Assembly: GCF_036669915.1 (NCBI RefSeq) | Contig: NC_089318.1 | Location: 23,714,725 to 23,778,724, forward strand | Source: Pocillopora verrucosa | Taxonomy: Eukaryota > Cnidaria > Anthozoa > Scleractinia > Pocilloporidae | DNA: 64,000 nucleotides | Direction of reading: 5' to 3' | Shown: positions 1 to 64,000 of the stretch, piece after piece | Layout of the letters: each line of letters opens with the position of its first letter | Position numbering within the stretch: the stretch's first letter is position 1 | Notes under the pieces: model-generated | The model's database searches: none | The model's input: the letters and a program-made list of their open reading frames with translations, nothing else | What the model was told of the DNA's origin: nothing | Made by a program: the position numbers and the translations under genes

Positions 1-493
1 TTCCATTTTTGAACCTTGCATCATTTTGTATTATTTTTATGACTTAAATAAAATATCAAAATGTATTCACTATGATTGTAAATTGTTTTGGTCCAAAAAT
101 GAATTCTTTAAAGAGGATATTTACTTATGAGGTTTGACAGTCGCCAGGATCTTGTGTAACTGAGGAAAGATTTGCACAATATTTTTGGAAAGAAATGTAT
201 TTTATTACAGTACTTATCAAGAATAAACTATTTCCATAAGCATGCCATAAAGCATATAAAAATAAATTTAAACTGTGTTTTAAATAAAGCCCAGGAATGT
301 TTATCCTCTCTTTGATAAGAGAAGGTTAATTGTTAGATCCATATTCATAGTTTATATGACAAATTTTGACAAGGAATCTGCAAAGGCATAGTGGTGTTTT
401 CATTTCACAAATGTTTCTCTTCGTTTAAAGTCTCTCTCGGGGGCTGTTGGAATTGAATTTCATTTTCACGTTATGACATCTATTTTATTACAG
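1..493. other. No coding sequence recognised; probable annexin intron or upstream region
   Basis: AT-rich sequence before the first exon I can assign to the annexin gene. It ends in a good 3' splice site (pyrimidine-rich stretch then cag at 491-493). I see no convincing start codon or coding exon, so the true 5' end of the annexin gene probably lies to the left of the window. Confidence 0.5.
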
Positions 494-3400
494 AAGGATA
501 AAGAGAAGGATGACGGTAAACTGGAGGAGGTGAGGTGTTAGATTGTCCGCTAAATCTATACAATTGAGTTCTCTAAGTCTTAAAAATATTTATGGAAGCT
601 TTAATTTTGTAAAACAATATGAAACCTTGCACAGGGACAACAATTCCGATATTTAGAAAAAAATAACTTCAAGGTCTTTTTTACATGGTCGTGGAAAATA
701 GTTTTTGTCTGAATTATCTGAAAAGGGGTAGCTCGTGCGTCAAAAGCAGCGTCCACGATAACATGCTTTTTATTCTGTGGGGGATTGAAAAAGTAGTGTC
801 TTGTTGTGTTCTTCTTCCTTCTGTTCTGTACACTGAACCCTTATAAAGTGTGTCCATTCTAATGAAACCTCTATGGCCGAATGTCTGTATAGAACAATTT
901 TCCTTTCTGTAGTTTCCAAAGTAAAAATGTAACCGTCTTTTGTCATTCGTGTTGGTGGAAGTATTAAATGCTTCTTAAGTTTTGTTTTGTCTTCATTTTG
1001 AAGAAAGGGTTTGTGAGCCTGAGTGAGTTGTTTTGGTTCTTTATGAAGGAACAGAAACTTAAATTGGTTTTCTTACTCTGTCCGTTTTCATCAGGCTGAA
1101 CGAAGGATATCTGAACAGCGAGCAGAGATTGATGTGAGTACCGAGTTGTACATCAGTACATATTGATAAACGCAATTTCAGTATAGAACAGTAGACACTA
1201 CCACATGGCTGGGAGATTGGGTAGCATACTTATTGGTGTGCTGGCCTCTTAATTGACTCTGAAGAGTACTCCTCTCTACCCGATAGTTGGACCAGGTACT
1301 AGCAAAATCTTTGAGAAATCTGACGGAAAGCTGGGGGTGGGGATCCTTCTACGAACTGTCATTTCCACCCAGGGGAGAGTAGCAGCACTCCCAGACACTC
1401 TGTGTTACTGAAACAGAGATAAGCTTTTGAAAGTGCGAGTCTCGATGCTCTTAAGCTGAGCTTATGTGTCTGCTGGGAGTAAACGATACAAACACCACCG
1501 GTAATTCCACCAAAGCGTAACGTTATTTAAGTCTATTGTTGTAAGGTTACTGTAATATATTTCAAGTTTATTTTTAGTTAAGGATATTGAGTTTTTTGTT
1601 GAATATTAAAATTGAGCTTTGGGAATTGTTTGGTTTTTATTTTTAGTATCTTATGCTTAGTTAACGACATGGTTGTCATGTTTTTTTCGAAGGATCTCAA
1701 GAATTCTAAACAAGAATTGGAAAAGCAGCACAAAGCGTTAGAAGTTGAATACAAAGAGTTGAAGAGACTTTCAATTTCTGTTGAAAGCGTTAGTATTTCC
1801 ACTTCGTTGGAGATTTTAGCCTTTAAAATGTGCTTATCAACAATTTTGTGTGTAACTGCGGGGTCTGAAATCGTTTGCTTTGTTTTTCCAGGAACTGGCT
1901 TCATCGCAACAGATAGAAAAAGATATTTCAGAAGCGATGAGTGAGGTATGTTCCCTGTTTTCAGCTTATATTATTTTATGTAGGACGACTTTTATTGGTT
2001 TCATTTTGGGGCACTAACTTTTTGCAACTGATACACACAAGTAATAAACGCGACTGGAAAATTTATGGCGATAATTTTTAAATTGTAACAGTATTAATTC
2101 TAATATTAAGACAATTAAGCTTTTAATATAAATTTAACTAGAAGTGATGGACAGTTTTATCAAAAGTTTTTAATATTTTAGCTAACTACCTTTTTGATAA
2201 AGACCCTTATTAAGATGCTTTGTAATGATTTTGATATACAAGTCAGATGAAAATTCAAGTAAGGACATAGTTGATGTTGAAAAACTTCGGCAGCGCTGTA
2301 ATAAATTGACGAAGATATTGAAATATGATCGTAAACGCAAAGCAGTGATTTGTTTTCGTAAATCCTTAAAAGTAATTATAATTTTTATAGGCCTCAACCT
2401 ATGTCGCACGCTTGCGTACGCATAAACTTTTTATTTTCTTTTTGCAAAATTTTGTAAATTTAATTCAAGAGATACATGCATCAACGTTTTAAGACGGAAG
2501 GGCAGTCAACATGTGACTTTTTCTTTGCCAAACGGAGTCGACTAGATCCGGATGATTATCGCTCGTTATGCAAAACCTCTTTTTTCGTCGAGATAAATAT
2601 GATATCATAATAACGCATACGTCACGTTGCTTTCATGTTTAACAGACAGCTATAAGCCCCGTCAAGCCCCGCCCTGCCCCCAGTGACAACTCACTCAAAG
2701 TAAGTACCGCCTCGTGCCCAAAGGGAGCATGCGCAGTCAAACATGCGCAGTCGAACGAGCGCACAGTATACATATACAAATCTAACATGTTAATCAGCTG
2801 AAATTCGGTGCAAACTGACATGTTTTCTTTTCTAACTCGTATGAATTTTTAACTTATCGTGGCCCCAATGTAATTATAAAGTTGAGAAAGAATTGCTCTA
2901 ACTGTGATCCTCAGTTTTGTTGCACAGTAGTTTTAATTTTCCTTAGTAAAATAATTGAATTGTCAGGGCAATTTGCACTGAATTTTAGCTATAACACGAG
3001 TATATTTACACCATTGTCAAAAGTGGTCTTAGTGTGTTCTTTTAGGAGTGAAGAAGCTTGCCTTCAACACTGAATAATTCTCCTGCGCTTCAGGAAAACA
3101 GACATAAAGACAGTTTGTTTTTGCGTGATTTGATTATTGTCTTTATTCTTTTCTTTTCTCGTTTTCTCCTTCAGCCCCAGTTCCGTGGGACATTGAAACC
3201 AGCAGATAACTTCGATGCCTTAAAAGACGCAGAAGCTTTGAGGAAAGCCATGCAGGGCTCTGGTGAGGGACATGGCTTACGTATAAAAATACACAAAAAT
3301 ATATTTAAAAAAACCTTTTTTTTCAAAATCGCGGTTGAGACTTTACACTAGTAGTTATTGAAACATCCTGTAGTTGACAATACTGTAGATAGAGAGAGGG

Positions 3401-6400
3401 GGAGGGAGAGAGGGGGGGGGAGAGAGGGGGGTGAAGGGGGAAACAGCCGTTAAGGTAGCGACCAAGGAGGACAGGAATATCTTTTGTCGCAAGGTCACCA
3501 TGGCAACTTTGTTGCAGCCTTCTCCTAAGCACCCCTGCCAACAGAACACCAATAACTTGAAGTTTTCAGGAGGCGTCTGGACAACTATGTTTCTTGTCGC
3601 TTTTACAATTGTTTTTCCTTGAGATCGATTTTTAATTTATTTTTTGCGCCACCAGGAGAAAGTTGTTTTTTTTGTAAAGTTACCTGGGAAATGCTAACCT
3701 ATCTTCCAAAGATTTTGTGACCCAGTTGAAATCATGTGTGTCACGCATTCCTTCACTCTTTTCCTCACGTTATGTGTTCAATCAACAGGAAGTGACAAAG
3801 ACGCAATTGTGGCCATTCTTGGAGCTCGGTCAAATAAACAGAGACAGGAAATTGCGGCCAAGTACCAGCAGAAGTACAACAAGGTAAATTTTAAAAGCGA
3901 TCACAGCAAGAGGTTGATAAAACAGCTCTAAACAAATCTTTGTCTTTTGTTGTCGTTAGCGATAGAATAATATCAAAGCGAAATTTCAAGGCTCTAGATG
4001 TGCCACGGATGTGCGAGATCGTTCAGTTTAAATCCAAAAATAAAGCTATAAATTGCTATTCCCAAGCATTCTTCCCATAGTTTGTTGGGGTTCCACTGCA
4101 TGTCACTTTCAGTATCACTTTTGGGCGGAATTTGATCGTTTTGTAATTTTAACCGTTTAACCCCAACGAGTGAGTAGCATGTAATTTCCTCGCATAGTTT
4201 CACCCCTGAATATAACATTTGGGTCATGAGAATAAAGGGAAGTCGTCAGCAACTGAAGGAGCTCTTGACTGACTGTTGAACAAATTCTCCCTGCTCTTGT
4301 CGTAAAAAGGGGCCGAAAACAGTATGGAGAATTTGCATACTTTGTTTGGGTGTAAAGGGTTCAATCATCGTGAGACTCCAGAACAGCCAGAGTTAAAGTT
4401 ATCCTAAGAAGTTGCCTTGAATCCTTGCTTACGCGTGGTGTCTTCTTTTTCTTCTAAATGTTTTACATAGAACCTCACGGATGACTTGAAATCAGAACTG
4501 AGTGGAAAGTTCCAGGATGCAGCAGTCGCTTTGATGGCCGTTCCAGAAAATTACGATGCAGTTTCTCTTCATGACGCCATGTCGGTAAGTCGTGGACCTC
4601 TCAGCTGTTTTCCGCTTTATCTGCTCATATTTAATCATGGTTGGTGTTTGTTTCTTAGGGACTTGGAACTGATGAACAGGTCCTCATAGAAATTTTAAGT
4701 TCACGGACTTACGAGGTGAGTGCAGTTTGCTGCAGAAAAAGTTCGTCGTTGTAGTCATGGTTGTTTCAGTGGCGTGAAAATTATTCACTGCTTTCATGGA
4801 ATCACAAATTACCACGCATGTGTTAACTTTGCATTGTGCGGTGAAACAATTAAGCAGTGAAAAAATTATTTTCCTAAAAGTTGTAAGAAGACTGACTTTT
4901 CAGCAAATTACCTTTTGAGACGAATTCTTTTAAGTTTTTGTGCTCAAAATGGTTTCCTTGAGTCCAATTTTGTTTTCTCGTGGTATTAGCCACATTGCTA
5001 ATCACACAGTTGTATGTTTTAAAGGAGTTTTAGTTGTTTACGAATCATCAAAAAAGTTAAAGCCTGTGTTATTTTGAATTTACAGGAACTTCAAGTAATG
5101 AAGTCAGCATATACGAAAAGTGAGTGGTAGAATGTTTCTAAAGCCCCCTCTTCCTCCCTCCCAAATTTTTTTGTGGCCTATTTGTAAACGCTTCCTTCAT
5201 TGGCCTTTCTCCTCTGTAGTTTATACCGGTAAAGATGTGCTTAAAAAGATCAAAGAAGACACTGCTGGGGAGTTCAGGACAACTCTTATGAACTTGATAG
5301 AGGTAACTGCTGTAATGCCATCTGATTGTGATTGGACCAGAATGTATAATATAAGTTAAAATGCACGTGATCAGTTCGTGATCAGTAACAGACTTGGAAA
5401 CAGTTCGATAAATAAGTTCACAGTAATAAAAGTTTTGACACTGATAGTGAATTGGTAGATTTAATGATGTCTTGCTGTATCTTAATTGTTAAGCTTTCGT
5501 TGTTTGCTCAGCTGTTCTTGATGTATTTTGTCCGACAGAAAAATCGAGATAGCAACGAAAAGGTAAAGGAGGACCTGGCAAAGACGGATGCCAAGAAACT
5601 CTTTGAGGTGTGTTTTTGTTTTGATTTATTTTTTTCTTATTTTGTATCATTATCTTTTTATGTATTGACTCATATATCTATTTTATTATTTCTCCATTTT
5701 CAAGCGTTCTGTTACATTGATAAAATGACCTTGTTTGGGCGTCGGTTCACTTTGCTCTGTGATTCATCGAGAAAACTCCGGTCCACTTCAAAGCGTTCTG
5801 TACTGGTCGATCATCAGAAAAAAAATAAGGAACAGAAACAGGGCGTGAATGGTGGCTTGTTGGTACAGTCTTTTAGTTGATTTTTTTTCTTTTTTTTCAG
5901 GCAGGGCAAGGCAAAAAGGGAACAGACAAAGCAGTATTTGTCGAAGTCCTTACAAGCAGAAATTATGCACAACTGCGAGCCACCTTAGACGCCTACAAAA
6001 CTGTAAGTTTCCGTGAGTGATTTAATTAACTGAATCTTTTTCTTTTAAGATCAGAGAGTTACTTCTCGAACCTGAATACTTTGACTGGAAATAGGGGTCA
6101 GGTAGTAGTCAATTTCCTTCGTTGAGAATTATTTTGATTCTTCCTTTCTACTTGATCGCTGATCACCTCTTGGAGGCAAAAGGATCATCAAATGGAAATG
6201 GGGAAGAAATCTAAGTTTGGAAATCATGGTGTGAAGCAATTGTTTGTTTGATTGTTTTATGCTATCGTAACTGAATGCTTTATGTTGGCAGTTGGCCAAA
6301 AATGATCTCGTGGATTACATCAACGAGCACCTAAAAGGAGATTTGCAGAATGTCTTCAGGGCGATAGGTAAGTAACATAGAACTCGTACTGTTTACTGTT

Positions 6401-7372
6401 TTTAATGACGAGTTAACCGCATTTCCGAATATAAATTTTTCTTCCAGTCGATCACTTTTGTAAATATTCCCTTATGTTTCGAGCTAGTTGTAAAAGAGAG
6501 TTATTTTACCTCCTCTCTTATTTTTTCAATGGTGCTTCATTTGGATCGATGATGAAGTGAAAACGCTCATTTTTAACATGGCTCTTACACTGTTTACACT
6601 TTGTAACCTACTGTGTACGCAAATATTGACCGAGATTGATTTAATTCTCAGTCCGATGCGCTCAGGATCCAGCTCTGTTCTTCGCTGAGGTGTTGGAAAA
6701 GGCGTTGGAGAAAGGAAGCAGTAAAAATGTTACACGTGTGCTGGTGACAAGATCAGAAGTAAGTATGAAGTTTCATTAGAGTGTCTAAAACAATCCATGA
6801 TAAATTAAGTTTTGCTTCACCTGGCTCTTTGTTTGGTGTTGAAAACCCCCATCACCTTTTCAACTAATCAGATGTAAAACGAAAACCAATTGTAGCTTTG
6901 TCACTAACGATTTCCTGTTCTTAAGTTCACACGTATTCATATGAGTTCTCATCAGTTCGTTATGTTATTTCCACTGGATTTGATTGGACATGGTGATTAG
7001 TTTGTAATGTGTCGTGTTTGGAAAAATTCGAGCTCCGCACGGAGACTCGAACCACACGAATGTGAGGAGTGTTTCAACGTTTTTCTGCATTCAACGATCG
7101 AGCTCAGAGGTTCGAAATTAGATTTCTCCTGGGTGACTGGGATTTTTTCCCTTCTTCCTCCTCGTCGTGGCAAACGTGTGAAATATTTTTTTCTCTTTCC
7201 AATGGAAACGGAAAGAGAATAACTAGAGTTTTCTCCTTTGTCATTTCAGATTGATCTGGCTGATATAAAGACTCGGTACGAAAAGAAGACCGGACAACTT
7301 CTGAAAGATGTTGTAGCGAAGAAAATGAAAGGAGACCTCGAGAAAATTCTTCTACAACTTCTGGGCAATTGA
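494..7372 (+). CDS. Annexin with coiled-coil N-terminal extension (5' end not in window)
   Basis: Annexins are cytosolic proteins that bind acidic phospholipids through calcium. I read 16 exons with consistent phases and GT..AG borders: 494-529, 1095-1133, 1693-1788, 1892-1945, 2646-2699, 3175-3262, 3789-3883, 4471-4584, 4659-4715, 5086-5119, 5220-5302, 5539-5607, 5901-6002, 6292-6367, 6652-6758, 7250-7372. They sum to 1227 nt (408 residues plus TGA). The first four exons are rich in Glu, Lys and Gln and look like a coiled coil. The fifth is a Pro-rich linker. Four annexin repeats follow. Calcium-loop motifs are clear in repeats 1 (GSGSDKD), 2 (GLGTDEQ) and 3 (GKKGTDK). In repeat 4 the loop reads GSSKNVT and has probably lost the canonical site, although VTRSEIDL is kept. 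The core is family-typical in length. Family assignment is very secure; which annexin subfamily is not. Confidence 0.93.
3397..3441 (+). repeat. G/GA-rich low-complexity tract in annexin intron
   Basis: A purine-only tract in the intron between exons 3175-3262 and 3789-3883. It has several runs of three to nine G within about 45 nt, enough for a G-quadruplex on the coding strand. No function can be assigned from sequence alone. Confidence 0.7.
4149..4364. mobile_element. ~215-bp TTAA-ended MITE (TTAACCCTTT family), copy 1
   Basis: Starts with a TTAACC/TTAACCCC-type end and finishes with an inverted AAAGGGTT-type end. It has the same length and the same internal words (agaataaaggga, cagtatggagaat) as four further copies at 36290, 41309, 42071 and 42500. 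It is non-coding and lies in an annexin intron. The ends are diverged, so this is an old copy. Confidence 0.55.
7000..7125 (-). repeat. Possible tRNA-derived SINE fragment
   Basis: On the minus strand there is a B-box-like word (GGTTCGAGTCTC, about 7039-7050) followed by an acceptor-like palindromic stretch, with a weak A-box-like word upstream. It lies in the last annexin intron. It could equally be chance; no complete cloverleaf can be drawn. Confidence 0.25.
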
Positions 7373-8743
7373 CGAAAGGGCAAGGGGAATTAAGACGGGT
7401 TACACCCGTTGTTCATCTAGCCTTAGTTAAAATTGTCTAAAATTTAAATTTGAAAATGGAATTTTGTTGTTCGTTTGGGTTCCTTGTGATGCATCATTGT
7501 TACGCACTGCTGTTTTCGTTTCGTCCAATCCTAGCAAGCGCTCGGTCATGTTGAACCGTGAGCATGTCAGGGAGATTGAGACAGGTTTTACAATATTTCT
7601 GTGTACGTGTCATTTTAGTGCGAGCAGATTGCAACACAAGGAATCCAATGTAATTCAAACTTCAAAACACGTCTTATCATACAAAATAACAATATTACAT
7701 CTTGCTCCGGACGAATCTTCGGTGCTCGAAATATTTTTTGAATTTCGCCTCTTACATAAGTTAGGCTTTGTACTAAATTATATATAAAGCAAATTGTCTT
7801 TTGGGGCACAACCCCCAAGGAAAAGCGTAGACGTTAATTGTAATGAATTTGACCCCATCTTTAATTGATTAATTACTAAAAAGGCGGATTAGTGGAGAAT
7901 TAATATAAAATAATCAAACCAGAATTAATTTGCGTTATTTCCTGAGCGTTAAAGTCGCGTATCGTTTGAAATTCAAAAGAAATTTAGACGTTTTATTTTG
8001 ATTCAATTGTTAGTGTCATGGTAGCTTTAGAAAATTGGTGTGATTGCAGTGAACATTGTTGTTGGTGGCTGCAAAGATCGGGTGATATTTATTCTTCTTT
8101 TGCTGTTTTAACAACCAGCTTTGTTGGACAGAAACGGTTTACACTGTGTAGATAGTAAGCACAATTAGAAAACTTGAAAGCCAGTTCTGAAGGGAGTTCC
8201 TCTGAGCTGCTGTAGATTCAGTTGAAAATTTTGTAGAGTACTGAATAAAACTTTCGTATTTCTGCCTCACTTAGAAACACTTCACCGAATCGATAGTTAC
8301 CGTTCCTAGGAATGATCACTGCCTAAATTTTTCCATACAATTTCTAATAAACCCTCCAACAGACAGGCAGCAAGAGGCAAGGCAATTATAAATTGTGGGT
8401 TATTGCCCGGATACAACATCAAATAATAAGGAGAAGTTGAAGTTCTTTGAGGACGCAGACGACGCCTCCTGGTGATATGCCATCGTCACAAGTTTTAGGG
8501 ATTTCCGAAGTAGACATGAAAACTTCAAGACTGGACGGATTTAAATTGCAGTATTCGTTGTGCTTGTTGAGGGTTTTTTTCAAAAGTGGTTCGCGTCTTC
8601 CCTTGCTTGATTTAAAACAGACATACTACGCGATGTAGTAAAAATTGACTCGGTGGAGACTAGTAATGTCTCGGAGAGTTTGGTTTGTAGTAGATAAGTT
8701 TAAAGTTGTCAAGAAATAAAGCACCAACGGTGAGATTGTGTTG
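7373..8743. other. Annexin 3' UTR and intergenic sequence
   Basis: No coding sequence recognised. An AATAAA at 8244-8249 is a plausible polyadenylation signal for the annexin transcript, about 870 nt after its stop codon. The rest is unremarkable AT-rich DNA up to the TTAA at 8744 where the transposon begins. Confidence 0.5.
8244..8249 (+). terminator. Candidate annexin polyadenylation signal
   Basis: An exact AATAAA hexamer on the gene strand downstream of the annexin stop. No cleavage site can be seen directly; other AATAAA-like words nearby could serve instead. Confidence 0.35.
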
Positions 8744-9006
8744 TTAAGGAGGTAGTTAACCCTTATTTGGTATTCAATAAAACAGTGGCATATCTTTTTA
8801 ATGATTCAACCAAACTCCATGAAATTTGGACAGAAGATAGAACTTATCGAGTTCAAAAGATTGACATGACATATAAGGTGCCACGCCCACCAGTTGCCAT
8901 GGCAACCTCAGAAAACTGCGGTTCACTCTATTTTATGGCAAACCTATCTTGGCAAATACATACAATGAAGCAATGAAACTCTGCAAGGACACTTTTATGG
9001 TTGTAA

Positions 9007-9135
9007 ATTGTGCAATGAGTGAAATAGTTTTTGAGTGTCGCCAATTCGAAGTCGCACTTGTTTAAAGTAGCACGTTTCCATAGCAACCAACTGAGTTGCC
9101 GCAAAGCGATAAAACTAATACACTCATTGCACAAT
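9007..9135. repeat. 15-bp perfect inverted repeat
   Basis: The word at 9007-9021 (attgtgcaatgagtg) is repeated as its exact reverse complement at 9121-9135, with 99 nt between. It lies in the left remnant of the TTAA transposon. It may be a subterminal repeat or a small separate foldback element. Confidence 0.6.
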
Positions 9136-9463
9136 ACTGCTCAAACTACACATCCTGTGAAAAAATGGTAATAATCCATTGAAAATTGGCAAAGATATAA
9201 CTGCCACAAGTGTGTGAATGAGATTTTAAGAAAAATGCCTTTAAAATTTAAGACATGAGCTGTGAATGTAGTTCACCGTAATTCCCTTCCATTTTGGCAG
9301 TCAAGAGGCTTTTTAAGTTTATGATCAACTGAGAGCATTAAGTATAACTGGAAAGTTTTTCTCCAGCCAAAGTACATGGCTGGATGGCAAAAAAAAAATC
9401 AGTTTAGTTTATTTCTCTACATGAATATGCTGCTCTTTTGAAGGGGCCACAAATTCAAAAACA

Positions 9464-12400
9464 GGTTACATACATACATACATACATTCTTTATTTGATA
9501 AGTAGGTTGTGTGAAAGGCAGCCAAAGGGCTGATGTGGACCTACTATACTAAATATTAAGAATTACATATATATAAAAATTGCAATAATAACTTAGAACT
9601 ACTATATACAAATAAAATGGTGTTCACTAAGACTAACATATAAATCTAAAAGTAAATGAAATGGTCCTTTCTGTTGGCAACTACTGTTGCCTCTTTCTCA
9701 AATGAAAAATTGTCAATAGTCTTAACATGTTTACGTAAAATTTGTTTAAAAGAATAAAAACTTTCAGGTACTTTAACTAATCTATTTACAAAATTCCAAA
9801 TAACAGGACCTCTGTATCGTAGGGAGTTCCTGCCGGTCTCTGATCTAAATCTAATGACATTAAATTGGTTAGGAACACGAGAAGATCTAGAAGAAACTCT
9901 TTTAGAAAACAGTTCACATATCGACTGGGTCGTTGTTCCAAAATATACTTTGTGCAAGAGAAACAGTACAGATTTTTTATAGAAGTAAGAGATGGGCAGC
10001 CAGTCGGATTTCATGAGACATGTGTCATCTGCCATCGTTGAGTCGAGGTTATTCACAATACGAGCTGCTCTTGCATGAATATGGTTTAGAGAGTTCAGTG
10101 CGGAAGGAGAACAATTTCCCCATACCGAAATTCCATACGTTACACTGGGGATAATTGTTTTAAAGTATATTTCCTCGAGAACCTTCTTCGGAAGGATTCT
10201 CATTCTCTTCAACGCTCCAACCTTCTGCGTAAAAGATTTCTTCACTGAGTCAATGTGCACAGACCATGTCAGCTTATTGTCAATTTTAACTCCAAGACAA
10301 GTGGTGTAATTAACCAGGTCGATATGGCCAGTGTTAAAGTGGAGGGGAGGTATAGGCCCAACAAAAGAGGTTTTACTTAGTATCATTGCTTCAGTTTTAA
10401 TTGGGTGGATGGTTAGCTGATTCTTAATGCTCCACAGGAGAACTTGCTCCAATGATTTATTTAGTGACAACATAACCTGGTCAACATTTGGTCCAATACA
10501 GTAAACTGTAGTGTCATCTGCATACATGTATAGATCTCCCGAGTCGATGTGGTCAGGGAGATCATTAACATATATGGTGTAGAGCCGGGGGCCAAGAAGC
10601 GAGCCTTGAGGGACTCCATATCGCACATAGTCAGTGACCGACCTGCAATTATTAACTTCAGCAAATTGACATCTATCAGTAAGATAGCTCATTAGCCATT
10701 CATGAAGAGATCCTGATATTCCAATGGCGTGTAGTTTATGCGATAAAATATAATGGGGGACAGTGTCAAAAGCTTTCTGGAAGTCAATAAAGACTGCTCC
10801 AACTGTCAGACCATTGTCAATTGCTGTCTTCCATCCTTCAGTCATAGAGGTAAGCATTCCTTCAGTCGATAGTCCCTTGCTAAACCCCCACTGTTTACAG
10901 CTTTTTATGCCACAGCTGTTCAGATGGGTATCAATTATGTTGCAGATCTGGCTTTCGAGCAGCTTGCTGGGGATACTTAAAAGTGATATTGGCCTATAAT
11001 TTGAAGCATCTGCTGGGTTTCCTTTTTTAAAGATTGCATTAACTTTTGCAATCTTCCATGTGTTAGGGAAGCTGGACTGAGCCATGCTGCTCTTGAAAAC
11101 AGTTACAATGCCCTCTAGGGCGGATGTTCCTGCAATAGCTAAGCTACGAGAAGAGATGCCATCAGGACCAGATGCTTTGTTAATTTTAATTGTCTTGATA
11201 TCAGTTTTGAGTTTGTTGATGTTGACCTCCAAGACCTGCACAGTGGGGGTAACTCTGTACATGAATTGATGGGGTTCATCAGCTTCGGGGAATTTTTCAG
11301 CTAGTTCCTTGCCAATATTTATGAAGTAAGAGTTAATCAGTTCAGCTTTCTCGTAGTCATTTGTGATTTCCTTATTTTCAGCATCTCTGAGGGGGCCAAT
11401 ATGTTTATTCTTAGGTTTTCCAGTGGCCTCGTTCACAGTTTTCCAGAAAGATTTTGAGTCCTTGGTCTCTGTAAATTTCTTTTTCCAATATTGAGCTTCA
11501 ACACGTCGTAGCATCTTAGATACTTTGTTCCTAGAGGATTTGTAATCAACCCAGAGTTTATTAGTAGCGGGTGTGCCATCACAGGCTTTCAGAAGTTTAT
11601 ATCTCTTATTCATCTCTTTCCGGATCTCACTGTTCATCCAAGGTAGTGAATTTTTTCTAACCTTGGCTTTACGTAAGGGAATGTGACTGCTTGCAATAAC
11701 ATTATACATGCAATTCCAAGCCCAAGTGATGTCATCCAAGTCCTCAAAGGTGGAACAGACCCACCAGGGAGCACTTTCCAGGTCATGTTTGAAGTCTTTC
11801 GGGTTTTCCAACACGTTCTTGAAGTTGTGGACATATTTAATAAAAGGCTTTGGATTCCTGATCTTCAGCTTGTAGATAACGTAGATGAATTTGTGATCAG
11901 CTATGCAATACTCAATCACATCAGACTTTGAGACCTTTGAGGTATTGATAGTCAAAATCAGATCGATCAAAGTGTTAGAATGTGCTGAGGTTCTTGTGGG
12001 TGCTTTTATGATGTTACAAAAGTTATAAGATTGTAAGATGCGTTTGAATTTCGCACCATTTCCATTAGTAGCAAGCTGATCTGAATTGAAGTCACCAGCG
12101 ATCACAACATTCCTGCGAGACATCCAAATTGTACTCAATACTTGGTTGAATTCATCAAAGAAAGATGTAACGTCAGGAGGTCTATATACACAACCCACAA
12201 GTAATCTTTGCGAGTGAGCTTTCAATTCAATCCAGAGAGCTTCAATGCCGTCGTTGTCATATTTGGATATACGTACACAATCTAGGCTAATGTTAAAGTA
12301 AATAGCGACTCCGCCTCCTACTTTGTGTGACCTATCTCTTCTCAGAATTCGGTATCCATCGATGTTTACTTCGTTATCGCTTATATCTTGTGTCAGATGC

Positions 12401-12910
12401 GTTTCAGAAATGGTTAGGATATCCAGGTTGGTATGCTGTAAAAGTATTTTCACTTCGGGGAGGTTCTTACGGAGGCCTCGCACGTTCGAGTGACCGATGG
12501 ATACTCCTTGCTTTCCATTGTCTCTCACCACGTGAAGTGCATCAAACAGAGGGGAAGCAGGCCCCGGGTTAGGACATATGTCGCCACATAGTTGTAAATA
12601 TTCAAAGTTGAAGCTTGCATCGGAGTTGCTGTAGTAGTTGACTCTCGAATTCCTGAATCTGACTCGAGCTTTCCACACGAATCCAATATGGCGGATATTG
12701 AGTCGAAACAAAATGGATGATATCGGTTTCAAAAACCAATGATTATCCCAGCTTTGCTTGTTTACTTTGACGAGGCGCATATCTAATCCGATGTGTGCAT
12801 CTTTGCCACTTGAACATGCCAATATGTACAGAGAAAAGCCAAAAAGAAACCAAAGTATAGGCGAACTAAAAATTTTGCTTCTTCCCGCCATGATGACCGC
12901 TGACCTTCTG
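9464..12910 (-). mobile_element. Non-LTR retrotransposon (CR1/L2/jockey-like LINE), nearly full length
   Basis: The element reads on the minus strand. Its 3' end is a short tetranucleotide tail (repeated ATGT on the minus strand, about 9466-9487), a tail type seen in CR1/L2-like LINEs. One long ORF encodes endonuclease and reverse transcriptase. The 5' junction with the host transposase is not sharp; I place it between about 12900 and 12970, where two imperfect copies of a ~43-bp segment occur. No poly-A tail and no target duplication could be proved. Confidence 0.8.
9646..12891 (-). CDS. LINE ORF2: endonuclease-reverse transcriptase
   Basis: An uninterrupted frame of about 1081 residues from an ATG at 12889-12891; the frame is open further upstream, into host transposon sequence. 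In order: a hydrophobic, signal-peptide-like start (WFLFGFSLYILACSS, about residues 14-28); a GD..x..NPGP motif near residues 103-111; and an apurinic endonuclease-like domain (SNVRGLRKN, SETHL, VGGGVAIYF, AGDFNSD). A reverse transcriptase follows (ASGPDGIS, YRPISLL, FIDFQKAFDTV, GVPQGSLLGP and the catalytic YADDTTVY). A C-terminal region ends in a typical RWNSLP-like segment (RGPVIWNFVN). No stops or frameshifts are visible, so the element could be recently active. It copies its RNA into DNA at a nicked target. Clade placement within CR1/L2/jockey is uncertain. Confidence 0.88.
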   Translation of the reverse strand: MAGRSKIFSSPILWFLFGFSLYILACSSGKDAHIGLDMRLVKVNKQSWDNHWFLKPISSILFRLNIRHIGFVWKARVRFRNSRVNYYSNSDASFNFEYLQLCGDICPNPGPASPLFDALHVVRDNGKQGVSIGHSNVRGLRKNLPEVKILLQHTNLDILTISETHLTQDISDNEVNIDGYRILRRDRSHKVGGGVAIYFNISLDCVRISKYDNDGIEALWIELKAHSQRLLVGCVYRPPDVTSFFDEFNQVLSTIWMSRRNVVIAGDFNSDQLATNGNGAKFKRILQSYNFCNIIKAPTRTSAHSNTLIDLILTINTSKVSKSDVIEYCIADHKFIYVIYKLKIRNPKPFIKYVHNFKNVLENPKDFKHDLESAPWWVCSTFEDLDDITWAWNCMYNVIASSHIPLRKAKVRKNSLPWMNSEIRKEMNKRYKLLKACDGTPATNKLWVDYKSSRNKVSKMLRRVEAQYWKKKFTETKDSKSFWKTVNEATGKPKNKHIGPLRDAENKEITNDYEKAELINSYFINIGKELAEKFPEADEPHQFMYRVTPTVQVLEVNINKLKTDIKTIKINKASGPDGISSRSLAIAGTSALEGIVTVFKSSMAQSSFPNTWKIAKVNAIFKKGNPADASNYRPISLLSIPSKLLESQICNIIDTHLNSCGIKSCKQWGFSKGLSTEGMLTSMTEGWKTAIDNGLTVGAVFIDFQKAFDTVPHYILSHKLHAIGISGSLHEWLMSYLTDRCQFAEVNNCRSVTDYVRYGVPQGSLLGPRLYTIYVNDLPDHIDSGDLYMYADDTTVYCIGPNVDQVMLSLNKSLEQVLLWSIKNQLTIHPIKTEAMILSKTSFVGPIPPLHFNTGHIDLVNYTTCLGVKIDNKLTWSVHIDSVKKSFTQKVGALKRMRILPKKVLEEIYFKTIIPSVTYGISVWGNCSPSALNSLNHIHARAARIVNNLDSTMADDTCLMKSDWLPISYFYKKSVLFLLHKVYFGTTTQSICELFSKRVSSRSSRVPNQFNVIRFRSETGRNSLRYRGPVIWNFVNRLVKVPESFYSFKQILRKHVKTIDNFSFEKEATVVANRKDHFIYF

Positions 12911-13741
12911 CGAATGTGATTTCCACATGTTCCTCTCTGCTTGTGGATTCTGCAACTGTGATCTCCACATGTCTTCAATTCTATCAGGGTGTCGATCCTT
13001 AGTAACTGCAAACAGTCTCCGAGCAGCATCTTGCATTTGAACCTTAGCATGTTCTACAGCAGCCTTTTCAATTTGAATCAAGTGTTCATTGAAAGATTTC
13101 TTGGCTACTGGTGGGGGCAGATTCATCCTGGCACAAAAATCTGTTAATCCAGCCTGGCCAAGTTTCTGGGAAGCCAACACTGACCTCCTGTTGACTTCAT
13201 GTGCTCCTCCACCAACATCTCCAAGTTTCTTGCTGGTTTTCAAGTCAGTCTCATGATTACAAATTGAGCATTTCAGAAAAAGACATTCAGCAAGTCCTTC
13301 CCTCTGATAATCTCGCTAATAGAGTTTGAGAGTTGATTGGGGTTTGCGACAAGAGCTGCAAATTGCAGCTGAAGCAATACCTTCACTCAACAGAGTGGTA
13401 TCTTGCAATTTAAACCCGCTTGCAACTTGGGAAACATCTGCTGATGCGACTCTGAGTCCAACGCTTATCGACTTCTTTCGGGTCAGGGTACCTTCTTGCT
13501 CTTCAAAACTCGAAAACGAAGAATTGTGAAGTTTTGAGGCGGAAACATTCACTCTCACAGGCAAATCTTTGGTTTCACGGAGGTCAATTTCGTCTCTGGC
13601 TTCACCTTCGCCGCCGCCATCTTGATCTGCTGGCGCTTTCTTTGTCAGCTTTGGCCGTTTGTTTGCCCCATTGTGGCCACAAAAACCTTTTCTTTTTTTT
13701 CTTCTTACCGATCTAAATTTCCTTTTTCCATGTTCCACCAT
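12906..13741 (-). pseudogene. 'Mutator-like' transposase, N-terminal half, broken
   Basis: Translation from an ATG at 13741 gives a basic start, then CSSCRKPQSTLKLY, an in-frame TAG (13316-13318), then RDYQREGLAECLFLKCSICN. The frame goes on through GDVGGGAHEVNRRSVLAS, LTDFCARMNLPPPV and IEKAAVEHAK. This run is characteristic of the cnidarian transposase family annotated as a Mutator-like domain: paired CxxC motifs, then the 'EVNRRSVLA' and 'F..MNLPPP' blocks. After about 12970 the expected continuation is lost and LINE sequence takes over. The TAG replaces what is normally a Gln-like position before RDYQ. With the stop and the truncation it cannot make a full transposase. Confidence 0.75.
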
Positions 13742-14176
13742 CTCATGAAGCACAACAAGTAAAAATATTCGAAAAAAACAATCTAAATTCACCACACCAC
13801 GCTTTTGAGAAAATCGCAACTTCGAATCTTCGACAACCGCGCTGTATCATGGTTACTGCAAATGAAAATCTAGACTGGACCCTGTGAAATTTGGCTTTTA
13901 AGGACTGTGGAAACGACTTTTAGGGGACTTTTGACCCAACGCGGAGCAGAAAGTCCCATGACAACCAAAATAAACAAAGTGTAAACAAACGGTTGCTATG
14001 CATCAATAATGGACCGCTCCCCAATTAATTAGCCGTTTTAGGCGGGATTTTCAAATTTTTCAAAAAATAAGAGTGGATTTTAAAAATTGAATAGATAAGG
14101 GTCTTAGGGGGGATTGAATAAGTTTTTATGAAATTTTCGAATTTTTTCTTAAAATAAGGGTTAACTACCTCCTTAA

Positions 14177-15095
14177 GCTCAACATCACTACGTGTCTTCG
14201 CTACGATCAAGGGTGGGGAAGGTAGGGGGTCACGAAGATCCGGCGTAATCTTGGTGTCTCTTTGGGACTAAAGAAAGCCTGAACCACACCTATATAGATT
14301 CTTAACGAACCTTCGGGGAGTCGACACCAACCCCCTAGGGGAAGGAGTTGTTAAGTTCACCCAACCGCATATTCTTAACCACGCGTGTCTGAGAAGCATT
14401 CGCTAAACAAAGTACAAAGCGAGGGGTAACAAGGGCTGAAAGAGGCTAATTCCGAATTACCTTTGGCCTCGTGTTCAAAACGAGGCCTGATGCTCATCCA
14501 TTCGTATGAAATGAGTATAATTTGCATGTGATTGAAAACTTATAATCACAGAAGAGGCTAAGCACCAGGGCTCACTTTGAGAACGGGCCAAAGGTAACTC
14601 GGAAATTGCCAATTGAACATCACTTAATCACTTTACCAGCTTTAATAAGAAAAAGTTGTTTTGAGTTGCACGTAATAAAATCAATCAGATGGGTTTGAGC
14701 AGCTCCTTTTACAAAGCTACTTTGTTCTGTCTACAATGTGCCCGATTTCGCAGAATCGTTATGTCAGTACTGCTGACTGTACGGCTATTAAACTTTTGAT
14801 ACTATTTCCTACAGAAAATACAAGCGAAGCGTTACTCCTTAAGCCCTCAGTACGTTTTCGTAGGACGTTATTTCTAAGAATTTGGTTATCGATCAATTTC
14901 CCGCACTCGGGGATGACTTGCTCTCTTGTTACTTCTCTAGATGCTTAACAACGCGCAGATGCTGTGATGAGAAAATCCCTTCCGATCAGAGAAATGCGAG
15001 GGTCTGCGTACTAGAGAAAATGTCTTAGTCCCAGTCAATTTTCCATCCAAATAATTTTTCGAAGCACATCTAATGATCTTGTTAATTCTCCATTC
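14177..15095. other. Intergenic sequence downstream of AREL1, with one MITE
   Basis: No coding sequence recognised between the TTAA transposon and the AREL1 stop codon, apart from the foldback element at 14445-14609. The right part is presumably AREL1 3' UTR. Confidence 0.5.
14445..14609. mobile_element. ~165-bp MITE with imperfect ~45-bp terminal inverted repeats
   Basis: The left arm (14445 on, containing attacctttggcc) and the right arm (to 14609, containing ggccaaaggtaa) are inverted copies over about 45 nt with a few mismatches and one gap. The middle is AT-rich and non-coding. This is the form of a small non-autonomous foldback transposon. Confidence 0.65.
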
Positions 15096-18000
15096 TTACG
15101 CAAAACCAAATCCTTCGCTTCCCTCGTTTATTGCAAGTAAAAGTTTCTTCTGCATCTCTTTGAAGGACGAGTAGGAGGGTAAACAGAGCTGGTTAAAACT
15201 ACAAACAAGAAAAGGTTCTTAGAGTAAAAAACTGTTCATTCTTGACCATCCTGTAAAAAGATTTATTTTGGGCGTTTGATAAAGTAAATTGGCCACGGTA
15301 AAAGAGTTTCAAAGCTGACGTCTCAAGCGTTAGCCCTATGTCAGAGCGAGTGGAGGAATTGTGGGTTGTGTATGTGTTTATATGCAGAAAATGGTGCTAT
15401 GCTACTGGTGGGATATTTTTTCAACGTTATGAATGAAAGGACAAGTTTTACATCGCACACAAGCGCATTTGAAAATTCCGAGGTAGTCATTAGTTTGTAA
15501 TGAACTTCCGTCCAAGAAGTTGCCTATATTTTGGTCACGTTTGATGTAATAAGCGGAAGTTGCGAAAAGATCTATCTGCATATCGGGCCCAAACGATCCA
15601 TTAAGATTACTGATCTCTTCACGCCTGGGCCGAGCGTTCCCAGGGTCCTCTCCGTCAAGCTAAGTAGCGGATTGTAGACTGTACTTACCAAGTATGTGCT
15701 GTGGGAAGTGCGTTTGTAAATGGAGCGTACGAGATCTGTATTTGGGGAGAGAGTTCAACAAATCCCCCAGGGGGAAGTTGAGAAGAACCTGTGATAAACT
15801 GCACCAGTCGAGCAAGCTCTTCTTGAGTAAAACTTGTCACAATCGTCCAAAACCACTCCAAAGTCTGAATAAGAAAAAAAGCTTTATGAATTGTAGTTAG
15901 AACTAAAAAAATACCCTCGCCACTATGTCCGCGCCGTTTGGGCCGCTACACTTTCATCCGTCGATTTCTTTATCGGGCCCCCTCATATCATCCCGAAAAC
16001 TGCGGGCTATTCTGCAAACAAGTACTACGTCGCGACAGAATTACGAGACGAAACGGCTCTGAGCTGTGAAAGAAATTATCAACATTTTGAAAAATTTAAG
16101 AATAGGTATCCCTAGTTCTTGATTCCCATTGCTCCTGATTGGTCTGGAGCACTCGCGTCATGCACCCTCTCAACCAGTAAGATGCAAGACTAGAACCAAC
16201 AGTGACTTGATCATTCGCGTTTTTCTGCGCTTCAGGCAGTTTGTTCCTTTAATTGATCATTAGTAACAGCGCTCTAACTACCCAAGTAATGACTAAAGTT
16301 AGCTTTACCTTTCTAAATGGTGCCATATCATGCGTAACAGTATGATTGTTTTGGAAATCTGTAACACTGATGTTTCCAGTCCCACACATCAAAAGCTGCG
16401 GAATACAGAGAAAATGAAACGGATACGCAACTAAAACTGACCCAGAAAAATATAACCAAATTTAAAATGAAAACCCGTTGAAGAGTATTGGTCACAGGGC
16501 ACATTACCTCCAGCTCATATTCATCGAACACACTCAGCAGACTGTCTGGTACAATTTCATTCAAACCTACCCAAAAAAGAGAAATTACTGATTAACTTCC
16601 TAGTCGCGCCTCATTGACATTGACCAATGTTCCTTGGTCATGAATACCAATTTTTGCTTGGAGTTTGTACGAATTGCATATCTCTGTCACGTGAGAAATG
16701 ACCCCGTAGTCTTTTGGTTTTTTGGGTCGCCGTGTTGAAATAAACGTTTGAACTCTGCTCTGTCTAAGAACTTAAAATTGGAGTCAAATCACCAAAAGAT
16801 GTCCCCTAGTTTATATTTTTCTTTCTTCTATTAGCCTCGGGAAATTGCATAATCAATCTCGTTCCCAGATTCCCTCCTTCTTCCCGCCCAAGGAAGAGGA
16901 GAGACCCTGGGACAAAGTAGGTGCATAAACAACTATTGAAAATACCACGCAAAGAATGGAGTGGACTAATGGACCATGAGTAGACTGAAAAAATACTTAA
17001 TGACGAGGCGTAAAGTCCTTTTTAATCGTACCTTTCACAAAAGCTTCAATCTCCTGTTTAACAGAGGTTGCAAGACGATACTGAGCCAATAAGTCCAGAT
17101 ATTCTTTCTTGTTCGATTCTGTGACTGGTATCTGAGCTCCACCTGGTTTTAACTCCTCCAACTAAGGGTTGAAAAGAAATTAACTTCAGCTGATGAGAAC
17201 TGTTTAAGAAGCCAATCTATAAGTATGTTACCACTTTACTTGACATCTCCAAAAAGGAAGGTTTCGACAACACTGATGCAAGTAGCATGCTGGAATCCGT
17301 TCCCATATGATTCCAACTTACAGCCAAGCTCACCTAAAGGTTGTCCTGAGCTCAAATGGTAGAGCATCTGGACTACGAAAATCGGGAGATCTGAGCTTTG
17401 GATACTCGAAATATACAAGTATAATCACCAAAGGTTGCAAAAAACACTCAAGAGAAAGAAAAGTAAGAGATGAGATGTTTAAGAATTCGAAGGACCTTTA
17501 TCCCACCTTCTCTAAGCGCCCCTGCTGATCGTACTCCTCCTCTGCAAATACTAGTGTCAAGTCCTCCGGGTCATTCTCCTCGATGAATTTGATTTTGCTC
17601 CGATAGAAGTCCTTGTCATCAATCTCGAAGTACTTTTTTGTGGATTGAAAAATAATTATCGGTTGAAAAATGTTTACACAAAATATTGAACATGGATCAG
17701 AAAAATGTAACGGCTTTTTAATTAAATACAAATTCTGTCACAGTCTGTGCATTCTCCTTTGCAAATGTTCTTATGATGTCCCGGAAAGCTAGAGCATTGC
17801 TTGACATCAAAAGAGCGGCTGAGAAGGTAACCGGCGAAAGTTGAAGCGATCAGCGGTTAATGTGCGACAGCGCCTAAGAGAAACTGTCATCGTTGCCATT
17901 AGGCTCCTGAGAAGGACACAATATATCTTGAAAAATGAAACGTAAATACCCCAAAATTTTTGTTAAAATAGTTCTAATTCATTCGCCCCTGGCTAATAAT

Positions 18001-21000
18001 CGTAAGTTTCTACACGTGTTTGTATTTTCCTCAGCGACCGAAAAAAAAAGACTCCTACAAAGGCGCCAAGTAGAATGAACTTGTTTAAAACTGAAATGCG
18101 TCAAACCAGATTTTTGTCTCGGATTGCTCGTCTGTTCAAAAATTGTTCCACATAACTATTTTTTAAAAATATTACTTGGAAAAACTTTGTTGTCTTACCC
18201 TGTAACTTACACGAAGACCAAGTAGCTGAGCAAGGAATGATCTGCTAAATCGCGCTTTCACATTTAATCTCCGTGTTGATCCCATAGCGGACTCGTACAA
18301 GCATTTTCCCACGATGCGTCCGGCGAACTCGTAAAATTTAACTTTCAAATGAGCAGGTCTCCGCGGATTCGGATGAACCTTGAACACACAAAAAAGGAAC
18401 AATGAACATCATAATTCTTTCTACCGGCGCCGAAAACTAACTATTTTCTTAAAATTGTTCTCCTCAAAACATTTTAGACAGGCTGTGGCGTGGTAGGACC
18501 TTTGATCCTGAGTTCAGAGCACTGCTACCCTGACGGGCTCATCGTGTCGTGATCTTTGGAAAGACCCCTTCAACCTGACATTGAGAGTCTGGCGTGGAAA
18601 GAGAGGGAGCATTATGCAGGTTGTACTCCAACTTGCTCCATGCAGTACAGACCAAAACTCGATGGTAGTTGTGAATTACAAGGCTGCTCCTTTACAATAA
18701 AGCAATACAGAGCACCAAACACTCCTGCACTCACCAGAGCTTGAGGATCATCAGCGTCGAAGCGACTGAAGAATCCAGCTTCGTGAGAAAACAGCGCCTT
18801 GCATAACAACTCAAACCATTCACGCCGCAAGCCACCCCAGTCAACACCTTGAAAAGTAAAAGAGACAAACATGGTTTTAAATATAATTACCAGTTCTACT
18901 CTGATCTGAGACTAAGTTATCTTATATTCCACAACAAGTAGCTTCAAAATAACAGCGTGAAAAAAATTATCATAACCTACCTGGTTCGTCTTTAAACGTG
19001 ATTTTAAAATATTTTAACCAGTCGCTGGAATAGAATGTCTTCATTGTGGCTTGATAGGACTACGGGGAAAGAACACGCGCTATTTAGCACTGAATAATAA
19101 AAAATAATATCTAGCAATCGCACGTTAGTTTATTGGGTTGAATCTCACGTCGTCAAAGAAAGTTTCTGTGACGACGTGAGATTCAACCCAATGACGTGCT
19201 GATTTTAGGATCTACGACTGACTCGCACCACGAACAGAGAAACAAGCGATGCAGAGAGGATCTCTAAATACCTTGGCATTCATATTCGGACAAACTCGCT
19301 CAAAAAAAAGGGCAAGGGATGAGTTTCCTCCTCAGATTATTTTCGTTCCATTGCATTTTAATCAACGTAGCTCGTTGTGCTAAACTTACACTCTCCAAGA
19401 GTTTACGTCGATCTATCTTTAACTTCACTTCACCCGTTTTTCGCCCGTGGTAGTTGAGTAATTCACGATAAAAGAATTCCTGTTTGTCTTTGAAGCTCTC
19501 TGACCCTCCTGTGAAAGAAAGTTAAAATGAAAGTTATGGTGAAGAGATTACTTAAAATTTTAATCTTGGAAAGCATGGAAAAATTGAGGAAACTGTAAAT
19601 GCCTTACTGCACTACAAAAGATCTGCAATCAAATTGTCACAAGATATTACTATTACAAAGCAACGTCGTCTTAGAACGTCACGGAACTACACCTTATTAT
19701 AAGTAGGTGTATATGTTATCTAGTGGCTGAGTGGTGCTCATAGTGAAAAAGTGTGGTCAATATTAGACAACGGCTTTAAAGGACACTAGGAAAAATCTCT
19801 GTGTTGATAGACAGATAAAGGAATTTTTAATTGACTGTCGAGCCGGTTAATCTTGGATTGAGTTGGTTTTAATTCACTTTGTTCAACGATTGGTCTAGAA
19901 AAATTGCGCCACCTTCTCAACCAATCAAATGAAAAACTGCCAACAATCACTCATTAGAAAAGCGCTCTACTACACATCCTTTCCAATCCTGGTCAATCTT
20001 CTCCCCGCCACTGTTTTGGTTTTTTTTTTTTTTCGCTATTTTTGATGTTTTCTTATCTTACCAAACTAATATTTTGTAATTTTCCTCGGCTGAAGAGACA
20101 GTTCGCGCGTTGCGACTATAACAACATCGTCGATCATCTGTTCAACTGACCTATTTTCGTGAGCAAAAGTCTTGAGAAGGTCGCCACCAATACATTTCTT
20201 TCTTTGCACATCACAGTTATCGGAGGCTGCGAACCATCGTCTACAGTAAACGCTGGATAATCGACACTACGGTCAGGGGGATGCAGAATAATCTGAGGGA
20301 GGAGTGGGTACATAAAATATTTAGTTTCCCGTATTTTGCATAATCAATTATAAACAAGAAAAGTTCCTCTAAATATCAATATGACGAAACAAATACAAGC
20401 ATTTTAGAAGTTTTGCACGAGTAATAGAAAACCTTTTGTGGAGAGATGAAAAGAGGGATCTTGATTCAAGTTAAAAGTGTTGTAAGAAAGATGATTTACT
20501 CTTTTAAAGGCCTTTCCACTTAAGAACAAAAATGGTTGCTATCAAAATATCACTTGTAAGTCATAGAGGATAAAAAACACAACTAAAACAACATACCTTT
20601 GTTGTGGGCCGAACTCGGAATCCATACAATCTGTGTGGAATAATCCTCATGTAAAATTCTTTGATTTGTAATTGCTACAAAATTAATGAAAAAAATTTGA
20701 AAAACAGCTCCTTTAAGATATTGTTGTTTGAATGAAGCAAAGAAAAACAAAAGCCCACCTTTTTAGAGATGTAACAGTAGACTTTGCGAGACTTTTTCAG
20801 GCCATTGATATTCAATCCAGTTATAGCAATAGAAGCTTGTTCAAAATTACTGGATGGTCTTCTTGCCCCAGAGGGCATGTTGGCTGTAGCAGGGGTACTT
20901 GAGCCAGAAGATGCTGCTGGAGATGTATCATCGTTCACCAGAAGATATGCTTCATACCATACATTCCAACATTTATTCTTTATATTCTTGTTGACATGTT

Positions 21001-24000
21001 CAGCATCTTTAGCTAAATATATGTATAAAGGAAAGCAAAAACCAAAACATTTATTGAGATTTCTCATAAAATACCACAAGCAAGGGATATTGAAACAGGT
21101 GATTTTACATGTATCAGAGAGGGACTCAAACTGAAAAAGAATTGGTCCTTTTCAAACTACAGCACTCACTCTTAATCACATGACAAAGTAGGAGATAAAA
21201 CAAATTCTCAAAACACTAAACAAATAAATTTTTAAGAAAATTCTGTGACACCTCTTGAAAAGCAGCAAATTGGCTGTCTTGCAATACAATCTAATAATGG
21301 CTGGCCACGCAGCCCAGCCATCATTAAACAAATCATTTAAAAATTTCTGAAAGTTGAATGCTGGACTATGCAACGTAATCCTTGTTTTTATTTCTTAGAT
21401 GGTGTGATATAAATTATTACAACACTATACAAACTGAACAAAACAGGTAGCAAACACATATTTTGCTCTTACGATTGAGGGAAATGACACTAAGCTTTCC
21501 TTGATTCAGTGTAACTCCATTATATTTAACAACTGCATTGAAACATCCTTCATCATCCAGCTTTATGTGGAGGACATTATTCTTGTCAAATCCATCTGGT
21601 AGAATCACAAGTTCAGGGTCTGTCTTTTCACTGCTTCCAATCTGACAAAACAATTAAAATATAAATGTGTCAACTTGTAGAGATAAATCCAGGAGCTTTA
21701 CACACATTAAAAAATTCACCACCCTACTAACATTTATACAGTCAATCGAAAAAATCATGTCCATGCTAAAACAAATTACTTTCTACTTTAACAGTGTATA
21801 TATTGCCATATTATTCACCAATTAAAAGCCTGTTTTTCACAAATGCCATCTATCTAACCTATAAATATTAGTTGTAACTTAAGTACTTACACTCAAGTGG
21901 CAATTCTGTCTCCTACCTCAGTTATTTCCACACAGTAGGAGTGAACATCTTGAACTGAAAGAGGACAGACATTCCCAAACTTGTCACGAGCCTCAACAGT
22001 GAGAGGAGTATATATCCCTTGCTGCACCTCAAGCAGTGAGCTGCCTTCTAGAATACTGCATTTGGATGGATCAACCACACCTGTCAATTAGTAACATCAC
22101 AAATTAAATGCAATTGCAAACCAATTTAGAATCCAATGAACAAAGAGGAAGAGTACTATTGGCTACCCCTTAAATTTGTCACATTTTCTGGACAGTATCT
22201 AACTACCTCCTGGGTGGATAGAGGCACTGTCAGAGAGAATCATGCTCCACACACAAAACCCAATAACCAGTGTAGCGTTAGAATCTGGACATTTCAATCC
22301 AGAGCCCAGCATATCAACATATTGCTGTAGCTTCTCCCATGCCCAAAAACACCCTTTTAGTTAATTTATCTAAGGATACAGAACCTGGTAAAAATGTTTT
22401 TGTAAATGGACTGTCCCTGATTGGTTTTCCCTTCACCAGAACAGATATTTTATAGGCTCCAGCCTCTCGGACAGTAAAGGAAACTCTCATGGCATTCCCA
22501 TCTCTCCATTTTTCACCACCATATTCCCGTGATGACACAATGAAGTTGTTGTTGTGCATTATTTCAACTAGGATGTAATCTTCTTTTGATACAGAATATG
22601 GAGTGGCATTCATTCTGTAAAACTAAAAGAAAACAGACAAGGCAAGAGTTAGTAATAATTTCCCAGTCTAATGTAGTTCTCCTTTTTCCTTTCACCTCCA
22701 CTGTAAGAGTTTTTCTTGCTTATTAATAAGTAATAAACTTATCAAGTGCAAAATATAAACCAAAAAAAAAGTCTTTAGCTAGTCTGATATGGTAGTGAAT
22801 TATTGAATAATGTACCATAGTATTCCTCTTCACAAATGTGTAACATACCTATTAAGTAGCTAGACAGCTATATCACAGAATGATTTCAAGTTGCAAGACT
22901 CCACGAAAGTACAAGGTCTTGCACAACAGCAGCTTTTGAGAGGTCTACATGTGATCTAGCACTGATAATATTTATGTCAGATTCCTTACAGACCTTTCGC
23001 CAGCTTGTTTTGCAAAAGACATTAAACTTACTTGCAAGCAAAAAAAAATATCACTAATAATATAAAGGCCTGTCATAAACACCACAAAATAAGGCTGGAA
23101 ATATAAATCTCATTAAACTAACTCTTTTATACATATTGCAATTTCAACAAATACCTTGAGGATAAATGACATTGATTCACCCACAATATGGGGATCTTCC
23201 CACTCCCAAATAACTTTTGTAAATGAAGGCTCAAGGGCTAAGCCAAGAACATATCCAAAGAAACTAGACTTGTGTTGCTGACTTCTGGATTTGATTCTAG
23301 AGAATCCAACACTGAGACATACCAAGAGTGCTATGCTGCCAACCATGACAAGAAGCACTCTACCTATAAATGGAGATACAGTCATTTTATTAGTCACCCA
23401 TCCTAACAACCTTAAATCATTTGGGTTCTGTTAAACATGGAAAAAACTAATAAGTTTCCCAAATGGTAACAAAAAGTTCAGGCCTTTCCTCTCCTTGGGG
23501 AAAAAAAAGACTTTAAATATTTTTTACACCTAAGCACATACTACAATTTAAGAAGCCATCTCATGGTAAGGAATGTTCTTATCAAATTATGACTTAGTAA
23601 TGTAAGTGAACTGAGTAGTTCACTGTTCTTGGAAATTCATCTTGTCTAACAGAAGTATCAACATCAAGAGTTTGTAGATTTAATTTTTGCAAATCCTTAG
23701 ATTGTCATTGGTCCACAAAAGTTAGTTTCTGCAAAAAAATCCAGAAATAAAAAAGGGAAAAACCTAAGATTTGCCATCTCTGGTGCAATTATAGCTCCAA
23801 AGGAGTAAGCTGTTTACTCCATCATGTTCATTTGTTTGTCCTTTGGACTCTGACTGTTATGAGTTCTCTGTCACTAAGACTTAGAGTGTGCTGTAACTCA
23901 ACATCTCAAGTAATACAAGCTGAGAATGTAGCATTTCTATGTTGATATACCATTACTACTGCTTGACCATGAAATTGGAAAAAAAGAAATAGTTTTCAGA

Positions 24001-25287
24001 TGTAATTTCAATTATCTTTTTTGACAAAAAAATGCTCCCAATAAACAAAAAACAGTAAAAACTCCCAAATAAAAGTTCTGCCAATTTTCAGTGCAAAATA
24101 AGTAGATGACAAAAGGGATGATTCATTCTCTTTTGCAACATAAAAAAAAAACTTACCTACAAATTTTATGCTCCACCAAGAAAAAGAAAACAACATTAAT
24201 ACACCCCTCAAAGGAGGAGAATCTACAAAGTGACCTTGTTGCTTTTCAACTGCTTCTTGAAACTTTTTAAAATCCTCATCAGTAACAATCTTTCTCAACA
24301 AATCAGATTTGTGGTTTTTTATCAATCTATCCACACTGTTTATCCCTTGTGACAACAGTTTTGAGTAATAGGTATCCAAATGAATTTGTTGTAGCCAAGA
24401 CAGAAGTTGTAGTTCAAGTCTGGCTTTCTGTACAGCCTGCTCTAGTTTTTCCTTCTCAGATGTAAATGTAAAAACTCCCCAAAATGATCCATGTCTTGTT
24501 AGAAACCTTGTAGCATCAAGGGTTGCAAACTTGACTTTAGTAAGAATACCTAAAAGAAAAATGTCATCATCATCATCATTTATAAACAACACAGAAAAAT
24601 ACCTTAAAAAGATCACGATATCAGGGTCCAAATTGCAATCAACTAAAAATTTACTGATTGTCACCAGAATTTTAACTCTGGTCGCCAATAGGCGACTCAT
24701 TTCAAGTTTGAAATTACGTATGTCCCCACTAAGAAACCAACCAGCACCCTATCATTATAGCTTGTTTTTTCGAATCGTATAGGCTACGTTATATGCTATA
24801 AATTATCAAACAATATCATATACTGACAGAAGTTATTCATTATTTATGTTGCAGAAGAATTGAATGTGATAAAAGCAAAAACAAAGAGTGGGAAAGCCTC
24901 ACCTATAAATAATTCTATAAGATATATTTTTAACCGTAAATAACAGCATATCAGAAATACTTAATATAACCATCGTAAGTCCTTGCCATGTACTGGATCA
25001 TGGTAAACTGTGGGGAGTTCTCTAAATTATTACGTTTGAGATGTTATTTAAAGAAATTCGATTATGCCTCATGAAGTAACAATAAATTACATTGCACAAT
25101 ACTTAAATGCAAGGAACTAACTATCACACATACCAAATTTGTGCAATTTAGTCTCATAATCCAGAAGATCGTGCTGCTCTAACCAAGAATGCAATTCAGC
25201 TTTTTCTTCGCGAACAATAAAATAAACTTGCATGCGATAAAACAGAAACCCCAAACCAAAAATCAAAACCGCGATCTTGTTAAGCAT
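15096..25287 (-). CDS. AREL1: AREL1-like HECT E3 ubiquitin ligase, 19 exons, apparently intact
   Basis: HECT ligases take ubiquitin onto a cysteine and pass it to substrates; vertebrate AREL1 is an anti-apoptotic ligase. Exons from the 5' end: 25134-25287, 24157-24549, 23155-23363, 22385-22622, 21917-22080, 21473-21641, 20759-21012, 20597-20674, 20151-20292, 19390-19508, 18981-19059, 18735-18847, 18199-18378, 17507-17632, 17032-17161, 16508-16566, 16309-16395, 15689-15864, 15096-15198. They total 2973 nt: 990 residues plus TAA, with all phases matching. In order: a first membrane segment (about 4-22), two SAM-like stretches (about 35-150), a second membrane segment (about 184-203), filamin-like repeat (about 253-440) and HECT (about 640-990). 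HECT marks include [43 protein letters not shown] and LPTAHTC. The catalytic Cys is residue 957, its codon split by the last intron. One donor (after 22385) is GTTCTG, unusual but phase-consistent. Vertebrate AREL1 is 823 aa; the extra length is N-terminal. Confidence 0.92.
15283..15425. repeat. Fragment of a dispersed repeat shared with 49862 and 58284
   Basis: Contains the words found in the foldback repeat at 58284-58559 (gccac/ggtaaa, gctgacgt, agcgttagccct, gtcagagcga). It lies in the last AREL1 intron. Mismatches show it is old. Possibly part of a Penelope-like terminal repeat. Confidence 0.55.
17334..17410 (+). repeat. tRNA-related repeat (degenerate SINE head), with copy at 44200
   Basis: It has tRNA-like word order: an A-box-like TGAGCTCAAATGG (17347-17359), then tagagcatctggact and a degenerate B-box-like GAGCTTTGGAT (17392-17402). 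The same segment occurs at about 44200-44275 in the duplicated unit, so it predates the duplication. It lies in an AREL1 intron. It is not a functional tRNA gene. Confidence 0.5.
19132..19192. repeat. 24-bp perfect hairpin in AREL1 intron
   Basis: The arms at 19132-19155 and 19169-19192 are exact reverse complements with a 13-nt loop. The outer few bases (gcacgt at both sides) extend the pairing with a gap. It looks like a small foldback element. The corresponding stretch is deleted from unit 2. Confidence 0.75.
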
Positions 25288-28200
25288 CTTGGGTAAATAT
25301 TATGCATAGCCGAGCTCTTAGCCGCTTTAGAGACGTTAGAGCTTTCCCGTTATTTCTTCATCCATATAAATCAGAATTTTCTGCATGAATTTTACCTCGC
25401 ATGGTCTAGAAGGTTTCGATTTCAAACAAAATTTATAAATTTAAATTCGCGGGCGCAAGTGCTGGTCAGTTGAAGGACGATCGCGTGACAGCTCCATTAC
25501 TTTCGTGACTAGGTGTCCGTGACATCAGTAGATTTCTAAGGTTTTCCTGATCAGTTTCATCAACTGTCCAAATTTGAGCGTGACTGACATTTTCAATGAT
25601 TCAGAATCACCATGAGGCGTGCTATATTTACACTCTAATCTGAAGAGTAAAATGTTATAAGTCTCTCTAACCTATATCAGTCAATCTGTATAGCTGTAAT
25701 TAATTGCTTGATCAAAGCAAGGGTCGAGTAAGCGTTCAATCTCGATCTGATAAAAAATAAGCTTTGTGTTTTGAATCCAACTGAAAATGAAAATAAGTTT
25801 CCTGAACAATCCGATTTTATAAGAGCACCATTGTATTCATTTTAGGTTTTATCCAACCCTATTTTAAAGATTTCTGTGACGTAGTTTGTCCGTTACAATT
25901 TATAAGCGTTTTACATGCAGCTCATAAAGTCGTCGAGTTACTACTCTCTGAACACTTTTGCTTGATTTTATTTGAATTCTCCTTTCTAGCTATCAGAAAA
26001 TCCTTGTAAATCACGAATAAAGAATTTGGTGTCTGATCAAGAGAACATCGTTAGGCTGATAAAAGTGTTTCTTCTCGTCACGTTTTTGCTAGTTAATGTA
26101 TAAGTATTACCAAGAGAATTTACTTGGCAATCATTTCTGAGGATCGGAGTTGTTTGTCATCACTTTGTGAAAGGCAAAACAGGAGAAACAAAAATATGGG
26201 GTTGGGTTGTGGAGGATACTGTAACAACTTACGAAAAGTTTTAACCTTCCACGTTTCCTCCTTCGAGCAAGAAATTTAAATTTCCATTTTCTGGAAATTT
26301 TGCCCGCGTTATTCAGTTTCCGTAGTGATCAAACCACGTGCCATTAAATTTGTATTTCGCTCCATCACGACAATTGAAAGTGAAGGGAACTATCTCATTT
26401 CTATACATAAAAAAACATATGACTCGCCGGTGTAAAACTTGATTCTTTTGCTCAGTAAAGTTTCCTAGTTCTATCATTTTTTTCCTAGTTTCTATTATAC
26501 GTATGAACATTTTCTGGTTGTAGTTGCACGAGAGCGAGAATTGTCAGGCCGAAATTCTTAAACTTGAACTTGAAGATTTTGAAAATATTCCAACTTGTGC
26601 AATGCAAAAGCTGGAGCCAGTAATAAACATGAAAGAACACGTTTTATAATAAAATCATTACAATCGTATCAGGAAACGCTATCGGTTAGAAACTGAAATT
26701 AAAGTATGAAAATAAGCCCATGCAAATAAGGAAAAATGTCGTTTTTAGACAAAACTAAGTCTTTCATTTTCCGACATCGACATTATAAAATGGTGATAAC
26801 GCGAGAAGAAGCTGTATTGAATCTTTGACTGGTGGATTTATTGTTGACTGGTCCGAGTTAAAATTCAGAGGAAGCAGCTCTCCGACCGGAGTTTTATTTC
26901 AAGGCATTCAATTCTTGGTAAGTAATAACTAGAAAACTGATTCAGTATTGATCGTGTCATGTTGTCCTTCAGAAGAATTTTAACTGAAATGGTTGTAATA
27001 GGAGTTTCCAGTGAGGTTTTGAGCTACTGTAAAAATAAAAAAAATAATGAAAAAAAATGAAAAAAAAAGGCTTCGAGCTTTCGACGATCCACGGCATGAT
27101 CAGGAAGCTTAAGGCTCCACTGGATACTTATATACCATATCATTTCACATTACGTTTCTATATGAGAGCATCGATCATATGTATACGAGTAAAATATGAC
27201 GGAACCGAATTAAGTGCCGCTCTCGCTAAGAGCAGTCCTCTCGACTTCTCGTCGCTAAAAAGTTTTCTTTGATTTTTTGCCCATGAAAAGGGTTTAGAAC
27301 GCATGTTTCAAAAATCGGGCTAGTTAATGGGGTTCCGTGTGCTAAATTTCGGGAGAAACTGCAAGAATTCTTTCAGGGTGTATGCGTGTTGTTTTGTAAA
27401 TATCAACACTGTAACGTATTTTAACTCGTTTGTGTGTCCTTTTAAGCAACGCAATATGTCTGTAATGACCAGAGTGCCAAATTTTATTCTTCAATTTTGA
27501 TCTTCTCCACACTGTGCTTAATTCATAATCTGATATTTTAACGTAAATTATCGAGAAGGCGCCTTCCGATCACCTCTGTTTACTTTGTAAGTCACGCAAG
27601 CGCGCAAGCGTTACGACCGATCACGTTTACGCAACGTTTTAGGACAACTCGGCACCTATTCTCCATTCAGTTGTTATGAAAACCTAAAATCCTCAACATA
27701 GAAGATATAAACTACGCACTAATATGCTTTTTCAGCCAGATTAACGCCTGCGTTTTGAGAATTCTTTCGTCCAAATTAGTGAACATTTGATATGCGAGTT
27801 AACGTCGAAGAGAAGGGTCTCCTCTGACACGCTGGTATGAAAAATATTTCAGCTGAAGTTTCCATATTTTGTCTGTGAACTAACTGAATACATGTTGTAA
27901 CTTTTAGCAAGATAGAATTCCGTGAGCTATATTATTGCAGTCGCTGCGCGCTGGACAAAATCTGTGAAATTTACACTCGGTTTGTGGCGACGCAAAAAGA
28001 GAGAATTGGAGAACTACTAAACTATTTTTGAAACATGTGTCCTAAACCTTTTTCATGGGCAAAAAAATAAAAGAAAACTTTTTTCCGACGGGAAGTCGAG
28101 AGGGCCGCTCTTGGCGAGAGCGGCACTTAATTATTCACACCACACGTGATAACATTATAATTAAAAATTAATAGTGAAATTTTTATCCCTTATCCAATGA

Positions 28201-28433
28201 TTTTTGTCAGTTCCGCTTTAACGATGCTGCCTCTCTTTGCAGTAATCGGAGTTTTCAAATTTTCAACAGCAGTTTCTACCCTCACGTTATTATCTTGAGT
28301 CATCTGAGACTAACGCTAGCTTTGCTGTAGGCCAATTTTATGGAAAAGTTGATACCTGTTCCAAAAACGTACTTACTACACTTTGTCATATTTTTACGCT
28401 TAGTTTTATACTAGATAAAAAGCACATTGAAAC
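25288..28433. promoter_or_regulatory. Divergent spacer between AREL1 and TPR-CHAT-1
   Basis: AREL1 starts leftwards at 25287 and TPR-CHAT-1 rightwards at 28434, so this 3.1 kb must hold both 5' regions. No coding exon recognised. Its first 1.6 kb is strongly conserved in unit 2 (55744-57392). It contains a TTAA-type element (27214-28126) absent from unit 2. Bases of about 28147-28325 are absent upstream of TPR-CHAT-2. No defined promoter element is claimed. Confidence 0.5.
27214..28126. mobile_element. 913-bp TTAA-flanked non-autonomous DNA transposon
   Basis: The left end (GTGCCGCTCTCGC...) and right end (...GCGAGAGCGGCAC) form terminal inverted repeats of about 105 bp with only scattered mismatches. 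The flanks are TTAA at 27210-27213 and 28127-28130. Unit 2 at about 61573 shows the uninterrupted site with a single TTAA, so insertion was after the duplication and cut at TTAA. No ORF of note inside. TTAA specificity suggests mobilisation by a piggyBac- or Kolobok-type transposase. Confidence 0.9.
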
Positions 28434-31400
28434 ATGGCAGAAAAAAAATCTGACCTGCTAGAGCAACGAAAGCAAGATCTCGTCAATGCGAAACTCGATG
28501 GCGACCCAAGGGAAGAAATGTTCGCTTACAAAAATCTTGGCAAAGCGTACAACGAGGTTGATGATACTAAAAAAGCGATAGATAACTTCATACACAGTTT
28601 AAGGATTGCCCAACAAGAACACGACAGAGCTTACGAAGGCAAAGTGTCCCTCATTCTTGGATTGGCTTATGGTAAACTCCAAGATTGTAAACAAGCCACA
28701 ACACATTTTAACAAATGCCTCACCATCTACAAAGAGTTAAGAGATAGAGCTGGAGAGAAAGATGTACACCACGTTCTTGGCCATTGTTATCAGTTCGTGG
28801 TTGATTATAAAAAAGCCATAACGCACTATAACAAATTCCTTATTATTTCAAAAGAACTAGGAGACCGAAATGAAGAGGGACGTGCAAACCAACACATTGG
28901 CCAATGCTATAATGCACTCAGTGATTATAAAAGAGCCGTAGAACACTTCAACAAGTACCTTGTTATCTCCAAAGAACTAGAAGACCGAGATGGAGAGAGA
29001 CGTGCAAACCAAAACCTTGGCCAATGCTATCATGCACTCAATGATTGTAAAGAAGCCGTAGAGCACCTCAACAAATACCTTGATACCTCCAAAGAACTAG
29101 AAGACCGACATGGAGAGAGAAGTGCAAACCACGACCTTGGCCATTGCTATCATACACTAAGTGATTATAAAGGAGCCGTAGAACACTTCAACAAGTACCT
29201 TGTTATCTCCAAAGAACTAGAAGACCGAGATGGAGAGAGACTTGCAAACCAGCACCTTGGCCGATGCTATCTTAAACTCAGTGATTATAAACAAGCCGTA
29301 GAACACTTTAACAAGTACCTTGTTATCTCCAAAGAACTAGGAGACCGAGATAGCGAGGGAAATGCAAACCACAACCTTGGCCATTACTATCATGAACTCA
29401 GTGATTATAAACAAGCCGTACAACACTTCAACAAGTACCTTGTTATCTCCAAAGAACTAGGAGACCGAGATAGCGAGGGACGTGCAAACCGCGACCTTGG
29501 CCATTGCTATGATGCACTCAGTAATTATAAACGAGCCGTAGAACACTTCAACAAGTACCTTGTTATCTTCAAAGAACTAGGAGACCGAGATGGAGAGAGA
29601 CGTGCGAACCACAACCTTGCCGAATGCTATTGTGCTCTCAGTGATTATAAACGAGCCGTAGAACACTGCAACAAGTACCTTGTTATCTCCAAAGAACTAA
29701 GAGACCGAGATGGAGAAAGACTTGCAAACCACGACCTTGGCGCATGCTATTTTGTACTCAGAGATTATAAAGGAGCCGTAGAACACCACAACAAGTACCT
29801 TGTTATCTCCAAAGAACTTGGGGACAGAGTGGGAGAAGGACTTGCAAACATTTTCCTTGGATATAGTTATTACGCCCTCTGTGATTATAAACAAGCCATA
29901 CAGCACGCGAAGCAAAGTGTGATCATTGCCAAAAATACTGGGAATAAAGTTGAGGAAGGAAAAGCTACATTGTTCTCTGGACGTATTTATCAATATCTCG
30001 GCGATTATGAAAAAGCAAGAGAGGTCTATATGCAACAACTTGCCATCGCCAAAGACGTAGGGGACTGCGATGGTGAACTAGACGCTTACAACAGACTTGG
30101 GGTTGTTTATGACACCCTTGGTAAGTTCAGCACAGCCAAAGATTACTATGACACAGAACTTGCCATGGCTAAAGAAATCAAGAATAGGAAAGCAGAGGCA
30201 AAGTCCTACCTCGGTCTTGGCTCAGCTCATCTGCAGCGAAGAGATTTTATGAAAGCCATCGAATTCTTTGGCCAATTTCTTAGCATTGCTGAAGAAGAGG
30301 AGGTAGGAGAGCCAGAAGAATGTGTCTACCACAGGTTGGCTGAGGCCTATCTTGGACTCAATAATTTCAGGGAAGCTTCTAACTGCGGTGCAAAAAGTGT
30401 TGTCTGGGCAGAAGAAAAAGGAATCAAATGTTCCGAGAGATGGGAGAATAACCTTGGCCGTACTATGGAAAGCTTCAATTTCGTACATGAAGCTCTAGAT
30501 CATTATCGGTCCGCTTTAAAGGTCTTAAATCATGAGAGGGACATTATGAAGGCTGAGGACGCTCACAAAATATGCTTCCGAAATTCTCGTCAGTCCACGT
30601 ATGATAACGTATGCAGAACTTTGTTGAAACTTTCAAACTTTGGCGAGGCTTTGTGTGTTGTTGATCAAGGAAGAGCACAAGTCTTACTAGATTACATGAA
30701 GCAAAAATATCAGATGGAATTTCCTCTGCCCAAGACATCAGAACCAGACATAGCACGTTTGGCATCCACACAAACTATTTTCATTGCACTTGAAAAAGAG
30801 AAGATTAATATATGGCTGTTGACCAGTAACGGAAACGATGTTCAGTTTCGACAAAAGGAAGCAAATCACGATTACAAGTTCGGCAATGATCCCTGTCCCT
30901 GCTGTTTAAAATGTTTGAAAAAAGCAGCTTTCAAAGAGAATGAGTTTGCTACTCGAGTTATCTGCGAGGATCGTTCTATGAATACATTGAAGCCGGATCT
31001 GTTGGAGCAAGACGAAGACTCTTGTCATGAAATGTCGGCTTTACTGTCAGAGGACCACTTTCTTCTGGATATGCCTAGAGAGGAATCGCCACTGGACAAA
31101 GAAACTTGTCACGAAATGTTGAAGTCACCACAAAGTCAGAGGAATTCCTTGCGGCTGTTGTATGACGCTGTTATTGGTCCCATCGCGAACGAGTTGAAAG
31201 GTGATGAATTACTCATTATTCCCGATGGTCTACTAGGTCTGGTTCCCTTTGCTGCCTTCGTCGATAAAGATTCCAAGTACCTCAGCGAAACGTTTAAGAT
31301 TCGCATTGCTCCGTCACTGACCACTTTGAAACTAGTCAACGATTGTCCTGAAAACTACCATTGTAAGAGTGGGGCGCTGCTTGTGGGTAATCCATGTTTC

Positions 31401-32024
31401 GAGGAGATAACAGATCTCCTTGGAATACCTCGGTTTCAGCCATTGCCTTACGCGGAAAAGGAGGTGCAAATGATCGGAGAAACTATTAATGCCACACCAC
31501 TCGTCGGAAAGGAAGCGACTAAAGACGAAGTACTGAAACGCATTGCTTCTGTCGCTTTGGTCCACATCGCAACGCATGGAAGCGCGGAGACAGGTGACAT
31601 TTGTTTGGCCCCAAATCCTTCAAGGAAGTACTGGAAACCGGAGAAGGAAGACTACATGCTAAAAATGTCAGATCTCAAAGCTCTGAAGCTCCGAGCAAGA
31701 CTTGTCGTGCTTAGCTGTTGTCACAGTGGTCGAGGGGACGTTTCTGCCGAAGGCGTGGTCGGTATTGCATGGGCTCTCTTGGCTTCTGGTGCCCGCTCTG
31801 TTCTGGCGTCACTCTGGGCAATTGGTGACGAGGCTACAATGGAGTTGATGAAAACATTCTATAAACATCTCAGAGATGGCGACAATGCTAGTACGGCTCT
31901 CAATAAAGCTATGAAATGCCTGAGAGAATCTGAGAAGTTTAGTGCTCCAAAGAACTGGGCTCCTTTTGTGCTCATTGGTGATGACGTTACGCTTGAATTT
32001 GAAGAAGACATCGAACAATGCTAA
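28434..32024 (+). CDS. TPR-CHAT protein 1: tandem TPRs with C-terminal caspase-like CHAT domain
   Basis: A single uninterrupted exon of 1196 codons. The start is aaacATGGc, the first ATG of the frame conserved with the second copy. From about residue 25 to 720 there are about 16-17 TPRs of 40 residues, several nearly identical at DNA level with a strict 120-nt period (28879-29880). TPRs bind protein ligands. A linker carries a Cys cluster (C821, C823, C824, C827) and two CHEM motifs (864, 892). A CHAT domain follows from about 900 to the end: [25 protein letters not shown] with His1048, and [11 protein letters not shown] with Cys1096 as the likely catalytic pair, then [14 protein letters not shown] and [16 protein letters not shown] is a caspase/separase-clan protease fold. 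In bacteria TPR-CHAT proteins (for example Csx29 of Craspase) are ligand-triggered proteases. The animal substrate is unknown. It resembles genes often annotated 'TPR protein 28-like'. Confidence 0.92.
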
Positions 32025-32448
32025 AGAAATGAGAACAGTGTTCCGTCACTTGATCATTTACACGTGGATTGACTTTTCTATGTAGACAAGTTCAAGGCGC
32101 TGGTTTAGAGCGCAATTTTGCGATCCTTGTATTATTTTATTCTGTGATTTTTTTCAAAGTATGTCGTGAAAATCCCCGTTATCAAGATGAGCTTTTAGTA
32201 CCTGAACATTTTAATTTGTCGAGTTGACCAGTGATTACGTAGCAAAAAGGTGAACAATGATACAACTAGTTGATGTAGCTTCATACACGACTTTGAAGCG
32301 TTGTGACTGATTTAATGACTAACAGGCGACAAAACGGCGCTCAGAAGTAAACCTTTCAAAAAGTCAAATTTTTCTTGCGCATCATAATTAAGTTCCCTCG
32401 TAGTTCGAGTTTGCATTAATGTACGATAATGAGTTTGAAACAAAGGAA

Positions 32449-32454
32449 AATAAA
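32449..32454 (+). terminator. Candidate polyadenylation signal of TPR-CHAT-1
   Basis: An AATAAA on the gene strand about 425 nt after the TPR-CHAT-1 stop codon. Candidate only. Confidence 0.35.
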
Positions 32455-32808
32455 CAATTTTGTAAAAGAAGAAACTGCAATCAAGTTGTTCTGATGGGAA
32501 ATTCTCCGCTAAAAAAATCTCAAATGGTCATGCAGTGTTTCTGAAAAAGAAAATTAAGAACTAGAAAATTAAGAACTAGAAAATTGAAGGATAACTGAAA
32601 CAAATGAATTGCGATGGCATAAAATTCAAAGGATCTCTTGGTTAAAAAGGAATTAAACGAGAGATGATCCAGCTTGTAAATCCTGCCTTGAGTGTCTGAA
32701 ATCTCAGTTTTTCGTCGATGTAAATCTTTTCCATCCTTAGCTTAGCCCTTTACAGCAAATAGAAACCCCAAATGTAAAAAATCACCCAACCACAAGAAAC
32801 CGGAACAT

Positions 32809-32814
32809 TTTATT
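32809..32814 (-). terminator. Candidate polyadenylation signal of the SEL1L-like locus
   Basis: An AATAAA on the minus strand about 75 nt downstream of the SEL1L stop codon, a usual distance. Confidence 0.45.
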
Positions 32815-33455
32815 ATGCTTAAAATCAAAAATTTTTTGCAAAGTCATACAAGCTACCGTTACTGTACAAATTCTACAAAAGATGTTTATTGTCTCCTTCG
32901 AAGTAGAAGAAGAATTCCAAACAGGAGGGCAAGTCCTGTCATTGCATAAATATCCCAGTCATCGCCAGCAAAGTTGGTAAACTTTGACAAGTTCAATGAT
33001 CCGTAATTCTGAAAAACAAACGATAAAAAGGGAAAACTATAAAGAGAGACGTTAATTTGAATATCTCAAAGATTAGTCTGGCCCAGTCAATCACAACCTC
33101 TTCGTAATAATGGTTGGCTGTGCCAGGCTCTCTCGGTCAGAGGAGACAAGCAATATAGCAGGGGAACAACGCTTGACGATTGTCATGGGAAACAAAAGCG
33201 GAAATTTGAGTCCACTTTAATTATCCTATTTTCCTCTCGACATTCCGTCCATTTTCTACTTCTAGGGCTATTCTGTGATCTTTTGAACGATGTATGTACA
33301 TTTTACATCTCTCAATTCTGTTTAATCTATTTTTCAAAGTATCTGGGAGAAGCTTTGTGAAAGCTATCAATGCCGGTAACTTTGTAGAAAAAAATTTCTC
33401 TACGTGAAAAGGCGAAATTCTGAAAACAGATGTGGGAGGTGAATTTAAAGCTTTA

Positions 33456-33632
<177 letters not shown>

Positions 33633-33996
33633 TTAACAAATAACTTAGACCCTTTAGTTACATACCTTTTCAACCTTTAAATTTCAAGTAGTGAGTAACA
33701 TAAAGTTGTCTGAATTTCATTGTACGGTGGGTTTAAATTAACTTCAGGGAGAGCATAACTTTTAACAAACCGGAAGCTTGTTTGTCTCAAGTTTTGAAGA
33801 TTTTGGATTCAAACCCAAACTTGCAAAGTTACAAGAATTTTGGATGCTTCTCATGAACTTCAGCTGTATGCTTAAGAGATGGGTTTCAAACTTATGTAAC
33901 CATCATTAAATCAGGGTATTTCTTGCTCTTCTGCTCTGGGAAGAATCATTCTCTACAACCTTCCATGACCTGCATTCAAATTTAATTTCACTTTTA

Positions 33997-34233
<237 letters not shown>

Positions 34234-36070
34234 CTACCTGTAATTACAGTGCTAAGATCTAATGTGTAGTTGTCTTTTTAAACTTCTATTCATTTTCTCC
34301 TTAATCATTTAAGAGAATTTGTTGTTACATCAAGACATCACCCATCAGCAGACAGGTTTATTTACTCTCTGTAACTCCTTGCTAATGTTTTGATATTGTG
34401 AGGAAAATTCACATGTCAATCACTTCTAAGGCTTCACTTCAAGGTTTTACTTCTTCTCAATCACTTCCTAGTAAGTTAGGGCTAATACTGAAAGAAGTAC
34501 ATTCATTTTTTTACTCAACCACCAAAAAATGAAGTTTTAAAATGTACTGTTGAACAATACCTCAAACCACTGTGGAGTGTGTTTTGTCAAATTAACAGCC
34601 TCAAAAGTTGCTCTAAAGTGTGCATTTTGCACACATAAGTATTAAGCAACAAACATACAATCACAAGGCCTGTTTTGCAGTCATTTTGGCAAACAGCTGT
34701 CAAAATATCAACCTGGGAAATAATTTGACTAAAATATAACTTCCATCACACAAATGGATATCATATCTCAATCTCATGTGCTTCCATGTCCTTTGAATAC
34801 TGCCACTACTGCTTTGATCAAGCATTTTGATGCTTTACAATTAAAATTGTAATGATTCCTTCCAAGTTAATCTAATTTACCTTGAGAGGCTGCTCTTGTC
34901 CAGTACAGCAGGGCTCAGGGAAATGTTTCATTCTCAAGTATCACTGAAGTCAAACCTGTCGCAAATACAAGCAATTACTATCTGTCCACTACATGAGGTT
35001 TCCCAAATCAATTGTCTAGTATCTAGACACACCATGCTTTCAGATTTTCACAAAATCCAAATGTTAATGGTGATAGTGCCATGATAGGGAATACCAAACT
35101 TTAACCAGAACCATGTGTTCAAAATGGTAGAGGGATCTCATAAGGACTAACTCTATTTAGACTATCCTTCCTTTGAATATCAATTCCCTTAATTCTTTCC
35201 TCTTCCAGACTTTTTCTTAGAGCCTTGAGTATTAAAGAAAATAGGGCATTAAATTTGATACCCTACCTCTACCATTAAGCACTACTCAGAAACCGCAAAT
35301 GGAAGCAGGACCCTCAGTGAACAGTGTATGTAGCCAAGATTTAACACTGGCTATGAATTTTGTTATTATAGAGAAGCCAGTCTGTTATAGTAGACTGCTG
35401 TTTCAGAGCTTAAATGTGTCTTTTCATAATGATATCCACAGTGCTGACTTCCATACTCTACACAACATGGTGGATTACAAAACAAAAAACTTACCATGAT
35501 CAAGAATGTACGCTACATTGCTTTGTGCAACTTCATATCCCAGTTCTGCGAGCAAAGCATACTTCAGCAAGGCAGTATCTATATTACCAGCTCGGTATGC
35601 CTCGTGTGCTTCCATTAACATCTGTGCTATCCGTCCGCGCTCTGCAACATTCTTGAAAAGCTGTTTGGGAAAAGATAACCCACACCCAGAACAATGTAAT
35701 TAATTATGTCCTTCACCAAAACTCAGTGTATATGGCAGTCTACAACAAACATAACTTGGTCCTAAGGAGGAAAGGGGCAGGTATGATATATCTGGTGTAT
35801 AAATGTTTTGATTTACTTGAAGAGCCATTCGTTTTTACCAGCATACTTAGCATGGCTTAGTTATCATCTCCTGGGGTGTAAATATAAATTACCTAAACAT
35901 TTGCCTTAAACTGGAAAAATGACTGGTAACCAACAGTTATATACAATATTCTCTCCAGCAAACCATAGCTTTTGCTTCACAACAATTTCATACAACAAAA
36001 CAGGACTAGGAAAGCAATTTCTGTTCACAATAGAAATGTAATTAAGACATGGGTTCATTTCAAACAATCA

Positions 36071-36271
<201 letters not shown>

Positions 36272-36289
36272 TCATGCTCACTGAACTAA

Positions 36290-36501
36290 TTAACCTTTCA
36301 ACTCTCAGAAGTGATCAACACGAAACTTCTCCCTCTAATATCATCACATTATCCAACAAACAGCTGATGAGAATATTCAAACTTATCAGGTAAAAGTTGT
36401 TATCTTGATCTTAGACCAAATTCTTATAAGTAATTCACAAGGAAATGTGTAGCAGCAAGAGGGGAGAATTAACATTCAGATCTTGGGAGTTAAAGGGTTA
36501 A
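36290..36501. mobile_element. ~212-bp TTAA-ended MITE, copy 2
   Basis: Bounded by TTAACCTTT at the left and AAAGGGTTAA at the right, in a SEL1L intron. It shares size, ends and AT-rich non-coding interior with the copies at 41309, 42071 and 42500. Confidence 0.65.
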
Positions 36502-37201
36502 CAGTGTCAGCTGTGAGATACGTTGCTCCATAAAAGTACTCCTCAGAATTTGGTTGATTAAATATCATTCTAGTCAATTAAAGGATTGATTTTTATTAAC
36601 TGTTATAACAGGGCAATCTTTTCATATACTTTTTTTTTTAATTCAGTACATTTTAGACCAAGGAGTGAAATTCACTTGTGTAGTGTGATTGTCCTTGAGA
36701 GGGCACAGAGGTAGTCAAAAAAAGACTAACATCCATTTCTATTAATAAATCTTTGATAATCTAGTTAGAAGTCATCATCAGATTCAAGTGAAGAGTTACT
36801 CCATAGTTGAATAAAGTAAATCTGTTTTGTGAAAACTGATTGGTCAGTTTTATTACAATGCGATTGGCTGTAAGACTCGAGTAGCATTTGTTGGTTGTGA
36901 TTGGTACTATTCAGGACTATTGTCAGCTAGATTATCACATCAGATAACTGTAATTGTAATAATGTGCTTAAGTTGTTGGGGATAGTCAAGAGCATCCCTT
37001 ACCAGTCTGTGATGCTAAATTAAAGAACTTGATGGCCATCTTATAGTCGCGCCTCACACCAAGTCCATCTGCAATGAACAATAACCCAGTTGGAGTGAGA
37101 GACAGATAGTTTGACTCATTACATTAGGGTGGCAAGCTTTTAGGGAAGCCAGCGATGAGTACCAGTATTCCCAACCAAATATTTTAAGGATAACACAGTT
37201 A

Positions 37202-37339
<138 letters not shown>

Positions 37340-39188
37340 TTAAATTTAATGCAAAGGCAAGCTTCTGATCATTAATCTCAAAATTGGCTGATATGCATTG
37401 ACAGAAACTTTTATTCAGACACACTCCTACTTCTTGCTCTATGGACTCAACAAAAAAGTGACAATCTTAGTTAACTCACCTTCTTCACCCCTTTCCCAAA
37501 CATGTACATCAAACCCAAGCCACTTTGGCCAATAGCATTACCCTGCAGCCATAACAAAAGGAAACAAGAATAAGAAAGTTCTCATTTGTAGAGATCTGGA
37601 AGCCTCACAAACACATCACCTTTCAGGTATTATTCACTTACAGCATCTGCAGCTTTTTTGAACCACTGGAAAGCTGTCTCGTTGTCTTGCTTGACAGCAG
37701 TACTTCCCTCTGAATACATCTGAAAAATACAAGTGATTTGGTGATTTACATCTACATTTGCTGCAAGTAGAAAATGAAACTTCCATTAGCATTGAGCTCT
37801 CCTTAGATAAGATGCTAACCAGTTATGGGTATATTGTCCACTACGGTAATCATCTCCACACAGGTTATTTTGGCCAACGTTAATACTAGAAGTGTGCACA
37901 GTGATAGTCGCATATGAAAAATCAGGTTCCCTCAGCAATAAACCATGCAACTAAAAACTTACAACTGGTTTGAGTTTCACAAGGCATGAGGGACTTAGAT
38001 TGATTCACACTCCTGCTTAACTTCCACAACTTACCTTATTACAGTACAATAAATGGTGTATCATATTCCAGTAAAAATTTGCCTACTTGCCTCTTTAATT
38101 CTCATGGAGAGTGTATCATAGGTGCATAAAAACAAAGATAAGGTTATGACATTGTGTACATTGAGATCACAATAACTGATATTAACTGCATGACTGTATA
38201 CCTTTCCCAAGTAGGCCATGGCATTTGAATTTCCTGCATCAGCAGCTTGCTGGAGGTATCTGAAGGCTCTCTGAAGGTAAAAAACATTTTTTGGTTAATT
38301 CACCAAAAGGGTTTCATAATAAGTAACTTTAAGTCCAAAACGAAATGCCACATTTCAGAGAAAAATAATAAAGAAGAGTCTTACTGCATGATCCATTTCA
38401 ACTCCACGCCCTCCTTGGTAATGTAACTGACCAAGGCCAACCTACAGAAATGTTTTTTTAAATACAGAAAATGTAAATATGTCAAAAACATCTTTACTAC
38501 TCTATTGTTCCTGAAATAATTATTGAATCAGAACAAATGCCTGGCCTTCGTGCACCAAGGTGCAAGTAGCTACTGAAATGTGGAATACCAGACTTGCAGA
38601 TATTTAGAGCCTTCTTATCAGCATGCCAACACAACTGCATGTATCACCATAAGGCAATGTTTGTGTGTGGTGAAAATCAGCCAAGAGAGACATTGATTTG
38701 TCTCAAAGGGCAGAAATAGAACAAAGCTTTGAATACATACAATGAATCGTTACATTAATGCTGATTAGAAATATCCCTAACCTTGGGCAACCTGTGCTAT
38801 TTTGCTTCAAAGATTAAGAATTTTCCTCTTAAACATTACACTGTACTCTTTCTACTATAATTCTTTATGAAAAACCTGCTTTCTGGCAGGAGAGTCCAAG
38901 TGAAACATACCTGAGCCTGTACATCCCCTTTATCAGCAAGAAACTGGTAATACTGAATGAGGTCTTCATCTAGCACTGAGCTGCTTCCACCCTTAGAACA
39001 CAAATATAAATTGAGTGAGTTACCTCAGTGTTTTAGGGATTTGTCTCAGTCTGTCATTGTCTTAGTTTTCCTGTCATCATGAGGGAGTGAAACATAGCAA
39101 CTAAAAATCACTATTGACTTTGTTGATCCTAGCATGATGCAGGATGTGTGTCATATGAACTTTCTAATAGATCTTGAACTAGCCATAG

Positions 39189-39325
39189 AGTCTCTGTGGC
39201 TCAGTGGTAGAGCATTGGAGCATGGAATCCAAAGGTCTGAGGTTTGATTCCTCATGGGGACTCAGAATTTTTCCTCTGACCCACACTTGTGACAAGGCGA
39301 AAAACGTCTTTCTCTAAGAATCACT
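39189..39325 (+). repeat. tRNA-derived SINE
   Basis: A clear A box (TGGCTCAGTGG, 39197-39207) and B box (GGTTTGATTCC, 39241-39251) at tRNA spacing, followed by a non-tRNA tail. The acceptor stem does not close, so it is a SINE head rather than a tRNA gene. It lies in a SEL1L intron on the opposite strand. Confidence 0.75.
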
Positions 39326-39748
39326 TATTTGAGCTACTTTCTTCATTGCCAACAACTCTGCCCCACACAAATACAAAACCAAATCAACCATAAACAAGAA
39401 CTGTTTCTAAGTGGGCAGTAAAACATATTCTGCATGCAATTCACCTGTTCTTCTTCATCTATAAGCCGTATTCTTTGAGTGGCAGCTCCACCAGTTACGG
39501 GAGACATCCTCTGCAACTATAAAAAAACTTCCTACATGAACACACGGTAGCTGCCTTGTGGTTACAACAGAACTTAAACTACAGTGATCTGATGGGATAT
39601 TCACCTTCTAGATGGCATCAATTTTCCTGTGTTATATTTATAGAAATTACCCTCTGAATGATAGCTACAAGCATGTCCACCAACACTGTATTGAAATTGC
39701 TAAGAAAACTTAATGTACAACATAATCCCATCTGGGAGTCAAGGGTTA

Positions 39749-39868
<120 letters not shown>

Positions 39869-40157
39869 CTACAACAAAATAATATAGCAAAAAGAAAAAC
39901 TCTTAAATTTCTGGTCACTATAAGTGACCTAACATATTTTCTTATGAGCTGCTTCCTTGTCAACCTGAAATTTGGAGTATTTGTTTTAATTAGGAGGAAA
40001 CCGAGAAGACCTGGAAAAATATGCTTGGAGTAAGAACAAGAACTATCCAAATGATTTAAAGATCAAACAATGGCCCCTGAGGTGGGAAGCAAGTGAACAA
40101 AACTTGTTGTTTCCAATCCCCTTGTTATTGTGTCTTCTTTGTGCTATTATCCTATTA

Positions 40158-40400
<243 letters not shown>

Positions 40401-41308
40401 TCAATTTTAAAATTTCATACCACACCACATGTATATGTTGTGGTTAGCATATAAGTTTTTCTTAGTTTAAATCATTCTGAACCAATTTGATTTTCATTAT
40501 CCTTTTCTCCTTAAAAAAATCAATTAAGGAAAAATTGAACTACAACATGCACACTGTTCCCTAGCAATGAAGGAGTGGACTGAATGAATACAGGAATTTA
40601 TTGCCATTACCTGTTGGCCAACAGCTGAGCCTTTGTTGGCAAGGTCTGTCAACATCAGCACTGCTTTGGAAATGTTGCGAGGAAGATGATCACCAAACTG
40701 TCCAAAACAAATCATGTATAGGAATAATGTGTTTCTGACTTGTGTAGAATAAAATGTAATATAAAGAAGTGGTTATACCAAGTTTTCTATTCCCAAAATT
40801 CTGTTTCAAATATACTGATAACAGGATGCCTGATTACTTTCAAGTTATCATCAAAAGTCCACTTCACAATTGTATTTTAATAAAAGGATGTATATACAAA
40901 CCAGATAGGATAGAGCAACCAGTTCTTGAGCCTTGGTAAAGTTGTGAAGAAAGGCAGCTTCTTCCAGTAAGCTATATGCTCTGTAACAATAAATGGTGAG
41001 TATAAGTTCATAGAGACACATTACTAAAATCGACAACACATAAATGTCCAGTTCATACATACTTCTTGTAGTTTGGTTTTGTTTGGTTTAGGAGTGCTGT
41101 GGCATCTTGGTAAAGCAAGTGGCCAACCTCTTCTAATCAAGCAAACATAACAAAAACTTCTATTTTCATAAAACTGTTTTTATTTACTGGAATTGCACTT
41201 GGAATATAGAACAAGAAGTAAAGTTGAATAGCTGTTGACCAACATCAGGTACAATGATCATGTACTATAATTATATAATGTGATTTTTTTCCTACTCTGT
41301 AGTGACTT

Positions 41309-41521
41309 TTAACCCTTTACCTCCCATGAGTGACCAAAACAGAATTTCTCCTCACAATTTCAATTTCAGTATCAAGAAGCAAAGTGATAAGAATAAAGAC
41401 AAATATCATTTAGGGGATTATTACCAGATTCAATACCAAATTCTCATTATTCACATTATAACAACTGTATAGTACTCACTAAGGAAAATCATTAGTGAGA
41501 TGCTGAGAGTGAAAGGGTTAA
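41309..41521. mobile_element. ~213-bp TTAA-ended MITE, copy 3
   Basis: Begins TTAACCCTTTAC and ends GAAAGGGTTAA; non-coding. It lies between SEL1L exons 41063-41132 and 41761-41802. Confidence 0.75.
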
Positions 41522-42070
41522 TTGAAGGTGCTATGTTTCAAATTTCCTAGCCTTTATAAAAGGATGTGGTCACCTGGTTTCAAGACACTGACAATGTTAC
41601 TTCATCAGAGTAATAGGTCATTAAAATGGTTTTGTTGCTATTACACATTGACCAATTTTGATCACACATTACCCTCAACTCTTTTACTTGACCTGAGCAT
41701 AATTGAATGAGAAAATACACACCGCAGTATGAATAACCACATTTGTAGGCAAAATCTAACCTTTGAGTTCTTGATTTTCTTTCTTTATTTCTTGGTTTTG
41801 TTCTAAGGAAGGAAAACACACAATGTGTTAAGATCATACGAGTCAGACTGGAACCATTTCCAATTACATTACAGTGAGGTAACTTTATTTCAACCCTGGA
41901 AACTGTTGATAACATAGATGTAAATGTTGGCAAAATAAATTGTTTTTCTCCTGTGTCCATCCTTCAGAAAACATAAGTAATTATAACAAGCATGATAAAA
42001 TTAAACATACTGTGAATTACAGTCAAACCTGTATTAGGTGGTCATGTACAGCCAAAGGCAGGGTGACCAC

Positions 42071-42282
42071 TTAACCCTTACACACCTGAGAGTGACAAGC
42101 ATCTAATTTCTCCCAACAGTATAACCCCTGTATCACACATGAAGGTCATGAGAATAAAGGAAACAATCACCAACTAAATATTTTCTTGATTGATAAACAT
42201 ATTTTCCTCATCGGCACCTTAAAAATTGTATCGAAAACAGTAAGGAGAAAATGCATTTTGATGTTAGGGTGGAAAGAGTTAA
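42071..42282. mobile_element. ~212-bp TTAA-ended MITE, copy 4
   Basis: Begins TTAACCCTTACAC and ends AAAGAGTTAA. Its internal word catgagaataaaggaa matches copy 1. It lies in a SEL1L intron. Confidence 0.7.
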
Positions 42283-42499
42283 TACAGTTTCACCACAACA
42301 TTAAGGATCCACATTTTACTGTAGTGGCCGTGAAATGCAATCAAAAACTCATTTTTGTCCTTACAATCCTAAGAAGAAAGATAATCTGCCATGTGTAGAA
42401 GACATTTGAACTCAAAGTACTAACATGGTTTTCATGAGAGAAAACATGGAAATAATTTGACTTGAAGGATTTTTCTTAGTTTTATTTGAGTGGTTCTGC

Positions 42500-42709
42500 T
42501 TAACCCTTTAACTTTCCAAGATCTGATTGTTAATTCTCCCCACTTGCTGTTACATATTTCCTTGTTAATTGGTTACGACAATTTGGTGTTGGATCAAGAC
42601 AACAACTTCTGTCAACTTGATAAGTTTGGGTATTCTTGTTACCAGTTTGCTGGACAATGTATGGAGATTATAGGCTGAAGTTAACCATTTCTAGGAGTTA
42701 CTGGGTTAC
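42500..42709. mobile_element. ~210-bp TTAA-ended MITE, copy 5
   Basis: Begins TTAACCCTTTAAC and ends with a diverged CTGGGTTAC; same length class as the others. Sits 220 bp from copy 4 in the same intron. Confidence 0.6.
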
Positions 42710-44406
42710 ATTACAGTTCAATAGAGCTGGAGGACAATACAAACGGGCCATTAGGACTTAGTTAAAGGTAACCACAACCTCTCGATGGAGGTAGCCACTT
42801 AACAGAGGTTGACATTACAGTAATAAAGGAAAACAAATCAGAGACTTAAAAAACTGACTACCTAATACAGGGTGACCATTTAATATGGTGTTGCTTAAAA
42901 CAGGTTAGATTGTACTATAAAATAAAGCTTAGCATGTGACAAACTTAGGACAAAAATACAACCTGAGAGAAGTCCTAAGCAAACAATTACATTAACTTAA
43001 ACATACCAGAAAATAAAGCAGAGTTTTCATATCTACCTTTGAGCTGTTTGATCTCCTCCTGCAAATCTTCTTGTTCTTTAAGTTTATCATCATCATACTC
43101 ATCATCAAAATCTTCTGATTCATCCAAAGGCTTCTCTGTCATTTTCCATGAATCAATACTATCAGTTTCTTCATCATTTAAACCTTTCTCACTCAAAACA
43201 TCATCATCCATAGTTTCATCATCCTCCATATCATCATCCACATCGTCATCATACAGCTCATCAACATCATCGTAATAATCATCATTGTCAGACCAATCCT
43301 CTATTCCCTCACGTTCAATCAATTTCTTTTTTGCTCACCCTTTTCTTGTCTAAGATTTCTTTCTATTACTTTGCTGCGATGTTTCTTTCTTATTTTCCTT
43401 ACCATCTACTCTTGCTGACCAAGCAGCTGCCCCTGTGCCAGAATCATATTTATCATCCATGGTTTCAGGAAGACCATGTTGAGATAAATGTTTGACCTCT
43501 GCGAGAAATGCAGTCCTTAATTTGTGTTACCATTGTTTGGCGACACACCTTCATTAACACTTCCTCACTATCAACTTAATATCAGCTCTCCTTATTGTCT
43601 GCCGTTAATGTCTGACTTTATCAGAACTAAGAACATAAAATTGATGTAAAATCACTGAAAGATGTCCCCCAGTTGATATTTTTCTTTCTTCTTTTAGCCT
43701 CTGGAATTTGCATAATCAACCTCCTTCCCAGATTCCCTCCTTCTTCCTGCCCAAGGAAGAGGAGAGACCCTAAGCAAAGTGGGTGCACAAACGACTATTG
43801 AAAATACCACGCAGAGAATGGAGTGGACTGACAGACCATGGGTATCCTGAAAAAATACTTAATGACGAAGCGCAGAGTCCTTTTTAATCACACCTTCCAC
43901 AAAGCTTCAATCTCCTGTTTAACAGAGGTCGCAAGACGATATTGAGCCGATAAGTCCAGATATTCTTTCTTGTTTGATTCTGTGACTAGTATCTGAGCTC
44001 CACCTGGTTTCAACTCCTCCAACTAAGGATTGACAAAAAAAATTGACTTCTGCTGATAAGAACTGTTTAAAAAGCCAATCTATAAGTATGTTACCACTTT
44101 ACTTGACATCTCCAAAAAGGATTTCGACGACACTGATGCGAGCAGCATGCTGGAATCCGTTCCCATATGATTCCAACTTACAGCCTATCTCAACTAAATG
44201 TTGTCCTGAGCTCAGATGGTAGAGCATCTGGACTCCGAAAATTGGGAAATCTGAGCTTTGGATGCGCGAAATATACACAGCCTTTTTTATTTGCTCTTCG
44301 CTTGTTACAATAGGCCATTTTACAGTTGTGTATTTAGTTGCCAAGCCTTTGATTTGGAGACTGAGATATTAAAGGTAACCATATTGTGATAGAGACCAGT
44401 ATCCAG

Positions 44407-44557
44407 TGTCATGTATTACATGACGTACTGAGCGCAGACAGGCTTCATGTACTCATATATGAAGTAGGTAAAAAAAGAAGAAGCACATGGTCGATCAGTG
44501 TGTAAATCTTATCTGTACGAATCCAAGGCATAGTATATGCATTAGGAGGATACAACA
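44407..44557 (+). repeat. 5' LTR of Gypsy element
   Basis: 151 bp, starting with a short palindrome (gtcatgt..acatgac). Identical to 48841-48991. It should hold the element's promoter; no TATA box is assigned. Confidence 0.95.
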
Positions 44558-44559
44558 TT

Positions 44560-47500
44560 GGCGACGAGGATGGGATTCCTAAGTTCGATTGTCACTCGGA
44601 ACCTGCCACGTTAGGACCACGCTGGACGCGATGGTTCACATCTTTTGAATTGTTTGCCGATGGCAAAGGTCTGATTATCACTGAAGGTACAAATGCAACA
44701 ACCAGACAACGAAGAAGAGCTATGCTACTCCATTTAGCGGGACAAGATGTGCAAGAAATTTTCTCTACTCTCGCGAACACCGGCGAAGCAACGGACTACG
44801 CCGCCGCTGTAACAGCACTGAATGGCTATTTTCTCCCCAAAGTTAACTCCGCTTTTGCGCGTCAAAAATTTCACCGACTCCAACAACAGCCAGGTGAGAC
44901 CGTTTTGCAGTTTGTAACCCGACTGAGAAAAGAAGGGAAAGACTGTAATTTTGGGGCAGACTTTGACAATCAGATAAGAGATGCGATTTTATGCAAATGC
45001 AGGTCAGATTATGTCAAACGTAAATTGCTTGAAGAAAGAGATGAACTTACTCTCGCACGCACATTAGAGCTTGCAGAACAGTGTGAAAGTGTAGAACACC
45101 AAATGTCTCAGCTTAGCTTGAGTGAACAGACTACAGAAGCACACAGGGTCTATGAAAAACCTGGGAGACCAAAAGATCAACAAAGAAACAAAGAGAGCAA
45201 GAACAGAGACAGTCAGTGTCCTCGTTGTGGGTGGAGTGGTCACCTTGGTGGAGATCCGAAATGCCCTGCCAGAGGTCAAACATGTAAAAAATGTAAAAAG
45301 AAAGGTCACTTTGCTAGTGTCTGCAAAACCAAACCAAAGAAGCCAGGAGTCAATCAGGTGCAAGAAGAACAAAAACCCGATGGGGAGCAAGTCGATTATG
45401 CATTCAGGGTCACCAATAAAGGTCAGTCAAATATGCTCAAATTGTCTGTGGGTGGAGTAGAATTGGAAATGTTGGTGGATTCTGGGGCCACCAATAACAT
45501 TATCGATGAATGTACATGGGAAGATCTGAAGGCTAAAAAGATCAAGTGTAAATCACAAGCAGCTCCCGTTGACAGAAAATTGTACGCTTATGCATCCAGC
45601 AAACCCCTCCCAGTAAAAGGTAGCTTCACATGTGAGGTACTAGTGGGCAGAGGAAGAGTCCAGACCGAATTCCTGGTTATCAAAGGAAAGGGAATACCAC
45701 TCTTAAGCAAAGACACCGCAATGAGGTTGGGGGTGCTGAAAATAGGTGTTGACATTGCCACAATTGCTGAAGGCAAACAGACGCTGCAGCAAAAATTCCC
45801 TGAAGTGTTTAGTGGGATAGGAAAGTTGAAGTCCAAGCAAGTAACATTGCACATAGACGAAACAGTGAAACCAGTAGCCCAACCCCTGAGGCGAATTCCT
45901 TTCAATCTGCAAGAGAAGGTAGAAAAGAAGGTTCAAGAGTTGTTGAATTGTGATATTATAGAGGAAGTAGACGGGCCTACACCATGGGTAAATCCAGTAG
46001 TGATCATACCAAAGGCAGATGGTGACATACGACTCTGCATCGATATGAGACAAGCGAACAAGGCCATAGTACGTGGCAGATACCCAATACCAACTGTAGA
46101 TGAACTGCTACACAATATGAATGGTTCCAAAGTCTTTAGCAAGTTAGACTTAAAGTGGGGATACCACCAATTGGAACTTAATTCAGAGTCACGACAGATC
46201 ACCACCTTTGTGACGCACAAAGGCTTGTACAGGTACAAACGTCTATTATTTGGCGTGTGTTCAGCGAGTGAGCAGTACCAACATGAGATATCCACAGCTT
46301 TAGCTGGAATAGAAGGAGTCGATAATATATCTGACGACATCATAGTACATGGCCCGGATCAGGCAACTCATGACCAACGCCTATATAAGACAATGGAACG
46401 CCTCAAGCAGCATGGCTTAACTCTCAATGCTGACAAATGCCTATTCAATGTGGACAGAGTGATTTTCATGGGAATTCTTCTCTCTGAAAAAGGGATTGGC
46501 CCAACAGAAGAAAGAATCAGAGCCTTGCAAGAAACAAGGGAACCTGCCACCGTCAGCGAAGTAAGAAGCTTCCTGGGATTGGCCAATTATAGCAGCAGGT
46601 TTATTCCTCACTTCGCTACTATCACTGAGCCACTAAGGAGCTTGACCAGAAAGGCTGTTCCATTCCACTTTGGACCTGAGCAGAAAACCGCTTTTAAGAT
46701 TCTGAAACAGAGCATGGCTGACGCAGGAACACTTGCATATTTTAACAAAGGCGCAGCAACCAAAGTAATAGCTGATGCCAGTCCAGTCGGCCTCGGAGCT
46801 GTGTTACTACAGAACCAAAATGAAGCATGGGTGCCAATTTGCTATGCAAGCCGCAGCTTGACAGAGTGTGAGCGCAAGTACTCCCAGACCGAAAAGGAAG
46901 CCCTCGCTCTCGTTTGGGCATGTGAGAGGTATCATGCATACATTTATGGCATGAAATTTGATCTGGTAACTGACCACAAACCGTTGGAGGTCATCTACGG
47001 GCCACGTTCCAAGCCCTGTGCCCGCATCGAACGGTGGACAATACGGTTACAACCCTACGACTTCCGAATTGTATATACTCCAGGGCAGAATAATATAGCT
47101 GATCCTCTTTCCCGCCTGCTTAAGCAAGACAAAGTGACGAGTCATCCACATGGGGCAGAAGAGTACATCCGATTCGCAGCTATCAGTGCCACTCCCCAAG
47201 CATTAACCACGAGAGAAGTCGAAGAAGCATCTGCAACAGATGAAGAATTAAAAGTCCTGAGAGAAGCAATCAAAACTGGCAGATTTGAGAAGTGCAAAAA
47301 CTATGCACCAGCCGCAGGAGAACTGTGCGTGATTGGACAGCTAGTCTTGAGAGGTACCCGTATTGTGTTACCAAACAAACTCAGAGCTCAGGCAATCAGC
47401 TTAGCCCATGAAGGACACCTAGGAATTGTGGGAACAAAGCAAAATTTAAGAAGTAAGGTGTGGTGGCCTCGTATGGATAAGGCAGCAGAGAAATTCTGCA

Positions 47501-48642
47501 AGTCCTGTCACGGATGTCAACTGGTATCTCGCCCAGACCCACCTGAGCCATTGAGATCCACGACATTACCAGAAGGTCCTTGGCAAGACCTAGCTATAGA
47601 CCTCCTAGGACCACTTCCTTCGGGACACTCAATCATTGTTGTTGTGGACTACTACAGTCGTTATTATGAGTACGCCATCATGATGTCAACCGTCACAGAG
47701 AAAGTAATTGACAACCTGGAAGAGATTTTCAGCCGCCATGGCCTTCCTCTGACCATAAAGTCCGACAATGGTCCACAATTCCGCTCCGAAGAATTCCGGG
47801 AATATTGTAAGCAGAATGGAATTGTTCACACCAAGACCACACCAAAATGGCCTCAAGCCAACGGGGAGGTAGAGAGACAAAATGCATCGCTGATGAAGAG
47901 GATCCGCATTGCCCAAGCCGAAGGATTAGACTGGGTGAAGGAGCTAAGAAGATATGTGACTAAATACCGAGGTATTGATCACGCGACAACCGGTAAGAGC
48001 CCTGCGGAATTATTGTTTAACAGAAAGATGAGAGGAAAGCTACCAGAGCTACGTGCCGACCATCACTTGGACCTGGAAACTCGAGATAGAGATGCCGAAG
48101 TGAAAGCAAAGACCAAAGTAATAGCTGATAAATCCATGAATGCAAAACCATCAGAAGTTCAAGTTGGTGATCAAGTCCTGGTGAGGCAAGAGAAAAGAGA
48201 CAAGTTTTCCACGCCATTTAATCCAGTACCATTCCAAGTGGTTAGCAAGACCGGTAACAGTGTTGTTGTGGAAACTCCAGGTGGAACGCAGTATTCAAGG
48301 AATACATCCCATGTCAAGAAGTTTGTGAGCCCTGACAATCCGGAAGAACCACCTGTCAGTGTCGATGTACCGACAACACCTGAAATTACCGTGGTACCAA
48401 ATCAAGTGATGAGTGGATCTACACCAGTAGTGCCTACAACACCTCCCAGTAGACCCCTAACTCATCTCACACCTTTAGCACAAGCAAGTGCAGGAAGCAA
48501 ATCTGGTACAACCTCTGCTAGTAAGAATGCAGCAGTTGATCAAGCAACAGTACCTAGCCCACCAGCAACACCAAAAGGTGGAAGACCTCAGAGACAGAGG
48601 AGACTCCCTGGGAGATATAAAGACTTTGTTTTAAAATGTTGA
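44560..48642 (+). CDS. Gypsy Gag-Pol polyprotein
   Basis: Gag packages the RNA; Pol supplies protease, reverse transcriptase, RNase H and integrase. The frame is open from inside the 5' LTR, and gag-like sequence (IPKFDCHSEPATLGPRW) starts near 44575. There is no in-frame ATG before 44722, so initiation is unclear. Counting from the TTG at 44650: two zinc knuckles (CPRC from 190, then CKKCKKKGHFASVC), protease DSGAT at 277-281, and RT with FSKLDLKWGYHQ and the catalytic SDDI (D562, D563; usually YxDD or VDD). RNase H follows (ADASPVGLGAVLL, TEKEALALVWACERY). Integrase has a zinc-binding HH-CC segment (HEGH..CKSCHGC) and the D984, D1039, E1075 triad with exact D-35-E spacing. A chromodomain is not evident. 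No stop or frameshift anywhere, so it may be competent. Confidence 0.93.
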   Translation, partial: GDEDGIPKFDCHSEPATLGPRWTRWFTSFELFADGKGLIITEGTNATTRQRRRAMLLHLAGQDVQEIFSTLANTGEATDYAAAVTALNGYFLPKVNSAFARQKFHRLQQQPGETVLQFVTRLRKEGKDCNFGADFDNQIRDAILCKCRSDYVKRKLLEERDELTLARTLELAEQCESVEHQMSQLSLSEQTTEAHRVYEKPGRPKDQQRNKESKNRDSQCPRCGWSGHLGGDPKCPARGQTCKKCKKKGHFASVCKTKPKKPGVNQVQEEQKPDGEQVDYAFRVTNKGQSNMLKLSVGGVELEMLVDSGATNNIIDECTWEDLKAKKIKCKSQAAPVDRKLYAYASSKPLPVKGSFTCEVLVGRGRVQTEFLVIKGKGIPLLSKDTAMRLGVLKIGVDIATIAEGKQTLQQKFPEVFSGIGKLKSKQVTLHIDETVKPVAQPLRRIPFNLQEKVEKKVQELLNCDIIEEVDGPTPWVNPVVIIPKADGDIRLCIDMRQANKAIVRGRYPIPTVDELLHNMNGSKVFSKLDLKWGYHQLELNSESRQITTFVTHKGLYRYKRLLFGVCSASEQYQHEISTALAGIEGVDNISDDIIVHGPDQATHDQRLYKTMERLKQHGLTLNADKCLFNVDRVIFMGILLSEKGIGPTEERIRALQETREPATVSEVRSFLGLANYSSRFIPHFATITEPLRSLTRKAVPFHFGPEQKTAFKILKQSMADAGTLAYFNKGAATKVIADASPVGLGAVLLQNQNEAWVPICYASRSLTECERKYSQTEKEALALVWACERYHAYIYGMKFDLVTDHKPLEVIYGPRSKPCARIERWTIRLQPYDFRIVYTPGQNNIADPLSRLLKQDKVTSHPHGAEEYIRFAAISATPQALTTREVEEASATDEELKVLREAIKTGRFEKCKNYAPAAGELCVIGQLVLRGTRIVLPNKLRAQAISLAHEGHLGIVGTKQNLRSKVWWPRMDKAAEKFCKSCHGCQLVSRPDPPEPLRSTTLPEGPWQDLAIDLLGPLPSGHSIIVVVDYYSRYYEYAIMMSTVTEKVIDNLEEIFSRHGLPLTIKSDNGPQFRSEEFREYCKQNGIVHTKTTPKWPQANGEVERQNASLMKRIRIAQAEGLDWVKELRRYVTKYRGIDHATTGKSPAELLFNRKMRGKLPELRADHHLDLETRDRDAEVKAKTKVIADKSMNAKPSEVQVGDQVLVRQEKRDKFSTPFNPVPFQVVSKTGNSVVVETPGGTQYSRNTSHVKKFVSPDNPEEPPVSVDVPTTPEITVVPNQVMSGSTPVVPTTPPSRPLTHLTPLAQASAGSKSGTTSASKNAAVDQATVPSPPATPKGGRPQRQRRLPGRYKDFVLKC

Positions 48643-48840
48643 ACTTCGTTTGAAACAGTGAACTTTGATTCGAAATGTTAAATGTTGTTTTGATACAAGG
48701 ACTGCTTAGAACCGGTGAATCTCGTGTTGAAATTAAGCGAATTAGTTATTACCAGCTCTCCGTCCAATTTTCAGATTCGCATGTTTTGTTTTGATTAAGT
48801 CTTAAGGACTATTGTTTTCTTTCTTCAAGAAAAGGAGGGA

Positions 48841-48991
48841 TGTCATGTATTACATGACGTACTGAGCGCAGACAGGCTTCATGTACTCATATATGAAGTA
48901 GGTAAAAAAAGAAGAAGCACATGGTCGATCAGTGTGTAAATCTTATCTGTACGAATCCAAGGCATAGTATATGCATTAGGAGGATACAACA
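48841..48991 (+). repeat. 3' LTR of Gypsy element
   Basis: 151 bp, identical to the 5' LTR, followed at once by the TCCAG duplication. Confidence 0.95.
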
Positions 48992-49861
48992 TCCAGTTAG
49001 AACGATAACAGAGTAATTCACATTTGAAAAGTAGCAACGTTTGTACCATAACAAGGTCAACCTTAGCCTCATTTCTGTTCAAAAAGGCTTGGCCACCAAG
49101 CAGGCAACTGTAAAATGGACCATTGTTCCAAATCTTTGTATCAGACAAAATATTTTTGAGGCTCTTTTCTCGTTTTAAGCCCTGACAACTCAGGCCACAA
49201 GTATATTCACAAAAAGTTGCAAAAAATACCCAAGAGAAAGAAAAGTAAGAGATGAGATGTTTAAGAATTTGCAGAACTACACCTTTTTGTAAGAAAGTAT
49301 ATATGTTATTTAGCGGCCGAGCGGTGCTCATAGTGAAAAAGTCTGGTCAAGATTAGACAACAGCTTCAAAGGAAACTGGGAAAAATGTCTTTGTTGATAG
49401 ACAGATAAAGAAATTTTTAATTGACTGTCGAGCCAGTTAATCTGGGATTGAGTTGGTTTTGCTTCACTTTGTTCTACGATTGGTCTTGAAAAATTGCGCC
49501 AACTTCTCAACTAATCAAATAAAAAACTGCCACCAATCGCAATTTGGTCACCCGCGTTTTCCCGCGCTTCAGCCATTTACCTGTTTTACTTTGAGTTCTC
49601 AAGGGCTAATTGTGATATTAAACCTTTCTCCTGATTGGCCTTTGTGATTATTTCAAACTTACGTCACTCATTAGAAAAGCGCTCTACTACTCATCATTTG
49701 CAATCCTGGTCAATTTTCTCCCTGCCACTGTTTTGTTTTTTTTTTTCTATTTTTTGATGTTTTCTTATCTTACCTAACTAACATTTTGTAGCTTTCCTCG
49801 GCTGAACAGACAGTTCGCACTTTGTGACTACAACAACATCATCAACAACAGTTCTACATAT

Positions 49862-50095
49862 AAATAAAGGGGGTAAGTTTCTGAAGAAACTGTGGTGCTG
49901 CACTGGTGGGAGAGTATAACAGGTAATTAAGTGTTAACAAAATGAGTTGAAAATGTAAATTTACCACCGTAAAGAGTTTCAGGGCTGATGTTTTGAGCGT
50001 TAGCCCTTAGTGTGATGTTCAATAAGTCAGCCTTTAGACTCTACCATGGTTAATTTATGTTTTCAACTCTGTTGTTAACATTAAATTAACAGTTC
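49862..50095. repeat. Old foldback repeat, same family as 58284-58559
   Basis: Contains the words of the BEL-nested palindrome in the same inverted design (ggtaattaagtgttaac near 49921, taccaccgtaaag near 49962, and an inverted partner ending near 50093), but with many mismatches. It interrupts the AREL1 pseudogene. Confidence 0.65.
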
Positions 50096-51322
50096 AACAT
50101 AGCTCTTTTGAATCATTTATTCAACTGACCTATTTTCGTAAACAAAAGTCTTGAGAAGGTCGCCACCAATACATTTCTTTCTTAGCACATCGCAGTGATT
50201 GGAGGCTGCGAACCATCGTCTACAGTAAACGCTGGATAATCTACTCTATGGTCAGGGGGATGCAGAATAATCTGAGGGAGGAGTGCGTACATAAAATATT
50301 TAGTTTCCTGTATTTTGCATAATCAATTATAAACAAGAAAAGTTCCTCTAAATATCAATATGGTGAAACAAATACATTAAGTAATTTAGAAGTTTTGCAG
50401 AGTAATAAAAAACTTTTTGTGGAGAGATGAAAAGAGGGATCTTGATTCAACCTGAAAGTGTTGTAAGAAAGAAGATTTACTCTTTTAAAGGCCTTTCCAC
50501 TTAAGAACAAAAATGGTTGCTATCAAAATATCACTTGTAAGTCACAGAGGATAAAAAACACAATCAAAACCCCTTTGTTGTGGGCCGAACTCGAAATCCA
50601 TACAGTCTGTGTGGAATAATCCTCATGTAAAATTCTTTGATTTGTAATTGCTACAAAATGAATGAAAAAAAGCACAAGCAAGGGATACTGAAACAGGTGA
50701 TTTTAAATGTATCAGAGAGGGACTCAAACTGAAAAAGAATTGGTCCTTTTCAAACTACTGCACTCACTCTTAATCACATGACAAAGTAGGAGATAAAACA
50801 AATTCTCAAAACACTAAACAAATAAATTTTTAAGAAAATTCTGTGACACATCTTGAAAAGCAGTAAATTGGCTGTCTTGCAATACAATCTAATTATGGCT
50901 GGCCATGCAGCCCAGCCATCATTAAACAAATCATTTAAAAATTTCTGAAAGTTGAATGCAGGACTATGCAAGGTAATCCTTGTTTTTATTTCTTAGATGG
51001 TGTGATATAAATTATTACAACACTATACAAACTGAACAAAACAGATAGCAAACACATATTTTGCTCTTACGATTGAGGGAAATGACATTAAGCTTTCCTT
51101 GATTCAGTGTAACTCCATTATATTTAACAACTGCATTGAAACATCCTTCATCATCCAGCTTTATGTGGAGGACATTATTCTTGTCAAATCCATCTGGTAG
51201 AATCACAAGTTCAGGGTCTGTCTTTTCACTGCTTCCAATCTGACAAAACAATTAAAATATAAACATGTGTCAACTTGTAGAGATAAATCTAGGAGCTTTA
51301 TGCACATTAAAAAATTCACCAC

Positions 51323-51575
51323 GCTACTAACATTTATACAATCAAAAAATTCATATCTATGCTAAAACAAATTACTTTCTACTCTAACAGTGTATATATT
51401 GCCAAATTATTCACCACCACAGTATAACCACTTCAAAAATGTGTAACATACCCAGTAAGTAGCTAGACAGCTATATCACTAGCTACTAACATTTATACAA
51501 TCAAAAAATTCATATCTATGCTAAAACAAATTACTTTCTACTCTAACAGTGTATATATTGCCAAATTATTCACCA
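51323..51575. repeat. 94-bp direct duplication with a templated insert
   Basis: 51323-51416 and 51482-51575 are near-identical direct repeats; unit 1 has one copy only (about 21728-21820). The 65 bases between them closely match 52573-52638, about 1.1 kb away in the same orientation. The pattern suggests a replication template switch. It lies in an AREL1 pseudogene intron. Confidence 0.8.
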
Positions 51576-52902
51576 ACTAAAAGCCTGTTTTTCACAAATG
51601 CCATCTATCTAACCTATAAATATGAGTTGTAACTTAAGTACTTACACTCAAGTGGCAATTCTGTCTCCTACCTCAGTTATTTCCACACAGTAGGAGTGAA
51701 CATCTTGAACTGAAAGAGGACAGACATTCCCAAACTTGTCACGAGCCTTAACAGTGAGAGGAGTATATATCCCTTGTTGCACCTCAAGCAGTGAGCTGCC
51801 TTCTAGAATACTGCATTTGGATGGATCAACCACACCTGTCAATTAGTAACATCACAAATTAAATGCAATTGCAAACCAATTTAGAATCCAATGAACAAAG
51901 AGGAAGAGTACTATTGACTACCCCTTAAATTTGTCACATTTTCTGGACAGTATCTAACTACCTCTTAGGTGGACAGAGGCACTGTCAGAGAGAATCATGC
52001 TCCACACACAGAACCCAATAACCACTGTAGCATTAGAATCTGGACATTTCAATCCAGAGCCCAGCATATCAACATATTGCTGCAGCTTCTCCCATGCCCA
52101 AAAACACCCTTTTAGTTAATTTATCTAAGGATACAGAACCTGGTAAAAATGTTTTTGTAAATGGACTGTCCCTGATTGGTTTTCCCTTCACCAGAACAGA
52201 TATTTTATAGGCTCCAGCCTCTCGGACAGTAAAGGAAACTCTCATGGCATTCCCATCTCTCCATTTTTCACCACCATATTCCCGTGATGACACAATGAAG
52301 TTGTTGTTGTGCATTATTTCAACTAGGATGTAATCTTCTTTTGATACAGAATATGGAGTGGCATTCATTCGGTAAAACTAAAAGAAAACAGACAAGGCAA
52401 TAGTTAGTAATAATTTCCCAGTCTAATGTAGTTCTTCTTTCTCCTTTCACCTCTACTATAAGAGTTTTTCTTACTTAATTCAGCTGATCTCTGAGTAATA
52501 AACTTATCAAGTGCAAAATATGAATTAAAAAAAAGTGCTTGGCTAGTCTGACATGGCAATGAATTATTGAATAATGTACCATAGTATAACCACTTCACAA
52601 ATGTGTAACACACCCAGTAAGTAGCTAGACAGCTATATCACAGAATGATTTCAAGTTGCATGACTCCATGAAAGTACAAGGTCTTGCACAACAGCAGCTT
52701 TTGAGAGGTCTACAAGTGATCTAGCACTGATAATATTAATGTCAGATTCTGTACAGACCTCTTGCCAGCTCGCTTTACAAAAGACATTAAACTTACTTGC
52801 GATTGAAAAAAAAAACACTCACAACATGGAGGCCTGTCATAGACACCACAAAGCAAGACTGGAAATATAAATCTCATTAAACTAACTCTTTTAAATATAT
52901 TA

Positions 52903-53600
52903 CCAAAAAAAAATTGATAAATCAATAGGTATTATATTCAGGTCTCGCTTTCTCCTATCCTCTACAACCAAACTCACTTTGTACTACACCTTAATTTATC
53001 CTTATATCGTCTATTGTAACTGTGCCTGGTCGTCCATATACATATCTAACTTAAATAGAATTTATTACTTGCAAAAGCGAGCTGTGTGGGCTATCACCAA
53101 CTCAGACTATCAAGCCCATTCTGCTCCTTTATTTTCCATATCAATACATTTGAAATTGCCAAATTTATGTTTTTATTATAGAAATAACTTATTGCCTCCA
53201 TTGCTTCTCAATCTTTTTGTAACGAATAGCCAAATTCACAACTATGGTACCTGAACAGCTAGCAATTATCGAACACATTTGTGCTGTACAAATCTCAAGC
53301 AATTTACAATTCTCTATCAAAGTCCTAAAATTTGGAACTCTCTTCCTGTTTCAGTCACTTGTTTGTCAAACCTTCTTAGCTTTAAGACAAAAATGCAAGA
53401 GTTTTTACTTAAATAATCACTGAATTGGCCTAGGCACACATTTGCAGTACTTTTTCTTTACTTTATTTATTAATGTAAATGAGGGGGCTCTCTCATTAGC
53501 CCGGTGGCTTCCTGGGTCTCCTTGCCTTCTAGCTATGACTGCTATAAATAATTTTTTTGTATTGTGTAAATAAGGCAAATAAAAAAACGATGATGATGAT
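52903..53600 (+). mobile_element. 5'-truncated LINE fragment (CR1/L2-like 3' end)
   Basis: Absent from the matching site in unit 1 (about 23137). On the plus strand it reads through the C-terminal end of a LINE reverse transcriptase (YPYIVYCNCAW, YLQKRAVWAITNSDY, QFTILYQSPKIWNSLPVS; a frame change lies near 53250) and ends in a short (GAT)n tail. This is a typical dead-on-arrival insertion. It is a different LINE from that at 9464-12910. Confidence 0.85.
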
Positions 53601-55743
53601 ACAATTTCAACAAATACCTTGAGGATAAATGACATTGATTCACCCACAATATGGGGATCTTCCCACTCCCAAATAACTTTTGTAAATGAAGGCTCAAGGG
53701 CTAAGCCAAGAACATATCCAAAGAAACTAGACTTGTGTTGCTGACTTCTGGATTTAATTCTAGAGAATACAACACTGAGACATACCAAGAGTGCTATGCT
53801 GCCAACCATGACAAGAAGCACTCTACCTATAAATGGAAATATAGTCATTTTATTAGTCACCCATCCTAACAACCTTAAATCATTTGGGTTCTGTTAAATA
53901 TGGAAAAAACTAATAAGTTTCCCAAATGGTAACAAAAAGGTTCAGGCCTTTCCTCTCCTTGGGGAAAAAAGATTTTAAATATTTTTTACACCTAAGCACA
54001 AATTACCATTTAAGTAATTGTCTCATGGTAAGGAAAGTTCTTATCAAATTATGACTTAGTAATGTAAGTGAACTGAGTAGTTCACTCTTCTTGGAAATTC
54101 ATCTTGTCTAACTCAGGGGAAACCAGTGTTCTTCAGAGAAGTATCAACATCAAGAGTTTGTAGATTTAATTTTTGCAAATCCTTAGATTGTCATTGATCC
54201 ACAAAAGTTAGTTTCTGCAAAAAAATCCAGAAATAAAAAAGGGAAAAACCTAAGATTTGCCATCTCTGGTGCAATTATAGCTCCAAAGGAGTAAGCTGTT
54301 TACTCCATCATGTTCATTTGTTTGTCCTTTGGACTCTGATCGTTATGAGTTCTCTGTCACTAAGACTTAGAGTGTGCTGCAACTCAACATCTCAAGTAAT
54401 ACAAGCTGAGAATGTAGCATTTCCATTTTGATATACCATTACTACTGCTTGACCATGAATTGGAAAAAAAGAAATAGTTTTCAGATGTAATTTCAGTTGT
54501 CTCTTTTGACAAAAAAATGCTCCTGATAAACAAAAAAAAAAACTCCCAAATAAAAGTTCTGCCAATTTTCAGTGCAAAATAAGTAGGTGACAAAAGGGAG
54601 GATTCATTCTCTTTTGCAACATAGAAAAAAACTTACCTACAAATTTTATGCTCCACCAAGAAAAAGAAAACAACATTAATACACCCCTCAAAGGAGGAGA
54701 ATCTACAAAGTGACCTTGTTGCTTTTCAACTGCTTCTTGAAACTTTTTAAAATCCTCATAAGTAACAATCTTTCTCAACAAATCAGATTTGTGGTTTTTT
54801 ATCAATCTATCCACACTGTTTATCCCAGTTGCTACAAAAGTTTTGAGTAATAGGTATCCAAATGAATTTGTTGTAGCCAAGACAGAAGTTGTAGTTCAAG
54901 TCTGGTTTTCTGTACAGCCTGCTCTAGTTTTTCCTTCTCAGATGTAAATGTAAAAACTCCCCAAAATGATCCATGTCTTGTTAGAAACCTTTTAGCATCA
55001 AGGATTGCAAACTTGGCTTTAGTAAGAATACCTAAAAGAAAAATGTCATCATTTATAAACAACACAGAAAAATACCTTTAAAAGATTACGATATCAGGGT
55101 CCAAATTGCAATCAACTAAAAATTTACTGATTGTCACCAGAATTTTAACTCTGGTCGCCAATAGGCGACTCATTTCAAGTTTGAAATTACGTATGTCCCC
55201 ACTAAGAAACCAACCAGCACCCTATCATTATAGCTTGTTTTTTCGAATCGTATAGGCTACGTTATATGCTATAAATTATCAAACAATATCATATACTGAC
55301 AGAAGTTATTCATTATTTATGTTGCAGAAGAATTGAATGTGATAAAGGCAAAAACAAAGAGGGGGAAAGCCTCACCTATAAATAACTCTATAAGATATAT
55401 TTTTAACTGTAAATACTTAATATTACCATCGTAAGTCCTTGCCATGTACTGGATCATGGTAAACTGTGGGGAGTTCTCTTAATTATTATGTTTGAGATGT
55501 TATTTAGAGAAATTCGATTATGACTCATGAAGTAATTACAAATTACATTGCACAGTACTTAAATGTAAGGAACTAACTATCACACATACCAAATTTGTGC
55601 AATTTAGCCTCATAATCCAGAAGATCGTGCTGCTCTAACCAAGAATGCAATTCAGCTTTTTCTTCGCGAACAATAAAATAAACTTGCATGCGATAAAACA
55701 GAAACCCCAAACCAAAAATCAAAACCGCGATCTTGTTCATCAT

Positions 55744-57392
55744 CTTGGGTAAATATTATGCATAGCCGAGCTCTTAGCCGCTTTAGAGACGTTAGAGCTT
55801 TCCCGTTATTTCTTCATCCATATACATCAGAATTTTCTGCATGAATTTTACCTCGCATGGTCTAGAAGGTTTCGATTTCAAACAAAATTTATAAATTCAA
55901 ATTCGCGGGCGCAAGTGCTGGTCAGTTGAAGGACGATCGCGTGACAGCTCCATTACTTTCGTGACTAGGTGTCCGTGACATCATTAGATTTCTAAGGTTT
56001 TCCTGATCAGTTTCATCAACTGTCCAAATTTGAGCGTGACTGACATTTTCAATGATTCAGAATCACCATGAGGCGTGCTATATTTACACTCTTATCTGAA
56101 GTGTAAAACTGTTATAAGTCTCTCCAACCTATATCAGTCAATCTGTATAGCTGTAATTAATTGCTTGATCAAAGCAAGGGTCGAGTAAGCGTTCAATCTC
56201 GATCTGATAAAAAATAAGCTTTGTGTTTTGAATCCAACTGAAAATGAAAATAAGTTTCCTGAACAATCCGATTTTATAAGAGCACCATTGTATTCATTTT
56301 AGGTTTTATCCAACCCTATTTTAAAGATTTCTGTGACGTAGTTTGTCCGTCACAATTTATAAGCGTTTTACATGCAGCTCATAAAGTCGTCGAGTTACTA
56401 CTCTCTGAACACTTTTGCTTGATTTTATTTGAATTCTCCTTTCTAGCTATCACAAAATCCTTGTAAATCACGAATCAAGAATTTGGTGTCTGATCAAGAG
56501 AACATCGTTAGGCTGATGAAAGTGTTTCTTCTCGTCACGTTTTTGCTAGTTAATGTATAAGTATTACCAAGAGAATTTACTTGGCAATCATTTCTGAGGA
56601 TCGGAGTTGTTTGTCATCACTTTGTGAAAGGCAAAACAGGAGAAACAAAAATATGGGGTTGGGTTGTGGAGGATACTGTAACAGCTTACGAAAAGTTTTA
56701 ACCTTCCACGTTTCCTCCTTCGAGCAAGAAATTAAATTTCCATTTTCTGGAAATTTTGCCCGCGTTATTCAGTTTTCGTAGTGATCAAACCACGTGCCAT
56801 TAAATTTGTATTTCTCTCCATCACGACAATTAAAAGTGAAGGGAAGTATCTCATTTCTATACATAAAAAACATATGACTCGCCGGTGTAAAACTTGATTC
56901 TTTTGTTCAGTAAAGTTTCCTAGTTCTATCATTTTCCTAGTTTCTATTATACGTATGAACATTTTCTGGTTGTAGTTGCACGAGAGCGAGAATTGTCAGG
57001 CCGAAATTCCTAAACTTGAACTTGAAGATCTTGAAAATACTCCAACTTGTGCAATGCAAAAGCTGGAGCCAGTAATAAACATGAAAAAACACGTTTTATA
57101 ATAAAATCATTACAATCGTATCAGGAAACGCTATCGGCAAGAAACTGAATTTAAAGAATGTAAATAAACCCATGCAAATAAGAACAAATGTCATTTTTAG
57201 TCAAAACTAAGTCTTTCATTTTCCGACATCGACATTATAAAATGGTGATAACGCGAGAAGAAGCTGTATTGAATCTGTGACTGGTGGATTTATTGTTGAC
57301 TGGTCCGAGTTAAAATTCAGAGGAAGCAGCTCTCCGACCGGAGTTTTATTTCAAGGCATTCAATTCTTGGTAAGTAATAACTAGAGAACTGA
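55744..57392. other. 5' flank of the AREL1 pseudogene, copy of 25288-26936
   Basis: Nearly co-linear with unit 1 over 1.6 kb; no coding sequence recognised. The high conservation matches the age of the duplication and cannot by itself prove regulatory constraint. Confidence 0.6.
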
Positions 57393-57397
57393 TTCAG

Positions 57398-57512
57398 TGT
57401 TACAACTATTGTAACGACGTAATATCACGGTGGTCAAGAAACCTGTTTTCTTTATTTGTAAATCTTAGAACATCGCGCACATTGTGACGTCATAATTACA
57501 TAATTTATGACA
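57398..57512 (-). repeat. 3' LTR of BEL/Pao element
   Basis: 115 bp; shorter than its partner by small deletions. Shares the internal words gtcaagaaacctgttttctt and cacattgtgacgtcataatt. Confidence 0.88.
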
Positions 57513-57858
57513 CTCTCCCGGGCCGATTAGATAAGAAACAGTATGGAATGATTAGCAAAGGATAAATGTTTAATAATAGAATTGTGATGAATCTGATATC
57601 GTTCATGTCAAGTATTCATTTCTGATTGTTCCCGGATTCTATGAATTGCCTTCTGAGCGGCAAGTCGTACTGGGGGACGTTGTTTATCGGCTATAGCTTC
57701 TTTGTCTTCCTTTTCAATATCTTGTGCACTGTTCTCGCTCGACACTTCCAGTGGATAAAGCTTCTCTATAGGTCTTAATAGTTCACTACCAGAGCTTATT
57801 CTTAAAGATACAGATCTGACTAATCCGTCTTTCCCTTTATGTAAATCAGTAACGACAC

Positions 57859-58506
57859 CTATTTTCCACTGATTACGTGGTACATTTCATGTATGAGAAC
57901 AACGTCTCCTAAAGCAACTGCTGTCTTGTTTGATGTTTTCTTTTGATAAGAGTTATATTCACGCAGACTTGTCAAATATTCCTTTTGCCATCGAGTCCAG
58001 AAGGCCTGTATCATTATCTCGTGATACTTTGCTCTCTTCGTCAGCTCTTTTGTTGAAATACCAGTTGGGATATAGTCTGGATCTGATTCTTTGACGCTAA
58101 CCCTTGTGTCTGGTAATGTCAGAAGACGGTGTCCACATAAGAAATGTGATGGGGTCAAAGGAGAGGCATCGTTAATATCCACGTAAGGATATGTCAAAGG
58201 ACGGCTGTTTAACACTGCCTCTACCTCAATGAGTATTGTGTTTACTGAGTTAAATCATGTTCAGATAGGCTTTGCCTATAGTAGGTAATTTAGTGTTAAC
58301 AACTGGGTTGAAAACGTAAATTAGCCACCGTAAAGGGTAAAAAAGCTGACGTTTCGAGCGTTAGCCCTTCGTCAGAGCGATTAAATCGATTGATTAAATC
58401 AATCGCTCTGACGAAGGGCTAACGCTCGAAACGTCAGCTTTTTTACCCTTTACGGTGGCTAATTTACGTTTTCAACCCAGTTGTTAACACTAAATTACCT
58501 GCTATA

Positions 58507-58551
<45 letters not shown>

Positions 58552-60250
58552 TTTATTCATTTGCCTATAGTATTTTTTAGACATCTTTTCACTAGTCCAA
58601 CAAGTCTTTCGTAGAATCCTCCCCACCACGGGGCTCGTTCTGTTATGAATTTCCATGTGATGTTATGGTTGGCGAGGAACTGTTGTGATGCATTTGGCTT
58701 GAGGACTTGGTTTTTCATCGTTTGGAGTTCTTGAGCTCCAGCTTTGAAGGTTTTTGCATTCTCAGAAATGATACATTCGGGAACTCCTCGTCGACTGATA
58801 AATCTTCTGAATGCCCTAAGAAAGGCATGGGTTGTCTGATCTTCCACTAACTCGAGATGTAAGGCTCGTACAGCGGCACAAGTGAATAGACAAATATAAA
58901 CTTTAGATGAAGTTTTATTTCCTTGGTCGCGAACATAAAGAGGACCTGTGTCGTGGAAGGGTCTGTGTTTTAATGGGTGCAACTCTGGTTTTAGCCATTG
59001 TGAACGCAGTGTATATTTCAGCTCCTGACATTCCTCTTAGGTAAGCTACTGCTCCGTAAGCTAATTGACTGCTGTCACAGAATATATGAAGTTGTCTTTT
59101 AGAAATGCTTGTGAAGAAGTATGGTCTGGGTATTTCAATCGATGTCAAATTGCTGATATCGCTGATCCAGTTTAGCCATTGGTCCTTATGTTCGCTTGGA
59201 ACATCCTCATCCCAGCTTAAGTTTTGTTTCCATTGATCCTGGATCATGATCTTTGCTTTAACTGTAATGGGTTCAACATATCCCAGGGGGTCAAACAATT
59301 TTGACTCAAAGCTGATCGTGGATCTCTTAGTAAGTTTTGTGATAGCTTCTGATTTTCTGATCATTTTTTCGAGTGAAAGGGATAGCATGTCATTTGTTGA
59401 ATTCCACGTCAGTTCTAGGATTTTTGTCGTTTGAGCTGCATATACATTATTTTCTTGTGCTCTGCGATTTAAAGCGGTTGAATTAGAGGTCCGCTGTCGA
59501 AGATCCACGCCTGCTTCTTGTAGATAACTTCGCGACAAGGAATAATATTCTAAGGCTTTATCCAGTTCTCTTTTTCTTTGAGGTGATATCGTATTGTTGC
59601 GTTTAGTAGAGAGGGTTGAGAGCCCTGCTCCAAATAGAACGCGGCAAAATCTGCAAGCTTCCAAATAATCCGCACTGTTAACGGATTTGTTAATGTCTTT
59701 TAGCCACAAGAATCTAGGCCAGATTAATAAAGGTTCTTTGTGATCCCGTATTGAACAGGATGCGAGCTTGACGATATTGTTTACCGGCTCTTATCTTTGT
59801 GATGGCGGATTGCATCAGGATATGATTTGTAGGATGAAAGGAATGCGTTCCTCCCATGTGGGTTGAATTCTTGGCTATGGTATTTATAGGTGACTGACTA
59901 CTATTTGAATTTTTGCTTTCTTTCATTTTATATGATGAGCTTTGTGTTGGATTTCTTTGTTTTTCTCCGCAAATTGAAGTATGGTGTTTCTTCTTACATT
60001 TCACACATCGACCTTTTGAGTAGCATTGAATTTTCGTGTGTTTGAGTCAGTTGAGACATCTTTGTTGGCGTTGAAGGATAGATCGCCGTTCCTCTACTGA
60101 TGTAATTTTGTCACATTTCTCTGGGCGGCGTGTTTCCGCGCCGTAAGTGCATGGTCGTGATACTTTCGGTTTTCCGTTGAGAAATCTTTGTTTTTGCTGA
60201 GCATTGGTTAGTAGAGCGCCAGCGGTTGGTACGAATAATTCTTCGTCCAA
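57859..60250 (-). pseudogene. BEL/Pao pol remnants: zinc knuckle, protease, RT edge, RNase H region, integrase
   Basis: Read from the right. A knuckle region (60047-60250) is ended by a TGA at 60047-60049 where a Cys is expected. The GRCVKCKKKHHTSIC segment and protease follow (59714-60004) with FNTGSQRTF, where the family has Asp-Thr-Gly, so the catalytic Asp is Asn here. A short RT edge (FLWL, RFCRVLFG) is joined directly to sequence that normally follows the RT palm, so the YxDD core is deleted. Then come FESKLFDPLGYVEP and the RNase H-like region (58915-59709). Integrase (58557-58982) has HDTGPLYV and SENAKTF, the second normally carrying Asp. Its C-terminal part (57859-58258, VEAVLNSRPLTYPY) is separated by the 276-bp repeat insertion. 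Non-functional. Confidence 0.88.
58284..58559. mobile_element. Foldback insertion with 100-bp perfect palindromic arms
   Basis: 58283-58382 and 58401-58500 are exact reverse complements over 100 bp with an 18-bp centre; a 59-bp single-copy tail follows to 58559. A 13-bp duplication (tttgcctatagta) flanks it at 58271-58283 and 58560-58572. It splits the BEL integrase, so it is the youngest layer here. The long, variable target duplication and the inverted-plus-tail form suit a Penelope-like terminal repeat; that assignment is inference. Confidence 0.88.
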
Positions 60251-60326
60251 GGAATTCTAGAGAGAATTCTAGAGAGGATATGTGGCCATTCTCTCGTGTT
60301 TCAATTTCTTGTCGTATGGCTACCCT

Positions 60327-61175
60327 CTATCTGTCCAGGGAGCTATCTGCCAAAGGATCCGCTTTGAATATTAAGCGGCGTATGTCTTCGGGCATTTTCT
60401 TTAGGAGTATGAGAATTAGCAAACTTCCATATGATTCGGTCATTACTCCAAGTGTTTCTAAGCCACGAATATTGGCTTCGCATAGATCGTCAAATTTCCT
60501 CAGATTTTTTGTGTCACTTGATGGCGCGTGGATCTTGGCTAATGATTCCATGTAATAGTTGGTCAAACTTTGGGTTTTGCCAAAGCGATCTTTTAATAGC
60601 TCAGTTGCCTTTCTATAATTTTCTTCAGTCAATGGCAGCCCGGAGATAGCGCGCGCTGCTTCTCCTTTAAGCATTCCATTTAGATAATTCATTTTTCCAA
60701 CATCACTTAGTTCAAGATTTTTATCGATAGCTGCACTAAAGTTATCACAGAATGTGAGCCATTCAAGTGGATCACCTCCAAAGGATTTGATGTTTATCTT
60801 GGGTAAATTGATAAGCATTCGGGGCGTTGATGCTTGTTTGAAACTACTATGATGGTACTGACTCACCGGTGTTTCTTGTTTACTCTTGAGAAATTGTTTA
60901 ATTTTGAATCGCTAGTCCGTTATATTGTCTTAAAACAATAGGGCTGATTCTGTGTCTTTTAGAATGTCTTCCTCTGTCTCCAAAGACATCACAATTTTAG
61001 CATCCATCTGCGCTATTTCCCCAGCTCTTCGTGTGAGTCTGTCCACAAGTGCCTCCAATTCAGCGTGATCTGAACTCTTTAAAGATACGAGTTTTTCTGC
61101 CTTGTTAAAATCTTGTGTACAGTGTCCTTTGTAGGCTGCTCGGATCGATTTAATTTTGTTTATATCTTCTGTCAT
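60327..61175 (-). pseudogene. BEL/Pao gag remnant
   Basis: The ATG at 61175 follows the primer-binding-like site. The first part (MTEDINKIKSIRAAYKGH) reaches an in-frame TAA near 60930, then a TAG a few codons on. After these the frame continues with the BEL/Pao gag core (LPKINIKSFGGDPLEW, FCDNFSAAIDKN, KMNYLNGMLKGEAARAISGL, NYRKATELLKDRFG). These blocks match the family known as DUF1759. Broken by at least two stops. Confidence 0.88.
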
Positions 61176-61192
61176 CCTAGTCACGGCACCAA

Positions 61193-61316
61193 TGTTACAA
61201 CTATTGTTGTAATAACGACGTAGTATCACGATGGTCAAGAAACCTGTTTTCTTTATTTGTGAATCTCAGAAGAACATCGCGCACATTGTGACGTCATAAT
61301 TACATAATTTATGACG
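61193..61316 (-). repeat. 5' LTR of BEL/Pao element
   Basis: 124 bp; followed on its right by the TTCAG duplication and on its left, separated by one base, by the primer-binding-like sequence. Confidence 0.88.
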
Positions 61317-61711
61317 TTCAGTATTGATCGTTTCATATTGTCCTTCAGAAGAATTTTAAAATGGTGATAATAAGAGTTTCCAGTGAGGTTTTGAGCTACT
61401 GTAAAAATAAAATAATGATCACAAAATATTAAAAAAAGGCTTCGAGCTTTCGATGATCCACGACATGATCAGGAAGCTCAAGGCTCCACTGGATACTTAT
61501 ATACCATATCATTTTACATTACGTTCCTATGTGAGGGCACCGGTCATATGTATACGAGTAAAATTTGACAGAACCGAATTAATTATTCACACCACACGTG
61601 TGCTGTAGGCCAATTTTATGGAAAAGCTGATATCTGTTCCAAAAACGTACTCACTGTACTTTGTCATATTTTTACTCTTAGTTTTATACTGGATAAGAAG
61701 CACATTGAAAC
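61317..61711. promoter_or_regulatory. 5' flank of TPR-CHAT-2
   Basis: Matches the unit 1 flank but lacks both the 913-bp TTAA element and about 180 bp (unit 1 28147-28325). The last 110 bases before the ATG are conserved, including the AT-rich ttttatact word near 61680. No promoter element is firmly assigned. Confidence 0.5.
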
Positions 61712-64000
61712 ATGGCAGAAAAAAAGTCTGACCTGCTAGAGCAACGAAAGCAAGATCTTGTCAATGCGAAACTCGATGGCGACGCAAGGGAAGAAATGTT
61801 CGCTTACAAAAATCTTGGCGAAGTGTACAACGAGGTTGATGATACTAAAAGAGCGATAGAAAACTTTATACACAGTTTAAGGATTGCCCAACAAGAACGC
61901 GACAGAGCTTACGAAGGCGAAGTCTCGTGGGATCTTGGAGATGCTTACTATGCACTCAGTGATTATAAACAAGCCGTAGAACACCACAACAAGTACCTTC
62001 TTATCTCCAAAGAACTAGGAAACCGAGATGGAGAGGGACATGCAAACCATCACCTTGGCCGATGCTATCATGCACTCAGTGATTATAAACAAGCCGTAGA
62101 ACACCACAACAACTACCTTGCTATCTCCAAAGAACTAGGAAACCTAGGTGGAGAGGGAAATGCAAACCGCGACCTTGGCAAATGCTATTATGAACTCAGT
62201 GATTATAAACAAGCCGTAGAACACCTCAAAAAGTACCTTGTTATCTCCAAAGAACTAGGAGACCGAGATGGAGAGGGACGTGCAAACCACGACCTTGGCC
62301 AATGCTATTATGAACTCAGTGATTATAAACAAGCCGTAGAACACTTTAACAAGTACCTTGTTATCTCCAAAGAACTAGGAGACCGAGGTGGAGAGGGACG
62401 TGCAAACCATCACCTTGGCCGATGCTATCATGCATTCACTGATTATAAACAAGCCGCAGAACACTTTAACAAGTACCTTGTTATCTCCAACGAACTAGGA
62501 GACCGAGGTGGAGAGGGACGTGCAAACTACAGCCTTGGAAGATGCTATCATGCACTCAGTGATTACAAACAAGCCATCGAACACTTTAACAAATGCCTTA
62601 TTATCTTCAAAGAGTTGAGAGAGTTGCCCATAGCTGATTACAAAAAAGCCATGGCGCACCTCAACAAATTCCTTTTTATTTCAAAAGAACTTGGAGACAG
62701 AGATAGAGAGGGACGTGCAAACCACGACCTTGGCCAATGCTATTATAAACTCAGTGATTATAAACAAGTCGTAGAACACTTGAACAAGTACCTTGTTATC
62801 TCCAGGGAACTAGGAGACCGAGGTGGAGAGGGACATGCAAACGACGACCTTGGCCGATACTATTATGAACTCCGTGATTATAAACAAGCCGTAGAACACC
62901 ACAATAAGTACCTTGTTATCTCCAAAGAACTAGGAGACCGAGATGGAGAGGGACATGCAAACCACCGCCTTGGCCTATGCTATAATAAACTCAGTGATTA
63001 TAAACAAGCCGTAGAACACCACAACAAGTACCTTGCTATCTCCAAAGAACTAGGAGACCGAGATGGAGAGGGACATGCAAACCACGCCCTTGGCCATTTC
63101 TATGATAAATTCAGTGATTATAAACAAGCCATCGAACACTACAACAAGTACCTTGTTATCTCAAAAGAACTTGGGGACAGAGTGGGAGAGGGAAAGGCAA
63201 ACCTTCAGCTTGGACATTGTTATCGCGTCCTCAGTGATTATAAACAAGCCATATGGTGCGCGGAGCAAAGTCTGATCATTGCCAAAAATATTGGGGATAA
63301 AGTTGCGGAAGTAAAAGTTAAAAGTTGCTTGGGCGAAACTTATCGATTTCATGTCAACGATTATGAAAAAGCAAGAGAGAACTTCATGCAACAACTTGAC
63401 ATCGCCAAAGCCGTAGGGGACCGCGATGGTGAACAAGACGCTTACTACAACCTTGGGTCTCTTTATAACATCCTCGGTAAGTTCAGCACAGCCAAAGCGT
63501 ACTTTGACAGAGAACTTTCCATTGCTAAAGAAATCAAGAATAGGAAAGCAGAGGCAAAGTCCTATTTAGGTCTTGGCCAGGCTCATCTGCTGCGAAGAGA
63601 TTTTATGAGAGCCATCGAATTCTTTGGCCAATTTCTTAGCACTGCTGAAGAAGAGGTATTAGAGACAGAAGGATATGCCTACCAAAATTTGGGTGAGGCC
63701 TATCTTGGACTCAATAATTTCAAGGAAGCTGTTAACTACGGTATGAAAAGTCTTGCCTTTGCAAAAGAAGAAGGAAAAAAATGTTGCGAGAGAATGGCGA
63801 ATATTCTCCTTGGCCGTACTATGGAAAGCTTCAATCTCCCACATGAAGCCTTGGATCATTATCGGTCCGCTTTAAAGCTCGTAAATGATGCGAGGGACAT
63901 TATCAAGGCTGAAGATGCTCACAAAATATGCATACGAAATGCTCGTCAGATTGAGTACGATGCACTGAGCAGAACTTTGCTGAAACTTTCAAACTTTGGC
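61712..64000 (+). CDS. TPR-CHAT protein 2 (partial; runs off window)
   Basis: Starts [14 protein letters not shown], as in copy 1, and stays open for 763 codons to the window end; I translated it through without finding a stop. It consists of 40-residue TPRs with a mostly strict 120-nt period. At about 62610-62660 the period breaks: KELRELPIADYKKAM replaces a full repeat, as if about 20 residues of one unit had been lost in frame. The final visible segment ([17 protein letters not shown]) is the same one that precedes the Cys-rich linker and CHAT domain in copy 1, so a CHAT domain is expected just outside the window. Repeat order and sequence differ from copy 1 in the middle while both ends match, which indicates shuffling between or within copies. 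Confidence 0.9.
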   Translation, partial: MAEKKSDLLEQRKQDLVNAKLDGDAREEMFAYKNLGEVYNEVDDTKRAIENFIHSLRIAQQERDRAYEGEVSWDLGDAYYALSDYKQAVEHHNKYLLISKELGNRDGEGHANHHLGRCYHALSDYKQAVEHHNNYLAISKELGNLGGEGNANRDLGKCYYELSDYKQAVEHLKKYLVISKELGDRDGEGRANHDLGQCYYELSDYKQAVEHFNKYLVISKELGDRGGEGRANHHLGRCYHAFTDYKQAAEHFNKYLVISNELGDRGGEGRANYSLGRCYHALSDYKQAIEHFNKCLIIFKELRELPIADYKKAMAHLNKFLFISKELGDRDREGRANHDLGQCYYKLSDYKQVVEHLNKYLVISRELGDRGGEGHANDDLGRYYYELRDYKQAVEHHNKYLVISKELGDRDGEGHANHRLGLCYNKLSDYKQAVEHHNKYLAISKELGDRDGEGHANHALGHFYDKFSDYKQAIEHYNKYLVISKELGDRVGEGKANLQLGHCYRVLSDYKQAIWCAEQSLIIAKNIGDKVAEVKVKSCLGETYRFHVNDYEKARENFMQQLDIAKAVGDRDGEQDAYYNLGSLYNILGKFSTAKAYFDRELSIAKEIKNRKAEAKSYLGLGQAHLLRRDFMRAIEFFGQFLSTAEEEVLETEGYAYQNLGEAYLGLNNFKEAVNYGMKSLAFAKEEGKKCCERMANILLGRTMESFNLPHEALDHYRSALKLVNDARDIIKAEDAHKICIRNARQIEYDALSRTLLKLSNFG

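Follow-up and report, generated by a model that had tools for sequence, protein, structure and literature searches.

The locus and its TPR-CHAT gene

The window, that is, the whole stretch of 64,000 nucleotides of Pocillopora verrucosa DNA that was analysed, contains one complete TPR-CHAT gene, the beginning of a second copy and a duplicated 5′ flank ahead of each. The features are listed below by window coordinates.

23901..26949, no strand assigned: 5′ flank preceding copy 1, with 96.4% identity to 54387–57401
28434..32024, + strand: TPR-CHAT gene (protein P0001), 1196 aa, single open coding frame from ATG to TAA
28638..29837, + strand: 40-residue TPR modules (residues 69–468); modules 149–468 are near-identical, with variable groove positions
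29838..30437, + strand: divergent TPR modules (residues 469–668), alignable between copies
30822..31082, + strand: insert in the N-terminal lobe (residues 797–883), mostly of low confidence in the model
31143..31982, + strand: CHAT domain (residues 904–1183), separase/Csx29-like fold
31575..31577, + strand: His1048, predicted catalytic histidine, codon CAT, in ATHGSAE
31719..31721, + strand: Cys1096, predicted catalytic nucleophile, codon TGT, second Cys of LSCCHSG
54387..57401, no strand assigned: 5′ flank preceding copy 2, duplicated counterpart of 23901–26949
61712..64000, + strand: second TPR-CHAT copy, first 763 codons, running off the window; complete in locus L011 (1221 aa)

The P0001 frame was free of internal stops, and a TGA was found in frame two codons upstream of its ATG. 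The N-terminus was identical among the four close copies compared. The earlier note had called the gene intronless; this holds for the coding part, where the frame is uninterrupted, while the 5′ untranslated part may still hold an intron. Based on Pfam, the long TPR array expected ahead of the CHAT domain was confirmed (TPR_12, 259.9 bits), and the CHAT domain itself (PF12770, residues 904–1183) scored 205.7 bits (E 1.3e-60, cut-off 24). Matches of P0001 in PADLOC and NCBIfam were to TPR-like models or to others within the TPR region, and none exceeded the NCBIfam cut-offs. The fold of full-length P0001 predicted without an alignment was unusable (mean pLDDT 37.0), and the groove positions of the TPR modules rest on PMC1261162.

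A Cys-rich stretch, CPCCLKC (window 30894–30914; Cys821, 823, 824 and 827), was found inside the low-confidence insert. It was identical in four close copies and is a possible metal or redox site.

The window also contains retroelements. A LINE-type frame (9646–13050, − strand; 1134 aa, uninterrupted) encodes endonuclease/exonuclease/phosphatase and reverse transcriptase domains, and a Gypsy-type LTR retrotransposon frame (44650–48642, + strand; 1330 aa, uninterrupted) encodes an aspartyl protease (weak match), reverse transcriptase, RNase H and integrase. A broken BEL/Pao-type element with Peptidase_A17, DUF1759, DUF5641 and a weak integrase match (57859–60866, − strand) lies directly upstream of the second TPR-CHAT copy. 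In addition, a tRNA match (39190–39263, + strand; Rfam, 49.3 bits) was found, with an anticodon unresolved by ARAGORN.

Predicted active site and gene family

The earlier note had read ATHGSAE and LSCCHSG as a His/Cys pair in the order of CHAT proteases. Both codons were confirmed, and the pair falls in the right place in the fold and the alignment: it was invariant in an alignment with 51 bacterial CHAT domains, and in a comparison with Csx29 His1048 aligned to H585 and Cys1096 to C627. Since the second Cys of LSCCHSG is invariant against the bacterial domains and falls on Csx29 C627, and the first is replaced by Ser in the neighbour copy L011, the second is taken as the nucleophile. The structure comparison that the note had proposed as a check gave a predicted CHAT fold matching both Csx29 and separase, with the pair in place. 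A profile score above the curated PF12770 cut-off and the fold match together rule out a chance likeness to CHAT. Based on sequence and model, the domain is a caspase/separase-like protease domain, with His and Cys in the corresponding order and the predicted active-site pair intact. The sequence match of P0001 to separase was weak (E 0.011–0.014), and, unlike in separase, its array consists of near-identical TPR modules in a long series.

A first look at the genome (353 Mb, 52 contigs) gave 503 CHAT candidates. The best 135 of these were scored; all 135 were above the cut-off and without internal stops, and, being the best-scoring places, they are biased to good copies and represent a lower bound on the family. 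Together with the second copy from 61712, this bears out the claim that the gene is duplicated, and the family count proposed in the note shows it to be large. The members are clustered: 103 of the 135 had another listed member within 100 kb, as against a mean of 10 and a maximum of 24 in 200 random placements.

The expansion of TPR-CHAT genes in corals is already known (PMC12314368, PMC9145168, PMC6208414). Two Acropora species are reported to have 276 and 304 such proteins, encoded in tandem clusters and variable in TPR length, while most metazoans outside anthozoans have one or two copies; human TTC28 is named as a putative homologue (PMC12314368). An expansion in Montipora and a potential apoptotic-signalling or bleaching role in Pocillopora are also described (PMC9145168, PMC6208414). 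P0001 and its relatives have in common with this TPR-CHAT/TTC28-like family a long N-terminal TPR array of variable length, one C-terminal CHAT domain and hundreds of clustered copies (PMC12314368, PMC9145168, PMC6208414), and from copy number and architecture, as compared with PMC12314368, we infer that they belong to it. Among the titles, abstract openings and passages covered, those of the three coral papers included, with supplements and most subscription journals outside, none presented a test of the catalytic pair or of groove selection in the coral family.

The two window copies have 3.05 kb of 5′ flank in common at 96.4% identity, but their 3′ flanks (window 32025–32441 for copy 1) are only 85.6% identical; the 3′ flank of copy 2 is 97.8% identical to that of L017, on another contig. 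The loci look mosaic, as if they exchanged sequence or were duplicated in several steps, which fits the non-allelic recombination proposed for TPR-CHAT duplications (PMC12314368). Because flanking DNA is common to the copies, they arose by DNA duplication, and a retrocopy origin of the uninterrupted gene is ruled out.

Conservation was assessed in P0001 and, out of the 134 remaining scored places, in 34 (ranks 1–8, 10–21 and 122–135), with CHAT identities to P0001 going down to 47%. The His was conserved in 35/35 and the Cys in 33/35 of these members of a family of at least 135. A total of 74 columns, the His included, were conserved in at least 34 of the 35, so that the Cys column is less strict than these. 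The outcome that the earlier note had named as refuting its reading, a fold lacking the pair or its loss in most members, did not occur. Two members, L017:6256-7179 (FSHSG) and L038:480-1340 (CSHSG), retain the CHAT fold and the His, but their nucleophile Cys is replaced by Ser; they are predicted to be inactive pseudoproteases. Protease function therefore cannot extend to all members.

Selection on the CHAT domain and the TPR groove

The CHAT domain is under constraint while the TPR array diversifies. For the last 300 aa, dN/dS was 0.20, 0.33 and 0.56 when P0001 was compared with each of its three close copies, with a median of 0.38 (range 0.07–0.59) over 97 paralog pairs with dS of 0.05–0.6. 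The L011/L017 pair gave 1.12 on only 15 and 4 changes, at a dS of 0.020, outside that range. In the TPR part ahead of the linker, dN/dS was 0.98–1.38. Within modules 469–668, pN/pS reached 2.20 between the window gene and L011 (one-sided Fisher p 0.0025) and 1.95 between the window gene and L017 (p 0.012), both p values being uncorrected for six tests; the other four copy pairs gave non-significant values of 1.00–1.38.

The TPR module of P0001 has 40 residues, and positions 2, 5, 9, 12 and 13 were used as the groove set. They were chosen beforehand and afterwards checked against PMC1261162, according to which positions 2, 5, 9, 12, 13, 33 and 34 of 34-residue TPRs, on the concave face, are the most variable, and positions 2, 5, 6, 9, 12 and 13 make contacts in crystal structures. 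Positions 33 and 34 were omitted; the residues there are invariant in the P0001 array. In the eight modules of residues 149–468, pN/pS was 3.14 in the groove versus 0.74 in the rest, and 19 of 658008 five-position sets were as variable as the groove set. Outside it, positions 19, 24 and 38 were variable too, position 19 to the same degree as the groove positions. The seven TPR signature positions gave a pN/pS of 1.47, at a low pN (0.084).

A looser choice of modules made 27 of the 35 genes testable; groove pN exceeded pS in 21, the groove ratio exceeded that of the rest in 24, and the rank p was below 0.01 in 19. The looser module pattern fixes six positions, and the test was repeated on contiguous runs using free positions only. 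Then, in all 26 genes testable (of 35), groove pN was higher than pN at the other free positions, with a rank p below 0.05 in 24 and below 0.01 in 17; it exceeded pS in 20 arrays and did not in six. These figures are descriptive, as the genes are related and the module pairs non-independent. The claim of diversifying TPRs is thus supported, and the diversification falls on ligand-groove positions. Among bacterial control arrays, like modules were numerous enough in three of 77 proteins, and these three likewise had a higher pN in the groove than elsewhere. Ligand-facing positions of TPRs vary generally (PMC1261162), and a general TPR effect may also be behind the pattern seen here. For this reason, the groove pattern points to diverse ligands and not to immunity as such.

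Proposed function and its alternatives

Based on the above results, we propose with moderate confidence that P0001 is a one-chain sensor-protease, in which a TPR array for variable ligands switches a CHAT protease with a defence or death output. The first step would be the binding, by the TPR array, of a variable protein ligand, which could be of microbial, symbiont or non-self origin or derived from stress. Binding would shift the linker and open the resting, autoinhibited CHAT active site, by analogy with Csx29, a ligand-switched protein whose resting CHAT is opened by non-self RNA (PMC9729208). Then, Cys1096, activated by His1048, would cleave a small number of host proteins, perhaps a single one, and this cleavage may set off defence or regulated cell death, as in a fungus in which a TPR-bearing CHAT protease activates gasdermin (PMC12881547, PMC10197012). 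Duplication at the DNA level would multiply the copies and yield many sensors on one effector kind, and the Cys-to-Ser minority would bind without cutting, as decoys or regulators.

The known systems resemble this protein in different ways. With Csx29 of the type III-E CRISPR Craspase, P0001 has in common the fold and the catalytic pair; however, Csx29 acts bound to gRAMP/Cas7-11 and is RNA-switched (PMC9729208), and no such gene was found by Pfam among the nine window ORFs of at least 150 aa, which comprise only TPR-CHAT, retroelement and unassigned ORFs. In the fungal proteins, too, a CHAT protease is joined to TPRs or other repeats, with a proposed sensor-executor logic (PMC12881547, PMC10197012). 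Their genes cluster with gasdermin genes, whereas no gasdermin match lies near the P0001 gene: the one exon match in the genome, where split exons can be missed, is on contig C13, with the nearest scored CHAT place about 209 kb away, and the P0001 gene is on C7. Consequently, gasdermin adjacency gives no support here. A bacterial target of a diversity-generating retroelement with CHAT and TIR also links a diversified sensor to a CHAT protease (PMC10907252), but there the retroelement diversifies a lectin domain, while in the present family the differences lie at TPR positions, among duplicated repeats and among copies of the gene.

The invariant pair, the fold match, the CHAT constraint, the groove-focused change, the stop-free clustered family and the Csx29 and fungal precedents argue for the sensor-protease. 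Against it stand the generality of the groove pattern among TPRs, the six of 26 arrays in which groove pN did not exceed pS, the variable positions 19, 24 and 38, a TPR pN significantly above pS in only two of six copy pairs, the Cys column at 33/35 and the lack of a gasdermin match beside the gene. The innate-immune or cell-death role suggested in the earlier note is still a putative one, on better grounds than before. More tentatively, the family could be a repertoire of one-chain immune receptors, hundreds in number, whose hypervariable TPR grooves would recognise diverse non-self ligands and directly switch the CHAT protease, with Cys-to-Ser decoys and with inter-locus exchange renewing the repertoire; this larger proposal is possible, and we hold it with less than even confidence. 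If true, such a repertoire would amount to an NLR-plus-caspase pathway condensed into a single protein, corals would hold a large set of receptor-proteases built like bacterial and fungal defence proteins, and there would be a bearing on coral disease, bleaching and symbiont choice. The intact pair, the constrained CHAT and the groove-focused change allow annotations such as 'apoptosis?' and 'cell cycle?' to be replaced by a claim that can be tested, namely that many copies are sensor-proteases with different ligands.

The same machine could have another target, with algal symbionts or other colonies (allorecognition) sensed instead of pathogens. An Acropora TTC28 gene is listed under establishment and maintenance of symbiosis (PMC10363134), and fungal heterokaryon incompatibility uses highly variable TPR or WD-repeat sensors (PMC10907252); the window itself favours no particular ligand, and we regard this alternative as rather unlikely. 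It is distinctly unlikely that the proteins are binding scaffolds whose CHAT fold is preserved because it serves assembly or signalling, catalysis being of no importance. Such a role would suit the two Ser-bearing members, given that Cys-to-Ser abolishes Csx29 activity (PMC9729208), and the L011/L017 CHAT ratio with its few changes, but His and Cys are otherwise kept across CHAT domains that have diverged to 47% identity. Very unlikely, in our judgement, are duplicated TTC28-like cell-division factors, whose ancestral cell-cycle role would be kept or split and whose expansion would reflect dosage or subfunctionalisation: human TTC28, cited as acting in cytokinesis or the cell cycle, has the same architecture (PMC12314368, PMC9145168), yet the groove-focused change in 26/26 testable arrays is unlike a housekeeping factor, as are hundreds of clustered copies where most non-anthozoan metazoans have one or two (PMC12314368). 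A neutral or selfish expansion, in which copy number is driven by repeats and duplicated flanks and the changes in the TPRs reflect relaxed constraint, accords with the mosaic flanks, the proposed non-allelic recombination (PMC12314368) and a TPR pN/pS of about 1 for four copy pairs out of six, but is most improbable given the constrained CHAT, the lack of stops in 135/135 scored (best-scoring) copies and the concentration of change on groove positions, since relaxation should affect other exposed positions equally.

In ten further members annotated with Pfam, no credible extra fused effector or adaptor domain was found, and all consisted of a TPR array and CHAT; RXLR_WY, Styelin, Tn916-Xis and other odd names, some above the cut-off, fell inside the TPR region and were taken as composition matches. 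In animals, TTC28-like TPRs are reported fused to TRADD-N, a death-signalling adaptor (PMC8195603). The arrays may be very long: L025 and L030 have frames of more than 3100 aa within the stretch fetched, with runs of 64 TPR modules ahead of CHAT.
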